53,957 nt of DNA from Burkholderiales bacterium (GTDB lineage Bacteria; Pseudomonadota; Gammaproteobacteria; Burkholderiales; JAEUOS01), in NCBI GenBank assembly GCA_947473125.1, contig CANJDH010000020.1:1-53957 (forward strand), written 5' to 3'. Below, piece by piece: positions 1 to 53,957 of this stretch. A program made the translations under genes and the position numbers. Positions within the stretch are counted from its first letter, which is position 1; every line of letters begins with the position of its first letter. The notes under the pieces are model-generated. The model was not told the DNA's origin. It made no database searches and saw nothing but the letters and a program-made list of their open reading frames with translations.

Positions 1-943
1 CACGCTTCCAGCCGGGGTGGGGGGCCACGCCGTTCGATTCGGAATCGGCCACGTAGACCAGGCCGTCGCGGATCGCAATGCCGCTGGGGCGGCTGAACTG
101 CTTCCATTCGGTCAGGTAGTTGCCTTCCTGGTCGAGGATCTGGATGCGCATGTTGCCGCGGTCGGCGACGAACAGGCGCCCTTGCGCATCGAGCGTGATG
201 TCATGCGGCAACTTGAACTCGCCCGGCCCGGCGCCGAGCTTGCCGAACGATTTGATGAAGCTGCCGTCCTTGCCGAATTTTGAAATCCGCGACACGGTCT
301 CCGGCGGCGCTCCCGGGGTCTGGCCGCCATGCCCTTCTGCAATGAAGATGTCGCCGCTGGGTGCGATGACGATGCTGTTCGGTTGGGTCAGCGCATGCGG
401 CGGGTGGCCCGCCACGCCGGCCTTGCCAAGTGTCATCAGCACCTTGCCCTCGGCGCTGAACTTCACCACGGTGTGGCCCTTGCCGGCATCGCCGGGGTAC
501 GCCTTGAGTTCGCGCTCGTTCGGGCCGCGACCGTCGACCACCCACACATTGTTGTCGCGGTCAATATAGATCTTGTGCGGAAAGATGAACATGCCGGCGC
601 CGAATGCGATTTTCACGTTGCCGGCGGCATCGAGCTTCATCACCGGTGCCACGCCGGAACCGGCACAGCTGTCGTACAGGAAGGCCGATGCGCCGGGCGG
701 AATATCCGGGTTGGCGCCGCAGCGGCTCACCACCCAGAGCGACTCGCCATCATTGTCGATTGCCACGCCATTGAGGGCGCCCCAGCTTTGGCCGGCAGGC
801 AGCTTGCCCCATGGTGCGGTACTGACATAGGGGTTGGGCAGATCGTTGGTCGGGGCGGCGTCGCCCTGCGCACGGGCCGGCATGCGATGGCCCAGCACGA
901 CCGTGACCAGCACAGTGAACACGAGAATCCTGATGGGCTGCAT
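1..943 (-). CDS. NHL-repeat protein, peptidyl-alpha-hydroxyglycine lyase-like (3' end beyond window)
   Basis: This frame is open from an ATG at 943 to the window edge, giving 314 visible residues with no stop. The first ~25 residues are hydrophobic and end in MPARAQ, so a signal peptide and periplasmic location are likely. The body has repeated beta-propeller signatures of the NHL/6-bladed type, such as GVAIDNDG near residue 55, IYIDRDNNVWVVDGRG, SIVIAPSGDIFIAEGHG and DITLDAQGRLFVADRGN. This blade order resembles the lyase half of peptidylglycine amidating enzymes, but bacterial members mostly have unknown substrates. The next gene downstream on the same strand is not visible. The fold is clear; the function is inferred only at family level. 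Confidence 0.8.
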   Translation of the reverse strand, partial: MQPIRILVFTVLVTVVLGHRMPARAQGDAAPTNDLPNPYVSTAPWGKLPAGQSWGALNGVAIDNDGESLWVVSRCGANPDIPPGASAFLYDSCAGSGVAPVMKLDAAGNVKIAFGAGMFIFPHKIYIDRDNNVWVVDGRGPNERELKAYPGDAGKGHTVVKFSAEGKVLMTLGKAGVAGHPPHALTQPNSIVIAPSGDIFIAEGHGGQTPGAPPETVSRISKFGKDGSFIKSFGKLGAGPGEFKLPHDITLDAQGRLFVADRGNMRIQILDQEGNYLTEWKQFSRPSGIAIRDGLVYVADSESNGVAPHPGWKR

Positions 944-981
944 GGGGTCCTCCGGCAGGGTTGGCAATGGACGGCAGCGTT

Positions 982-1908
982 CTACTGGACGGCAGTGCAC
1001 TGCAGGTCGGCACCCACCGTGAGGGGGCCGGCGTAAGAGGTTTTGACCTCGGCCACTGCGGCGTCAAGGTTGAATGTGCCGATGTGGCCAAGTATCAGGC
1101 GGCCGACGCCGGCGTCCGTGGCGATGCGGCCCACCAGCGCCGGTGCGGCGTGGATCGCGTTGGTGGTGCCCGCCGCAATCGCCATGTGCATGACCAGGAC
1201 GTTCGCGCCGCGCGCGAAATCGACGAAGCGCGGGTTGGTGCCGTTCTGGTCGGAGCTGAACACGATCGACACCCCGCGCGTTTGCACCCGATAGGCCAGC
1301 GCCGGGATGTTGCCGTGCGGGATCGTCAGGGCCGTCACGGTCATGCCGTCGCGCTCGTACACGCTGGTCGGCTCGGTCTTGGTGACGTCGACGGTGGTGA
1401 CATCAAGCTTCACGCCGCCGCCGATGCCGGGAACCCCGACGCCGGGTATCGGCGCGCCGCCCAGCGTCGTGCCGAGCACCTGGTAGGCGCCGGTCTTGCC
1501 GTCAAACAGGCGGCTCAGAAAGTCAGGCAAGCCGGGTACCACGGCATTGCCCGAGGGCCCGACGATCGGCAGCGATTCCTTGCGCGTGAAGGTGCTCAGC
1601 CACATCAGGGCCGGCAGGTCGGAGACGTGGTCGGGGTGAAAGTGGCTCATGGCGGCAAGCGACAGGTCGGCGAGCTTGGCCTCGGCCTGGCCGAAGCGCA
1701 GGAACGCACCGCCGCCCATGTCCACCAGCATTTTCGAGCGGCCGTCGATCCACAGCAGGTAGCTGGTCGAGGCGCGGTCCTTGTTCACCGCCGGGCCGCC
1801 GGAGCCAAGAATTTGCACGGCGACCGGGCCGGCATTGCAGCTTTGCGACCAGGCGGAGTGCGGCAACGCCAGAAAGGCGGCAAGCAGGGTCAGGATGATT
1901 CGATTCAT
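982..1908 (-). CDS. Secreted MBL-fold metallohydrolase
   Basis: The 308-residue product starts with a typical signal peptide (cleavage probably after AWSQ near residue 22) and is therefore likely periplasmic. The metallo-beta-lactamase zinc motif HFHPDH sits at residues 89-94, and later histidines (MHMAIAAG and LILGHIGTF near the C-terminus) fit the remaining ligands. Organisation is closer to RNase Z/arylsulfatase-type hydrolases than to true beta-lactamases. A GGAG Shine-Dalgarno lies 8 nt before the ATG. It follows in the same direction as the NHL-repeat gene, with the 38 bp between them. The substrate cannot be told from sequence. Confidence 0.85.
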   Translation of the reverse strand: MNRIILTLLAAFLALPHSAWSQSCNAGPVAVQILGSGGPAVNKDRASTSYLLWIDGRSKMLVDMGGGAFLRFGQAEAKLADLSLAAMSHFHPDHVSDLPALMWLSTFTRKESLPIVGPSGNAVVPGLPDFLSRLFDGKTGAYQVLGTTLGGAPIPGVGVPGIGGGVKLDVTTVDVTKTEPTSVYERDGMTVTALTIPHGNIPALAYRVQTRGVSIVFSSDQNGTNPRFVDFARGANVLVMHMAIAAGTTNAIHAAPALVGRIATDAGVGRLILGHIGTFNLDAAVAEVKTSYAGPLTVGADLQCTAVQ

Positions 1909-2230
1909 GCGGGAGCTCCGTTGCTGGTTGAGGATTCAGGGAAAAGCGGGGTCCGTGCCCCGGCATTTGAACACGGCTGCCGATTCCGGTGCGCGCGTGA
2001 AATGCATCAAGGCGTTGGTCGCTTCGGAGTCGCCAGCGGTGACGGCAGGGTGAATTCGGCGGCACAGGCCGCCATGGCGTCAGCTCGGCACGCAAGCTCG
2101 GACCCGCGCCGCGCGAAAATTGCACGGGCTCGTAAAATCAGCACCGCCGCGCTGCTGCATTGCTGCCCTCGCTCTGTTGTCAGTCCAGTTGTTCCGGATA
2201 TCCACCCCAGGCCCACCACACTTACCCATC
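1909..2230. other. Divergent intergenic region (322 bp)
   Basis: No convincing gene lies here. The region separates the leftward MBL-fold gene from the rightward MFS gene and should contain both promoters. A TAAAAT -10-like hexamer is at 2133-2138 on the plus strand, about 90 bp before the MFS start, without a good -35. Positions 1979-1996 carry an 18-bp sequence repeated exactly at 47697-47714. Confidence 0.5.
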
Positions 2231-3463
2231 ATGCCGGATCATTCGCGCCACTCCGCGCCGGTGCTGCAGGCTCTCGCTTTCCCGCTGTGGCCGCTGCTGG
2301 TCACGATGGCGATGCAAACGCTCGCCACCATGGCGGTCTTCGCGATCCCGGCGCTGGCACCGGCGATCGGGCGCGACCTGGGAGTCGACGGCGTGCTCGC
2401 CGGTTACTTCATCTCGCTGGTGTATGGCACCGGCATCATGTCGTCGCTGTTGGCGGCGAGTGCGATCCACCGTTTTGGCGCGATGCGCGTCTGCCAGGCC
2501 GTGTTGGCGGCGGCCGCCGCAATGCTGTTGATCAGCACCAGCGCCAGCCTCTTCGCGTTTGCCTTTGGCGCAGTGGTGCTCGGCTGCACCTACGGCGCCA
2601 CGGCGCCGGTGAGTACCCACCTGCTGGTGCCGCGCACGCCGCCACAGATCATCAACCTGGTGCTGTCGATCCGGCAGATCGGCGTGCCGCTGGGCGGGGT
2701 GCTCGCCGCGCTGCTGATGCCGCCCGCCGCGCTGCGTTTTGGCTGGCAGTCGGCGCTGCTGGGCCTGGCGGTGGCGATCGTCTGCCTGCTGCTGCTGCTC
2801 GAAGTGCCGCGGCGCCGCTGGGACGCATTGCCCGGCGCGGTTGGGCAGCCGCGCAGCGGCAGCGGGCGCGCCGTCATCGAGATGCTGCGCAGCAACGTCG
2901 AGCTGCGCCGCCTGTCATTGGCCAGCGTGGTGTTTTCCGGCTTGCAACTGTGCTTTGTTGCGTTCATCACCGTGCAACTGACCAGCCGCGCCGGTTTCGG
3001 GCTGGTGGCCGCCGGGCAGGCGCTGGCGCTGTATCAATTCTCCGGAATGGTGTGCCGTCCGCTGTGGGGTTGGCTCGCCGATGCCGGCGCCGGCGGCGGC
3101 GCACGCCGCCTGATCGTGGCGCAAGGGCTGGTGATGGGCGCCACCGCGTGCCTGGCCGGCCACTTTGGCCCGCAATGGCCGGTGCCACTGGTGTATCTGG
3201 CGTGCGCTGTGGCGGGCGCCAGCGCGAACGGTTTTACCGGTCTGGGCTATGCCGAATTTGCGCGCATCGGCGGCACCCATCGCACCGAGGCTACCGGCCT
3301 GGGTTCGGCCGCCATGTTCAGCGGCGTGCTGCTGCTGCCGTCCGGCGCCGCCCTGCTGGTGACGCTATCGGGAAGCTATGTGCTCGCGTTCACGGTCCTG
3401 GGCACTACCGCCATGCTGGCTGCGCTGATGCTCGCCGTAACCACGCCCGTACCCAGAAATTGA
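2231..3463 (+). CDS. MFS transporter
   Basis: The 410-residue protein is an integral inner-membrane protein with about 12 hydrophobic segments, split by a basic, less hydrophobic loop near the middle (around residues 195-215, RRRWDALPG). This is the normal major facilitator layout. The start chosen is the ATG giving MPDHSRHS; a longer in-frame reading from a TTG at 2120 would add 37 residues unlike the rest of the protein. The stretch PLGGVLAALLMPPAALRFGW corresponds to the family's conserved helix 5 region. Neighbours do not reveal the substrate. Confidence 0.85.
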   Translation: MPDHSRHSAPVLQALAFPLWPLLVTMAMQTLATMAVFAIPALAPAIGRDLGVDGVLAGYFISLVYGTGIMSSLLAASAIHRFGAMRVCQAVLAAAAAMLLISTSASLFAFAFGAVVLGCTYGATAPVSTHLLVPRTPPQIINLVLSIRQIGVPLGGVLAALLMPPAALRFGWQSALLGLAVAIVCLLLLLEVPRRRWDALPGAVGQPRSGSGRAVIEMLRSNVELRRLSLASVVFSGLQLCFVAFITVQLTSRAGFGLVAAGQALALYQFSGMVCRPLWGWLADAGAGGGARRLIVAQGLVMGATACLAGHFGPQWPVPLVYLACAVAGASANGFTGLGYAEFARIGGTHRTEATGLGSAAMFSGVLLLPSGAALLVTLSGSYVLAFTVLGTTAMLAALMLAVTTPVPRN

Positions 3464-3517
3464 ATCCGGTCTGCCTCTAAAACCGTTGGTGGGTGCGGAT
3501 GTTGATGGGCCTGTGCC

Positions 3518-3546
3518 GTGAAACCATTGGTGCGAGCGCCTCTCAG
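3518..3546. repeat. Short dispersed repeat, copy at the panC 3' end
   Basis: The segment beginning TGAAACCATTGGTG closely matches 15528-15558 (TGAAACCCTTGGTGGGTGAG), including the following CCTCT(T)CAG. A partial copy (AAACCGTTGGTGGGTG) lies just upstream at 3481-3496. Both full copies abut the stop codon of a minus-strand gene at a convergent junction. No T-run follows, so a rho-independent terminator is not supported. Confidence 0.4.
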
Positions 3547-4376
3547 CGAATCGACAGTTCCAGGTTGTCGATCAGCCGGGTTACGCCGAGCCGCGCTGCG
3601 GCCACAATCACCAGGTCGCGGTCATTCAGGTCCGGCTCCTGCAGGTCGCTCTGGCGCCGGATCGCAATGTAGTCCGGCTTCCAGCCGCGGCCCGCCAGAC
3701 GCGCCATGCTTTCAAGCTCGATGCGCTGGTAGTCGCGTTTGCCGGCCGCGACCTCGTCGCGCGCCGCAGTCAGCACCTTGAAGAGCTGCGGCGCTTCCTT
3801 GCGCTCGGACGCCGACAGGTAGCCGTTGCGCGACGACAGCGCCAGCCCGTCTTCGGCGCGTACCGTTTCGGCCAGGATGATCTCGATCGGCAGTGCCAGT
3901 TGCCGCACCATGTTGCGCAGCACGATGCATTGCTGGTAATCCTTCTTGCCGAAGATCGCGGCCTTCGGCTGGACCATGTTGAAAAGCTTGAGCACAACGG
4001 TGGCGACGCCGCGAAAGTGTCCCGGGCGCACCGCACCGTCGAGGATGTGCTGGATTTCCGGCGGTTCGACCGCGAAGGTCTGCGGCTCGGGGTAGATCTC
4101 CTGCTCGGTCGGTGCGAACACGACATTGCAGCCGGCGGCCTTGAGCTTCTCGCAATCGGCGAGGAAGGTGCGCGGATATTTTTCGAAATCCTCCTTCGGG
4201 CCGAACTGCATGCGATTGACGAAAATGCTGACCACGGTGCAGGCCCCTCTGGGCTTGGCGTTGTCCACCAGCTTGACGTGACCCTCATGCAGGTTGCCCA
4301 TGGTTGGCACGACGACGTTGTTCGGTTCGCGCGCCAGGCGCGCGCGCAGTTCAGTGACGGAATGGATGACGTCCAT
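3543..4376 (-). CDS. panC: Pantoate--beta-alanine ligase PanC
   Basis: PanC condenses pantoate and beta-alanine with ATP to make pantothenate, the precursor of coenzyme A, in the cytosol. The 277-residue length is normal. The nucleotidyl-transferase HIGH-type motif is PTMGNLHEGH (residues 24-33), the GKKDYQQ motif is at 143-149, and the KMSKS-like LSSRN at 180-184. An AAGGAA ribosome site precedes the ATG. It is the last gene of a seven-gene minus-strand block that begins at 9470. No panB is present in the window. Confidence 0.96.
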   Translation of the reverse strand: MDVIHSVTELRARLAREPNNVVVPTMGNLHEGHVKLVDNAKPRGACTVVSIFVNRMQFGPKEDFEKYPRTFLADCEKLKAAGCNVVFAPTEQEIYPEPQTFAVEPPEIQHILDGAVRPGHFRGVATVVLKLFNMVQPKAAIFGKKDYQQCIVLRNMVRQLALPIEIILAETVRAEDGLALSSRNGYLSASERKEAPQLFKVLTAARDEVAAGKRDYQRIELESMARLAGRGWKPDYIAIRRQSDLQEPDLNDRDLVIVAAARLGVTRLIDNLELSIR

Positions 4377-4400
4377 GGCGGGTTCCTTGTTCGGGTCGGG

Positions 4401-5048
4401 TTATTCGATGCGATTGAGGTATTCGCGCTTGCCGCGAAACTCGCGGACGTGCTTCATCAGGAGCGCGAAGTCCTCGTCGCCATCGACGAAGTTGAAATGG
4501 TCGGCATTGACGATCAGCAGCGGCGCGGCCTCGTAGTGATGGAAGAAACGCGTGTAGCGCTCCGACAGCTTCATCAGGTAGGCCTCGGAGATCGGCTGCT
4601 CGTAGGCCGCGCCGCGGCGCTTGACGCGCTCGACCAGGGTGTCCGGGTGCGCCTGCAGGTAGATCACCAGGTCCGGCACCACCGCTTGCGGTTTGAGGTG
4701 CCGGTACATCTGCTCGTACAGCGCCAGTTCGTCGTCACTCAGGATCATGCGTGCGAACAGCGGGTCTTTCTCGATCAGGAAGTCGCCGATCGTCACGCCC
4801 TTGAACAGGTCCTGCTGTTTCAATTCGGCCAACTGGTGAATGCGCTGGAACAAAAAGAACAGCTGCGTCGGCAGCGCATAGCGCACCATGTCGCGGTAGA
4901 ACTTGGGCAGGAACGGGTTTTCATCGGGCGCTTCAAGCATCAACGCGGCGCCGCTGGCATTGGCGATGCGGCGCGCGAGCGAGGTTTTCCCTGCGCCGAT
5001 GGGGCCTTCCACCACAATGTGGCGAAATCGCTCTGGCAACACACTCAT
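4401..5048 (-). CDS. Deoxynucleoside kinase (dAdo/dGuo kinase family)
   Basis: The 215-residue protein has the dNK/thymidine-kinase-2-like fold: a P-loop GPIGAGKTS at residues 15-23, the ENPFLPKFY acceptor-side segment, QLFFLFQR, and the ERVKRRGAAYE lid region. It is expected to phosphorylate deoxynucleosides for salvage in the cytosol. This gene sits between folK and a pantothenate gene in many Burkholderiales, which supports the assignment. Exact nucleoside preference is not visible. It lies 24 bp before panC. Confidence 0.92.
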   Translation of the reverse strand: MSVLPERFRHIVVEGPIGAGKTSLARRIANASGAALMLEAPDENPFLPKFYRDMVRYALPTQLFFLFQRIHQLAELKQQDLFKGVTIGDFLIEKDPLFARMILSDDELALYEQMYRHLKPQAVVPDLVIYLQAHPDTLVERVKRRGAAYEQPISEAYLMKLSERYTRFFHHYEAAPLLIVNADHFNFVDGDEDFALLMKHVREFRGKREYLNRIE

Positions 5049-5147
5049 GAAGTGCTATCGGAAGATGAAATACACCGCACCCATCATACACAAGGCGGCT
5101 CGCCGGTATCCGGTTCTAGCGGCCGGTTCAGGTCGGGTCATTCTGGT

Positions 5148-5660
5148 TTATCGCGGATTTTCCTTCGGTGATTCCGGCGCGTTCCAGAGGACGCGCACGC
5201 AGCGTTGCGCACTAAGGGTTTCAAGGCAGTCCCGGGCGCGGCCCCGGCCTGGGATGACTGCGTCGGGGGCAATTTCCACGAGCGGCGCGAGCACAAAGGC
5301 GCGCTGGTGCATGCGCGGATGCGGCAGTGTCAGGGTCGCCGTGTCGATCACCGCGTCGTCGACCAGCAGCAGGTCGAGGTCCAGCGTGCGTGGTGCGTGC
5401 CGATAGGGTCGCTGGCGTCCGTGTGCGGTTTCAATCGACAGGCACATTGCCAGCAGCGCTGCCGGGTCGAGAGATGTGTCCAGTGCCACCACGGCATTGA
5501 CGTAGTCGGGCCCGTCTGCATCGACCGGCGCCGTGGCGTAGAACGAAGAGCGCGCCCGCACCACCGTATCGGGCAGACGCGCCAGTTCATCGATTGCGGC
5601 CAGCAGCGTTTCCCGCGCGTCGCCCAGATTCGCCCCCAGGCCGACGTAGGCGCGACTCAT
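5148..5660 (-). CDS. folK: 2-amino-4-hydroxy-6-hydroxymethyldihydropteridine pyrophosphokinase FolK
   Basis: FolK transfers pyrophosphate from ATP to hydroxymethyl-dihydropterin in folate synthesis. The 170-residue protein has GLGANLG at residues 7-13, the metal-binding aspartates of RTLDLDLLL (D94 and D96) and the signature HPRMHQRAFVLAPL from residue 114. The start was taken at 5660 because GLGANLG must lie near the N-terminus; the frame stays open upstream but only inside pcnB. Its ATG overlaps the pcnB stop (ATGA), so the two are probably translationally coupled. About 100 bp separates it from the deoxynucleoside kinase. Confidence 0.96.
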   Translation of the reverse strand: MSRAYVGLGANLGDARETLLAAIDELARLPDTVVRARSSFYATAPVDADGPDYVNAVVALDTSLDPAALLAMCLSIETAHGRQRPYRHAPRTLDLDLLLVDDAVIDTATLTLPHPRMHQRAFVLAPLVEIAPDAVIPGRGRARDCLETLSAQRCVRVLWNAPESPKENPR

Positions 5661-7054
5661 TCGCCGGCTGAGGCCGCCGCTTCTCCGGGCGCATCGGCGT
5701 TCTTGCGTGGCCGGCGACGGCGCTTGCGTTTGGTCGGGTCGGCCGGATTTCCCATCACGCCGCCTGCTGTAGCGGTGGACCGGGCGGCGAGCGTCATGGC
5801 GTTGCGGGCGTCGGGGTCGGCCTCCTGGAACACGGTCCACCATTCGGCCAGTTCCTTGTCGATCTCGCCCGAGGCGGCGCGCAGCAGCACGAAGTCATAG
5901 GCGGCGCGAAAGCGCGGATGCTCAAGCAGCTTGTAGGGCATGCGTCCGTTACGCCGCTCGAAGCGCGGCTGCAGCGCCCAGATCTCGCGCATGTCGGCGG
6001 TGATGCGGTGCTGGATCGCGAGCTTGTCCTTCTGCGTGTCGATGACGATGCTCATCGCCTCAAACAAGGCCGGCATCGCATGCTCGCCCTTGGCCTTGAG
6101 CTTGTTCCATTCGGTCAGTACCTCATGCCACAGCAGCGACGCAAACAGGAAGCCGGGCGACACGCCCTTGCCCATGTTGATGCGCTCGTCGGTACGCTTT
6201 AACGCCAGCATCACGAATTTTTCGCCGAGCGGCTGCTCCAGGATCACGTCGAGCAAGGGCAGCAGGCCGTGGTGCAGGTGTTCGCCGCGCAACTGCTTGA
6301 TGCAGGCCACCGCGTGGCCCGACAGCAGCAGCTTCATCATCTCGTCAAACAGGCGTGATGACGGCACGTTGGAGAGCAGGCTTGCGAGCTCCTTGATCGG
6401 TGCGCGCGTCTTCGCGTCGATGGAAAAGCCGAGTCGTGCCGCGAAACGCGTTACGCGCAGCATGCGCACCGGGTCTTCGCGGTAGCGCGTGGCCGGGTCG
6501 CCGATGATGCGCAGCACCTTGGCGCGCAGGTCCTTGACGCCGCCGTGGTAGTCGATCACGGTTTCTTCTATCGGGTCGTAGTAGAGCGCGTTGATCGAGA
6601 AGTCGCGTCGCGTGGCATCGTCGGCCTGCGAGCCGAACACGTTGTCGCGCAGCACCCGGCCATGTTCGTCCGTGGTGGCGTCCTTCAGGTCGGCGGTGCG
6701 GAACGTCGACACTTCGACGGTTTCGGCACCGAACAGCACGTGGACGATGCGAAAGCGCCGGCCGATGATGCGCGAGCGGCGGAACACCGCTCGCACTTCC
6801 TCCGGGGTGGCATTGGTGGCGACGTCGTAATCCTTGGGCGTGCCGCCGAGCATCAGGTCGCGCACCGCGCCGCCGACGATAAAGGCCTTGAAGCCAGCCT
6901 TGGCGAGGCCTTCGCAGGTCTGCAATCCGCCGCGCGAGAGACGCTCCTTGGGGATGCCGTGCTGGGATTTCTTGAGGATCGTTGCCGCGTTTTTCCCGTC
7001 TTTGGTTTTGGCGGGTTTGCGGCCGAAAACCTGGGAGATGAATTTTTTTAACAT
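5657..7054 (-). CDS. pcnB: Poly(A) polymerase I PcnB
   Basis: PcnB adds 3' adenosine tails to RNAs and so promotes their decay. The 465-residue protein has the class II nucleotidyltransferase signature GGAVRDLMLG (61-70) with catalytic aspartates in KDYD (D75, D77), then RRDFSINAL (149-157) and the RNA/ATP-binding segment REDPVRMLRVTRFAARLGF. A basic tail (KRKRRRRPRKN) near the C-terminus is typical for RNA contact. The start MLKKFISQVFG was chosen; the reading frame extends 64 codons further without a family resemblance. A perfect inverted repeat lies 5 nt before this ATG, where a ribosome site would be expected. Confidence 0.95.
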   Translation of the reverse strand: MLKKFISQVFGRKPAKTKDGKNAATILKKSQHGIPKERLSRGGLQTCEGLAKAGFKAFIVGGAVRDLMLGGTPKDYDVATNATPEEVRAVFRRSRIIGRRFRIVHVLFGAETVEVSTFRTADLKDATTDEHGRVLRDNVFGSQADDATRRDFSINALYYDPIEETVIDYHGGVKDLRAKVLRIIGDPATRYREDPVRMLRVTRFAARLGFSIDAKTRAPIKELASLLSNVPSSRLFDEMMKLLLSGHAVACIKQLRGEHLHHGLLPLLDVILEQPLGEKFVMLALKRTDERINMGKGVSPGFLFASLLWHEVLTEWNKLKAKGEHAMPALFEAMSIVIDTQKDKLAIQHRITADMREIWALQPRFERRNGRMPYKLLEHPRFRAAYDFVLLRAASGEIDKELAEWWTVFQEADPDARNAMTLAARSTATAGGVMGNPADPTKRKRRRRPRKNADAPGEAAASAGE

Positions 7055-7059
7055 GACTG

Positions 7060-7077
7060 AATGGGGCCAGCCCCATT
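7060..7077. repeat. Inverted repeat in the pcnB translation-initiation region
   Basis: AATGGGGCCAGCCCCATT is a perfect palindrome with 8-bp arms. On the minus strand it ends 5 nt before the pcnB ATG, so the folded mRNA would occupy the Shine-Dalgarno position. It has the same outer arms (AATGGGG...CCCCATT) as the inverted repeat at 42360-42380. The effect on translation is an inference. Confidence 0.7.
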
Positions 7078-7094
7078 GAACTCCAATGATCTGC

Positions 7095-7781
7095 TTAACT
7101 TCTGAGGGAGATGATACGCCAGCCGCGCTCGGCGGCGATGCCCTTGAGCGTATCGTCGGGGTCGACCGCGACCGGTTCGGTGACGCGTTCAAGCAGCGGC
7201 AGGTCGTTGCGCGAGTCGCTGTAAAAGGTGCTGCGCGCGAAACCACCGAGGTCTTTGCCCATTTGCGCGAGCCAGGATTCGACGCGCAGGATCTTGCCTT
7301 CCTGGAAACTCGGGATGCCGATCGGCTTGCCGGTGAAGCGACCGTCGATTTCCTCGGCCTCTGCGGCGATCAGGTGCGGAATGCCGAACTCATGCGCGAT
7401 CGGCGCGGTCACAAAACTGTTGGTCGCGGTGACGCAACAGCACAGGTCGCCGGCGTCAAGGTGTTGCCGGACCAGCCTGCGTGCCGCAGCGGGAATCGCC
7501 GGCCGGATGATCGCGTCCATGAAATCGCGGTGCCACGCGTCGAGCTCGGCGCGCGGATGGCGCGCCAGCGGCTCGAGCGCGAACTGCAGGTAGTCATGGA
7601 TGTCGAGGGTGCCGGCCTTGTAGGCGTCGAAAAAGGCGTTGTTGCGGGCCTCGTAGTCGGCGCCGTCGACCAGCCCGCGCGCGATCAGGAATTGGCCCCA
7701 TTCATAGTCGCTGTCGGTGGATATCAGGGTATTGTCGAGGTCGAACAACGTCAGGTTCATGATGGTTGACGGCGGTTTCAT
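7095..7781 (-). CDS. HAD-superfamily hydrolase (HAD-IB, SerB-like)
   Basis: The 228-residue protein has the HAD nucleophile motif LFDLDNT with D14 and D16, motif II near VTATNSF and motif III/IV in YSDSRNDLPLL. The long cap between residues 20 and 110 is of the C1 type used by phosphoserine-phosphatase-like HAD-IB enzymes. It is a cytosolic phosphatase of unknown substrate that is regularly found between hda and pcnB in Burkholderiales. The start codon at 7781 overlaps the hda stop (ATGA); an internal ATG at 7760 (MNLTLFDLDNT) is an alternative start. Confidence 0.88.
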   Translation of the reverse strand: MKPPSTIMNLTLFDLDNTLISTDSDYEWGQFLIARGLVDGADYEARNNAFFDAYKAGTLDIHDYLQFALEPLARHPRAELDAWHRDFMDAIIRPAIPAAARRLVRQHLDAGDLCCCVTATNSFVTAPIAHEFGIPHLIAAEAEEIDGRFTGKPIGIPSFQEGKILRVESWLAQMGKDLGGFARSTFYSDSRNDLPLLERVTEPVAVDPDDTLKGIAAERGWRIISLRS

Positions 7782-8398
7782 AAATCCAGGGTGCGGTTCT
7801 GCGCGAGCAGCTCGCGCACCAGCGGCAAGGTGACGGGGCGTTTGGTTTCGAGCGAGAGCCGGTCGAGCGCATCGACGATCCCGGCCAGGGTCGGCATGTC
7901 GCGCCGCACGTGTTTCATCAGGTAGGCGAGCACGTCTTCACCCAGCGCCATGGCCCGGCCCTGTGCGTGGCGGAGTAGCGCGGCGCGCTTGTCTTCGTCC
8001 GAGAGCGGCACGATCTCGAACGCCAGGCCCCAGGCAAGGCGGCTGCGCAGGTCGGCGCGGATCGGCAGTTGCGCCGGGGGCGCGTTGCCGGTGACGAGCA
8101 CGTGGCCGCGGCCGTCGCGCGCCTGGTTGATGCGGTTGAAGAGTGCAATTTGCGCAGCGTTTTCGAGGGATTCGACGTCGTCCTGGGCGCAGTCGGCCAC
8201 GGCATCGTGCGCGTGCAGCCAGGCGCGCAACAGGTGCGAGCGGCCGCTGCCGGGAACGCCCCACAGGTACAGGCAGCGATCCTCGATGCCGTTGCCGAAG
8301 GCGCGCAACGCCGCCAGCACCGCGGCATTGGCGCCGACCACGAAATTGTCGAAGGTGGGCGCCGGCGGGGCAGCCAGTTCAAGCAGCAGTTGTGACAC
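7778..8398 (-). CDS. hda: DnaA regulatory inactivator Hda
   Basis: Hda binds the DNA sliding clamp and stimulates ATP hydrolysis on DnaA, preventing re-initiation. The 206-residue length is normal for beta-proteobacterial Hda. The N-terminal QLLLEL (residues 3-8) matches the clamp-binding motif. The Walker A is GVPGSGRS (47-54), with the Arg-for-Lys replacement that also occurs in characterised Hda proteins. It lies 4 bp downstream of the AI-2E family gene and overlaps the HAD gene. Confidence 0.92.
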   Translation of the reverse strand: MSQLLLELAAPPAPTFDNFVVGANAAVLAALRAFGNGIEDRCLYLWGVPGSGRSHLLRAWLHAHDAVADCAQDDVESLENAAQIALFNRINQARDGRGHVLVTGNAPPAQLPIRADLRSRLAWGLAFEIVPLSDEDKRAALLRHAQGRAMALGEDVLAYLMKHVRRDMPTLAGIVDALDRLSLETKRPVTLPLVRELLAQNRTLDL

Positions 8399-8402
8399 GG
8401 GC

Positions 8403-9470
8403 TCAGTCGCGGCTGTGATAGAAGCTGCTGGAAAAATACGCAGCGTTGATGCGGCGCAGCCCGACCAGCAGCACGGCGCTCGCCGGCAAGGCGAGCAGGA
8501 TGCCGAAAAAGCCGAATACCTGCCCGAAGGCGAGCAAGGCGAAAATCACCGCGAGCGGATGCAGGCCGATGCGGTCGCCGACGATTTTCGGCGTCAGAAA
8601 GAAGCTTTCCAGCATTTGCCCGATGCCGAATACCACCGCCACCACCAAGAGGCCCGAGGGGCCGTCGAACTGTAGCAATGTCACCATGATCGCCAGAGCC
8701 AGGCCGGTGGCAAAACCGAGGTAGGGCACAAACACCAGGAGGCCGGTGATGATCCCGATCGGCAGCGCGAAATCGAGGCCGCCAATCCAAAGGGCGATGG
8801 CGTAGTAGAGCGCGAGGATGCCCATCACTGCGAGCTGGCCGCGCAGAAACTCGGCCAGCACCGCGTCAATGTCGCGCGCAATCGTGCGCGCCAGCTCACT
8901 GTATTTGCGCGGCACGAAATGGTCGAGCCGTGCAATGATGACGTTCCATTCGACCAGCAGGTAGAACAGCACCAGCGGGATCAGCATCAGCGTGCCGATC
9001 AGCCCGGCCAACGCCAGACCGCCCAGCTTGAGCGAGGCGAGCAGTTTCGAGGCCACCCCTTCGGCACTTTGCCAGTGGTCCGCCAGAAACTGCCGAACCG
9101 ACTGCGAATCGAGCTGCACCGTCAGGCCGAACCACTCCTGCAGTTTGGGGGCGAGGCGTTCGTTGAGGTGTTGCAGCAGCGCGGGAACCTTGAGCGACAA
9201 CTCGCTGACCTGCTTGGTGAACAGCGGTACCAGAATCAGCACCAGCAGCACGCCGAGCAACACCGTGGCCACGATCATGGCCAGCGCGGCAATGCTGCGC
9301 GGCAACTTGCGCCGTCCGAGCCACTCGACCCCAGGGTTGAGCATGTAAGCGAGGATCGCGCCGGCCAGGAACGGCGTGAGCACCGGCCCGAGCAGATACA
9401 GGCCCCACAACAGCGCAGCGCCCGCGGCCACCCACGGCAGCATTTGCAGCTGTTCTGGACGAAGAGGCAT
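8403..9470 (-). CDS. AI-2E/PerM family membrane protein
   Basis: The 355-residue inner-membrane protein has about eight hydrophobic segments and the family's conserved stretches LAYMLNPGVEWL-like near residue 45 and FVPYLGFATGLALAI near residue 245. Family members are called permeases or AI-2 exporters, but the substrate of this group is generally unknown. It is the first gene of the minus-strand block and diverges from purM, a placement conserved in Burkholderiales. Confidence 0.88.
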   Translation of the reverse strand: MPLRPEQLQMLPWVAAGAALLWGLYLLGPVLTPFLAGAILAYMLNPGVEWLGRRKLPRSIAALAMIVATVLLGVLLVLILVPLFTKQVSELSLKVPALLQHLNERLAPKLQEWFGLTVQLDSQSVRQFLADHWQSAEGVASKLLASLKLGGLALAGLIGTLMLIPLVLFYLLVEWNVIIARLDHFVPRKYSELARTIARDIDAVLAEFLRGQLAVMGILALYYAIALWIGGLDFALPIGIITGLLVFVPYLGFATGLALAIMVTLLQFDGPSGLLVVAVVFGIGQMLESFFLTPKIVGDRIGLHPLAVIFALLAFGQVFGFFGILLALPASAVLLVGLRRINAAYFSSSFYHSRD

Positions 9471-9669
9471 GGCGTGAAGACCTTTTCAGGTTGGGGGAAG
9501 TGGTGAAAATGCGCAAACCGGCAAGCGGCGGGAAACCCGGGCCGGTCGGCTAAAATTCGCGATTCGCTACGGGTGCGCCGCGAATCCCGGGCGACGCGGC
9601 GATTTTACCCTCCCAGGCGCGGTTTCCCATGCCTCCCCTCGCTCCCTTTTCGCTACCATTTGACGCTCC
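9471..9669. promoter_or_regulatory. Divergent perM/purM promoter region
   Basis: This 199-bp spacer must hold promoters for both directions. TAAAAT -10-like hexamers are present on the plus strand at 9551-9556 and on the minus strand at 9602-9607; neither has a convincing -35. No PurR-type palindrome was recognised. Confidence 0.4.
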
Positions 9670-10728
9670 ATGAGCCAGCCTTCTTCCCCTCCCGCGCCAG
9701 GCGCCTCTCTCAGCTACCGCGATGCCGGGGTCGACATTGACGCCGGCGACGCACTGGTCGAGCGCATCAAGCCGCTGGCCAAAAAAACCATGCGCGAGGG
9801 CGTGCTCGCCGGCATCGGCGGGTTTGGCGCGCTGTTCGAAGTGCCCAAGCGCTACAAGGAGCCGGTACTGGTATCGGGTACGGATGGCGTCGGCACCAAG
9901 CTCAAGCTGGCGTTTCATTTGAACAAGCACGATACGGTCGGCATTGACCTGGTGGCCATGAGCGTCAACGACATCCTGGTGCAGGGTGCCGAGCCCCTGT
10001 TTTTCCTCGATTACTTCGCCTGCGGCAAGCTTGACGTGGAAACCGCGACCCAGGTGGTGGCCGGCATAGGGCGCGGCTGCGAAATGGCCGGGTGCGCGCT
10101 GATCGGCGGCGAGACCGCCGAGATGCCCAGCATGTATCCGGACGGTGAATACGACCTGGCCGGATTTGCGGTCGGAGCCGTTGAAAAATCAAAAATCATC
10201 GACGGCAAATCGATCGTGCCCGGCGACGTGGTGCTGGGCCTGGCATCGAGCGGCGCGCATTCGAACGGCTATTCTCTGGTGCGCAAGATCATCGAACGCG
10301 CCAATCCTGATTTCAATGCCGACTTTCACGGCCGCGCCCTGCGCGACGTGCTCATGGAACCGACGCGCATTTACGTCAAGAACCTGCTGGCCCTGATGCA
10401 GAAGCTCCCCGTCAAGGGCATGGCGCATATCACCGGCGGCGGCCTGGTCGAAAACGTGCCGCGCGTATTGCAGGAAAACCTTACTGCAGTGTTGCAGCGT
10501 GATGCCTGGGCCATGCCGCCTCTGTTTACCTGGCTGCAGCAGCACGGCAATGTCGCGGATGCCGAAATGCATCGCGTCTTCAACTGCGGCATCGGCATGG
10601 CGGTGGTGGTGGCGGGCGCGGATGCGGACGCCGCGCTGGCCCAGCTGATGGCCGCCGGTGAGACGGTGGCACGGATCGGCGTGATTGCCGAGCGGCTCCC
10701 CGGCCAGGCCCAGACTGTGGTTCAGTAG
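9670..10728 (+). CDS. purM: Phosphoribosylformylglycinamidine cyclo-ligase PurM
   Basis: PurM closes the imidazole ring of aminoimidazole ribotide in purine synthesis, using ATP. The 352-residue protein has the ATP/formyl-binding segment [10 protein letters not shown] (72-81), the conserved [16 protein letters not shown] region and GGETAEMP (146-153), and [13 protein letters not shown] further on. Length and motifs are normal. It is single in its direction before the branched-chain transporter genes, and divergent from the perM block. Confidence 0.97.
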
Positions 10729-10768
10729 CGGGCCGCAGAACCGCTCCAGCAGCGCTTCTCCCGAATGC

Positions 10769-10786
10769 CCCCTGCACACTCAGGGG
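10769..10786 (+). terminator. Stem-loop after purM (weak terminator or leader hairpin)
   Basis: CCCCTG and CAGGGG form a 6-bp stem with a 6-nt loop, 40 bp after the purM stop. No T-run follows; instead an A/T stretch with TAAAAT (10794-10799) comes directly before the livG start, so this may mark a purM/liv boundary rather than a true terminator. Confidence 0.35.
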
Positions 10787-10808
10787 AATCGCATAAAATC
10801 GAGGTCCC

Positions 10809-11597
10809 ATGAGCGACACCATCCTCGAAACCCGCAGCCTGATCAAGGAATTCAAAGGCTTTGTCGCGGTCAACGACGTGAGCCTGTCGGTGAAGCGCGG
10901 GCAGATCCACGCCCTGATCGGCCCGAACGGTGCCGGCAAGACGACGGTGTTCAACCTGCTGACCAAGTTCCTGAGCCCGACCTCGGGCCACATCCTGTTC
11001 AACGGCACCGACATCACAATGGAGAGGCCGGCGCAGATTGCGCGGCGCGGCATCATCCGCTCGTTCCAGATCTCGGCCGTGTTCCCGCACCTCACGGTGC
11101 TCGAGAACGTGCGCATCGGCCTGCAGCGCAAGACCGGCATGTCGTTCCATTTCTGGAAATCCGAGCGCTCCCTGGATCGCCTCAACGAACGCGCCATGGC
11201 GCTGCTCACCGAGGTAGACCTCGCAAGCTTTGCCGACAGCGTCACGGTGGACCTGCCTTACGGCCGCAAGCGTGCGCTCGAGATCGCCACCACGCTGGCG
11301 ATGGACCCGGAACTGATGCTGCTTGACGAGCCGACCCAGGGCATGGGCCATGAAGACGTGGGGCGTGTCACCAGCCTGATCAAGAAGGTGTCGGCCAATC
11401 GCACCATCCTGATGGTCGAGCACAACATGAACGTGGTATCCACGATTGCCGACACCATCACGGTATTGCAGCGCGGCGCGGTGCTGGCCGAAGGGCCGTA
11501 TGCCGAGGTGTCGAACAACCCGCTGGTCAAAGAGGCCTACATGGGTACGGTGGATGCCGACACCGGGGTAATGGCGGAGGGCAAGGCGCATGGCTGA
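10809..11597 (+). CDS. livG: Branched-chain amino acid-type ABC transporter ATPase LivG
   Basis: A cytosolic ATPase that energises HAAT-family uptake. The 262-residue protein has Walker A GPNGAGKTT (38-46), a signature region reading LPYGRKRALEIATTLA (a variant of the LSYGxQR motif usual for LivG) and Walker B LMLLDEPTQGMGHED. The LivG-specific insert with KTGMSFHFW is present around residue 115. It begins the operon livG-livF-binding protein-livH-livM and overlaps livF by 8 bp. Substrate may be an amino acid or another small carboxylate/amide; sequence alone does not decide. Confidence 0.93.
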   Translation: MSDTILETRSLIKEFKGFVAVNDVSLSVKRGQIHALIGPNGAGKTTVFNLLTKFLSPTSGHILFNGTDITMERPAQIARRGIIRSFQISAVFPHLTVLENVRIGLQRKTGMSFHFWKSERSLDRLNERAMALLTEVDLASFADSVTVDLPYGRKRALEIATTLAMDPELMLLDEPTQGMGHEDVGRVTSLIKKVSANRTILMVEHNMNVVSTIADTITVLQRGAVLAEGPYAEVSNNPLVKEAYMGTVDADTGVMAEGKAHG

Positions 11598-12303
11598 AGC
11601 ACTGCTCCAGGTGACCAACCTGCACGCCCACTACGGTGAATCGCATATTTTGCATGGCGTCGATTTCACCGTGAACAAGGGGGAAGTGGTGACCCTGCTG
11701 GGGCGCAACGGCGCCGGGCGCACTACCACCTTGCGTGCCATCCTCGGGCTCACCGGGTCGCGCAGCGGCTCGATCAAGATCAACGGCGTCGAAGCGATTG
11801 CCCTGTCGACACACAAGATTGCGCACCTGGGGCTCGGCTATTGCCCGGAAGAGCGCGGCATTTTTGCCAGCCTGTCGTGCGAGGAAAACCTGCTGTTGCC
11901 GCCGGTCGTCGGCGGCAACGGTACAACCGGCATGTCGGTATCGCAAATCTATGACATGTTCCCCAATCTCAAGGAGCGGCGCGATTCGCAGGGCACGCGC
12001 CTGTCGGGAGGGGAGCAGCAGATGCTGGCGGTGGCGCGTATCCTGCGCACCGGCGCCAGCCTGTTGTTGCTTGACGAGATTTCCGAAGGCCTCGCGCCGG
12101 TGATTGTGCAGGCACTGGCGCGCATGATCCGCATGCTCAAGGCCAAGGGCTACACGATCGTGATGGTGGAGCAGAATTTCCGGTTTGCGGCGCCGCTTGC
12201 CGACCGCTTTTATGTCATGGAGCACGGCAAGATCGTCGAAGGGTTTGCCAGCGCGGAGCTGACAGCCAAGATGGACATGCTGCACGAGTACCTGGGCGTG
12301 TAA
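11590..12303 (+). CDS. livF: Branched-chain amino acid-type ABC transporter ATPase LivF
   Basis: The second ATPase of the heterodimer, 237 residues. The signature motif LSGGEQQMLAVARIL and Walker B LLLLDEISEGLAP are standard. The Walker A is GRNGAGRTT (38-46), with Arg44 where the catalytic P-loop Lys is expected. All other motifs are intact and the partner LivG keeps its Lys, so the transporter may have one weakened ATP site. It overlaps livG and is 22 bp before the binding-protein gene. Confidence 0.92.
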   Translation: MAEALLQVTNLHAHYGESHILHGVDFTVNKGEVVTLLGRNGAGRTTTLRAILGLTGSRSGSIKINGVEAIALSTHKIAHLGLGYCPEERGIFASLSCEENLLLPPVVGGNGTTGMSVSQIYDMFPNLKERRDSQGTRLSGGEQQMLAVARILRTGASLLLLDEISEGLAPVIVQALARMIRMLKAKGYTIVMVEQNFRFAAPLADRFYVMEHGKIVEGFASAELTAKMDMLHEYLGV

Positions 12304-12325
12304 TTTTTCAATTGAGGAGACAACA

Positions 12326-13555
12326 ATGAAACAAAAGACACTCATTGCATTGGCAGTCAGCGCAGCCCTCTTGGCGGCGACTGCGGCGTATGCACAGCAG
12401 GCCAAGCCGGGCGCCATTTCCGGCGACGTCGTCAAGGTCGGCGTGTTGACCGACATGTCGGGCCTGTATTCGGACCTCGGCGGCCAGGGCTCGGTCGAAG
12501 CGGCGAAGATGGCGGTGGCCGACTTCGGCGGCAAGGTGCTCGGCAAGAACATCGAAGTGATCGGTGCCGATCACCAGAACAAGGCTGACGTCGGCGCGCA
12601 AAAGGCACGCGAGTGGTTCGACCAGCAGGGCGTCGACATGATCACTGACGCGCTCAACTCCGCGGTCGGCATCGCCGTGACCAAGGTGGCCGGCGAGAAA
12701 AAACGCATCCTGATGGACGTTGGCGCCGCCAGCACGCGCCTCACCAACGAAGACTGCAACCCGTACACGGTGCACTACGCGTACGACACCTATGCGCTCG
12801 CCAACGGTACCGGCAACGCGATCGTCAAGCAGGGCGGCAAGAGCTGGTTCTTCCTGACAGCCGACTATGCTTTCGGCCATTCGCTCGAAGCCGATACTGC
12901 CAACGTGGTCAAGGCAGGTGGCGGCACGGTGGCAGGTGCGGTGCGCCACCCGCTCAACGCGGCGGATTTCTCCTCGTTTCTGCTGCAGGCGCAAGCTTCC
13001 AAGGCGCAAATCGTCGGCCTCGCCAACGCTGGCGGCGACACCATCAACTCGATCAAGGCGGCCAACGAGTTCGGCATCACCAAGAACCAGAAACTCGCCG
13101 GCCTTCTGGTGTTCATCACCGACATCCATTCGCTCGGCCTGCCGACCACGCAGGGCATGTTCCTCACCGACGGCTGGTACTGGGACCTGAACGACGAGAC
13201 GCGCAAGTTCGGACGTCGTTACTTCGACAAGATGAAGAAAATGCCGACCATGGTGCAGGCTGGGGTGTATTCCTCGACGCTTACGTATCTGAAGGCGGTG
13301 GCCGCAGTCGGTACCGATAACGCCGATGCCGTGATGGCGCAACTGAAAAAAGCCAAGATCAACGATATGTTCGCCAAGAACGGCTACGTGCGCGCCGATG
13401 GCCGCATGATCCACGACATGTACCTCATGGAAGTCAAGAAGCAGTCGGAATCGAAGTATCCGTGGGACTACTACCACGTACGTGCCACGATCCCGGGCGA
13501 ACAGGCCTACCAGCCGCTGTCGCTGTCGCGCTGCCCGATGATCACCAAGAAGTAA
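12326..13555 (+). CDS. LivK-type ABC transporter substrate-binding protein
   Basis: A 409-residue periplasmic binding protein (Peripla_BP_6 type). The signal peptide is MKQKTLIALAVSAALLAATA with cleavage near AYAQQ. The mature N-terminus VKVGVLTDMSGLYSDLGGQG is the classic opening of this family. A good ribosome site (GAGGAGA) precedes the ATG. Members of this longer subgroup often bind aromatic or amide compounds rather than leucine, but the ligand is not visible. It sits between the ATPase and the permease genes, whereas many liv operons put it first. Confidence 0.92.
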   Translation: MKQKTLIALAVSAALLAATAAYAQQAKPGAISGDVVKVGVLTDMSGLYSDLGGQGSVEAAKMAVADFGGKVLGKNIEVIGADHQNKADVGAQKAREWFDQQGVDMITDALNSAVGIAVTKVAGEKKRILMDVGAASTRLTNEDCNPYTVHYAYDTYALANGTGNAIVKQGGKSWFFLTADYAFGHSLEADTANVVKAGGGTVAGAVRHPLNAADFSSFLLQAQASKAQIVGLANAGGDTINSIKAANEFGITKNQKLAGLLVFITDIHSLGLPTTQGMFLTDGWYWDLNDETRKFGRRYFDKMKKMPTMVQAGVYSSTLTYLKAVAAVGTDNADAVMAQLKKAKINDMFAKNGYVRADGRMIHDMYLMEVKKQSESKYPWDYYHVRATIPGEQAYQPLSLSRCPMITKK

Positions 13556-13573
13556 TCTGCGCCAACGGATCAC

Positions 13574-13595
13574 CCCGCCGCCGGCGCGCGGCGGG
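13574..13595 (+). other. Intercistronic stem-loop after the binding-protein gene
   Basis: CCCGCCGC pairs with GCGGCGGG across a 6-nt loop, 18 bp after the stop codon and before livH. There is no T-run. Such GC hairpins commonly stabilise the upstream binding-protein transcript relative to the downstream permease genes. The following CGACAT triplicate (13601-13619) is noted but unexplained. Confidence 0.55.
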
Positions 13596-13625
13596 AATGC
13601 GACATCGACATATCGACATTGACAC

Positions 13626-14510
13626 ATGGAAATTTTCGGCGTCCCGCTGCAGGCCATGCTCGGCCAGCTCCTCCTGGGCTTGGTCAACGGCTCGTTTTAC
13701 GCCATGCTGTCACTCGGCCTTGCGGTGATTTTCGGCCTGCTCAACATCATCAATTTTTCGCATGGCGCCCTGTACATGATGGGCGCTTACGGCGCCTACA
13801 TCGGCCTCACCACCTTCGAGATGAACTACTGGGTGGCCCTGGTCGTGGCGCCCCTGGTGGTCGGGGCGTTCGGCATGGTCATCGAGCGTGCCATGCTGCA
13901 GTGGCTGTACAAGCTCGACCACCTGTATGGGTTGCTCCTGACCTTCGGCCTGACCTTGATGCTTGAAGGCCTGTTTCGTTCGTTTTTCGGCGTCTCGGGC
14001 CAGCCGTATCCGGTGCCCGATGCCTTGCGCGGCGCGACCGACGTCGGTTTCATGGTGCTGCCCAATTACCGCGCATGGGTGGTGCTGGCCTCGCTGATCG
14101 TCTGCTTCGCCACCTGGTTCGTGATCGAGCGCACCAAGCTGGGCGCCTACCTGCGTGCCGCCACCGAGAATCCGAAGCTGGTGCAGGCGTTCGGCATCAA
14201 CGTGCCGCTGATGGTGATGCTCACCTTCGGCTTCGGCGTGGCGCTTGCGGCGTTTGCCGGCGTGCTCGCCGCACCGATCATTCAGGTCAACCCGTTGATG
14301 GGATCGAACCTGATCATCGTGGTGTTTGCCGTGGTGGTGATCGGCGGCATGGGGTCGATCATGGGCGCGATTCTCACCGGCCTGGGCCTGGGCCTGATCG
14401 AGGGGCTCACCAAGGTCTTTTATCCGGAAGCCTCGTCCACCGTGGTGTTCGTGATCATGATCATCGTGCTGCTGGTGCGCCCGGCCGGCTTGTTCGGGAA
14501 AGAGAAATGA
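13626..14510 (+). CDS. livH: ABC transporter permease LivH
   Basis: A 294-residue inner-membrane permease with about eight hydrophobic segments. The opening GLVNGSFYAMLSLGLAVIFGLLNIINFSHG and the later RAATENPKLVQAFGINV (cytoplasmic coupling loop) are hallmarks of LivH. Its stop overlaps the livM start as ATGA, indicating coupled translation. It forms the membrane pore with LivM. Confidence 0.94.
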   Translation: MEIFGVPLQAMLGQLLLGLVNGSFYAMLSLGLAVIFGLLNIINFSHGALYMMGAYGAYIGLTTFEMNYWVALVVAPLVVGAFGMVIERAMLQWLYKLDHLYGLLLTFGLTLMLEGLFRSFFGVSGQPYPVPDALRGATDVGFMVLPNYRAWVVLASLIVCFATWFVIERTKLGAYLRAATENPKLVQAFGINVPLMVMLTFGFGVALAAFAGVLAAPIIQVNPLMGSNLIIVVFAVVVIGGMGSIMGAILTGLGLGLIEGLTKVFYPEASSTVVFVIMIIVLLVRPAGLFGKEK

Positions 14511-15478
14511 ACAAACAGGTGATCGGTTATGCGCTGCTGATTGTGCTCGGGCTGCTCGCGCCGTTTTTTGTCTATCCGGTATTCCTGATGAAGGCGCTGT
14601 GTTTCGCGCTGTTCGCCTGTGCTTTCAATCTGTTGATCGGCTACACCGGCCTGTTGTCGTTCGGTCATGCCGCGTTCCTCGGCGGGGGGGGCTACATGGC
14701 CGGGCAGGCAATCAAGATGTGGGGTTTCCCGACTGAGCTCGGCCTGCTGATGGGCATGTTCTCCGGCGCGGTTCTGGGCTTTGTGATCGGCAGCCTGGCG
14801 ATCCGCCGCCAGGGCATCTACTTCGCGATGATCACCCTGGCGCTGTCGCAGATGCTCTACTTTTTTTGCCTGCAGGCGAAGTTCACCGGCGGCGAGGACG
14901 GCTTGCAGGCGGTGCCGCGCGGTACGCTGCTCGGCAGCATCAGCCTGGCCGATGACCTGACGCTGTACTACGTGGTGTTCGCGATTTTCATCGCCGGCTT
15001 CTGGATGATCCATCGCACCATCCATTCACCGTTCGGCCAGGTGCTCAAAGCGATCCGCGAGAACGAACCGCGCGCAATTTCTCTGGGTTACGACGTGGAC
15101 CGCTACAAGCTGCTGGCTTTTGTGATCTCGACCGCATTGGCCGGGCTGGCAGGCGCCACCAAGACCGTGATGCTCGGCTTTGAAACCCTCACCGACGTGC
15201 ACTGGCACATGTCGGGCGAGGTGGTGCTGATGACCCTGCTGGGCGGCATGGGTACGGTGCTGGGGCCGGTGGTCGGGGCCTTTACCGTGAAGGCTCTTGA
15301 AGACAAGCTCGGCGACTTCGGTGACCTGCTCGCCGTGACCACCGGCATCGAATGGTTCAAGACCATCGGCGAGTCGGTGACCATCGTCACCGGCCTGATT
15401 TTCGTGGTCTGCGTGCTCGCGTTCCGGCGCGGCATCGTCGGCGAACTGGCAGCCTTGCTGAAGAATAAACCGCACTAA
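14507..15478 (+). CDS. livM: ABC transporter permease LivM
   Basis: A 323-residue inner-membrane permease. The start at 14507 was chosen because it overlaps the livH stop and gives MNKQVIGYALLIVLG; the frame is open further upstream, inside livH. Conserved LivM segments are NLLIGYTGLLSFGHAAFLG near residue 40 and the coupling loop KAIRENEPRAISLGYDVDRYK. It is the last gene of the operon and is convergent with the amidohydrolase gene 82 bp away. Confidence 0.94.
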   Translation: MNKQVIGYALLIVLGLLAPFFVYPVFLMKALCFALFACAFNLLIGYTGLLSFGHAAFLGGGGYMAGQAIKMWGFPTELGLLMGMFSGAVLGFVIGSLAIRRQGIYFAMITLALSQMLYFFCLQAKFTGGEDGLQAVPRGTLLGSISLADDLTLYYVVFAIFIAGFWMIHRTIHSPFGQVLKAIRENEPRAISLGYDVDRYKLLAFVISTALAGLAGATKTVMLGFETLTDVHWHMSGEVVLMTLLGGMGTVLGPVVGAFTVKALEDKLGDFGDLLAVTTGIEWFKTIGESVTIVTGLIFVVCVLAFRRGIVGELAALLKNKPH

Positions 15479-15527
15479 CCTGGCCTCGAAAATCGTTGAT
15501 AGAAGCCGCTCGCAGGCCAGATGCCGG

Positions 15528-15558
15528 CTGAAACCCTTGGTGGGTGAGCCTCTTCAGG
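15528..15558. repeat. Short dispersed repeat, copy at the amidohydrolase 3' end
   Basis: It starts TGAAACCCTTGGTGGGTGAG and ends CCTCTTCAGG, matching the 3518-3546 copy with few differences. It also lies immediately downstream of a minus-strand stop codon in a convergent spacer. A shorter relative (TTTGGTGGGTG) is at 47628-47638. Confidence 0.4.
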
Positions 15559-15560
15559 CC

Positions 15561-17009
15561 TTAACCGCAGCCGAAGTGTCGCCCTTGCAGGTAAAACGGC
15601 TTGAGTGATGCATCCAGTGATTGCACGCTGGCGCGCCACTTATCTGCCGGATCGAGCCTGGCCTTGAGCTGGGCCATCATCTCGGCCATCAGCGCGGGGT
15701 AGTCTACCCCGGTGGCGGCCCCGTCCCGGACGATCGTCTTGCCGGCCACAATCACCTGCTTCACATGGCTCGCGCTGGCGCGCGCGAGCACGAAATCGAT
15801 GATCGGGACGTCGTCGAACAGGCGGTCATCCATCAAGGCATGGCCGTCGAGCAGCAGCAGGTCGGCAGGTTCGCCGGGCGCGATCGTGCCTTCACAGGCA
15901 ATCCCGCTCACCGCCTGGCGGCCATGGCGGCAGGCGAGGGCATAGCCCTGCGCCGGCGTGACGGCAACGTCATAGCCCCAGCCTTTGTGCAGGTGGTACA
16001 GCAGGCGCATCTCGCGCAGGGCGTCGTCATCCTCGTCGAAGGCGCAGCCGTCGAGCCCCATCGCCACCTTGCAGCCGCGCTTGAGCATCTCGGCCACCGG
16101 CGCGATGCCCGAGCGCAGGTGCAGGTTGGAGCTGGTGTTGACTGCGATCACGGCACCTGCTTCGGCAATCAGTTCGAGTTCATCGGGCCGTGCGTGGGCG
16201 CAATGCGCCAGCGTGAGCCGCGGCGAGAGCAAGCCGATGCGCTTCAGATGGGCGACGATGCCGTCCGGATAGGCACGGTCGGCCCACTCGCGCTGGTAGC
16301 GCGTCTCGAGCAGATGCATGTGCACCTGGCGCCCATTGCGCGCCGAGCTTTCTGCAATCAAGCCAAGCATTTCGTCCGAGCACCACTGCACGCCATTGGG
16401 CCCGTATTGCACGTTGAAGCCGTCTCCATGGCAGGCCTCGGCAATTTCGTCGGCCAGCGCCAACTGCGCAGCGGCCGCCGGCAGGGGCCCGGCCAGCCTG
16501 GCCGCAACGGAATCGCGAATCGCCGGCGGCAGGTGCGGCAACACTTGCGCGTTGGCCGCATACGCGAGCGGCTGCCGGTCGCGCATCGCGACGGCGAACC
16601 CGACATGCGTGCCCACCGCGCGCGCCGCGCGCGCCACGGCTTTCGCTTCGGTGAGGGGGTCGGTCAGGCCCTGTTGTCGGGTGTAGTGCACCATCACGCG
16701 GCCGACGCCGCGCAGGGCGGAGCGCGCCAGCGATGTGGCCGCCGTGAGATAGGCATCGACGCCGGGCACCACCCCGAGGTAGAACAGCCAGCTCTCGAGC
16801 GGCTTGTCGAACGCTCCGAGCATGCTCGAGCGAATCGCGCGCGCGTGGTCGTGTGCGTTGGCTAGACCCGGCAGGGCGATCAGGCCGTTGCCGGTTTGCG
16901 CGGCCGGAGTGGTGGCGGCAATCCGTTCATCCGCAATATCCAGCGTAGCGCCGCGCTGCTCGGCTGCACCGGGCCGCGCCAGCAGCCAGTCGACCTGCAG
17001 GCGCGCCAT
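15561..17009 (-). CDS. Amidohydrolase (cytosine deaminase/TrzA-AtzA type)
   Basis: A 482-residue cytosolic metal-dependent hydrolase. Metal ligands are visible as the HxH pair in NAHDHARA (near residue 53), HMHLLET, HCAH and the catalytic Asp in GLDGCAFDEDDD. This order fits the subtype III amidohydrolases that deaminate or dechlorinate nucleobase-like and triazine-like rings. The GSNLHLRSG-type segment reads SSNLHLRSGIAP. It starts 2 nt after the stop of the upstream binding-protein gene and is the last gene of a ten-gene operon. Expected role: hydrolytic removal of an amino group from an imported heterocycle (inference). Confidence 0.87.
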   Translation of the reverse strand: MARLQVDWLLARPGAAEQRGATLDIADERIAATTPAAQTGNGLIALPGLANAHDHARAIRSSMLGAFDKPLESWLFYLGVVPGVDAYLTAATSLARSALRGVGRVMVHYTRQQGLTDPLTEAKAVARAARAVGTHVGFAVAMRDRQPLAYAANAQVLPHLPPAIRDSVAARLAGPLPAAAAQLALADEIAEACHGDGFNVQYGPNGVQWCSDEMLGLIAESSARNGRQVHMHLLETRYQREWADRAYPDGIVAHLKRIGLLSPRLTLAHCAHARPDELELIAEAGAVIAVNTSSNLHLRSGIAPVAEMLKRGCKVAMGLDGCAFDEDDDALREMRLLYHLHKGWGYDVAVTPAQGYALACRHGRQAVSGIACEGTIAPGEPADLLLLDGHALMDDRLFDDVPIIDFVLARASASHVKQVIVAGKTIVRDGAATGVDYPALMAEMMAQLKARLDPADKWRASVQSLDASLKPFYLQGRHFGCG

Positions 17010-17011
17010 CT

Positions 17012-18049
17012 TCAGAACCCGGCCCTGACCATGCGATCGGCCTTGGCCGGCAGGAAGGAACGATTGAAGATTTCGGACGCGGCGGGGTTGCGCGGCAGGC
17101 CGTAACTCTCGTTGAGCTGGACGATCGAGCGCGTCAGGCGGTCGTCTTTGACGTCACCCAGGCCCAGTTCGGCCGCTTCGGGTGTCAGCATCAGGTTTTT
17201 CATGGTGTACACCAGACGGCGCTTCTCGATGTCCTTGTTGATCAGCGGTTCGTTCCTGGCTAATGTGTCGATGCAGGGGTCCGGTTGCGCTGCGCATTCC
17301 TTGATGGCCTTGTGCACGGCGCGTACCAGCCCAGATACCGCTTGCGGGCGCTCCTTGAGCAACTGCTGCGACACCATCACGCCGTTGCTGTACAGGTCGA
17401 GGCCGTAGTCGCCGTAATAGAACCAGCGGATGTCCTTGTCCGGGTCAACCCGCTGCGCGACCAGATTCATGTAACTGGTTGCGGAGAACACGGCAGAAGC
17501 GCCTACCTGTCCCTGCAACAGCATCTGTTCCTGCAGGTTGGGCGCCATGTTGAGCCAGGTGACTTTCTTGTCGTCGATGCCGTTTTTCTTCGCCAGCGCG
17601 TCGAATACCTTGAGCGCGGCGGCCCCGGCGGGGGAGCCGAGGGTCTTGCCTTCAACGTCCTTGAGCGACTTGATCGGGCTGTCGATCTTGGTGATCAGGG
17701 CAAACGGCGCGCGGTTGTAGAGCATGTAGACCATCACCGGCGCTTCACCGGGTTTGGTCGCCGCGTTCTGGATGATGGCATTGATGTCGCCGAAGCCGGC
17801 CTGATAGGCCCCGGCCATGATGCGCGTGACCGTGGCTGCCGATCCTTCACCTTGATCGATGGTGACGTCGAGTTTTTCGTCCTTGAAGTACCCCTTTTCC
17901 TGCGCCCAGTAATACCAGGCGTGCACCCCCTGGATCTTCCAGTCGAGAGTGAATTTGATCTTCGCGTCCTGCGCGGCAGCGGGAATCGCAGCAGCCATCA
18001 GGGCCATGGCGACGCCTATTGCCGGAAAGAAGGGTTTCAGTTTTCGCAT
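17012..18049 (-). CDS. NMT1/THI5-type ABC substrate-binding protein (copy 1)
   Basis: A 345-residue periplasmic binding protein. The start MRKLKPFFPAIG with a signal peptide ending PAAAQD was preferred over a long upstream open stretch. The mature protein opens KIKFTLDWKIQGVHAWYYWA, as in binding proteins for pyrimidine precursors, sulfonates and hydantoins. Segments EKGYFKDEKLDVTIDQGEGSAA and GFGDINAII are shared with the paralogue at 23196-24236. It lies 44 bp after the permease gene. The ligand is unknown; the NMT1/THI5 type and neighbours suggest a ring compound. Confidence 0.9.
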   Translation of the reverse strand: MRKLKPFFPAIGVAMALMAAAIPAAAQDAKIKFTLDWKIQGVHAWYYWAQEKGYFKDEKLDVTIDQGEGSAATVTRIMAGAYQAGFGDINAIIQNAATKPGEAPVMVYMLYNRAPFALITKIDSPIKSLKDVEGKTLGSPAGAAALKVFDALAKKNGIDDKKVTWLNMAPNLQEQMLLQGQVGASAVFSATSYMNLVAQRVDPDKDIRWFYYGDYGLDLYSNGVMVSQQLLKERPQAVSGLVRAVHKAIKECAAQPDPCIDTLARNEPLINKDIEKRRLVYTMKNLMLTPEAAELGLGDVKDDRLTRSIVQLNESYGLPRNPAASEIFNRSFLPAKADRMVRAGF

Positions 18050-18093
18050 TGCGAACCTCTTGGCAGTTGAAAGACGTTTGTGAAATGGGAATG

Positions 18094-18873
18094 TCAGGCG
18101 ATGGAAAAGTCGGTCTTGCGCTGTGCCCAACCGGTGACCTTGTGCTCGATGAAGGAAAAGATCGCGTAAAGCGCCACGCCAAGGAACGCCAGGATAAACA
18201 GCCCGGCAAACACCAGCGGCACGTCGAAATTGCCGGAGGCGATCATCATCACGTTGCCGATGCCGCGGTTGGCCGCGACCGTCTCGGACAGCACGCTGCC
18301 GACAAAGGCCAGCGAGATCGCGATCTTCAGCGAGGCGAACAGGTAGGGCATGGTGCGCGGCAGGCCCACGTTCCACAAAATGTCCGTCTTGCTTGCGCCG
18401 AGCGCGCGCAACACGTCCTCGAGTTCCGGTTCGGTGGTCGCCAGGCCAGTGGCGACGTTGACCACTACCGGGAACATGCTGATGGTCATCGCCGTGAGGA
18501 TCGCGGGTACGGTGCCGGCGCCGAACCAGACGACAAAGATCGGTACCACCGCTACCTTCGGAATGCTGTTGAATCCGACTAGCAGGGGATAGGCGACGTC
18601 ATAGGCGAGCTTCGAGGAACCGATCATGACGCCGATCAGGACGCCCGCAAGCACGCCAAGCCCGAATCCGACCACGGTAGTGAACAGGGTTTGCGTCGCG
18701 TGCGGCATTAGGGCCGGTAGTCGCTCGAACAGCACTTTGAAGATCTGGCTCGGTTTGGGCAGCACCAGGTCGCTGACGTTGAACAGGCGGCAGATCAGTT
18801 CCCACAGCAGGAACAGGGCCAGCACCGAGAGCACGGAGAGCAGACGCTGGCGCGAACGCGGATCGAGCTTCAT
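18094..18873 (-). CDS. ABC transporter permease (SsuC/TauC type)
   Basis: A 259-residue permease with about six hydrophobic segments. The EAA coupling motif is seen as EDVLRALGASKTDILWNVGLPRTMPYLFASLKIAISLAFVGSVLSE in the usual position (around residues 145-190). Its start overlaps the ATPase stop as ATGA. It is the only permease in the operon and presumably serves both binding proteins as a homodimer. Confidence 0.93.
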   Translation of the reverse strand: MKLDPRSRQRLLSVLSVLALFLLWELICRLFNVSDLVLPKPSQIFKVLFERLPALMPHATQTLFTTVVGFGLGVLAGVLIGVMIGSSKLAYDVAYPLLVGFNSIPKVAVVPIFVVWFGAGTVPAILTAMTISMFPVVVNVATGLATTEPELEDVLRALGASKTDILWNVGLPRTMPYLFASLKIAISLAFVGSVLSETVAANRGIGNVMMIASGNFDVPLVFAGLFILAFLGVALYAIFSFIEHKVTGWAQRKTDFSIA

Positions 18874-19670
18874 GCGGCCTCCAGGGCGACGCCGCGCGAA
18901 TCGGCGATCTGCATGCGCAGGTGCTGCACGATGGCGGTGAATTCAGGGGTGAAGGTCATGGCCAGGGTGCGCGGGCGCGCGAAGTCGACATCGCGGATGT
19001 CGAGAATGCGCCCGGGCCGGGCGCTCATCATGTAGATGCGCGTGCCCAGGTAGCAGGCCTCGCGCAGGTCGTGGGTGACCAGGATCACGGTGGGTTTCTT
19101 GTCCAGCCACAGCGACTGCATGATGGACCACAACTCCTCACGGGTGAACTGGTCGAGCGCGCCGAAGGGTTCGTCGAGCAACAACAGGCGCGGCTCGTGA
19201 ATCAGCGCACGGCACAGCGAGGCGCGCTGCAGCATGCCGCCGGAGAGTTGCCAGGGGCGCTTGTCGCCGAAACCGGCCAGCCCGACCTGCTTGAGCAGGG
19301 CCTCGGCGCGGTCGGCAAACTCGGTCTTCTTTTTCGACCCGTACTCCTGCCGGAACGGCGGCACGATCTTGAGCGGCAGCATCACGTTGTCGCGCACCGA
19401 GAGCCAGGGCAACATGGTCGGATTCTGAAATGCCATGCCGACCCCTTTCGAGGGGCCGCGTACTTCGTGCCGATCGACCATGACATTGCCGGTCGTCGCG
19501 GGAATCAGGCCGGCCACCAGCTTCAGGATGGTCGATTTGCCGCAGCCCGACGGGCCGACGACGGCGACGAAATCGCCTTGGCCGATCTTCATGTCGGTGG
19601 AGGCCAGGGCAAGCACGTCGCCGCCCGGATAGCGCAGTGAGACATTATCGAGTTCAATGAAAGCGGTCAT
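18870..19670 (-). CDS. ABC transporter ATPase (nitrate/sulfonate/taurine type)
   Basis: A 266-residue ATPase with Walker A GPSGCGKST (39-47), Q-loop FQNPTMLPW, signature LSGGMLQRASLCRAL (Met-Leu in place of the usual Met-Gln) and Walker B LLLLDEPFGALD. The start MTAFIELDNVSL at 19670 was chosen because it overlaps a small upstream ORF as ATGA and begins the fold correctly; a longer reading exists but lacks similarity. It pairs with the permease immediately downstream. Confidence 0.93.
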   Translation of the reverse strand: MTAFIELDNVSLRYPGGDVLALASTDMKIGQGDFVAVVGPSGCGKSTILKLVAGLIPATTGNVMVDRHEVRGPSKGVGMAFQNPTMLPWLSVRDNVMLPLKIVPPFRQEYGSKKKTEFADRAEALLKQVGLAGFGDKRPWQLSGGMLQRASLCRALIHEPRLLLLDEPFGALDQFTREELWSIMQSLWLDKKPTVILVTHDLREACYLGTRIYMMSARPGRILDIRDVDFARPRTLAMTFTPEFTAIVQHLRMQIADSRGVALEAA

Positions 19671-19816
19671 TTTGGTCCTTGTGTGCGGGCCATGAGGCCA
19701 AAGTCGCCGGTCCGCACGGACGCGGCGAGCTCCCCGGGTTGTTGCTGCCAGGAGTTGATCGGGGCAAGCGCCCCGGCCGGGCCGTCGCCCGGGGTCTTGT
19801 GAATGCGCTGCGTCAT
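19667..19816 (-). CDS. Small 49-residue ORF coupled on both sides
   Basis: Between the M20 gene and the ATPase gene a 49-residue frame runs from an ATG at 19816 to a TGA at 19667. It begins MTQRIHKTPGDGPAGALAP and ends FGLMARTQGPK. Its start overlaps the M20 stop and its stop overlaps the ATPase start, both as ATGA. The protein is hydrophilic, has no cysteine pairs, membrane segment or signal peptide, and I do not recognise its family. The double overlap argues that it is translated, either as a real small protein or as a coupling leader for the ATPase. Confidence 0.6.
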   Translation of the reverse strand: MTQRIHKTPGDGPAGALAPINSWQQQPGELAASVRTGDFGLMARTQGPK

Positions 19817-20955
19817 GCCGATAAGCCCAGCAATTCCCGCACCACCTTGAGCTGGATCGCACCGGCCTCGACAAGCACGGCCTCGGCGACCGATTCGTTC
19901 GCGGCGTGGCCTTCGCGATCGTCGCCCGGGCCGAAAATCACGATCTGGGTGCCGCTATCCGACAGAAAGCGCGCATCGCTGGCGCCCACCGGCACGCGAA
20001 ATTCGGCCGTCTTGCCGGTCACCGACTTGACGGCATCGGCGAAGGCGCGCACCAGCGGTTGATCCGGCGACATGCGAAAGCCGTTGGTCCCGGTCATGCG
20101 CTCCAGATGCCAGCTTCCTTCAGGTTCTCCTGCGGCGCCGATGATGTGCTGCAACTCTGCCATCGCCGCCTCGATATTCTCCAGGCCGGGCAGAAGCCGT
20201 CGGTCGAGCGTGACCGTGCACTGGTCAGGTACCACGTTGGTATTGGCGCCGCCATTGATGGTCCCGACGCTGATGGTGGAGCGATGCTCGCCGAGCGTGC
20301 GTTGCGCAAGCGAACCGGCTTCGTAATGGTGCAGGGCGACCAGCAAGCGCGCCATGCGCGTGATGGCGTTGTCGCCCGCAGCCGGGTCGCCGGCATGGGC
20401 GGCGCGCCCCTTGGTGGTGAGCCGCGCCCAGAGCACGCCACGTTCTTCCACCATCAGGGTGTTGGAGGTCGGGGCGGCCATGACCAGCATGTCTGCCTTG
20501 AGGTGGCCCGCCTCGGCAAGAAACTGGGTGCCATTCGGTCCCAGCCGTTCTTCGTCGCCCGCGAACGAGAATACCAGCGTGCCTTTCTTGGGCCCACCGG
20601 CACGTGCAACTTGTTGCGCTACCCAGAGCTGGACGGCGGCGCTGCCCTTGCAGTTGACGGCACCGAGCCCGGCGTGGCGCTGATCCGGCTGGGGCGTGAG
20701 CGCATACGGGTCGGTACGCCAGCCGCTGCCGGGGGCGACGGTATCAATGTGGCTGTTGAATGCCAGGACCGGCGCGCCTTGCCCCAGGGAGGCCACGACG
20801 TTGTCGACGGTGTCCGCCCGGCTCAGGGTCTGTACCGCATAGCCGCTGGCGCGCAGCGTCGCGGCGATGACTTCGCACACGGCCACCGTCGAGCCGGGCG
20901 GTGTCGGCGAGGGCGCCGCGACCAGGGTCGCGAGCAATTGCGCGAGCTCAGACAT
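19813..20955 (-). CDS. M20-family metallohydrolase, atypical metal site
   Basis: A 380-residue protein of the ArgE/DapE/carboxypeptidase G2 family. Visible are NSHIDTV with H69 and D71, the base pair GDEE (E135, E136), HAGDPAAGDNAI after H187 and the C-terminal GHAANE. Two expected metal ligands are changed: the bridging Asp of the GxxDxKG motif is Asn101 (GAVNCKGS), and the acidic residue before PT is Ala161 (AAPTSN). It overlaps the hydantoinase-like gene by 8 bp. In this context a carbamoyl-amino-acid or dipeptide-like hydrolase is expected, but the altered site could mean a changed or lost activity. Confidence 0.88.
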   Translation of the reverse strand: MSELAQLLATLVAAPSPTPPGSTVAVCEVIAATLRASGYAVQTLSRADTVDNVVASLGQGAPVLAFNSHIDTVAPGSGWRTDPYALTPQPDQRHAGLGAVNCKGSAAVQLWVAQQVARAGGPKKGTLVFSFAGDEERLGPNGTQFLAEAGHLKADMLVMAAPTSNTLMVEERGVLWARLTTKGRAAHAGDPAAGDNAITRMARLLVALHHYEAGSLAQRTLGEHRSTISVGTINGGANTNVVPDQCTVTLDRRLLPGLENIEAAMAELQHIIGAAGEPEGSWHLERMTGTNGFRMSPDQPLVRAFADAVKSVTGKTAEFRVPVGASDARFLSDSGTQIVIFGPGDDREGHAANESVAEAVLVEAGAIQLKVVRELLGLSA

Positions 20956-22378
20956 GCGGGCCGCCGGCCGTGACGATGGCGCCCATGGTCTTGTCGGTGT
21001 TGCGCGGGCGCGGCGCGGGCATGGCCTGTATCGGCTTGACCGATTGCCCCCAGCCGCGCGTTGTGGCGATGAGCTCGCGGTCGCGCATCACGAAGCGCCC
21101 ACGCACCATGGTGTGGATCGGCACGCCCTTGACCGGCCGGGCATTCCATGGCGTGAGTTTGCTGCGCGAGTGCAGCTTTTCGTTGGCGATCACCGCTTCG
21201 CGTGCCAGATCCACCATGGCGAAGTCGGCATGCGCCCCGGGAGCGATGACGCCCTTGGTGCCGTACAGGCCCCAGGCCTTGGCGGGGTTGACGGCGCTCC
21301 AGCGCACGTAGTCCATGATGGTGGCGCGGCCCTTGCTGATTTCGGTCAGCATCAGCGGCATCTGGGTTTCGACGCCGGGAAAGCCGCAATCGCAGTTCCA
21401 GATGCGCTCGCGGGTCTTCTCGTCCGGCGCGTGCGGCGCATGGTCGGTGGCGATCATGTCGAGCACGCCTTCGACCAGGGCATCCCACAGCGGCGCGTTA
21501 TGCCGCTCGTCGCGAATCGGCGGGTTGACGCGCAGCACGCTGCCCAGACGCGTCATGTCATGGGTATTGAGCAATAAGTATTGCGGACAGGTCTCGGCCG
21601 TGACATCGACGCCGCGGCGCTTGGCATCGCGCAGCAAATACAGCGAGTCGGCGGCACTGTGGTGCGCAATGTGCAGACGCGCGCCGGTCCATTCGGCAAA
21701 GGCAATCGCGCGGCCGATCGCCTCGATCTCGCACACTTCGGGTCTGGCTGCCAGATGTGCATGCCGGTCGGCGCGACCGGCGGTTTCCATGCGTGCCTGG
21801 CGGCGCGCCATGATTGACGGGTTCTCGGCATGGACGGTGCAGCGTATGCCGCGCCGCGCCAGGATCTCGAAGCCTTCGAGAATCGCCCCGTCGGATGGTG
21901 CCGGCAGGTTACCGAAGGTATTGCCCATGAAACACTTGAAGCTGGTGGCGCCTGCGTCGATCAGCGCTTCGAGCTGGTCGATGTTGTCTTCATCAAGCAG
22001 GGCGTGGATGCCGTAATCCACGTGCGAGATGGCGGCGTTCTTGAGCTTGAGGGCCAGAGCGTCAAGGGTGCCGGTCGGCGGATTGGTATTGGGCATGTCA
22101 AACACCGTGGTCACACCACCACATGCGGCGGCGGCGGAACCGGTGCCCCAGTCTTCCTTGTGCGCATAGCCGGGATCACGAAAGTGCACGTGGCTGTCAA
22201 TCGCACCGGGCAAGATGTGCAGGCCGGTGGCATCGAACCGTTCCGTTGCCGGTGGCATCGCATCATCACTGCCGATGGCGACAATGGTCTGGCCGCGAAT
22301 CGCGATTGACGCCTCGATCACCGCCTGATCGGAGACCACCTTGCCGCCGTGTATGACGAGGTCAACTGTTTGCTGCAT
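20948..22378 (-). CDS. Hydantoinase/allantoinase/dihydroorotase-family cyclic amidohydrolase
   Basis: A 476-residue cytosolic enzyme of the cyclic amidase group. The binuclear site is complete: HVHFRDPG with H63 and H65, the carboxylated lysine K148 in ATSFKCF, H183 in HAEN, H236/H239 in HIAHHS and catalytic D312 in MIATDHAPH. The HxHxRDPG form and length favour the allantoinase/dihydroorotase branch over true dihydropyrimidinases. It should open a five- or six-membered ring amide to an N-carbamoyl acid. Its product could then pass to the amidase or M20 enzyme of the same operon (inference). A short run of 15 bp separates it from the SDR gene. Confidence 0.92.
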   Translation of the reverse strand: MQQTVDLVIHGGKVVSDQAVIEASIAIRGQTIVAIGSDDAMPPATERFDATGLHILPGAIDSHVHFRDPGYAHKEDWGTGSAAAACGGVTTVFDMPNTNPPTGTLDALALKLKNAAISHVDYGIHALLDEDNIDQLEALIDAGATSFKCFMGNTFGNLPAPSDGAILEGFEILARRGIRCTVHAENPSIMARRQARMETAGRADRHAHLAARPEVCEIEAIGRAIAFAEWTGARLHIAHHSAADSLYLLRDAKRRGVDVTAETCPQYLLLNTHDMTRLGSVLRVNPPIRDERHNAPLWDALVEGVLDMIATDHAPHAPDEKTRERIWNCDCGFPGVETQMPLMLTEISKGRATIMDYVRWSAVNPAKAWGLYGTKGVIAPGAHADFAMVDLAREAVIANEKLHSRSKLTPWNARPVKGVPIHTMVRGRFVMRDRELIATTRGWGQSVKPIQAMPAPRPRNTDKTMGAIVTAGGPHV

Positions 22379-22393
22379 GAGGAGTTCTCCGGG

Positions 22394-23185
22394 TTAGAGC
22401 ATGGCCCAGCCGCCATCGACCGGCAGGTCGACACCGGTAATCTGGCGCGAGACATCGGATGCCATGAACAGGCAGGCATTGGCCACGTCGGTATCGTTGG
22501 TGACGCGCTTCAAGGCGTAGTCGGCGGCGTGGCGCTCGGCGGCTTCCTCAGGCGTGATGCCGAATTTTTTCGCCATGTCTGCGCACACCTTGTCGCGAAA
22601 CCGTGGGCCGTCCACCATGCCCGGCGCAACGTTGTTGACGTTGATGCCGAAAGGCCCGGCTTCGAGCGCAAAGCTCTTGGTGATGCCACGCAGGCCCCAT
22701 TTGGACGCGGAGTAGGCCATGCGCCCGGCGCGACCGCGCATGCCGAAGGTGCCGCCCACGTTGACGATCTTGCCGCTCTTCCTGGCAATCATGCCGGGCA
22801 GAACCGCACGCATGGTGTTGAAGCAGCCCTTCATGTTGAGTTCGACGATCTGGTCGAATTCTTCGGGCGTGGTTTCCCAGCCGGTCTTGCCGATCGGCCC
22901 CGAGCCCCCCGCGACGTTGACGAGGATATCGACACCGTTCCCCAGTTCGGCGGCCGCGCTAACCAGCGCCTTGCAATCGGCAGCGTCGGTGACGTCACAC
23001 GGCACCACCACGACCTTGACACCGAGTGAGCGAGCCTGCTGCGCTACCGGTTCGATCGCGGTGGTGTCGCGCCCGGCCAGTGCGAGATGCACGCCTTCGC
23101 GCGCAAAGGCGAGGCTGATGGCGGCCCCCATGCCTTTGGCCGGCCCGGTGATGATCGCGACTTTGTCCTTCAAATGCAGGTCCAT
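22394..23185 (-). CDS. Short-chain dehydrogenase/reductase, catalytic Ser replaced
   Basis: A 263-residue SDR with cofactor motif TGPAKGMG (13-20), NVAGG near residue 90 and the YSASK motif with Y158 and K162. The residue 13 positions before Tyr, normally the catalytic Ser, is Gly145 within NVGGTFG; Thr146 is the nearest hydroxyl. The C-terminal GVDLPVDGGW is standard. It lies between the second binding protein and the hydantoinase-like gene, so it probably oxidises or reduces a pathway intermediate. Confidence 0.9.
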   Translation of the reverse strand: MDLHLKDKVAIITGPAKGMGAAISLAFAREGVHLALAGRDTTAIEPVAQQARSLGVKVVVVPCDVTDAADCKALVSAAAELGNGVDILVNVAGGSGPIGKTGWETTPEEFDQIVELNMKGCFNTMRAVLPGMIARKSGKIVNVGGTFGMRGRAGRMAYSASKWGLRGITKSFALEAGPFGINVNNVAPGMVDGPRFRDKVCADMAKKFGITPEEAAERHAADYALKRVTNDTDVANACLFMASDVSRQITGVDLPVDGGWAML

Positions 23186-23195
23186 GTGCTGCGTC

Positions 23196-24236
23196 CTATT
23201 TTCCGGTGATGGTGAGTTTGCTCAGGCGCTCGCTGCGCGGCGGCAGGAAGGCGCGGGAAAACACTTCCTCTCTCGATGGCCTGCGCGTCAAGCCGCTGGC
23301 TTCGACGACGACATTGATGGTCTTGTCGAGGCGCTCGTCGGTGACGTCGCCGAGGCCGATCCTGGCGATTTCGGGCGCGCTCATCTCTTCCTTGATGGTG
23401 GCGATCAGGCGCTCTTTTTCGATGTCGCGCTTGACCAGCGGCTCGCGCTTGAGCACCGTATCCATGCCCGCTTCCGGATTGGCCAGGGTGTCGGCGATGG
23501 CGCGGTTGAGTGCCTTGAGCAGACCCTTGACGGCGTTCGGGTTGTCCTTGGCCAGTTGGCGCGAGACCACGATGGCGTTGCTGTACAGGTCCAGGCCGTG
23601 GTCGGCATAGTTGATGAAGCGCAGGTCTTTTTCCGGGTCCATGCCGAAGGCTTTGGCCGAGAACCAGATGGTGTTGATGTAGCCGAACACCGCGTCAACC
23701 TGGCCCTGCTTCAACATCTGCTCGCGCAGGTTGGGCGTCATGTTGGTGATCTTGACCTTGGATGCGTCAACCTTTGCGACCTTGGCAAACGCCGGGAACA
23801 GTTTGAGCGCACCGTCGTTGGCCGGGCCGCCGATGGTCTTGCCTTCGAGGTCTTTCGGCGTTTTGATCGGGCTGTCCTTCTTGACCGCAATGGTGAACGG
23901 CGGCACGTTGTACATCATGAACACCGCCAGCGGCGCCTCGGCAGGCTTTTTCGAGGCGATTTCAATGAGCGCGTTGATGTCGCCGAAACCGACGTTGTAG
24001 GAGCCGTTGGCCACCTTGATGATGGATGCGGCCGAGCCTTCACCCTGGTCCATCTCGACGTCGAGGCCTTCGGCCTTGAAATAGCCCTTGTCCTGGGCGA
24101 TGAAAAACCAGGCTTGCGGGCCCTGGTATTTCCAGTTCAGGACCATCTTGATCTTGGTTTGCGCAGCGGTGACCGGTGCGTAGGCCGTCAGGGCAAGGGC
24201 GCAGGCGGCAAGGCCGGCAGCGATCAGACGTTTCAT
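23196..24236 (-). CDS. NMT1/THI5-type ABC substrate-binding protein (copy 2)
   Basis: A 346-residue periplasmic binding protein with signal peptide MKRLIAAGLAACALALTAYA. It is a clear paralogue of the protein at 17012-18049: shared segments include KGYFK, DQGEGSAA, GFGDINA, GLDLYSN and RLDKTI/RLTRSI at matching positions. No second permease exists in the operon, so both binding proteins probably feed the same transporter with related ligands. Its start overlaps the upstream amidase stop as ATGA. Confidence 0.92.
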   Translation of the reverse strand: MKRLIAAGLAACALALTAYAPVTAAQTKIKMVLNWKYQGPQAWFFIAQDKGYFKAEGLDVEMDQGEGSAASIIKVANGSYNVGFGDINALIEIASKKPAEAPLAVFMMYNVPPFTIAVKKDSPIKTPKDLEGKTIGGPANDGALKLFPAFAKVAKVDASKVKITNMTPNLREQMLKQGQVDAVFGYINTIWFSAKAFGMDPEKDLRFINYADHGLDLYSNAIVVSRQLAKDNPNAVKGLLKALNRAIADTLANPEAGMDTVLKREPLVKRDIEKERLIATIKEEMSAPEIARIGLGDVTDERLDKTINVVVEASGLTRRPSREEVFSRAFLPPRSERLSKLTITGK

Positions 24237-25015
24237 GGCGACTCCTTCGGAAGGGTGGGTAGCGCAGACAAAATCGAAGCGGTGGTGGTGGTGAATCCGT
24301 GCAGCTGCCGCACTAGAAACAAGATTGCGTCAGTCACATACTGGGGTGAGGGCGTGGCGCAGGCATCTTCGAGGAGCACACAGTCATAGCCGAGAAAGCC
24401 GGCATCCTGGAGGGTCGAGAAGACGCAGCGGTCGGTGTTGATTCCGGCAAACAGCAGCGTGGTGACGCCGGCAGCACGCAAGAGTGAGTCGAGCTCGGTA
24501 TCCCAAAAGCCCGACAGGCGGTGCTTGTTCACGCTGATGTCGCCCGCGTGCATGGGCAGCTGGTCTATTTGTGCCGCGCCCCAGCTGCCTTGCACCAGCG
24601 CGGGGCCATGCCCGGAGGAGGAGGCCTCGCCATACCCGACGGCATCGGATGAGCGCTTGCCACGGTACAGCACGGAGGCCGGCAGGTTGGCACGGTCGGC
24701 GCGGATGCCCCAGTTGAGCCATACGATGTGCGACCCCGCCGCGCGCAGAGCTGCGGCGATCGTTCCTATCGGTTCGATTGGTTTGCACATGGGCGTCACA
24801 TCAATGCCCTTGCAGCCGAACCAGCCGTCGCGGTGGCAAAAATCGTTTTGCATGTCGACCACAATCAGCGCCGTGCGCGCCAGGTCGATTTCAACAGGCG
24901 CCGGTTCCGCAGGCAGTCGCACGGGCCGCGCTGCCACGGGCGGGCGTACCAGACTTACGAGCTGGTCGTGCACCGTCCAGGTCGTTGCAGGAGTGGGGCC
25001 GGGCTGATAGGACAT
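24233..25015 (-). CDS. Isochorismatase-family cysteine hydrolase (amidase-like)
   Basis: A 260-residue cytosolic enzyme with a complete catalytic triad: D54 in VVDMQNDF, K164 in VNKHRLSGF and C197 in GINTDRCVFST. The GINTDxCV form is common in N-carbamoylsarcosine amidase and ureidoacrylate amidase relatives rather than isochorismatases. It is the first gene of the ten-gene operon, just downstream of the LysR-divergent region. A role in cleaving a carbamoyl or amide group from a ring-opened intermediate is inferred. Confidence 0.9.
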   Translation of the reverse strand: MSYQPGPTPATTWTVHDQLVSLVRPPVAARPVRLPAEPAPVEIDLARTALIVVDMQNDFCHRDGWFGCKGIDVTPMCKPIEPIGTIAAALRAAGSHIVWLNWGIRADRANLPASVLYRGKRSSDAVGYGEASSSGHGPALVQGSWGAAQIDQLPMHAGDISVNKHRLSGFWDTELDSLLRAAGVTTLLFAGINTDRCVFSTLQDAGFLGYDCVLLEDACATPSPQYVTDAILFLVRQLHGFTTTTASILSALPTLPKESP

Positions 25016-25027
25016 GGGATTAAAAAA

Positions 25028-25067
25028 CCTGATGGAAGCCTGATGGTGTGTTCTGCCAGCATGATGG
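25028..25067. promoter_or_regulatory. Phased direct repeats, candidate LysR operator
   Basis: CCTGATGG occurs at 25028-25035 and 25039-25046, and CATGATGG at 25060-25067. The start-to-start spacings are 11 and 21 bp, i.e. about one and two helical turns. They lie between the leftward operon start (25015) and the rightward LysR gene. Direct use as an operator is inferred; typical LysR boxes are dyads, which these are not. Confidence 0.5.
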
Positions 25068-25164
25068 ATGCCAGTAGTGCTCGGTTACCAGTGCTATATT
25101 GGCGTTGTACCGTTCTGTTTTTTGCAACGCTCGTCGGTGCGTGGGATTGTCAAGGAGGTAAGCC

Positions 25165-26082
25165 GTGTCGCTGCAGTATTTGCGAGTGTTCGCCTACATC
25201 GACGAGGTGGCGCGCTCGGGATCGATCCGCAAGGCCGCCGAAAAGCTGTTCATCAGCGCCTCCGCGCTCGACCGTCGGGTGCAGGATCTGGAGGCCGAGC
25301 TCGGAACGCCTTTGTTCGAGCGCCATGCACGCGGCATGCGCCTGACGGCCGCGGGCGAGTTGTTCCTGCACCATGTACGTGCCCAACGCGCCGATTTCGA
25401 GCGCATCCACGGCGAGATCGAGCACTTGAAGGGCATGCGCCGCGGAACGGTGGCGATCGCGGCCAGCCAGGCGCTGGCGTTTTCGGTCTTGCCCGAACTG
25501 ATTGACCGGTTCCGGCGCGCCAACCCGGGCATCACCTTCAAGGTTCTCATCTGCGACCGCCAGGCGGTGGTCACCGCGCTGCGCGCGTTCGAAGCCGATC
25601 TGGGGCTGGTATACAGCGTACAGCCGGCATCCGACCTCGCTGTGGTGATGGAGGTGGAGCAGCGCCTGTGCGCAGTGATGGCTGCCGGCCATCCGCTGGC
25701 GGCGCGCGATGCGGTGCGCATGCGCGATTGCCTGCAGTACCCGCTGGCCATGCCCGACCCCAATCTCGGGGCCCGCGCCCTGCTCGAAGCGTTTTTCGCA
25801 CGCAGCTCCCTGAAACCCAACGTGGTGCTCGAATCGAACTCATTCGAGATGCTGCGCAATTTCGTGCGCACCAACGACGCGGTGTCGTTTCAGATCCAGG
25901 TCGGAACGCCCTTGCAATACAACCAGGACGGAGTGACCGCGCGGGTGATCGAGGAACGTGCGTTTCCGCGCCAACCACTCACCGTGGCGCAGCTTAAGGG
26001 GCGGCACTTGCCGCAACCCGCCGTGCGTTTTCTGGCGGCGTTGCGCGAGGAAATGCAGAGCCGGGGAACGGTCGTAACCTGA
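25165..26082 (+). CDS. LysR-family transcriptional regulator
   Basis: A 305-residue regulator with a canonical N-terminal winged helix (SGSIRKAAEKLFISASALDRRVQDLEAELG, residues 18-47) and a periplasmic-binding-like sensor domain from about residue 90. The start is GTG at 25165, fixed by a near-perfect Shine-Dalgarno AAGGAGGT at 25152-25159. A TATATT -10-like hexamer is at 25095-25100. Being divergent from the ten-gene operon, it is the likely activator, and its inducer is probably a pathway substrate or intermediate (inference). Confidence 0.94.
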   Translation: MSLQYLRVFAYIDEVARSGSIRKAAEKLFISASALDRRVQDLEAELGTPLFERHARGMRLTAAGELFLHHVRAQRADFERIHGEIEHLKGMRRGTVAIAASQALAFSVLPELIDRFRRANPGITFKVLICDRQAVVTALRAFEADLGLVYSVQPASDLAVVMEVEQRLCAVMAAGHPLAARDAVRMRDCLQYPLAMPDPNLGARALLEAFFARSSLKPNVVLESNSFEMLRNFVRTNDAVSFQIQVGTPLQYNQDGVTARVIEERAFPRQPLTVAQLKGRHLPQPAVRFLAALREEMQSRGTVVT

Positions 26083-26184
26083 ACGCATTAAACGGGCAAG
26101 AAAGGTGCTGCTAACCGGGGCGGGGCACGATTTGATTGCGGGCCTGGATTTTCATGTCGCAGCCAGTTGCCATCGCGGCAAGGC

Positions 26185-27219
26185 TCACCCCTCCCGGTAA
26201 CGGTCAAGTGCGCCGACATATTGCGCCTTGACGTCCTCTGGCAAAAATGCGGCTTCAAAACCGTTTCGAGCGATGGTGTAGACCTCGGCGGCGGTCAGGT
26301 CAAGCGCCTCCTGGGTTGCACTGAAATTTTCATTCATGTAGCCGCCAAAATACGACGGATCGTCCGAGTTGATCGTGACCGCAACGCCGGCGTGCAGCAG
26401 CGTTTTGAGGTTGTGCGCGGCCAGATTGGGAAACACCTTGAGTTCCACGTTCGACAGCGGGCATACGGTGAGCGGGATGCGCAAGCTTGCCAGCCGTGCC
26501 ACCAGGCGCGGGTCTTCGGCACAGCGTACCCCGTGGTCAATCCGATCCACCTTCAACAGGTCAACCGTGTCTGCTACATAGGAGGCAGGCCCTTCTTCGC
26601 CCGCATGGGCGACCGTTTTCCAGCCCTCGGCACGGGCGCGGTCGAATACGTTGACAAACCTGGCCGGCGGGTTGGGCAATTCCGGGCCTCCAAGGCCGAT
26701 GCCGACAACGCGGTCGCGCACCGAGCACGCCTGATCGAGCATTTTCATGGCCTCGTCTTCCGACCACTGCCGCTGCAGCCCCAGGATGATGCCGTAGGTC
26801 ATCCCAAATTTTGTTTGGCCTTGCCGGAGGGCATTCTCAATGCCGTTGAACATCGCCTCGAAAGCGACGCCCCGGCGGGTATGTGCCTGCGGGCTGATGA
26901 ATACTTCGGTATGCAGCACGTTCTCCTGCTGCACTTTCTCGAGATAGGCCCACGTCATGTCGAAGAAATCCGCTTCCGTCAACAATACCGTGAGTCCGGC
27001 GTAATACATGTCGAGAAATTCCTGCAGATTGGCAAACCGGTATGCCGCACGTACTTCGTCCTCCGAACCCCACTTCAGGGCCACCTTGTTGCGCCGCGCC
27101 AGGCGAAACATCAAGTCGGCCTCAATCGAGCCTTCCAGGTGCATGTGCAGTTCGGCTTTGGGCATGCCGGCGATGCGGGCACGCATGCTTGACAGGGGTG
27201 ACACTGGATTGGTACGCAA
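26185..27219 (-). CDS. Adenine/adenosine deaminase family protein (adenine deaminase type)
   Basis: A 344-residue TIM-barrel deaminase. Metal and catalytic motifs are HMHLEG (H25, H27), HAGEEGP, IDHGVRC and NSDDPSYFGGY. The HAGEEGP and SDDPxYFGGY wording matches the bacterial/fungal adenine deaminase branch more than classic adenosine deaminases (from family knowledge). It would convert adenine to hypoxanthine in the cytosol. The start is TTG at 27219, supported by CCGGAG 8 nt upstream; an ATG at 27186 has no good ribosome site. It is convergent with lysR and divergent from the next ABC operon. Confidence 0.88.
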   Translation of the reverse strand: MRTNPVSPLSSMRARIAGMPKAELHMHLEGSIEADLMFRLARRNKVALKWGSEDEVRAAYRFANLQEFLDMYYAGLTVLLTEADFFDMTWAYLEKVQQENVLHTEVFISPQAHTRRGVAFEAMFNGIENALRQGQTKFGMTYGIILGLQRQWSEDEAMKMLDQACSVRDRVVGIGLGGPELPNPPARFVNVFDRARAEGWKTVAHAGEEGPASYVADTVDLLKVDRIDHGVRCAEDPRLVARLASLRIPLTVCPLSNVELKVFPNLAAHNLKTLLHAGVAVTINSDDPSYFGGYMNENFSATQEALDLTAAEVYTIARNGFEAAFLPEDVKAQYVGALDRYREG

Positions 27220-27420
27220 GTTGCTGACTCCGGAAGAGGCAAGGTCTGGCGTACTGATTGATGGAGCAGATCAGCAATCTTGTCGCCAGCCTTGGGCATT
27301 CAAAATCGTTTTCGACGGAAAATAGTTTAACCTTTGGCCTGCGACTCTGGCCATGTTTGCCGCATTGTTTGTTTTGTGATCTGCGCGCCGGTTGGCGGCG
27401 CCGCCTATTGAGGAGTCTCC
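27220..27420. promoter_or_regulatory. Divergent regulatory region with leader hairpin
   Basis: This 201-bp spacer must drive both the deaminase and the ABC operon. A/T-rich sequence lies at 27300-27330. On the plus strand a GCGCCG/CGGCGC stem with a 5-nt loop (27385-27401) sits 8 nt before the Shine-Dalgarno GAGGAG (27410-27415). No convincing -35/-10 pair was found. Confidence 0.4.
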
Positions 27421-28545
27421 ATGAGCTTGAAACGCGTATTCCACCGATTGTCGAAAGGGGTTCTGGCCTCCGTTCTGGTGCTGGGGGCCGCCACGCACGT
27501 GTCGATCGTTCCGGAGGCATCGGCGCAAGCCAAGCCCTTGAAAAAGGTCAAGATTGCCGTAGGCACCACGGTACTGAATGTCGGCTATCCGTGGCTGACG
27601 CTTCCGCTGGCGCTGGAGTACTGGAAGGCTGATGGCTACGACGTTGAAGTGCTGCCGGTGGGCGCTTCGCTGCAGGCGCTGCAGCAAATGGTGGCTGGCA
27701 ACGCCGATTTTGCGCAACTCAATTCGAGCATTGTGATTCAGGCCAATGTGGTCAACAGCATTCCGGCGCGCGTGGTGATGAACAACGGCGTGATCGACTG
27801 GTCGCTGGCAACCCTCGAAGACGGCCCGATCAAGGATGTCAAGGACCTCAAGGGCAAAGCCATTGGCGTATTTAGCCTGGCTACCGGCGGGATTGCCTTC
27901 ATGAAATCCTATCTGCGCCAGAACGGCATGGACCCTGACAAGGATGTGAGCCTGGTTGCGGTCGGGCTCGGCGCGCCACCGGTTGAGGCACTGCGCACCG
28001 GAAAAGTGCAAGCCCTGCTGTTCTGGGCCTCAGCAAACGCGACGTTTGAAAATGCCGGGCTCAAGCTGCGCTACCTGCGCGGTGCGGACTGGCGCAAATT
28101 CCCTGACTTCACATTTTCTACGTTGCAGAAGACGATTGATGCGGATCCGGCAATGGTCGAAGCGATTGCACGCGGTGCGGCCAAGGCAACGATCTTCGCC
28201 TGGGCCAATCCCGACTGTGCGAGGCGCATGCATTGGGCACGTTTTCCCAACACCAAGCCGTCGGGCGTGGACGACGCAACGGCGGCGCGCTTCGACATGA
28301 ACAATCAGAAAGCGCAACTCGATTCGATGACCGATGCCTTTCAGATGAATGGCGGCAAGCTGGTGGGCAACGCAACGGTAGACGCGTATACCCGCATCCA
28401 GAATTTCATGCTGGAAGCCAAATTGATCGACAAGACGTTGCCGGTGTCGACCTACATGATGACGATCCCGGGGTTTTACGAAAAAATCAACAATTTCGAT
28501 GCCGCAGCCGTGCGTGCGCAGGCGGCCAATTGCCCCGTCAAGTGA
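27421..28545 (+). CDS. ABC transporter substrate-binding protein (SsuA/NMT1-like)
   Basis: A 374-residue periplasmic protein. The N-terminus MSLKRVFHRLSKGVLASVLVLGAA with ASAQA near residue 36 is a long signal peptide. The mature part opens VKIAVGTTVLNVGYPWLTLPLALEYWKADGYDVEVLPVGAS, typical of sulfonate/nitrate/pyrimidine-precursor binders. It differs from the two paralogues in the neighbouring operon. It begins an operon with an ATPase, a permease and a dioxygenase, all on the plus strand with short gaps. Confidence 0.9.
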   Translation: MSLKRVFHRLSKGVLASVLVLGAATHVSIVPEASAQAKPLKKVKIAVGTTVLNVGYPWLTLPLALEYWKADGYDVEVLPVGASLQALQQMVAGNADFAQLNSSIVIQANVVNSIPARVVMNNGVIDWSLATLEDGPIKDVKDLKGKAIGVFSLATGGIAFMKSYLRQNGMDPDKDVSLVAVGLGAPPVEALRTGKVQALLFWASANATFENAGLKLRYLRGADWRKFPDFTFSTLQKTIDADPAMVEAIARGAAKATIFAWANPDCARRMHWARFPNTKPSGVDDATAARFDMNNQKAQLDSMTDAFQMNGGKLVGNATVDAYTRIQNFMLEAKLIDKTLPVSTYMMTIPGFYEKINNFDAAAVRAQAANCPVK

Positions 28546-28573
28546 GTCTTGACTGCAGCGTAGCCGAGTACCG

Positions 28574-29344
28574 ATGCTGATCGAGGTTGCGGGCCTGAAC
28601 AAGGTGTATCGCACCCGCGAGGGTGAGGACATCCACGCCCTCTCCGACGTAAGCTTCGGCGTTGGAGAGGGCGAGTTTGTGACCGTCGTAGGCCCGAGCG
28701 GGTGTGGCAAAAGCACGCTGCTCAAGATATTGGCCGGCACATTGCGGCGCACCTCGGGCGGCGTGCACATGCGCGGCCGGCCGATCGACGGCCCGAGCCG
28801 CGACGTGGGCGTGGTGTTCCAGGCGCCGGTGCTTTTGCCATGGCGCACGGTGCTCGAAAACGTGATGTTGCCGATCGAGATCCAGAAGCGCGACCGTGAA
28901 AAGTTCGCATTGCAAGCGCAACACTTTCTAAAGCTCGTCGGGCTCGAAGCATTCTCGGGCAAGTACCCGAATGAACTCTCCGGCGGCATGCAACAGCGTG
29001 TAGGCATCAGTCGTGCCCTGGTGCACGACCCTGCGCTGCTGCTGATGGACGAGCCGTTCGGTGCACTCGATGCGATGACCCGCGAAAGCATGAACCTGGA
29101 GTTGTTGCGGATCTGGAATGAAAGCAAAAAGACCGTGCTGCTGGTTACGCACAGCATTCCCGAGGCGGTATATCTGGCCGATCGCGTGATCGTGATGTCG
29201 CCGCGCCCGGGCCGCATCAGCGAGATCATCAAGGTGGATCTGCCACGGCCGAGGCCGCTTGAGATCATCAATTCAGAAGCGTTTGGCCGTCATGTGGTGG
29301 CAATACGCAAACATTTTCAGTCGCTCAGTGCGCTTGACGCCTGA
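28574..29344 (+). CDS. ABC transporter ATPase (SsuB/TauB type)
   Basis: A 256-residue ATPase with Walker A GPSGCGKST (40-48), Q-loop FQAPVLLPWR, signature LSGGMQQRVGISRAL and Walker B LLLMDEPFGALDAMTRE. All catalytic motifs are intact. It lies 28 bp after the binding-protein gene and 15 bp before the permease gene. Confidence 0.94.
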   Translation: MLIEVAGLNKVYRTREGEDIHALSDVSFGVGEGEFVTVVGPSGCGKSTLLKILAGTLRRTSGGVHMRGRPIDGPSRDVGVVFQAPVLLPWRTVLENVMLPIEIQKRDREKFALQAQHFLKLVGLEAFSGKYPNELSGGMQQRVGISRALVHDPALLLMDEPFGALDAMTRESMNLELLRIWNESKKTVLLVTHSIPEAVYLADRVIVMSPRPGRISEIIKVDLPRPRPLEIINSEAFGRHVVAIRKHFQSLSALDA

Positions 29345-29359
29345 TCCGGGGATGTCGCC

Positions 29360-30205
29360 ATGAGCCGCGCCAGCAGCGAAGAGCATGAACTGATTGAGTC
29401 GGGCAAGCCGCGCACGCTGGCACAGACGCTGCGCGAGAAGCCCGAAATCCCGCTGGCGGTCGTGCTGTTTGTCGGCCTCGTGGGGGGCTGGGAACTGGCG
29501 GTGCGGCTGTTCGAGATTCCGAAAATTGTATTACCGGCGCCGTCGGCGGTGGCGCTGGCGCTCTGGAACGGCATGCAGGGCGATTTCCTCAAACATTTCG
29601 GCATCACCTTTTACGAAACCATCGCCGGGTTCGTGCTTGGCTCGGCGACCGGCCTGGTGCTGGGGGCGCTGATCAGCCAGTTTCGCTTGCTCGAACGCAC
29701 TCTTTATCCCTACATCGTGGCATTTCAGACCTTGCCCAAGGTGGCGATAGCGCCGATCATCGTGATCTGGTTCGGCTATGGCGTCACGTCAAAGATCGTG
29801 ATCACGGCCACCATTGCCTTTTTTCCATTGCTGGCAAATACCATCGTGGGCTTGCGATCCGCGCCGCAGGAGCAGATCGAGTTGATGGTGGCTTTCACCG
29901 CGACGCGCTGGCAGGTATTCCGATTGGCGCGTTTGCCGCAGGCACTGCCTTATATTTTTGTTGGACTGGACGTGGCGATCGTATTGTCTGTCATCGGCGC
30001 AATCGTCGGCGAGTTTGTCGGGGCCCAGGCCGGCCTGGGGTATCTGATCCTGCAAAAAAACTTCAATATGGACATGGCGGGCGTATTTGCAATTTTGATC
30101 GTTCTGTCGGGCATGGGGATTGGCCTGCACCTGTTGGTGAATGCAATTCAGCGTCGTGTAGTGTTCTGGATGGACGGTTCAAGCGACAGGGTGATGGGCG
30201 CTTAA
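29360..30205 (+). CDS. ABC transporter permease (SsuC/TauC type)
   Basis: A 281-residue inner-membrane permease with about six hydrophobic segments after a charged cytoplasmic N-terminus of ~30 residues. The coupling-loop EAA region is EQIELMVAFTATRWQVFRLARLPQALPYIFVGLDVAIVLSVIGAIVGEF. It completes the ABC transporter with the two genes before it. Confidence 0.94.
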   Translation: MSRASSEEHELIESGKPRTLAQTLREKPEIPLAVVLFVGLVGGWELAVRLFEIPKIVLPAPSAVALALWNGMQGDFLKHFGITFYETIAGFVLGSATGLVLGALISQFRLLERTLYPYIVAFQTLPKVAIAPIIVIWFGYGVTSKIVITATIAFFPLLANTIVGLRSAPQEQIELMVAFTATRWQVFRLARLPQALPYIFVGLDVAIVLSVIGAIVGEFVGAQAGLGYLILQKNFNMDMAGVFAILIVLSGMGIGLHLLVNAIQRRVVFWMDGSSDRVMGA

Positions 30206-30255
30206 ACGGCACCACCACGCATTGCTTTGAGCCGCCGAGATAATGGAGGATGGAA

Positions 30256-31266
30256 ATGTCACTGACTGTCATTGATGCGGCCTCGAAGGTCGCGACTGCC
30301 CCGCGTGCGGCCACTCGCGACGAATTGCCGGTTCTGGATCTCGGCCCCCTGCTGCGCGGCGAACCAATCGATGCGCTCGCCCGTCAGCTTCGGCACGCCT
30401 GCGAAACCATCGGTTTTTTCTACGTCAGCAACCATGGTGTGCCGCAGGTGGTGGTCGATAACGTGTTTGCGGCCACCAAGCGCTTCTTCGCCCTGCCCGA
30501 AGCCGAGCGTCTGAAGATCAAGCTCGATGACCGCTTCAGGCGCGGTTTCATGCCCTACGGTATCAACCAGCACCCCGGTTTCGCACCCGACCTCAAGGAA
30601 AGCTACGAATACGCACTGGATCTGCCGCTCACAGACCCTGATGTGGTGGCGGAATTGCCGCTGCACGGGCCGAATCGTTGGCCAGCAGACATGCCCTGGC
30701 TACGCGAAGCGGCAGAGGCCTACTTCAATGAAACCATGGCGCTGGGCAAGCGCTTGCTGCGTGTGTTCGCTTTGAGTCTGGAGCTGGATGAAGGTTTTTT
30801 TCTGCAATACATGAAAAAGCCGATGGTGCAGACGCGCCTGTTTCACTACCCGCCGCAACCGCCGGTGGCGCGCGACGCTGAATTCGGGGTTGCACCGCAC
30901 TCCGACTACGGCATGATCACGCTGCTGACGCAAGACCCGATTGGGGGGCTGGAGTTGCGCAAGCGCGACGGAGAGTGGGTGGCTGCCCCCTGGATCGAAG
31001 GAACATTCGTGATCAACCTCGGCGACATGTTCAAGGTCTGGACCAACGACGTGTATGTCTCGAATCTGCATCGTGTCGTGAACCGGAGCGGGCGTGAACG
31101 CTACTCGATCCCGACCTTTTTCAATCTCGATTACAACGCGCCGGTGGCGTGCCTGCCCAAGTGCCAATCGCCCGAGCGGCCGGCGAAGTACGCGCCGATC
31201 AAGTCGGGCGACTATCTGGTGAGCCGCTTCAAGAGCGTGCAAAAACTCGGCACGCCGGTGAACTGA
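30256..31266 (+). CDS. 2-oxoglutarate/Fe(II) dioxygenase, isopenicillin-N-synthase-like
   Basis: A 336-residue cytosolic oxygenase. The N-terminal DIOX_N region includes IGFFYVSNHGVP (52-63). The iron triad is H215-x-D217 (APHSDYGMITLL) and H272 (NLHRVVNR), and the 2-oxoglutarate anchor is R282 with S284 (RYS). The start at 30256 was chosen because the ribosome site GGAGG (30245-30249) is 6 nt before it; an ATG at 30250 touches that site. This subgroup includes pyrimidine-hydroxylating enzymes such as thymine 7-hydroxylase as well as many unknowns. Being the last gene of an ABC uptake operon, it probably oxidises the imported compound. Confidence 0.9.
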   Translation: MSLTVIDAASKVATAPRAATRDELPVLDLGPLLRGEPIDALARQLRHACETIGFFYVSNHGVPQVVVDNVFAATKRFFALPEAERLKIKLDDRFRRGFMPYGINQHPGFAPDLKESYEYALDLPLTDPDVVAELPLHGPNRWPADMPWLREAAEAYFNETMALGKRLLRVFALSLELDEGFFLQYMKKPMVQTRLFHYPPQPPVARDAEFGVAPHSDYGMITLLTQDPIGGLELRKRDGEWVAAPWIEGTFVINLGDMFKVWTNDVYVSNLHRVVNRSGRERYSIPTFFNLDYNAPVACLPKCQSPERPAKYAPIKSGDYLVSRFKSVQKLGTPVN

Positions 31267-31291
31267 TCGGGCGTCGCTCGATAGCGGCGCT

Positions 31292-32011
31292 TTACGCCAT
31301 GAGCAGGCGCGTTAGTTCCTCGGGCGCGCTCACCATCGCGTCATGCCCGGTGTCGATGGTGACGTACATCCACGATGGGTCGGCCTTGACGCGATCCTTG
31401 GTGCCGTTGAAATCCGAATAAAACGGTTTGATGCAGTCGATGTAGGTGCGCGGCAGTAGCTTGATGCCGCGCCCGGCGGTGAGGTTCGGCAGGCGTTGCG
31501 TTGAGAGGTAGCAGCCATACGGATGCGGGCGCAAGCGCCGGGCCACCCAGGCGATGTCGGCCGGGTCGGTCAGGCCGAAGGCGGCTGCGTCGGGGCAGGG
31601 GATGGTGAGGCCGCCGGAATCCTGCGCGGCCTTGTTGCGTGCCGCGACTTGCTCGGGCTTGTTGGACGAGAACCAGCCGTCGCCGTCGTTCGGCACCGAG
31701 CCGTCGAGGTAGACCAGGCGGCCGATGCGGCCCGAGCCGTCGAGCCGGTCCGCCGCCCAGGTGATGATCGGGCAGCCGTAGGAATGGCCGACCAGCACCA
31801 CGTCCTTGAGTTCATAGGTTTCGAGGTAGCTCACCACGTCTTCGACGTGGGTGTCGAGGGTGATCTGCTTCGAGGCGAGGTGGGCGTGCTCGCCCATGCC
31901 GGCCAGGGTGGGGGTGTGGACTTCATGGCCCGCCGCGCGCAGCCAGGGGGCGACGCGACTCCAGCACCAGCCGCCGTGCCAGGCGCCGTGGATCAGTACA
32001 AACGTGCTCAT
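31292..32011 (-). CDS. Alpha/beta-hydrolase (esterase, HNL/methylesterase-like)
   Basis: A 239-residue cytosolic hydrolase. The oxyanion-loop [10 protein letters not shown] (8-17) and nucleophile S77 in GHSYG are characteristic of the plant-like methylesterase/hydroxynitrile lyase group and of some pyrethroid esterases. The catalytic His is probably in DTGHDAM near residue 224. Its start overlaps the miaA stop (ATGA). The substrate is unknown. Confidence 0.9.
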
Positions 32012-32970
32012 GCGGGTTTCCCTTCGAGAAAGTGTTGGGTGATGGCGGTGACTGCCGCTTCCAGCCCGGGCTGAAGGCAGTCGATGCGGGTCAGGTCCTG
32101 CATGCTGCGCAGCCAGGTCAGTTGCCGCTTGGCCAGTTGCCGCGTGGCGGCGAGGCCCTGCTCGCGCAGTGCATCGTGGTTGATTGTGCCATCCAGGAAC
32201 ATCCAGGCCTGGCGGTAACCGACGCAGCGCATGGAGGGATGCTCAGGCGTGAGGCGCGGGTACTGGCGGCGCAGGGACTTGACTTCGTCGAGCAGGTCGC
32301 GCGCGAGCATGGCGTCGAAGCGTTGCGCGATGCGCTGGTGCAACACGGCGCGGTCGGAGGGTTCGAGCGAGAACGTGAGCAGGTCGAAGGGCAGCACTTC
32401 GGGCGGGCGCGCGGCGCGGTTCAGCAGGGCTGACATCGGCTGGCCGGTGACGCGGAAAATTTCCAGTGCGCGCGAGATGCGCTGTGAGTCGTTGGGTTGC
32501 AGGCGTTGCGCGGTGGCCGGGTCGATCGCGGCGAGTTCGGCGTGCAGCGCCGGCCAGCCTTTTGCGTAGGCCGCCTGCTCGATGTCGGCGCGCACGTCTT
32601 CATCGGCCTGCGGCAGGTCGTCGAGCCCTTCGCGCAGCGCCTTGAAATACAGCATGGTGCCGCCGGCGAGGATGGGCAGCTTGTTGCGCGCCTGGATCTC
32701 CGCGATCAGGCGCAAGGCATCGTCACGAAACCGCGCCGCCGAGTAGGCTTCGGTCGGGTCGATGATGTCGATCAGGTGGTGGACGATGCCTTGCCGCTCG
32801 TCCATCGAAGGTTTGGCGGTGCCGACGTCCATGCCGCGGTACACCAGCGCTGAATCGATGCTGATGATCTCGCCGTTGAAGCGTTGCGCCAGCGCGATTG
32901 CGACGCCGGTCTTGCCCGAGGCGGTGGGCCCGAGCAGGGCGACGGCGCGCGGACGGCTCGATCGGTTCAA
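32008..32970 (-). CDS. miaA: tRNA dimethylallyltransferase MiaA
   Basis: MiaA prenylates A37 of tRNAs that read UNN codons. The 320-residue protein has a P-loop GPTASGKT (14-21), the [17 protein letters not shown] segment and the tRNA-binding QRISRALEI. The start is TTG at 32970, preceded by AGGGA at the end of ubiG; no ATG upstream or just downstream fits, so a rare start is likely. It is not next to purM here but in the rsxB-nth-ubiG block. Confidence 0.95.
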
Positions 32971-32975
32971 GCGGA

Positions 32976-33701
32976 TCAGTCCCTGACGGTATGCGCGAGG
33001 TAATTGACGTCGGTGTCGCTGCCGAGCCAGTAGCGCCCGGTGAGCGGGTTGTAGCCCATGCCTTTCCAGTCGCGCACCGAGAGCTGTGATTCGCGTGCGA
33101 AGCGCGCCAATTCGGAGGGTCGGATGAACTTCATGTAGTCATGCGTGCCGCGCGGCAGCAGGTTGAGAAGGTATTCGGCGCCGATTACCGCAAACAGGTA
33201 GGACTTCGGGTTGCGGTTCAGGGTCGAGAAGAACACGTGGCCGCCGGGCTTCACCAAAGCGGCGCAGGCGCGCACGATCGACGCCGGGTCGGGCACGTGC
33301 TCGAGCATTTCCATGCAGGTGACCACATCAAATGTGCCGGGCTCGCGCGCTGCCAGGTCTTCGGCGCTGATGCATTCGTAGTCGACCTCCATCTTTGATT
33401 CGAGCTTGTGCAGGTTCGCCACCTTGAGGGACTTTTCAGCGAGGTCGATGCCCAGCACCTGCGCCCCTTTGCCGGCCATTGCCTCGGTGAGGATGCCGCC
33501 GCCGCAGCCGACATCGAGTACGCGCTTAGCCTGAAGCGGTGCCAGGCTGTCGATCCAGTTGAGGCGCAGCGGATTGATTTCGTGCAGGGGCTTGAACTCG
33601 GAGGTTGGGTCCCACCACTTGGCGGCGAGCGCGGAAAACTTGGCGAGCTCGGCCGGATCGACGTTGGCAGTGTTGGCAGCGTTGAGAGGGGCGGTGGTCA
33701 T
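32976..33701 (-). CDS. ubiG: Ubiquinone O-methyltransferase UbiG
   Basis: UbiG carries out both O-methylations in ubiquinone synthesis. The 241-residue protein has the SAM motif [10 protein letters not shown] (61-70), the N-terminal [25 protein letters not shown] typical of UbiG, and EMLEHVPDP. It precedes miaA by 5 bp. Presence implies a ubiquinone-based respiratory chain. Confidence 0.96.
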
Positions 33702-33716
33702 GATCAGGATTCCATG

Positions 33717-34139
33717 CTACTTGCGTTTGATGCATTCGAGATAGGCCGCACCATCGGGCGGGGCATTGTCGCGCTGGGCCTGCCAGACGGTTTGACCCAG
33801 GCATTCAAGCACATCGTGCGCCGCTTCGTGCAGCGAGCCGTGGCGGCGCGCCAGGCGTTCATATTCGGCGCGGATGCCGGGCGGCTGGTCGATCGACACC
33901 TGCTCGGTCACGGACAGGTGCAATGACAAGTGCAGGAATGGATTGACCTCGCCGAATTCGGGCAGGTAGTCCTTGTCGCGGTACTTGTCGGGCGCGGCCA
34001 GCAACGGCTGGTATTCGGGGTGTTCGAGCACCCAGTCGAGCGCCTGCAGTTCGAGCGGCGTCATGATCTCCTTGGCGTCGTGTTTTTTCCAGACACCAAA
34101 AAAGAAATCACGCACTTCCGAGCGGGACGGGTTGAACAT
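33717..34139 (-). CDS. DUF1841 family protein
   Basis: A 140-residue soluble protein with the family opening MFNPSRSEVRDFFFGVWKK and the conserved NPFLHLSLHLSVTEQ in the middle. The function is unknown. Beta- and gammaproteobacterial DUF1841 genes often lie next to nth, as here. It is 3 bp downstream of nth. Confidence 0.88.
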   Translation of the reverse strand: MFNPSRSEVRDFFFGVWKKHDAKEIMTPLELQALDWVLEHPEYQPLLAAPDKYRDKDYLPEFGEVNPFLHLSLHLSVTEQVSIDQPPGIRAEYERLARRHGSLHEAAHDVLECLGQTVWQAQRDNAPPDGAAYLECIKRK

Positions 34140-34142
34140 GCC

Positions 34143-34931
34143 TCAGCGCGCCTTCGCCGTTTTCTTGACGGCTGCCGGCCTGGAAGCCTTTGTGGCAGAG
34201 CGTTTCGGGGGCAATGCCTTGGAGACCCTTGCTGCGCGCGCCTTTGCGGGCAGATTTGTGGGAACAGCGGCCGATTTTTTCATGGACTGGACTAGCGGGT
34301 CCGGCGTCTTGGCCTTGTATTCGCACAGGTCCGAGATCAGGCAGTTCGGGCAGTCCGGCTTTTGCGCCTTGCACACGTAGCGCCCGTGCAGGATCAGCCA
34401 GTGGTGCGCGTGCAGCTTGAATTCGTCGGGCACGAACTTGATCAGGCCGCGCTCGACGATGTCCACGTTCTTGCCCGGGGCGATGCCGGTGCGGTTGGCG
34501 ACCCGAAAGTTGTGCGTATCCACCGCGATGGTCGGTTCGCCGAAGGCGATGTTGAGCACCACGTTGGCGGTCTTGCGGCCGACGCCGGGCAGGGCTTCGA
34601 GCTGTTCACGCGAACCGGGCACCTCGCCGCCGTGCCGCTCGATCAGCAGCCGGCAGGTTTCGATCACGTTCTTCGCCTTCGCCTTGTAGAGGCCGATGGT
34701 GGCAATGTAGGGTGTCAGGCCTTCGATACCGAGAGCGAGGATCGCGGCCGGGGTGTTGGCCACCGGGTAGAGCTTGCGGGTGGCGACGTTGACGCCCTTG
34801 TCGGTGGCTTGCGCCGACAAAATCACCGCGACCAGCAGCTCGAATGTGGACGCGTAGGCGAGGTCGCTTTTCGGATGCGGTGCGGCTTCGCGCCAGCGCC
34901 GGAAAATCTCGTGGCGTTTTTGCGGATTCAT
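34143..34931 (-). CDS. nth: Endonuclease III Nth with C-terminal basic tail
   Basis: Nth removes oxidised pyrimidines and cuts the abasic site. Catalytic K120 (helix-hairpin-helix LPGVGRKTA), D138 (AVDTHNFR) and the [4Fe-4S] cysteines C187, C194, C197, C203 are all at the same positions as in the E. coli enzyme. The 262 residues exceed the usual ~211 by a Lys/Ala/Pro-rich tail from about residue 211, low in complexity and likely disordered. The start overlaps the rsxB stop. Confidence 0.95.
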
Positions 34932-35707
34932 GGCTGCCCCTTGAGGCGGTTGCGGCGCGCCTCGGCTTCGGCGATCTGGCGCTTGACTTCGTCGGAAGTC
35001 GGTTCGGTGTTCTTCGGTTGCGTCGCCGCGCGTTGCTGGCGTGCGCGTTCGACGGCGGCGGCGATGACGGCCTTCTTTTTCCGTTCAGCCTCGCTCAAGG
35101 CCGCGCCGGTGCCGGCGGAGCTGGAGGTGGTTTTGGCGGCGAGGCGCGCTTCCTTTTCGCGCTTGTCCCTGGCGAGGCGATCATTGCGTGCGTAATAGCG
35201 TCGGCGCGCCAGTGCGGCATCGGCGTCGCTCCAGATGCGCTCCGGTTCGGCCTTGACCATGGTGATGCAGTCGACCGGGCATGGCGCAATGCACAGCTCG
35301 CAACCGGTGCACCAGCTATTTAATACCGTGTGCATCTGCTTGGCGGCGCCGATGATGGCGTCGACCGGGCAGGCCTGGATGCACAGGGTGCAGCCGATGC
35401 AGAGGCTTTCATCGATCAGGGCCAGTTCGAGCGGTTTCTCGATGCCGTTGGCCGGGTTGAGCGGCTTGGGCAAGGTCTTGAGCAGATCGGCAAGTTTGAC
35501 GATGCCGGCCGCGCCGCCCGGTGGACACTGGTTGATGTCGGCTTCGCCCTTGGCAATCGCCTCCGCATAGGGTTTGCACCCCTGATAGCCGCAGCGCGTG
35601 CATTGGGTTTGCGGCAGAAGCGCGTCAATGCGCGCGGCGAGCGCCGCCGCCGCTGGCGTGGCATCGGCATGCGAATCGGCGGGAGGGGTGCTCGAAGTGT
35701 CGGCCAT
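34928..35707 (-). CDS. rsxB: RsxB/RnfB-like electron transport iron-sulfur protein (stand-alone)
   Basis: A 259-residue ferredoxin-like protein. The N-terminal Fe4 domain has C36, C39, C44 and C61 ([10 protein letters not shown]...CPPGG). Two further [4Fe-4S] motifs follow, [12 protein letters not shown] and [12 protein letters not shown]. The hydrophobic membrane helix of classical RnfB is missing and a charged Arg/Lys/Ala tail of ~80 residues follows. No rnfA, C, D, G or E is nearby; this orphan form next to nth is common in Betaproteobacteria. The electron partner is unknown. Confidence 0.87.
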
Positions 35708-35857
35708 AGGGGCAGCCCTCTAAACCAGAAGCGTTGGCGCAAGGGCTTTCAGGCTAGAATTATCGCATTTGATGCACCGCAGCATCGTGGTTTCGGGTTT
35801 CAGGGGTTTCGGCAAATTCGCCGCCGGCCCGCCCGGCGCCGCAGTTTGAAGAGCCCC

Positions 35858-36535
35858 ATGCAAACCACCAATCCGTCTGCCCCCGCTCCACGCAAGGCGC
35901 GCGTCACCAAGCGCGACCCGGAGCGCACGCGCGCCAAGATCCTTGAAGCGGCGACCGATGAATTCACCAAGCACGGCTTGGGCGGTGCCCGCGTGGACCG
36001 CATTGCCAAGCGCGCTGGCACCAACGAGCGCATGCTGTACTACTACTTCGTCTCGAAGGACCAGCTGTTCCTCACGGTGCTCGAAAACGTCTACATCAAG
36101 CTCGCCGAAGCCGAAAAGGCGCTCGACCTTGGCCACCTTGACCCGATTGACGCGGTGGGCAAGCTGGTCGAGTTCATCTGGAATTACTACATTGCGCACC
36201 CGGAATTCATCAGCCTGATCAACAGCGAAAACCTGCACGAGGCGAAGTTTCTGAAAAAATCGCGCAAGCTCGCGCAGCTGGTGTCGCCGGTGCAGGACAA
36301 CATCCGCGAGATCTTGCAGCGCGGCCAGGAGGCAGGCGTGTTCCGCGGCGGCATCGACCCGGCCGAGGTGTACATCACCCTGGTGGCGCTCAACTACTAC
36401 TACCTGTCGAACCGCTTCACGCTGTCCACCGTGCTGGCGCGCGACCTGATGAGCCCGATCGCCAAGGAGAGCCACCTGAAACATGCTACCGACGTGGTGC
36501 TCAACTACCTGCTCAAGCGCCCGGCAAATGTCTAG
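35858..36535 (+). CDS. TetR-family transcriptional regulator
   Basis: A 225-residue regulator. The helix-turn-helix lies at about residues 22-67 (ILEAATDEFTKHGLGGARVDRIAKRAGTNERMLYYYFVSKDQLF). The C-terminal ligand domain is of the TetR_C type seen in RutR-like or AcrR-like proteins. The start MQTTNPSAP was chosen at 35858; a TAGAAT -10-like hexamer at 35755-35760 is compatible with a promoter. Its target is not obvious: it ends 12 bp from the convergent FAD-oxidase gene and is divergent from rsxB. Confidence 0.9.
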   Translation: MQTTNPSAPAPRKARVTKRDPERTRAKILEAATDEFTKHGLGGARVDRIAKRAGTNERMLYYYFVSKDQLFLTVLENVYIKLAEAEKALDLGHLDPIDAVGKLVEFIWNYYIAHPEFISLINSENLHEAKFLKKSRKLAQLVSPVQDNIREILQRGQEAGVFRGGIDPAEVYITLVALNYYYLSNRFTLSTVLARDLMSPIAKESHLKHATDVVLNYLLKRPANV

Positions 36536-36547
36536 CGCCGGAGCGAA

Positions 36548-38140
36548 TCACGCCAGGTCGGCTGCGCGCACGCCGGCGTAGTTGGCTTCTTCAAACAGCG
36601 ACATGCCCGACAGGTCGGAATGCGCAAACACCAACGGGCCCTTGAGATTGGCCAGCGCCGCGCGCGCCGGTGCGTTCAGGAAGCCCGGCGACGGTTGCGG
36701 CATGCCGTGGCCCCAGCGCCAGATCTCGATGCGCTCCAGGATTTTTGCGATGTCCGGGTGCGGCCGCTTCAGGTCGGCGAGCACCGCCTTGATCCACTCG
36801 GGCCAGGGCGTATCGAACAGACGCTTGCGCGCCGCAGCCGGGGCCTCGCCGCTGTGCGGCCAGTAGTAGGTGAGCACGGTCGCGCCGGGGCGTACGCGCA
36901 GGACCTGGTGGGTGGCCACCACGTAACCGAGTGCATTGCTGTTGTAGAGCACGTTGTCCCAGGCGAGCGGCGCCGGTCCGGTGTCGGCGGGCGGTTCGCG
37001 CAGGTGCAGGTTGGCCACCAGCCACGGCACGGTCTGGATGTCGGCCACTGCGGGGCGAAACGGCGGCGGCGGGTTGTCCCAGACGCGCGCCAGCACGAAT
37101 GAGGGTGCGGCCCAGATCACGCGCTTGCAGCGGTAACGCACGCTGCGGTTCTGGTCGGCATGGAAAATGTCGATTTCCGCGAAGCCCCTGCCCGTGACAA
37201 GCTTGGCACACAAGGAATTTCGGGAGAATGGCTCTGCGACCCGCTCCTGGAGCCATTCTTCGGTGCGACGCGTGAGAAACCCATTGCCTTCCGGCCAGGT
37301 GAGCACCGCGTGCGTATCGGCGTTTTTGGCACGCCCCTCGCGGCTTGCAAAGTAGTGCAGCCCGGCCCACGCCGAGGTGTCGCGCGACAGGCTGCCGTAA
37401 TCATCGCGGCAGGCGTAATCCACATACCAGTGCAGGGCCGGAGAGTCGAACCCTTGTGACACCAGCCAGCGGCGCATGTCGGTGGCGTCCAGCGAGGTGG
37501 TGCGCACATCGCGGCTCGCCAGCAGACTGGGAATCGCAAACGGCTTGCGGCCGAACAGGTCCTGGGATTGTTTGAAGCGCTCGATCAGTTCCTCGAAGCG
37601 CTTGTACTGGTCCAGTTCCTTGGGCGCCACCATGCGCGGCAGCAGGCCTTCCTGCCAGAGCCCGTTGCGATACAGGCGATCCTGCGGGCCGTTGACGATG
37701 GCGCGTTCGTCGTACACCGGCGAATCGCTGTCGATACCGCTTTTCAAGACACCGAGGTCGGCGAGCAGGGCACGCACATGCACCGACTCCCTGGTCGGCA
37801 GCGGCAGGTAGTGGGCGCCCCAGGGGTAGGGCGTCACCGCGCTGCTGCCGGCGCGCGAATTGCCGCCCAGCGCGTCTTCGAGCTCGAACAGCCTGAAGGT
37901 CTTGATGCCGCGTTTGGCCAGGCGCCAGGCGGCGGACAGGCCGGCCACGCCGCCGCCAACAATAGCGATGTCGAGGTTGCGCGTTTCGGCGGGGGCGGGA
38001 AAATCGTTGTTGCGCAGGCGATGCCCGAGCGCCATCGCCGGGCCGAACACCGCGCCCTTGAATTCGGGCGCGCCATTCTTGAAGTCGCATGCGGCGAAGG
38101 CCGGTGCTGACAAAGCGGTAAGGAAGCGGCGGCGGTCCAT
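36548..38140 (-). CDS. FAD-dependent amine-oxidase-like oxidoreductase, exported lipoprotein candidate
   Basis: A 530-residue flavoprotein. The N-terminus MDRRRFLTALSAPAFAACDF combines a Tat-like RRRFL motif with a lipobox cysteine (C18), suggesting export as a folded lipoprotein. The dinucleotide motif AIVGGGVAGLSAAWRL is at 59-74, and GGNSRAGSS follows as in flavin amine oxidases. The start at 38140 gives this signal; upstream sequence in frame is unrelated. It is the last gene of the SPFH-polyamine operon, 35 bp after the spermidine-synthase-like gene, which makes a polyamine substrate plausible. Confidence 0.85.
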   Translation of the reverse strand: MDRRRFLTALSAPAFAACDFKNGAPEFKGAVFGPAMALGHRLRNNDFPAPAETRNLDIAIVGGGVAGLSAAWRLAKRGIKTFRLFELEDALGGNSRAGSSAVTPYPWGAHYLPLPTRESVHVRALLADLGVLKSGIDSDSPVYDERAIVNGPQDRLYRNGLWQEGLLPRMVAPKELDQYKRFEELIERFKQSQDLFGRKPFAIPSLLASRDVRTTSLDATDMRRWLVSQGFDSPALHWYVDYACRDDYGSLSRDTSAWAGLHYFASREGRAKNADTHAVLTWPEGNGFLTRRTEEWLQERVAEPFSRNSLCAKLVTGRGFAEIDIFHADQNRSVRYRCKRVIWAAPSFVLARVWDNPPPPFRPAVADIQTVPWLVANLHLREPPADTGPAPLAWDNVLYNSNALGYVVATHQVLRVRPGATVLTYYWPHSGEAPAAARKRLFDTPWPEWIKAVLADLKRPHPDIAKILERIEIWRWGHGMPQPSPGFLNAPARAALANLKGPLVFAHSDLSGMSLFEEANYAGVRAADLA

Positions 38141-38175
38141 GGGGTGGGTGCTTTGCGGGTCGGCCGGGTGCGCGC

Positions 38176-39735
38176 TCAGCGCATCACGCGCCGCCATTCC
38201 TCTTCGAAGTAGCGCACCAGCACCTGGTTGTTGAGGCGGTTGACCTCGGTCGGTACGCGCGCCATGTCGGGCGGAAACTCGAACAGCGCCTTCAGGGAAG
38301 GGGCATCGAACGAGCGCGGCACTACCGGAAACGCGGCGGGCGGAACAAATGTGCCGCGCCCAGCAATGATGTAGCCCCACTCGCCGAACGAGGGCACGTA
38401 GGCGTGGTAGGGCGCGGTGCGAAAGCCGGCGTCTTCAAGCGTCGCGACGATGCACCAGAACGATTTGCGCGCGTAGTAGGGCGAGGTCGATTGAATGACC
38501 GCGAGCCCGGTGGCCGACAAATGCTTTTCGAGCAGGCGGTAGAACGCCGATGAATAGAGCTTGCCCAGAGAGAAATTCGACGGGTCGGGAAAATCGATCA
38601 GGATAAGGTCGAACATGTCGGGGTTCTGCTCCAGCCACAGCAGCGCGTCCTGGTTGAGCACCTTGACCTTGGGCGACGACAGCGCGTTCTGGTTGAGCGC
38701 TGTGAGCAGCGGCGCCTTGGCGAACAGATTCGTCATGTTGCGATCGAGATCCACCAGGGTGATGGACTCGATCTGCGGGTAACGCAACACCTCGCGCGCG
38801 GCCAGGCCGTCGCCACCGCCGAGGATCAGCACCCGTTTCGCGCCGGGCAGGGTGGCGAGCGCCGGGTGTACCAATGCATCGTGATAACGGTATTCGTCAC
38901 GCGAGGAAAACTGCAGGTTGCCGTTCAGGTGCAGGCGCAGGTCGTCGCGCCAGCGCGTGACCACGATGCGCTGGTAGGGGGTGGATTCGGCGTAGATGAT
39001 CTGGTCAGCGTAAATCCCCTCTTCTGCGAGCGCGGTGAGTTTGTCGGCGAAGGCAAAGCCGCCTACCAGCAGCAACAGCGCGATGGCGCATTGCGCGCGC
39101 AAGAACGAGGCGGCGCTGGGCGGCAATGCCATCGGCGCGGCACGTTCGACCTGGCCCGCTGCCGCCGGCACGATGCCGCTGTCCCGGCCAAACAGCGCGA
39201 TGGCCCAGAGCGCCACGAGAACATTGAACAGGCCGAACATCATGCTGGTGCGCATCAGGCCGAGGTGCGGCGCCAGCAGCAGCGGAAACAGGATCGACAC
39301 GGCCAGCGCACCCAGGTAGTCGAAGGTCAGCACCTGCGAGACCACCTCCTTGAAGGCAAGCTCGTTCTTGAGGATGCGCATGATCAACGGGATCTCGAGG
39401 CCGACCAGCATGCCGGTGACGAATACCAGGCCGTACAGCACCAGCCGGAACGGACCCGACAGGTGCGCGAACACCAGAAACAGGATCACTGCGGAAAAGC
39501 CGCCGATCACGCCGACCAGGATTTCAATCTGGATGAAACGGATTGCCAGGCCGCGCTCGATGTAGCGCGACAGCCACGAGCCGACCCCCATTGCAAACAG
39601 GTAAGTGCCGATCACGGTGGAGAACTGGGTGACCGAGTCACCCAGAACATAGCTCGACAGCGCTGCCGCGATCAGCTCGTAGGCGAGCCCGCAGGAGGCG
39701 ACGACAAAGACTGAAAAAAGCAGTGCGTGGCGCAA
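38176..39735 (-). CDS. Membrane-embedded spermidine-synthase-like aminopropyltransferase
   Basis: A 519-residue protein. Residues 1-235 hold about seven or eight hydrophobic helices; the C-terminal half is a spermidine synthase domain with TPYQRI (252-257), YRYHDALVHPAL, the SAM-type loop LILGGGDG (303-310) and LILIDFPDPSN holding the catalytic Asp. It should transfer an aminopropyl group from decarboxylated SAM at the membrane, but no SAM decarboxylase gene is in the window. The start appears to be TTG at 39735; no ATG fits the first helix. It is downstream of the DUF350 gene. Confidence 0.87.
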   Translation of the reverse strand: MRHALLFSVFVVASCGLAYELIAAALSSYVLGDSVTQFSTVIGTYLFAMGVGSWLSRYIERGLAIRFIQIEILVGVIGGFSAVILFLVFAHLSGPFRLVLYGLVFVTGMLVGLEIPLIMRILKNELAFKEVVSQVLTFDYLGALAVSILFPLLLAPHLGLMRTSMMFGLFNVLVALWAIALFGRDSGIVPAAAGQVERAAPMALPPSAASFLRAQCAIALLLLVGGFAFADKLTALAEEGIYADQIIYAESTPYQRIVVTRWRDDLRLHLNGNLQFSSRDEYRYHDALVHPALATLPGAKRVLILGGGDGLAAREVLRYPQIESITLVDLDRNMTNLFAKAPLLTALNQNALSSPKVKVLNQDALLWLEQNPDMFDLILIDFPDPSNFSLGKLYSSAFYRLLEKHLSATGLAVIQSTSPYYARKSFWCIVATLEDAGFRTAPYHAYVPSFGEWGYIIAGRGTFVPPAAFPVVPRSFDAPSLKALFEFPPDMARVPTEVNRLNNQVLVRYFEEEWRRVMR

Positions 39736-39756
39736 ACCGGAGTCAGCGGTATGGCG

Positions 39757-39972
39757 TCAGTGGACCGCAGCCGCGATGATCAGGGCGATGCCCAGGCACA
39801 TTGCCGCAACGACGGTCGCGACGGCCTGGTTGCGCTTTTCGACAATTTCCTTCCACAAATTGACCGACGGGGTGAGCTTGTCGATGATGATGAACACGAC
39901 GCAAAATACGAGCACGCCGAGCAGCGAAAAGACCAGCGAGTTGATGAGAAATTGCGGGTTGATGATGTCCAT
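39757..39972 (-). CDS. DUF350 family inner-membrane protein
   Basis: A 71-residue protein with two hydrophobic helices (about 10-32 and 48-70) separated by KLTPSVNLWKEIVEKRNQ. This is the DUF350 (YjfL-like) unit, here a single unit. A strong ribosome site (GGAGGG) precedes the ATG. It is 21 bp upstream of the aminopropyltransferase gene. Function is unknown; the family often co-occurs with SPFH, PspA-like and spermidine-synthase-like genes. Confidence 0.85.
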   Translation of the reverse strand: MDIINPQFLINSLVFSLLGVLVFCVVFIIIDKLTPSVNLWKEIVEKRNQAVATVVAAMCLGIALIIAAAVH

Positions 39973-40034
39973 GGTGCGGTGCCCTCCGGTGAAAATGAAT
40001 GGTGTGCGACGTTGCCCTTGAGCGGGGTGCCGGC

Positions 40035-40220
40035 TTACTTGTGCGAAAGGGTGCTGGAACGACCGGATCCGCTTGATCCACTGGACCCGCCCGACCCGCC
40101 TGTGTGGTTCGCCGCCAGTTGCTGCACGCCGCGATTGCCGGTGAGCGTCATGCCCTGGTGCTGCGCATACGAAAAAAACGCCAGCGCCGCGAGGCTGGTC
40201 AGGAGATAAACCCGGTTCAT
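40035..40220 (-). CDS. Small secreted or membrane-anchored protein with Ser/Gly tail
   Basis: A 61-residue protein. Residues 1-19 form a hydrophobic signal or anchor (MNRVYLLTSLAALAFFSYA) followed by a polar linker and a low-complexity tail GGSGGSSGSSGSGRSS. It lies 12 bp after the DUF4178 gene and 62 bp before the DUF350 gene, in the same direction. No family is recognised. It was kept because of its position and its signal-like start. Confidence 0.65.
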   Translation of the reverse strand: MNRVYLLTSLAALAFFSYAQHQGMTLTGNRGVQQLAANHTGGSGGSSGSSGSGRSSTLSHK

Positions 40221-40232
40221 GCTGTCGTGCCC

Positions 40233-42317
40233 CTAGTTGTCATCACTGCTGCTGGAACTGCCCGAATCGCTGGAACCGCCCGAATCGCTCGAATTGTCGA
40301 TTTCGGTGAATTGGGTGGCACCGCTATTGCTGTCACCGGAAAAACTTGAACTCGACGTATTGCTGCTGCCATGGACAACCGGCGTGTCGTCATCGTCATC
40401 GTCGCTGTTGTCGCGTGGATGGTCGCTGTCGGCCCAGCGCGCATTCTCGAATGCCTTGGCACGCCACCATCCCCACAGCGGCATCAGCAGCAACAGTACC
40501 TGCAACAGGAGCCAATTGAGCCACGATGCATGACCACGCTCGAGTTGCAACGTCGCGCCTACCGCATGACGCGCGTTCTTGGCGGTCTCGCCCTCCACCT
40601 GCAACTGGTAGGTGCCGGGCGGGACATCGGCAAATACCACCTGGGCGCTGCGCGAGCCTTCGCTCCATGATTCGCCTTGATCAACCCCGGAGTAGTGTTC
40701 GACGTTCTGCTCCGCGCGCCAAACCTTGCCGGTTCCCGGGTCGACCAGGGTGTAGTTGAAGCTGGCCCAGTTGTTGTCCACGTCGGTCCTGTTCTGCAGC
40801 ACCAGCGGGCCGTTGCCGGCAATTTTGAATGGCTCGGTGGTTTTGGTCGATTCGATGTTGGGAGCGATCGAAAACGTATCCTTCATCACCGTATTGGTGG
40901 TGAAAGCGAAATAGACCTGCAGCAGCAGGGCTCCAAGCGCAAACAGGCCGAAACGCTTCCACAAGACCGGATTGGTTTGGGTAAAAGGTGAGGGCTGGTT
41001 CGGGGCGATGCCTTTCGGCTCTGCCAGGGGCGTCTTGACATTGAAGGCCAGACGCACCTGCTCTGGCGTCAGGTATTGGGCGCAAGACCAGCTCACTTCG
41101 TTTGCGGTCTTCTCGCGGCTCAACAGTTGCGGCGGCAAGATGTAGTCATTGACGTCGACCAGGTCGCCGGCCTTGACCTTCCAGTAAAACTCGCCGAGCA
41201 CATGCTGGACTTCGGTCTGGTAATGCTGATAGTGGTCAAAACTCTCGCCGCGATGAAACGCGGTGAGCCCGATCACCTTCGGGGTGCGCTCGGGAGGGCT
41301 CGATACCGACCAGTGCCCGTCGCTCTCGGACAACCAGGCGTAGCCGGACGAGACGTTGAACAGCAGGTATTCGCTCCAGGAAAAGCCGGCGTCCGAGGAG
41401 CGGCGCATGTGTCCGATCAGCTCCCATTCGACGCCTTCCAATTTGCCGCCCTTGAATTGCTCGCCGCTGAACCTCCCCTTGGACCCGAGCGCAATCCGCA
41501 GCGGGTAGGCCATCGCAGCCTGCGCCTTTTCGACCAGCTGCACGCGCTTGTCCGAGGTGTCGAGCACGGCGCCGCACGAGGCGCAGCCGTAGGTCTGGAT
41601 CTTGCCGGAGGAGAGCTTGAACGGCGCCGCGCAGTTCGGGCAATTGAATGCGTCGGCCTGATGTTTGGGTGCCAGCACGTCCGGGGCGTCGCGCGGATCG
41701 CGCAGGTTGCCGAACTTGAGGTCGCGTGCACTGACCTTCTCGCCGACATAGACGCGCGTGATGCCCTCGCCGGTGTCGCTGTAGTCGATGGTGGCGAATT
41801 CGCCGTCGAGTTCGAGGTCGGCAACCGGCGCGGCGTAGCCGGGCCCGACGCTGAATGGCAACTCCCCCTGGCCGGTAATGCAGGTTGCCGATTCCAGGTT
41901 GGTCACGGTGTAAAAGCGCCCGCCCAGGTCAATCCGGTCGTCGACCTTCAGGGCCTCGAAGGGGGGCGGGGCCAGCGCTACCTGCCGTTCGAACGTGACA
42001 TAAAACTCGCCAGACGCTTCGCCGAGCCAGCCGGTGCGCATGTCGTCGAACATGATGTGCCACTCGTTCCAGAGGCCGGCTGCATAGCGCATCTGGATAC
42101 GGCCGATCACCCCGAAATGCACGCCCTTGTAGGTACCCTCGGTAGCGATCTGGATCAGGGTCGGGTCGTCCTGCAACTCGGCCATCTTGCCGATGTGCTC
42201 GAGTGCCTCGCCGCGACGCATCAGTGTCGAGGTGCAATATTTGCAGACGGCCAGCACGGAGGCCGCCGCATGGAATGTGACCTGTGCACCGCATTGCGGG
42301 CAGTTGGCGAGTTTCAC
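40233..42317 (-). CDS. DUF4178 zinc-ribbon membrane protein
   Basis: A 694-residue protein. It opens with a zinc ribbon (C6, C9, C25, C28) and has a second one, CPNCAAPFKL...CASCGAVLD, near residue 230. Two DUF4178-like beta domains flank it. One hydrophobic helix lies near residue 465 (RFGLFALGALLLQVYFAF) and another near residue 610, so a membrane-anchored protein with a middle domain on the far side is likely. The last ~60 residues are Ser/Asp-rich. The start is GTG with GGGA 7 nt before it. It stands between the SPFH gene and the small secreted protein. Confidence 0.85.
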   Translation of the reverse strand: MKLANCPQCGAQVTFHAAASVLAVCKYCTSTLMRRGEALEHIGKMAELQDDPTLIQIATEGTYKGVHFGVIGRIQMRYAAGLWNEWHIMFDDMRTGWLGEASGEFYVTFERQVALAPPPFEALKVDDRIDLGGRFYTVTNLESATCITGQGELPFSVGPGYAAPVADLELDGEFATIDYSDTGEGITRVYVGEKVSARDLKFGNLRDPRDAPDVLAPKHQADAFNCPNCAAPFKLSSGKIQTYGCASCGAVLDTSDKRVQLVEKAQAAMAYPLRIALGSKGRFSGEQFKGGKLEGVEWELIGHMRRSSDAGFSWSEYLLFNVSSGYAWLSESDGHWSVSSPPERTPKVIGLTAFHRGESFDHYQHYQTEVQHVLGEFYWKVKAGDLVDVNDYILPPQLLSREKTANEVSWSCAQYLTPEQVRLAFNVKTPLAEPKGIAPNQPSPFTQTNPVLWKRFGLFALGALLLQVYFAFTTNTVMKDTFSIAPNIESTKTTEPFKIAGNGPLVLQNRTDVDNNWASFNYTLVDPGTGKVWRAEQNVEHYSGVDQGESWSEGSRSAQVVFADVPPGTYQLQVEGETAKNARHAVGATLQLERGHASWLNWLLLQVLLLLMPLWGWWRAKAFENARWADSDHPRDNSDDDDDDTPVVHGSSNTSSSSFSGDSNSGATQFTEIDNSSDSGGSSDSGSSSSSDDN

Positions 42318-42359
42318 GGGCGATCCCAGTCCCGAAGCATGCTCATCGAAAAATGCGAA

Positions 42360-42380
42360 AAATGGGGTCAGACCCCATTT
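42360..42380. repeat. Perfect inverted repeat between SPFH and DUF4178 genes
   Basis: Arms AAATGGGGTC and GACCCCATTT flank a single A. It lies 43 bp upstream of the DUF4178 start and 14 bp after the SPFH stop. The hairpin is followed by A/T-rich sequence on both sides but no clean T-run on the minus strand. The same arm core occurs at 7060-7077. Similar GGGGTC/GACCCC palindromes are frequent in betaproteobacterial intergenic DNA (recalled, not checked). Confidence 0.75.
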
Positions 42381-42394
42381 ATTTTCATTCGTAC

Positions 42395-43483
42395 CTAGCC
42401 GAGCTTGGCGAGCAGCTCCGCCTTCTTGGTGTCGAACTCCGCCTGGGACAGGATGCCCTTGCCGACCAGGCCATGGAGTTTTTCAAGTGTTGCGGTGATG
42501 TCATCGATGCTTGCACTGCCGCCGGCCGCAGAGCCGCCCCCACCAACGGGCGCAGGGCCGATGCCCTGCACAGCCGCTCCAGGAGCGCCTCCCGGGGCAG
42601 CGCCTTGCTGGTTATGCATCATCGAACCCATCATTGCGCCGGCCATCTGGTTACCGATGCCGACACCCGCCGCAAGTTGCGCGCCCATCGCGGCAATCCC
42701 GCCACCCTCGTTGGCCGCCGCGATCGGGATCGCGTTGGCGGTCTGGAACTGGGTGTACTTGTTCATGTCGCCGATCATGTTCATGCCGATCCGCGTGTCG
42801 AGCATCTTCTGGATTTCTTCGGGCAGCGAAATGTTCTCCACCACCAGCGTGTCGAGCGCCAAGCCCATCTTGGCGAACATCGGGTCCGCGGCTTTTTTGA
42901 CCGCTTCGGCAAATGCGGTCTGGTTGCCGGCCATGTCAAGGAATGCGACGCCGGCGCCGCCGAAGGCGTTGGTCATGGCGGCGATCATGCTGTTGCGCAA
43001 CTGCCCGTCGAGGTCGGCCACGGTGTAGGTCTCGCGCGTGCCCGACACTTCCTTGTGGAACAATTTCGGATCGGTGATGCGGTACGAGTAGATGCCGAAG
43101 GCGCGCAGGCGCACCGCGCCGAAATCCTTGTCGCGGATGGTGATCGGGTTCGGCGTGCCCCACTTGCGGTCCAGCTGCAGGCGCGTCGAGAAGAAGTAGA
43201 CATCGCTCTTGAACGGGGCGTCGAACAGCTTGTCCCAGTTCATCAGGTTGGTGAGCAAGGGCAGCACCTGGGTGCTCAGCTTGACGCGCCCCGGGCCGAA
43301 CACGTCGGCCATCACGCCTTCGTTGACGAAGCCCGCCATCTGCGATTCACGCACGGTGAGCTGGGCGCCGTTCTGGATCTCCATGTCCTGCATCGGGTAG
43401 CGGTAGGAGAGCACCCCGTCCGCTTCCTCGGTCCAGTGGATGACGTCGATAAACTGCTTCTTGATGAAATCCATCAGTGCCAT
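42395..43483 (-). CDS. SPFH-domain protein (YdjI/virion-core-like)
   Basis: A 362-residue protein. The SPFH domain covers about residues 1-230, with WTEEADGVLSYRYPMQDMEIQNGAQLTVRESQ and VENISLPEEIQKMLDTRIGMNMIGD at its end. A Gly/Ala/Pro-rich linker follows, and a short SHOCT-like helix pair closes the protein (LEKLHGLVGKGILSQAEFDTKKAELL). The start at 43483 has GGGAG 7 nt upstream; an upstream GTG-type extension lacks similarity. It is the first gene of the six-gene envelope module. Confidence 0.88.
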   Translation of the reverse strand: MALMDFIKKQFIDVIHWTEEADGVLSYRYPMQDMEIQNGAQLTVRESQMAGFVNEGVMADVFGPGRVKLSTQVLPLLTNLMNWDKLFDAPFKSDVYFFSTRLQLDRKWGTPNPITIRDKDFGAVRLRAFGIYSYRITDPKLFHKEVSGTRETYTVADLDGQLRNSMIAAMTNAFGGAGVAFLDMAGNQTAFAEAVKKAADPMFAKMGLALDTLVVENISLPEEIQKMLDTRIGMNMIGDMNKYTQFQTANAIPIAAANEGGGIAAMGAQLAAGVGIGNQMAGAMMGSMMHNQQGAAPGGAPGAAVQGIGPAPVGGGGSAAGGSASIDDITATLEKLHGLVGKGILSQAEFDTKKAELLAKLG

Positions 43484-43572
43484 GGCAATCTCCCAGCGGT
43501 GAGGAACGGCAAGCCTAGCACAGCGCACGGTGCGCTGCCATGAACGAAATGGGGGAAAGGCGCAGGCAAATG

Positions 43573-43596
43573 AAAACGGCGGCGTGGCCGCCTTTT
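43573..43596 (-). terminator. Rho-independent terminator after the giant flavoprotein gene
   Basis: On the minus strand GGCGGC-CAC-GCCGCC forms a 6-bp stem followed by GTTTTC, 24 bp after the flavoprotein stop. The plus strand reads GGCGGC-GTG-GCCGCC flanked by A- and T-runs. Confidence 0.75.
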
Positions 43597-43619
43597 CACC
43601 CGCGAACCAGAGAGCAGTC

Positions 43620-46600
43620 TCAGGCGGCCTGGCGGCAGCGCGCGATCCACTGTTTGGTGAGTTTTTCCTGCACCGTGTTCTGCTTCAAGCGGCCGTTCAA
43701 ACCTTGCCAATCCACCGCATCCAGATCCTGGTCCTGGTTGAAGCAGGAGAACACATACTTGATCGAGCCGTCCGGCTGCTTGTGCGGTTGCAGGCACTGG
43801 GCGCAGATCTCCTTCATCATGCATTGCATCGGCGAGTTGATCGAGCCGACTGCCAGATGCGGCGCCTTCAGGTAAGGATGCAGCACGCCATGGCGCGCCT
43901 GGGCCACGGCGGCCATCATGCGGTCGGAGCCGATGGCGATGATGCGGTCGGCGTCATCGAGCTTGATGGTCGTGGTGCCGAGCTTGTCTTCCGCATAGGC
44001 CAGCATCGCCCGGACGATGTTGCCGACAAACTTCTTGTCTTGGGGACGATTGGGTTCAAACCCCGGACCGTCATCCGAGCACCAGACGATGACGTCCGAA
44101 GCTGCTTCTATCTCTTCGACCTTGTAACGGTCGATCATTTTCTTGTAGCCGGCGAAGTACAGCACCTTGGAACCCATCGCCTTGAATGCCGTGCCGATCG
44201 AGAACAGCACCGCATTGCCAAGGCCGCCGCCGACCAGCACGACAGTTTCGCCGGCGACAATATGGGTGGGCGTACCGGTCGGCCCCATCAGGATCACCGG
44301 CTCACCAGGTTTGAGGTCGGCGCACAAGTCGGCCGAGCCGCCCATTTCAAGCACGATGGTGGAGAGCAGACCGGCCTTGACATCGGTCGACGCGCCGGTC
44401 AGTGCCAGGCCTTCCATGGTGAGTTTTGTGTTGGGCAACGCGCCATTGACCTGGCGGCTCAATGCCTCGAAGTTCTGCAGACGATAGAACTGGCCCGGCT
44501 CGAAATTGCGCGCCGCTGCCGGTGCCTTGATCACGACCTCGACGATGGTGGGCGTCAGGCGATGCACGGCATGCACCGTGGCACGCCATTCGTGGTTCAG
44601 ATGATCGAGAAACGCGCGCTCAGCGCCTTGCGCCATCGGCTCCTTCTGGGCCAACACCTTGGTAACGACCGGATAACCCTGTTTGGCCGAACCGAGCGCC
44701 TTGACAACGTTGCCGAAGTACGAAGGATGCAAATCGCCGAAGTAGGAAACAAAGCGGCCGTCAACGGATTTGGAGAGCAGCACCTGCGGTGTTGCCGGTT
44801 TCGAAATCGATGATTCAGGTTTGACCGGGTTACCGGCTTCGTCGACCGCGGCGAAATATTTTCCGTCGAGCTTGAACTGGCCGCGCGCGTGGTCATTGCC
44901 TTCGCGCGACAGCACCGTATTGGGCGAAGTGCCGGCGGCAATGAAAATCGCGCGTGCGTGCATCGTCACTTCTTCGCCATCGCTCCAGCGGCCGTCCTCA
45001 CCGCGCATCTGCTTCTTGAGGGTGAGTGCCTTGGCGGCGCCAAATTCGTTGACCTTGACCGCGCTCGGGTTCAGGCACTCGGCAAAGGTGATGCCCTCCT
45101 GTAGCGCCAGCTCCACTTCTTCGTGGTTGAGCGTATAGGCCGGGCTGTCGATCAGGCGCTTGCGGTAGGCAATGGTCGAGCCACCCCAGCCGCGTAGAAG
45201 CTTGGTGACCTGGGGCGCACGGCCTTCCTTGGCGGCGGCAGTACGCTCGCCGCGGATGGCACGCGCGTGGGCCACGAACTCCTCGGCAATTTCGCGCTCC
45301 TCGTCGGGCAGGCCGGCGACAAAGGCATCGGCCCCGAGGACCTCGGCGCGCGTGAGGAATTTTTCAACCTGCACCACGTAGTAGGCGAGTGATTCGGTAG
45401 CGGTATCGATGGCGGTGAGGCCGCCGCCGATCACCACGATCGGCAGGCGCACCTGCATGTTCGCGATCGAGTCTTTCTTGGCTGCGCCGGTGAGTTGCAG
45501 GCCCATCAGGAAATCGCTGGCGGTGCGAACGCCGCGCGCCAGGCCGTTGGGGATGTCGAGGGTAGTCGGTTTGCCGGCGCCCATGGCGAGTGCCACGTGG
45601 TCAAAGCCGAGTGCCCAGGCGTTGTCGAGCGTGACGGTGCCGCCAAAGCGCACACCGCCAAACAATGAAAACTCGGCACGGCGTTCGAGCAGCAGGCGCA
45701 CCACCTTGAGAAAGCTCTTGTCCCAGCGCACCGTGATGCCGTACTCGGCGACGCCGCCAAAGCCGGCCATGACGCGCTCGTCAAGGTCTTCCTTGATGGT
45801 GCCGTAGTCGTGGATCGGATCGAACACTGCACGCGAGCCATCCAAGTTTACGCCCGAGAGTTGGGCCGGCAATGGCTCGATCTTGAGGCCGTCAATACCG
45901 ACCACGGTATGGCCGTCGTTGAGCAGGTTGTGGGTGAGCCCAAACCCTGCCGGGCCCATGCCGGCAACCAGCACTCGGTAACCGGTGGCAGCCGCAGGGA
46001 GCGGGCGCTTAAGGTTCAGCGGGTTCCAGCGCGTGAGCAGCGAATAGATCTCGAAGCCCCAGGGCAACTCGAGCACATCCTTGAGGGTGCGCGTCTCGGC
46101 TTGCGGAATATCCACCGGTGCCTGCTTTTGGTAGATGCAAGCCTTCATGCAGTCGTTGCAGATGCGGTGGCCGGTGGCGGCGGCCAGCGGGTTGTCGATC
46201 GTGATGATGGCGAGCGCGCCGATGGCGTGGCCAGCGACCTTGGCCATGTGGAATTCGCTGATTTTTTCTTCGAGCGGGCAGCCAGCCAGCTTGACGCCGA
46301 ACACGGTTTTCTTGAACGCCACCGTGCCGTCGGCTGCGGGCTTTTCCTTCAAGCCCTTGGAGCAGGAATCCTTGCCCTGCTTGTGGCACCAGATGCAGTA
46401 GTTGGCGTGGTCCAGTGCACCGGAGAGATCTGTGCCGTTGTCGGTGAGCTTGAAACCTTCGCGCCGGCGGATGTGTTCGGGCTTGATCGTGAAGGTGGTG
46501 ATGGCGCCGTCGTGACGATCCATCGCATGGTCGATCAGGTGCAAGGGGTCGACCTTGCCAGGCGCCTTGAACAAGATGCCCTTGTGGTGGCGATGCTTGC

Positions 46601-47147
46601 CGGCTTCGCTTTGCAGTGCCCACGCCGCGTACCGCAGCGCCGTATCGAGGGCACCTGCGAAGGTGGCCTCTTCGGCCTGCCAGCGCGTCACCTGGCGCGC
46701 GAAGGCCAGTTCAAAAGTCGCAATTTCGCTCGCGGTAAGTTGGCCAAGAAGCGCTCCCACCAAGGGCTCCAGCTCGGTTCCCAATTTTTCACCGGGGAGG
46801 GCAGAGGCAGCCGCTGCATCAAAGCTCTTGGCCGCCTTGCGCTGAACAAACTGGCGCTTGATCTCGTACAGGGGCGCAAGCTCGTGGTGGCGTTCGGCCA
46901 ATGCACTGACCTCCTTCGAGATACCGAAGAGCTTGCCAAGGAAATCATCCACGTGCGGGGCGAGGTCGAGCAGCAGTTGCGATTCCGCCTTGGCATCGAG
47001 TCTGGACGGGGCGCGGCGAGCATCGTTCAGACGTGTCCACAAGCCCATGTCGCTGGCGGCGATTTCCGTCAAGAACGCCGCGTCGACTCTTTGCAGGCCG
47101 GCCCGAACGTAGAGGTCTGTAAATGCAATGCCAAATTCAAGTTTCAT
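43620..47147 (-). CDS. Giant GltD/PyrK-like FAD/NAD flavoprotein fusion
   Basis: A 1175-residue cytosolic oxidoreductase. Residues 1-230 are a helical domain I do not recognise. A GltD-type Fe-S region follows with C251, C254, C262, C290 and C330, C333, C337 (YCIWCHKQGKDSC; CNDCMKAC). A two-dinucleotide-domain reductase starts near VAGMGPAGFG (about 396) and includes VVIGGGLTAIDTA. The C-terminal third resembles dihydroorotate dehydrogenase electron-transfer subunits: FEPGQFYRLQN for FAD, LVGGGLGNA for NAD, and a Cys cluster CMMKEICAQC...C. ATG at 47147 with AGGAA is preferred over the GTG one codon earlier. fdxA is directly upstream and is the likely electron partner. Confidence 0.85.
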   Translation of the reverse strand: MKLEFGIAFTDLYVRAGLQRVDAAFLTEIAASDMGLWTRLNDARRAPSRLDAKAESQLLLDLAPHVDDFLGKLFGISKEVSALAERHHELAPLYEIKRQFVQRKAAKSFDAAAASALPGEKLGTELEPLVGALLGQLTASEIATFELAFARQVTRWQAEEATFAGALDTALRYAAWALQSEAGKHRHHKGILFKAPGKVDPLHLIDHAMDRHDGAITTFTIKPEHIRRREGFKLTDNGTDLSGALDHANYCIWCHKQGKDSCSKGLKEKPAADGTVAFKKTVFGVKLAGCPLEEKISEFHMAKVAGHAIGALAIITIDNPLAAATGHRICNDCMKACIYQKQAPVDIPQAETRTLKDVLELPWGFEIYSLLTRWNPLNLKRPLPAAATGYRVLVAGMGPAGFGLTHNLLNDGHTVVGIDGLKIEPLPAQLSGVNLDGSRAVFDPIHDYGTIKEDLDERVMAGFGGVAEYGITVRWDKSFLKVVRLLLERRAEFSLFGGVRFGGTVTLDNAWALGFDHVALAMGAGKPTTLDIPNGLARGVRTASDFLMGLQLTGAAKKDSIANMQVRLPIVVIGGGLTAIDTATESLAYYVVQVEKFLTRAEVLGADAFVAGLPDEEREIAEEFVAHARAIRGERTAAAKEGRAPQVTKLLRGWGGSTIAYRKRLIDSPAYTLNHEEVELALQEGITFAECLNPSAVKVNEFGAAKALTLKKQMRGEDGRWSDGEEVTMHARAIFIAAGTSPNTVLSREGNDHARGQFKLDGKYFAAVDEAGNPVKPESSISKPATPQVLLSKSVDGRFVSYFGDLHPSYFGNVVKALGSAKQGYPVVTKVLAQKEPMAQGAERAFLDHLNHEWRATVHAVHRLTPTIVEVVIKAPAAARNFEPGQFYRLQNFEALSRQVNGALPNTKLTMEGLALTGASTDVKAGLLSTIVLEMGGSADLCADLKPGEPVILMGPTGTPTHIVAGETVVLVGGGLGNAVLFSIGTAFKAMGSKVLYFAGYKKMIDRYKVEEIEAASDVIVWCSDDGPGFEPNRPQDKKFVGNIVRAMLAYAEDKLGTTTIKLDDADRIIAIGSDRMMAAVAQARHGVLHPYLKAPHLAVGSINSPMQCMMKEICAQCLQPHKQPDGSIKYVFSCFNQDQDLDAVDWQGLNGRLKQNTVQEKLTKQWIARCRQAA

Positions 47148-47167
47148 CACGCAATTCCTGACACAAC

Positions 47168-47191
47168 AAAAAAGGCCGCGCGGGCGCGGCC
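47168..47191 (-). terminator. Rho-independent terminator between fdxA and the flavoprotein gene
   Basis: On the minus strand GGCCGCGC-CC-GCGCGGCC is followed directly by TTTTTT, 22 bp after the fdxA stop. It is a strong, textbook intrinsic terminator. The next gene starts only ~20 bp after it, so read-through or processing must set its expression. Confidence 0.9.
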
Positions 47192-47213
47192 TCGTTGCTC
47201 CACCGCAGTTCGA

Positions 47214-47540
47214 CTAACCGCGATCGAGTTGGGCGAACTTGTCTTTCACGTCTTTCCAGTCGTCCGCATCGGGCAAGGGGCCTTTGGTCTTGGTAATCGA
47301 GGGCCAACCCTTGGCCAGTTCGACGTTGAGGTCGGTATATTTTTTCTGGTCGTCCGGAACGTCTTCTTCAGCGTAGATCGCATTGACCGGGCATTCCGGG
47401 ATGCAGACCGCGCAGTCGATGCATTCGTCCGGGTCGATCACCAGCATGTTTGGGCCTTCGCGGAAACAATCGACCGGGCAGACGTCAACGCAGTCGGTGT
47501 ATTTGCACTTGATGCACGATTCGGTAACTACGTGGGTCAT
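47214..47540 (-). CDS. fdxA: 7Fe ferredoxin FdxA
   Basis: A 108-residue ferredoxin with the seven-iron pattern: [18 protein letters not shown] for the [3Fe-4S] side and [17 protein letters not shown] for the [4Fe-4S] cluster, followed by the long FdxA C-terminal tail. The start MTHVVTESC was chosen at 47540 with AAGGAA upstream; a longer reading adds ten unrelated residues. It is expected to carry low-potential electrons in the cytosol, probably to or from the giant flavoprotein. Confidence 0.95.
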
Positions 47541-47570
47541 GGAACGATTCCTTGAAGCCGGGCTTTGCAA

Positions 47571-47598
47571 AGCATAGATCGCACGGCCGTAGAGTCAA
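47571..47598 (-). promoter_or_regulatory. Sigma70-type promoter of fdxA
   Basis: On the minus strand TTGACT (47598-47593) and TATGCT (47576-47571) are separated by 16 bp. Transcription would start near 47564, giving a leader of about 24 nt that includes the AAGGAA ribosome site. Confidence 0.65.
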
Positions 47599-47696
47599 GC
47601 CGCCATTGCTTATAGGCGGACTAAACAGTTTGGTGGGTGGGTCGGAACAGGTGGCTTGCCTTGTCAGGAAGACATCGCTGGCAGCGCCAAATTTTA

Positions 47697-47714
47697 GCCG
47701 ATTCCGGTGCGCGC
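47697..47714. repeat. 18-bp exact repeat, second copy at 1979-1996
   Basis: GCCGATTCCGGTGCGCGC occurs here and at 1979-1996 in the same orientation. Both copies lie in intergenic DNA near gene ends or starts. The region 47571-47727 otherwise holds the fdxA promoter and a TTTGGTGGGTG stretch. Confidence 0.5.
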
Positions 47715-47727
47715 CATGCCGCCAGGG

Positions 47728-48756
47728 CTAGTTCTTTTGCAGCGTCGCAATCTCGCCGCGCAGCGCCTCGAGTATGGCTTTGCCGTCAGCGCCTTTCGTC
47801 TTGACCTTGTCAACCCAAGCCTGTTCCAGCCCGGCCGTGCGCGCCTTGATGTCGGCCACCAACTGCGGACTCGCGTTCATCACTTGTATGTTGTTTTCGC
47901 TGACCGCCCGCTGGCCGCGTGTATCAGCGGCATCCCATACCTTGCCGAAGCGGCGTGCCAACGCCTCTCCGGAGATCTTTGCGATGGCATCGCGATCCGC
48001 TGGCGAAATCTGCGCCCATTTCTTCGGGTTGGCAATCAAGGCAAAGCTGACGTTGTACAGGCCGCCGGGCACGTAGGTGACATGTTTGATCACGCGCATC
48101 AGGTTCAGCCCGACAGGACTTTCCTTGGGCAGCATGGTGCCGTCGACCACGCCCGCGGAAATCAGTTCGTAGCTTTCGGAGGCCGGCTTGAGTACTGCGG
48201 ATGCGCCCACTGCCTTGGTAACGTCGCTGACCACGCCGCTGGCGATGCGCAGTTTGAGGCCTTCGAAATCCTTGATTGTCGCGATCGGCCGGCGGCTGTT
48301 GTAGACCTGCCCCGGGCCGTGCGTGAACACGCCAAGCGTAATCACTCCCTTGTGTTCGTCGAACCTGGAGAGCAGGCGGTCGTAGATGCGCTGGTAGGCG
48401 ACCGACATGACCTCGGCCGAATCGGCCATGAATGGCAGCTCGACCGATTCTGCCAGCGGGAATCGCCCCGGCGTATAGCCTTGGACAATGAAAGAAATGT
48501 CCGCCACGCCGTCGCGAATGGCGTCAAACGTGCCCGGTGGACTGGAGACCGCTTTGGGCAGTACCCGGCACGCGACGCGTCCCTGCGTGACCGCCTCGAT
48601 GTCCTTGCAGTAAGGCAGGGTCATTTCGGCAACCAGCGGATGGGCGGCAGGCACCCAGGAACTCAGGTCCAGAACCACCTGCGACATGGCCGGCGGAGCC
48701 CAGGCCAGCAATGCGCTCAAAGCTGTGGCAAGCAGAACGTGACGATGATTCTTCAT
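47728..48756 (-). CDS. TRAP transporter substrate-binding protein DctP-like
   Basis: A 342-residue periplasmic protein. The signal peptide is MKNHRHVLLATALSALLAWA with cleavage near PAMSQ; the start has GGAGAA upstream and replaces a longer reading. DctP hallmarks are FEGLKLRIASG with the Arg that binds carboxylates, ELISAGVVDGTMLP, and the C-terminal helix. No DctQ or DctM gene is in the window, so the membrane subunits must be elsewhere. It follows the tetR gene by 38 bp in the same direction and may import the carboxylate handled by the divergent operon. Confidence 0.92.
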   Translation of the reverse strand: MKNHRHVLLATALSALLAWAPPAMSQVVLDLSSWVPAAHPLVAEMTLPYCKDIEAVTQGRVACRVLPKAVSSPPGTFDAIRDGVADISFIVQGYTPGRFPLAESVELPFMADSAEVMSVAYQRIYDRLLSRFDEHKGVITLGVFTHGPGQVYNSRRPIATIKDFEGLKLRIASGVVSDVTKAVGASAVLKPASESYELISAGVVDGTMLPKESPVGLNLMRVIKHVTYVPGGLYNVSFALIANPKKWAQISPADRDAIAKISGEALARRFGKVWDAADTRGQRAVSENNIQVMNASPQLVADIKARTAGLEQAWVDKVKTKGADGKAILEALRGEIATLQKN

Positions 48757-48794
48757 GGCAAGGGTTCTCCTTCGTTGGCACTGCACGCGCTGCG

Positions 48795-49478
48795 CTAAAG
48801 CTTACTGACGAGCTTGAGTTCCGGTTTCGCCAAACCCGGTGATGCGGTAAATAGCCCGGACACAATCATCCGGGTAAATGTCGCGGCCACCGCGTCAAGG
48901 CCGACATCGGCGGCGACACTCGACCAGCGGGCGACGGCGTTGCACATGCCCAGTACGGCGAGCACGGTAATCTTGCGGTCGATGTCGCTGGCAATTACGC
49001 CCAAGGTCTGGCCTTCGACCAGCAGCGCATGCCAGAGGTCTTCATAATTGCGCGCCAATCGGTCAAGCGGTCGCCGCATCGCGGCCGGCAGCTCGCTGCG
49101 CTGAAACAGGAACGCGTGCACATAGAACCGGTTTTCGAGCAATGGCTCGAGGTGCGCACGCACCGCCTGCCGAACTTTCTCTTCGACCGGAATCGGCGCT
49201 GCCTGGATCGCCGCAAGGTGCTCCACAAACTGCGTGATGGCAAAGTAACAGATGGCCTCAAGAATGCCGGCCTTGGACGGGAAGTAGTAATACAGCGCCG
49301 CCGGCTGCACGCCGCAGCGCTCGGCGATTTCACGCATACCGGCACCGTGATATCCACGCTCCGCGAATACGTCGGCGGCGGTGCGCAGGAACTCGCTGCG
49401 CCGCTGCGCCTGGCCAACAGTGGATTTGGCCGTCGATCTTGAAGTTGCCACTTTGGCAGTTGCCGACTTGGCGTTCAA
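48795..49478 (-). CDS. TetR-family regulator of the reductase/CoA-ligase operon
   Basis: A 227-residue repressor. The helix-turn-helix is at about residues 30-76 (RTAADVFAERGYHGAGMREIAERCGVQPAALYYYFPSKAGIL). The C-terminal domain resembles TetR proteins that sense acyl-CoAs or hydrophobic acids (inference). The start appears to be TTG at 49478, with no better codon before the HTH. A 12-bp palindrome lies 10 bp upstream and a consensus promoter further up, so autoregulation is likely. Confidence 0.92.
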   Translation of the reverse strand: MNAKSATAKVATSRSTAKSTVGQAQRRSEFLRTAADVFAERGYHGAGMREIAERCGVQPAALYYYFPSKAGILEAICYFAITQFVEHLAAIQAAPIPVEEKVRQAVRAHLEPLLENRFYVHAFLFQRSELPAAMRRPLDRLARNYEDLWHALLVEGQTLGVIASDIDRKITVLAVLGMCNAVARWSSVAADVGLDAVAATFTRMIVSGLFTASPGLAKPELKLVSKL

Positions 49479-49488
49479 AATGAATACT

Positions 49489-49500
49489 TAACGGTCGTTA
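49489..49500. promoter_or_regulatory. TetR operator-like palindrome, tetR side
   Basis: TAACG-GT-CGTTA is a perfect inverted repeat with 2-bp spacer, just downstream of the tetR promoter. It matches the box at 49601-49612 in architecture and in nine of ten half-site bases. Confidence 0.7.
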
Positions 49501-49511
49501 GAATGGAATTC

Positions 49512-49540
49512 AGTATAGGTTCCGAAATTTCGTCTGTCAA
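49512..49540 (-). promoter_or_regulatory. Sigma70 promoter of tetR
   Basis: On the minus strand a perfect -35 TTGACA (49540-49535) is followed after exactly 17 bp by TATACT (49517-49512). The operator-like palindrome begins about 12 bp downstream of the -10, near the expected transcription start. Confidence 0.8.
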
Positions 49541-49589
49541 TCAGTCTGTGAAACCGGTAGCAGTTCACAATAAGACGAAGAGTCGATAC

Positions 49590-49618
49590 TTGACGGTGTT
49601 GAACGAACGTTATATTCT
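49590..49618 (+). promoter_or_regulatory. Sigma70 promoter of the reductase operon
   Basis: TTGACG (49590-49595) and TATTCT (49613-49618) are separated by 17 bp; TATATT at 49611-49616 is an alternative with 15 bp. The start point would be near 49625, about 27 bp before the first ATG. Confidence 0.7.
49601..49612. promoter_or_regulatory. TetR operator-like palindrome in the reductase promoter
   Basis: GAACG-AA-CGTTA lies inside the spacer between the -35 and -10 elements. Bound repressor here would exclude RNA polymerase, the classic steric repression layout. Confidence 0.7.
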
Positions 49619-49651
49619 GGCGCCCGTCAGGTACCTGCGTGGCGCGCATCC

Positions 49652-50950
49652 ATGCGTCGTCAGCAGGCGATTCTTGAAGGGCTGGACATGGGCGCGCTGG
49701 ATGAAGTGGGGCGGCTGACGCAGGAGCGACAGCCGCAGAACGAGGGGCCTTATCGGCTCAAGGGAAACCTCCGTCACGCCAAGGATGACGCCTGCGGGTT
49801 TGAAGTGCTCGATACGTTCGAGCGCTTCAACCAGTCCAACGACATCTACACGCGCGGCCAGTGGGATTCGCGCATCCGCTCGGAAAAAGTGCTCAACTGG
49901 TTCAAGGGCATGTTCAAGACCGGGCTTGGGGTGCGCAATGCCGATGGCTACTCGGTGCGCGACTTTGCCTTGCGCAATGCCGGCTGGATGGGCGCCAACC
50001 TGACCATCCAGCGTAGCCTCCATCAGGGCAGGGTCGATGGTTTTCTTGACTATATCCAGCCCTATTCCGAACCGAATGCCGAGCAGGTCGCGGTCGAGTC
50101 ACCGGCGGCGATGGCCGAAGAGATCAAGCGGGTCAGCCGACTGTTTGGTGCCGATGGGGTAGGCATCACCCATTCCGATCCGCGCTGGCACTACACGCAC
50201 AGTTTCGCAACCAAGGCGCTGGCCGAGAAGCCGTATGCGATACCGGAGGGGCTGCCGAACGTGATCGTGATCGTCACGTCGATGCACTACGATGCGGTCA
50301 AGTGCTACCCCTCCGCCACCGCCGGTATTGCGGTCGGGCATGGCTACTCGCGCGACTGCGAACTGGTGCAAAGCATCGCTACCTACATTCTCAACCTTGG
50401 CTACCGCGCGATCGCGAGCGTCAACGATTCCTCGCTGGCGATTCCCTACGCGATCCAGGCAGGGCTGGGCGAGTATGGCCGCAATGGCCTGTTGATCACC
50501 AAGGATTTCGGTCCGCGAGTGCGCATCGGCCGCATCCATACCGACCTGCCGCTCGGCCACGATGAACCCATCCGGTTCGGCGTGCGCGAGTTCTGCGACA
50601 CGACCTGCCGCCGTTGCGCCGACGCATGCCCGCCCAAGGCGATTCCACAAGGCCCGCCCACCGAGGTGATTCCCAACCAGTCTTCGATCATCGGCATTCG
50701 CAAGTGGCAGATAGATGCTGAAAAATGCTTCAAGTTCTGGGTCAATCAGGCGACTGAGTGCGGCATCTGCATGCGCGTTTGCCCGTACAACAAGGACATT
50801 TCGCGCTGGTGGTCGCGCTGGTATTACCGCGCATGGCAGCGGCTGGCGGCGTCGCCCTTCAAGAAGCTGGCGCTGTGGCTTGACGTCAAACTCAAGTTCG
50901 GCGAGCGCATGAAGCCGAGCCAATTCTGGCAGCAATTTCGCTCCAGATGA
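49652..50950 (+). CDS. Reductive-dehalogenase-like (RdhA family) corrinoid/Fe-S protein, cytoplasmic
   Basis: A 432-residue protein. The RdhA core is clear: YPSATAGIAVGHGYSRDCELVQSIATYIL, GLGEYGRNGLLITKDFGPRVRIGRIHTDLPL (271-301) and FGVREFCDTTCRRCADACPPKAI. Two [4Fe-4S] sets are C315, C319, C322, C326 and C359, C370, C373, C377. There is no Tat signal and no rdhB anchor gene, unlike respiratory enzymes; there is also no fused reductase domain as in NpRdhA-type catabolic enzymes, so an outside electron donor is needed. An ATG at 49688 with GAAGGG upstream is an alternative start. The stop overlaps the ligase start (ATGA). Confidence 0.87.
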   Translation: MRRQQAILEGLDMGALDEVGRLTQERQPQNEGPYRLKGNLRHAKDDACGFEVLDTFERFNQSNDIYTRGQWDSRIRSEKVLNWFKGMFKTGLGVRNADGYSVRDFALRNAGWMGANLTIQRSLHQGRVDGFLDYIQPYSEPNAEQVAVESPAAMAEEIKRVSRLFGADGVGITHSDPRWHYTHSFATKALAEKPYAIPEGLPNVIVIVTSMHYDAVKCYPSATAGIAVGHGYSRDCELVQSIATYILNLGYRAIASVNDSSLAIPYAIQAGLGEYGRNGLLITKDFGPRVRIGRIHTDLPLGHDEPIRFGVREFCDTTCRRCADACPPKAIPQGPPTEVIPNQSSIIGIRKWQIDAEKCFKFWVNQATECGICMRVCPYNKDISRWWSRWYYRAWQRLAASPFKKLALWLDVKLKFGERMKPSQFWQQFRSR

Positions 50951-52518
50951 ACCTGGTTCGGGCGTTCACGTCGACGGTGCGCCATCATGGTCAGCGCCCG
51001 GCCATGCTTGACGCTGCGCGGAGCTACACCTGGGCAGAGTTCGGCATGCGCGTGTCGCGCGTCGCCGGCATGCTGGAGCGCTTCGGTGCGATGTCCGGCA
51101 GGCACTTCGGCATTCTTGCGCGCAACGGCTTTCGCTATGAAGAGCTCAAGTGGGCCGGTTTTTGGCTCGGTGCCATTCCTGTGCCGCTCAATTTCCGTCT
51201 CGCGCCACCGGAGATTGCGCAGATTCTGGATGATGCGCAATGCACCCACGTCATGGTGGAAAGCGTATTTGCGCCGATGCTGGAGCATCCGGCGCTTGCT
51301 CCCTGGCGCAATCGGGTCACGATTTTTGGCGAAAGCGCTGGTGCCAATGCAGCCCCCTATGAGTCGCTCCTCGCCGACGCGACGCCGGTTCCCGCGAGCG
51401 ACCCTGATCCGGACGCCGACGCGCTGCTCCTCTATACCGGGGGGACCACCGGCCGCAGCAAGGGAGTGCGCCTGTCGCACAGCAATATTCTTTCCAACAA
51501 TCTGGCCTTCGGACTGGCCGTGGGCGCGCGGCCTGAGCACGTGTACTTGCATGCGGCGCCGATGTTTCATTCGGCTGACCTGCTGGCCTTGGGTTGGTTC
51601 CTCCAAGGCGCGGCGCAGTGCTTTTTGCCGATGTTTTCGCCCCAAGCCTTCCTTGAAACCATCGCACGCCATCAAGTGGGCGCGGTGGTGACCGTGCCCA
51701 CCATGCTGATCGGCACTGTGTCGAGCCCGGAATTTTCCGCCGCCGACACTTCCTCATTGCGGGTGTTGATCTACGGTGCTGCACCGATGGCGCTTGAATG
51801 GGTCGAGCGTGTAGCTGCTGCCTTCCCCGATGTCGAACTGTTCAATTGCTACGGTTTGACCGAGACGGCGCCGGATCTCACCATCTTCGATGCGCGCGAG
51901 TTTCGTGCTGCGATCAAACACATGTCTACCTCGGGAGAACGCGAGGGTCCGCTGCTCTCGGTTGGCAAGCCCAACGCGCTCAATGAGCTGCGGGTGGTGG
52001 CGCCGGATGGGCGCGAAGTCGCCCCGGGTGACGCCGGCGAACTGATCGCGCGCGGCCCGAACATCATGAAGGGCTATCACAAGCGCGATGACGAAACGCG
52101 CGCAACACTGCGCGACGGCTGGCTGTATACCGGCGACATTGCGCGCATCGATGCGGCCGGCTATGTGTATCTGCTCGACCGCCTCAAGGACATGGTGATC
52201 ACCGGTGGCGAGAATGTCTATTCGTCCGAGGTGGAAGCTGTGCTGCACCGCCATCCCGCGATCGCCGAGGCGGTGATTGTCGGTGTTCCGGATGAGCGTC
52301 TGGGGGAAATGGTCACGGCGGTGATCGTGGCCAAGCCCGGACTGCGACCAAGTGCCGAAGAGATCGCTGCACACTGCCGCGCATTCCTCGGAGGGTTCAA
52401 GGTGCCGCGTCGTTTCGAGTTTGTTGAGCAGTTGCCCAAAAGTGCGCTTGGCAAGGTGCTCAAGGGTGAAATCAGGCAGTCCCGACAGCAGGAGAAGCCC
52501 CATGTACAACCTGGCTGA
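50947..52518 (+). CDS. Acyl-CoA synthetase (AMP-binding)
   Basis: A 523-residue ANL-superfamily ligase. The P-loop is YTGGTTGRSKGV (163-174), the aromatic/GYGxTE-type motif reads NCYGLTETAP, YTGDIARIDAAGYVYLLDRLKDMVITGGENVYSSEVE covers the hinge, and the C-terminal catalytic Lys is in SALGKVLKGEI. It activates a carboxylic acid to its CoA thioester in the cytosol. It is coupled to the RdhA-like gene before it and overlaps the QueG-like gene after it by 17 bp. The acid is unknown; aromatic or medium-chain are both possible. Confidence 0.92.
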   Translation: MNLVRAFTSTVRHHGQRPAMLDAARSYTWAEFGMRVSRVAGMLERFGAMSGRHFGILARNGFRYEELKWAGFWLGAIPVPLNFRLAPPEIAQILDDAQCTHVMVESVFAPMLEHPALAPWRNRVTIFGESAGANAAPYESLLADATPVPASDPDPDADALLLYTGGTTGRSKGVRLSHSNILSNNLAFGLAVGARPEHVYLHAAPMFHSADLLALGWFLQGAAQCFLPMFSPQAFLETIARHQVGAVVTVPTMLIGTVSSPEFSAADTSSLRVLIYGAAPMALEWVERVAAAFPDVELFNCYGLTETAPDLTIFDAREFRAAIKHMSTSGEREGPLLSVGKPNALNELRVVAPDGREVAPGDAGELIARGPNIMKGYHKRDDETRATLRDGWLYTGDIARIDAAGYVYLLDRLKDMVITGGENVYSSEVEAVLHRHPAIAEAVIVGVPDERLGEMVTAVIVAKPGLRPSAEEIAAHCRAFLGGFKVPRRFEFVEQLPKSALGKVLKGEIRQSRQQEKPHVQPG

Positions 52519-53413
52519 GCTGGTCAATTTGGCGCAGGCCCCCGACGCGGACGCGGCCATTGCGATGTCGCGAGCCGACGACATCCGCCGGCTCGCGCTC
52601 GCATCGGGCGTGGATGTGGTGGGCATTGCGCCGGTCGAGCGCTGGGACGATTTTGTGCCGCCAGGCTCACGGCCCTATGACATCCTGCCCGGCGCCAAGT
52701 CGGTGGTCGTGGTGGGTGTTCGGGGGCCCTCGGCCGGGGCCTGGCAGTCGCCTGACCATCGCCTGATCGAGATGAATGGCTACGATTTCGCCAACGACCG
52801 GGTGATTCACCTGGTGTCCGACCACATCGAGCGTGAGTACGGCTACCAGGCAATCCAGGCACCGGGACTGCCGGTGGGCGGCCATCAACCGGCGTTTTCG
52901 ATGATGCTGGCGGCGGTGCTTGCCGGTCTGGGCACGCGCTCGTTTGCCGCCAACATCATTCTCAATCCCAGGTACGGCTTGTTGTACTACTCCGCCTGTC
53001 TCACTACCCTGGAGTTGCCGGCCGATGCGATGCTTGAGCAGGACGTGTGCCCGGCGCCGATGTGCGTGCAGGTGTACAAAGCCGGCGGCAGGACGCCCTG
53101 TCAGGCGGCCTGCCCGTCGGACGAAGGCGGCTGCCTGCACGGCACCATCGGCCCGGACAACAGGATCGAATCGACCTACTACGATCGCGAGCGCTGTGTC
53201 TCGCGGGCCATGAATTTCGGCATCAACAGCTTTCAGAAGGCACTCGAACAAATTGCCAACGAGGACGACGACGAGCGCCGCCGCATGATGATCCATTCGG
53301 ACTTTTTCACGCGGTCGACGTCGGCCATTGCGTTCTACAAGGAAAGCGTCGCGCAATGCTTTGAGTGTATGCGGGTGTGCCCGATCGGCCGGGCAGAAAG
53401 GAAGCTCAAATGA
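52502..53413 (+). CDS. QueG-like 4Fe-4S protein (copy 1)
   Basis: A 303-residue protein. The N-terminal half matches the epoxyqueuosine-reductase/reductive-dehalogenase-type fold (LPGAKSVVVVGVRGP, residues 62-76; GYQAIQAPGLPVGGHQPAFSMMLAAVLAGLG). The Fe-S region has cysteines at 183, 188, 200, 204, 232, 286, 289 and 293; the last three, in CFECMRVCP, are a standard ferredoxin half-motif, but the first set (C-x4-C-x11-C-x3-CP) is spaced unlike QueG. The start has GGAGA upstream. The tRNA-modifying role of QueG is unlikely in this context; a corrinoid or Fe-S reductase partner of the RdhA-like protein is inferred. Confidence 0.82.
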   Translation: MYNLAELVNLAQAPDADAAIAMSRADDIRRLALASGVDVVGIAPVERWDDFVPPGSRPYDILPGAKSVVVVGVRGPSAGAWQSPDHRLIEMNGYDFANDRVIHLVSDHIEREYGYQAIQAPGLPVGGHQPAFSMMLAAVLAGLGTRSFAANIILNPRYGLLYYSACLTTLELPADAMLEQDVCPAPMCVQVYKAGGRTPCQAACPSDEGGCLHGTIGPDNRIESTYYDRERCVSRAMNFGINSFQKALEQIANEDDDERRRMMIHSDFFTRSTSAIAFYKESVAQCFECMRVCPIGRAERKLK

Positions 53414-53957
53414 GCGCAGCGGATCTGGACCTGATGGAAGCCCACAAGCGCGAACTGGCCGAGCTGGCCAAGAAAGCGGGAGCACAGGTGTCTGGGGTGG
53501 CTGATGCCGACGCGTTCACTGCGGCGATGGAGGGGCAGCGTCCGACCGAGTTACTGCCCGGATGCAAGACCGTATTTGTCCTCGGCGGTGCGCAACCCCG
53601 TGCCGGCGATTGGCATAGCCCCAGTTATCGCCACATGGAGACGACGTCGACATCTGATCGCGTCACGGCGATGGGCAACCGGATTGCGCAGCACATCGAG
53701 CGGCGTTTCGGCTACTACGCGGTCACCATTCCGCCGGGCGTCGACCGGGCACGTCGTCCTTTCCTCAACATCGCGCTTGCCGCCGAACTGGCGGGCTGTG
53801 GTTCGCCGAGCCTGGCCGGGCCGGTGCTGCACCCGGAGTTCGGCTTCATGTATTACACCGCCGTCCTGACGACCTTGCCGCTGCCGGTGGATGGGCCACT
53901 GACGGCGCCGGCCTGTCCCGCGCCCGAATGTGTGTCGATGTGGGACGAACTGGGCAC
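53410..53957 (+). CDS. QueG-like 4Fe-4S protein (copy 2), 3' end beyond window
   Basis: The frame opens at 53410, overlapping the previous stop as ATGA, and is open to the window end (182 residues). It is a tandem paralogue of the preceding protein: LLPGCKTVFVLGGAQPRAGDWHSPSYRHME matches LPGAKSVVVVGVRGPSAGAWQSPDHRLIE, then HIERRFGYYAV matches HIEREYGYQAI, and ACPAPECVSMWDE matches VCPAPMCVQVYKA. The Fe-S C-terminus is not visible. The pair may form a heterodimer. Confidence 0.8.
   Translation, partial: MSAADLDLMEAHKRELAELAKKAGAQVSGVADADAFTAAMEGQRPTELLPGCKTVFVLGGAQPRAGDWHSPSYRHMETTSTSDRVTAMGNRIAQHIERRFGYYAVTIPPGVDRARRPFLNIALAAELAGCGSPSLAGPVLHPEFGFMYYTAVLTTLPLPVDGPLTAPACPAPECVSMWDELG

Follow-up and report, generated by a model that had tools for sequence, protein, structure and literature searches.

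The window (the whole stretch of DNA analysed, 53,957 nt of contig C20 of a Burkholderiales genome, G000) ends in a run of four overlapping genes, described correctly as such in a preliminary account of this DNA. They encode a reductive dehalogenase homologue (RdhA), an acyl-CoA ligase (Lig1) and two small related proteins that we call Q3 and Q4. A regulator gene and a transport gene lie upstream, on the other strand:

47728..48786, minus strand: TRAP-type solute-binding protein of the DctP family (PF03480), in an inserted block; best PDB relative 4p56, E 6.2e-91
48795..49478, minus strand: TetR-family regulator (PF00440/PF17932), divergent from rdhA, in the same position in loci L039 and L040
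49652..50950, plus strand: RdhA, Tat-less reductive dehalogenase homologue with a single corrinoid core, two [4Fe-4S] motifs and Y232/N258/R291 (TIGR02486, alignment, model)
50947..52518, plus strand: Lig1, AMP-forming acyl/aryl-CoA ligase (PF00501, 241 bits; PF13193)
52502..53413, plus strand: Q3, small protein with a conserved set of Cys residues and a predicted class-III corrinoid (QueG/RdhA) fold (fold match, hhalign)
53410..53957, plus strand: Q4, paralogue of Q3, truncated by the contig end; complete relatives are 41–42% identical to Q3

The operon and its surroundings

The rdhA and Lig1 genes share an ATGA overlap (50947–50950), as do Q3 and Q4 (53410–53413); Lig1 and Q3 overlap by 17 nt (52502–52518). 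The preliminary description had left it to be seen whether the operon runs on past 53957, where window and contig both end, and whether other genomes share its order, and both prove to be so. Contig C32 of the same genome begins with the remainder of Q4, a gene for a 118-aa protein (Sm5) and a second ligase gene (Lig2), and the ends of C20 and C32 overlap in frame by 7 nt. The full order recurs in two genomes of the same family, and parts of it in further ones, genes in the compared loci having been called with simple scripts. Ratios calculated from separately obtained dN and dS values—0.13–0.14 for RdhA, 0.06–0.09 for Q3 and 0.08–0.10 for Q4, the last as a partial gene—indicate purifying selection on all three.

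In L039 and L040, too, the gene for the TRAP binding protein is a neighbour of the operon; nothing at the matching 19-kb site of genome G001 scores above 60 bits against it. Its closest solved relative, 4p56, is a mandelate-binding protein of a Bordetella; no paper naming 4P56 was among those listed, and this identity carries no weight in the reading given below. The gap between tetR and rdhA aligns at 58% and shows no conserved operator: the window has only a 79% palindrome there, none was detected in L040, and L039 has different ones.

RdhA and its CoA ligase

RdhA scores 172.8 bits against TIGR02486, above the curated cut-off of 160.35. Two cluster motifs are present, C-x3-C-x2-C-x3-CP and C-x10-C-x2-C-x3-CP (C315–C326, C359–C377), as had been noticed from the start, and their eight cysteines are invariant in an alignment of 28 rows: the window plus 27 of 31 loci. 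The four loci left out are L063, L065 and L067, whose sequences are cut or split, and L069, at only 39%. The Tyr–Asn–Arg triad is invariant in the same rows and maps to Y246/N272/R305 of the respiratory enzyme PceA. PceA is also the best match in sequence and in fold (8q4h, 4uqu; E 3.5e-24 for the predicted model), and the two have the full triad and a single core in common; the AlphaFold model contains no ligand, and its likeness to PceA and NpRdhA is one of fold only. Cut-off, triad and both [4Fe-4S] motifs together point to membership of the reductive dehalogenase family, with cobalamin binding and dehalogenation as predicted properties.

The preliminary description held that this RdhA is neither Tat-exported nor of the two-core or fused kind, and that is borne out. 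Within the first 80 residues, the Tat signal RRxFxK occurs in none of the 28 rows, and the protein, at 432 aa, has no second, vestigial core: its best alignment with NpRdhA places residues 148–383 on the second half of that enzyme, and the first half finds only weak stretches. At this locus, by domain annotation, no rdhB adjoins rdhA, the direct neighbours being the TetR and ligase genes. RdhA thus differs from the PceA type in lacking the Tat motif, and in having a ligase gene next to it and no anchor gene. NpRdhA, BhbA and JtRdhA, by the available text of the papers describing them, are likewise cytoplasmic, without a Tat signal and furnished with a corrinoid and Fe-S clusters (PMC10463259, PMC6797604), but they have an additional, vestigial core and, in many cases, a reductase domain. 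Tat-less RdhAs as such are already published: of 35 RdhAs from marine Deltaproteobacteria, no more than 16 showed the Tat motif, and 26 had rdhB closely associated (PMC6299228). The portion of that paper available mentions no CoA ligase partner, a difference in description from the window RdhA.

A ligase gene lies downstream of rdhA, on the same strand, in 10 of the 33 RdhA rows: within 100 nt of its 3' end in nine, and after 2.4 kb of Q3–Q4–Sm5 in L044. The other 23 have none that blastp to Lig1 or Lig2 detects at E 1e-10, although L045, L052, L051 and G678_C93 offer less than 3 kb of downstream sequence, which limits the search there. All ten ligase-linked rows fall in one clade (99/99), recovered in 100% of 200 bootstrap trees, and the window RdhA is divided by a 100/100 branch from two rows, BhbA and Nitratireductor OM-1; NpRdhA itself is not a row. 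Both RdhA trees carry long-branch warnings, the Sulfurospirillum row shifts its place between them, few respiratory RdhAs are included, and one tree skipped L012–L014, copies of L035, L037 and L038. The association with a ligase is genuine, follows the phylogeny and marks a distinct branch of RdhA. No pairing of an RdhA with a CoA ligase appears among the matches listed from the literature, which was searched without most subscription papers. A plasmid search with RdhA returned 19 records, all below 60% identity and none covering 80%.

That the gene behind rdhA encodes an acyl-CoA ligase, as first described, is upheld by its domains. The closest solved structures to Lig1 are a fatty-acyl-CoA synthase (8weu) and a feruloyl-CoA synthetase (8wev), and comparison of ligase families fixes no substrate for Lig1 or Lig2. 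Salicylyl-CoA 5-hydroxylase lies near the RdhA–ligase pair in L107, with one gene between (1121.7 against a cut-off of 1078), and divergent from it in L109 (1073.8, just under that cut-off); a sulfite-reductase group, an acyltransferase and an acyl-CoA dehydrogenase of L107 are neighbours named by eye. The hydroxylase exceeds the cut-off in 41 of 300 genomes of the order. Genome G000 has one, away from the window operon, and so do G001 and G002, where a close RdhA and a Q gene were not found.

The Q family

Q3 matches no Pfam or NCBIfam model. Sequence searches with it yield nothing among plasmids, and nothing in the PDB up to E 1; its profile finds QueG there at E 0.13, together with a chance match to transthyretin. 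The predicted model is of low confidence (mean pLDDT 61.8, the ferredoxin part poor), but its core alone matches the class-III fold, with Z scores of 15.6 for QueG, 14.0 for NpRdhA and 13.0 for PceA, followed by MMACHC (10.5), CblD and nitroreductases. Hhalign pairs Q3 with RdhA at 96%, and the cysteine set of Q3 fits two clusters. At the position of the RdhA tyrosine, the alignment has Y94 in the four Q3 rows and T or F in Q4; in the alignment neither carries the RdhA arginine, the position of which corresponds to Y162.

The preliminary description placed all three proteins in the same broad corrinoid-reductase fold and called Q3 and Q4 QueG-like. The resemblance in fold survives; by alignment the catalytic residues do not carry over in full, which weakens the case for all three as similar reductases, and the QueG identity fails. 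Neither Q3, partial Q4 nor the complete Q4 of L040 matches the QueG model (TIGR00276, cut-off 200) at E 0.001, and for this reason, and because the RdhA arginine is missing from the alignment, we rule out that Q3 and Q4 are QueG. They also differ from it in lying in ligase operons. A separate frame on contig C21 of G000, a weak match in the search, is a putative QueG candidate only.

Q3 and Q4 appear to represent a second family of corrinoid-fold proteins, for which no Pfam or NCBIfam model exceeds its cut-off here. In a draw of 398 genomes from the phylum the family matches once, in G000 itself. The fetched flanks of RdhA–Lig1 in L041–L043 hold no Q gene, but Q genes 32–38% identical are located on other contigs of those genomes. 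In L095, L097 and L098, ligases encoded beside Q genes have an N-terminus that can be aligned with Sm5. It is conceivable, though we consider it rather unlikely, that RdhA belongs to a thioester-specialised lineage with a new heteromeric Q3/Q4 family recruited to CoA ligases via the Sm5 domain; if so, the class-III corrinoid fold would serve one more function in addition to those known from RdhA, QueG and CblC.

A possible pathway and its alternatives

The reading we lean toward, with confidence a little short of even, is that the island serves CoA-linked catabolic dehalogenation of a halogenated organic acid, most likely an aromatic hydroxy-acid, and that the halogen is removed at the thioester. 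The halo-acid would be taken up with the TRAP binding protein, expression being controlled by the TetR protein, and Lig1 would convert it to its CoA thioester. Cytoplasmic RdhA, using cob(I)alamin together with two [4Fe-4S] clusters, would then replace halogen by hydrogen on the thioester, and the product would pass into aryl-CoA catabolism. Q3, Q4, Sm5 and Lig2 would make up another module tied to a ligase and drawn from the fold superfamily of RdhA; in it, Q3/Q4 would most likely act as a heteromeric partner of Fe-S/corrinoid fold, either handing electrons to the CoA-bound substrate or finishing its reduction. The analysis establishes which genes are present, the likeness in fold, the catalytic residues of RdhA, the conservation of gene order, the tie to a ligase and a B12-uptake-like locus; we infer the halogen as leaving group, the thioester as substrate, the direction of electron flow and the role of Q3/Q4. 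Counting for this reading are the score and triad of RdhA, the single ligase-linked clade, the salicylyl-CoA 5-hydroxylase near the pair in L107 and L109, and the tie of the Q family to ligase-type RdhA. Counting against it are the position of the hydroxylase away from the window operon and its occurrence in genomes where no close RdhA was found, the flanks of L041–L043 without a Q gene, and the failure to detect CbiC and CobS. The island holds no other dehalogenation gene. Of the earlier suggestion of CoA activation followed by a reductive step, the pairing of the two genes stands, in a single clade; the sequence of events is proposed.

The supply of cobalamin, also raised at the outset, is answered in part. 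Contig C66 of G000 bears an uptake-like locus with CobA, CobQ and BtuB/C/F-like genes, mostly below curated cut-offs; CbiC and CobS were not detected in G000, G003 or G004. The C66 ABC ATPase was rejected as BtuD because several other uptake families match it better.

In the 4-chlorobenzoate CoA pathway, the dehalogenase is crotonase-like and hydrolytic, and exchanges halogen for hydroxyl; the window enzyme is a corrinoid reductase homologue, instead. Older enzyme work reportedly observed reductive dehalogenation of 2,4-dichlorobenzoyl-CoA, without a gene, and RdhA, if we are right, would be a gene candidate for such reactions on aromatic acyl-CoAs. Reductive dehalogenation would then extend beyond respiration and free phenols into aryl/acyl-CoA catabolism, and the pathway would be placed in uncultured members of the Burkholderiales and the Rhodospirillaceae, which are not known to have one of this kind. 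The window resembles the 4-chlorobenzoate system, with its ligase, in another way: there, TRAP uptake of the halo-acid (FcbT) is encoded beside the dehalogenation genes (PMC4996985, available text), and here a TRAP gene likewise adjoins genes of dehalogenation type.

The Q3–Q4–Sm5–Lig2 module might be a separate pathway acting on a substrate of its own, sharing merely a promoter with RdhA–Lig1, and this we hold to be a tentative possibility. Locus L091 has Q3–Q4–Sm5 with an SDR and a ligase and no adjoining RdhA, and single Q genes occur on other contigs in G530, G531 and G678, three of them before Sm5–ligase fusions. Yet the Q family matches in all 9 of the genomes searched that have a ligase-type RdhA, versus 1 of 22 others, and a diverged pair, Q'–Q'', precedes RdhA–ligase–SDR–thiolase in L108.

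Alternatively, the halogen might be lost from the free acid before Lig1 acts, with RdhA working as JtRdhA and BhbA do on free phenols; the ligase would then activate the dehalogenated product for ordinary CoA catabolism. The order of steps cannot be read from the order of genes. At the time of publication, every catabolic RdhA that had been characterised acted on phenols with a halogen in the ortho position, and JtRdhA enables growth on 3-bromo-4-hydroxyphenylacetate (PMC10463259, available text); the thioester step is therefore without a precedent in the literature searched. We nevertheless judge dehalogenation of the free acid unlikely: BhbA and its kin differ in clade and architecture, four plasmid-borne loci of that kin show no annotated ligase in the stretch displayed, and tight RdhA–ligase linkage is confined, among the rows tested, to the clade of the window RdhA.

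More improbable is that RdhA strips some other group—hydroxyl, alkoxy or sulfur—from an acyl-CoA. The dehalogenase model and the triad are built on few characterised enzymes, and QueG uses this fold to reduce an epoxide (PMC4646009, available text); QueG, however, lacks the arginine of the PceA triad that is invariant here. Genes for Trp/Tyr permease and PrnB, moreover, occur close to some members of the sister group, in keeping with halogenated amino acids.

Least probable is that FdxA and a 1176-aa oxidoreductase, which flank the island in G000, G003 and G004 and whose domains are of ferredoxin and NAD(P)H-oxidoreductase type, are its dedicated electron donors, given that the oxidoreductase occurs in 50 of the 150 genomes of the relatives search and that both genes are present at the matching site of G001 without the island. 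We regard them as neighbours, outside the island, that may still supply electrons.

Extent of the operon and of the island

The window corresponds to contig C20 in a genome of 4.88 Mb (G000; 209 contigs, 97% complete), and the four-gene run abuts the end of that contig. The run resumes on contig C32, the first bases of whose reverse strand share 7 nt, in frame, with the C20 end:

C32 of G000, reverse strand: C-terminal part of Q4, then Sm5, then the second CoA ligase, Lig2; continues the C20 run

Gene order thus extends past position 53957, where the preliminary description had to stop, and the complete run—RdhA-Lig1-Q3-Q4-Sm5-Lig2—is present in two same-family genomes (L040 and L039) with RdhAs 83–84% identical to that of the window. 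The two closest operon-bearing genomes are Burkholderiales MAGs. Beyond Lig2 on C32 lie oppositely oriented genes resembling a siroheme/sulfite-reductase group.

In G000, G003 and G004, the run, a divergent tetR and a TRAP binding-protein gene are flanked by fdxA/oxidoreductase and by the sulfite-reductase group. G001, of the same family, has these flanks too, within one 19-kb stretch, where the only matches above 60 bits are FdxA and the oxidoreductase; RdhA, the ligases, Q3, Q4, Sm5, TetR and TRAP have none above that score. Because of this site, and because the 1176-aa oxidoreductase occurs in 50 of 150 genomes in a search of relatives, the island unit is TRAP-TetR-RdhA-Lig1-Q3-Q4-Sm5-Lig2, and the ferredoxin, considered as a member, is a neighbour instead.

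RdhA and its link to CoA ligases

The window RdhA clears the cut-off of the reductive dehalogenase model (172.8 bits, with 160.35 required) but not that of QueG (54.2, with 200 required). Its solved relatives rank PceA (8q4h, 4uqu), NpRdhA, QueG, in the same order by sequence and by predicted model (mean pLDDT 72.5). Tyr232, Asn258 and Arg291 align with PceA Tyr246, Asn272 and Arg305, whose roles are described in PMC4646009, and these columns are invariant in 28/28 rows of the RdhA alignment. Since RRxFxK is absent from the first 80 residues of all 28 rows, and hydropathy peaks at a mean of 1.31 over any 19 residues, the protein is probably cytoplasmic, as first proposed. Unlike NpRdhA and BhbA, it has no second core; as tested, defining features of the respiratory type and of the two-core catabolic type are missing. 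Trees separate it and its kin (100/100) from BhbA, Nitratireductor OM-1 and the family's own 697–811-aa RdhAs; respiratory rows, two in one tree and one in the other, sit on long branches.

G000 encodes another RdhA:

L031, 3430-5574 (contig C112 of G000): second RdhA, 715 aa; reductive dehalogenase model 164.3, over cut-off

It is of catabolic type without a reductase domain. Apparent tricarboxylate-transporter binding proteins flank it on either side, and on pBHB, BhbA also has a neighbour of this type.

When the flanks of 33 RdhA rows (the 28 aligned plus five further) were searched with Lig1 and Lig2 (blastp, E 1e-10), nine had a same-strand ligase no more than 100 nt 3' of rdhA: the window, L040, L039, L041, L042, L043, G694_C371, G678_C53 and G692_C97. 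At L044, whose contig begins 150 nt upstream of rdhA, the same-strand ligase lies 2.4 kb downstream, with Q3-Q4-Sm5 between. The same search found no same-strand ligase in the remaining 23, four of which have short flanks; L046, L054, L055 and L060 have a remote one on the opposite strand, 2.5–8.2 kb away. The ten ligase-linked RdhAs, some of them near-copies, form one clade (99/99, recovered in every one of 200 bootstrap trees), and their clustering was equalled in 0/500 shuffles. Pfam finds AMP-binding domains in 5/5 ligase-linked loci tested besides the window. The operon is real and conserved, and its RdhA lineage is coherent and tied to CoA ligases.

Sister-group RdhAs without a same-strand ligase (flanks of L045–L051, L053, L056–L059 and L068) keep other company: among 31 loci, Trp/Tyr permease (7), PrnB-like (4), MarR (9), class-V aminotransferase (4) and HgmA (3), identified by Pfam on one representative each. 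These neighbours suggest that the sister-group enzymes, that of Luminiphilus syltensis included, dehalogenate halogenated tryptophan or tyrosine. G678, G692, G531, G530 and G694, in which a search at E 1e-20 gave 16, 12, 10, 8 and 7 RdhA-like matches, respectively, look like dehalogenation specialists.

The Q proteins and Sm5

The tandem proteins had been called QueG-like, a label that their fold bears out and their family matches do not. Neither Q3 nor Q4 matches Pfam or NCBIfam, save for a sub-threshold chance match of partial Q4. Q3 is 41–42% identical to complete Q4s, and nine cysteines are invariant across seven complete rows, eight of them compatible with two [4Fe-4S] clusters. In hhalign, Q3 reaches 96% against RdhA and 86% against QueG, and Q4 reaches 55% and 90%, respectively; the Q3 model, whose mean pLDDT is 61.8 and whose C-terminal half is poor, ranks QueG before RdhAs before MMACHC. 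Tyr94 is kept in the four Q3 rows aligned but is Thr or Phe in Q4 rows, and the position of the RdhA Arg is, by alignment, a Tyr conserved in 8/8 rows. The two proteins therefore have the class-III corrinoid fold, with known active sites not recognisable.

A phylum draw of 398 genomes, from whose results G003 and G004 are missing, gave a Q match (E 1e-6) in G000 only, and 145 relatives of the L044 genome gave one in that genome only. Among 31 genomes searched, Q matches occur in 9/9 with ligase-type RdhA versus 1/22 others (counts not corrected for kinship), the exception being G686, a Thermoanaerobaculia MAG carrying another RdhA. L091 has the order ligase-SDR-Q3-Q4-Sm5 and lacks an RdhA within that stretch. 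On L107, a Q gene and RdhA-Lig1 share a contig, with an opposite-strand gene in between. On L108, RdhA, ligase, SDR and thiolase come after two diverged Fe-S proteins of the Q kind, the second of which is joined to the genes on either side by ATGA overlaps; against NCBIfam the first of the two proteins has no match and the second only a weak one to QueG.

Sm5 (118 aa) has no Pfam match. Loci L095, L097 and L098 each have, after a Q gene, a ligase with an Sm5-aligning N-terminus (Pfam run on L095), a ligase-linked domain without a model.

Cobalamin supply and candidate substrates

Searches of G000, G003 and G004 detected neither CbiC nor CobS (control searches positive in 7/14 and 10/14); contig C66 of G000 carries CobA and CobQ over cut-off, BtuB-, BtuC- and BtuF-like genes below theirs, and an ABC ATPase. 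The profile is one of salvage, in a MAG that may be incomplete.

Near the RdhA of G694_C371 are a salicylyl-CoA 5-hydroxylase over cut-off, with one acyltransferase-like gene intervening, a benzoate-CoA-ligase-family gene and an apparent acyl-CoA dehydrogenase. The divergent gene at G692_C97 belongs to the same hydroxylase family but falls just below cut-off (1073.8 bits versus 1078). RdhA-like genes also lie within about 10 kb of a hydroxylase of this kind at L036 (contig C22 of G004) and L037 (contig C97 of G013); their products are a distinct pair, grouped 100/99. Of 12 genomes searched for the family (the nine with ligase-type RdhA plus G001, G002 and G686), 10 have a member over cut-off (misses, G532 and G686), versus 41 of 300 order genomes. 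G001 and G002 both have one, and searches of both found no close RdhA and no Q gene.

Judged by sequence, the operon would work like a catabolic reductive dehalogenase system, its activity being predicted. Substrates of characterised catabolic RdhAs are ortho-halophenols, according to PMC10463259; 3-halo-salicylyl-CoA or 3-halo-4-hydroxybenzoyl-CoA would fit as candidates. Dehalogenation at the CoA level is the best reading, one to which we give about an even chance.

Another part of the window appears to hold a separate cluster for the catabolism of a nitrogen-containing compound:

15561-25015: two amidohydrolases, M20 peptidase, SDR, isochorismatase, ABC transporter genes and two NMT1-type binding proteins
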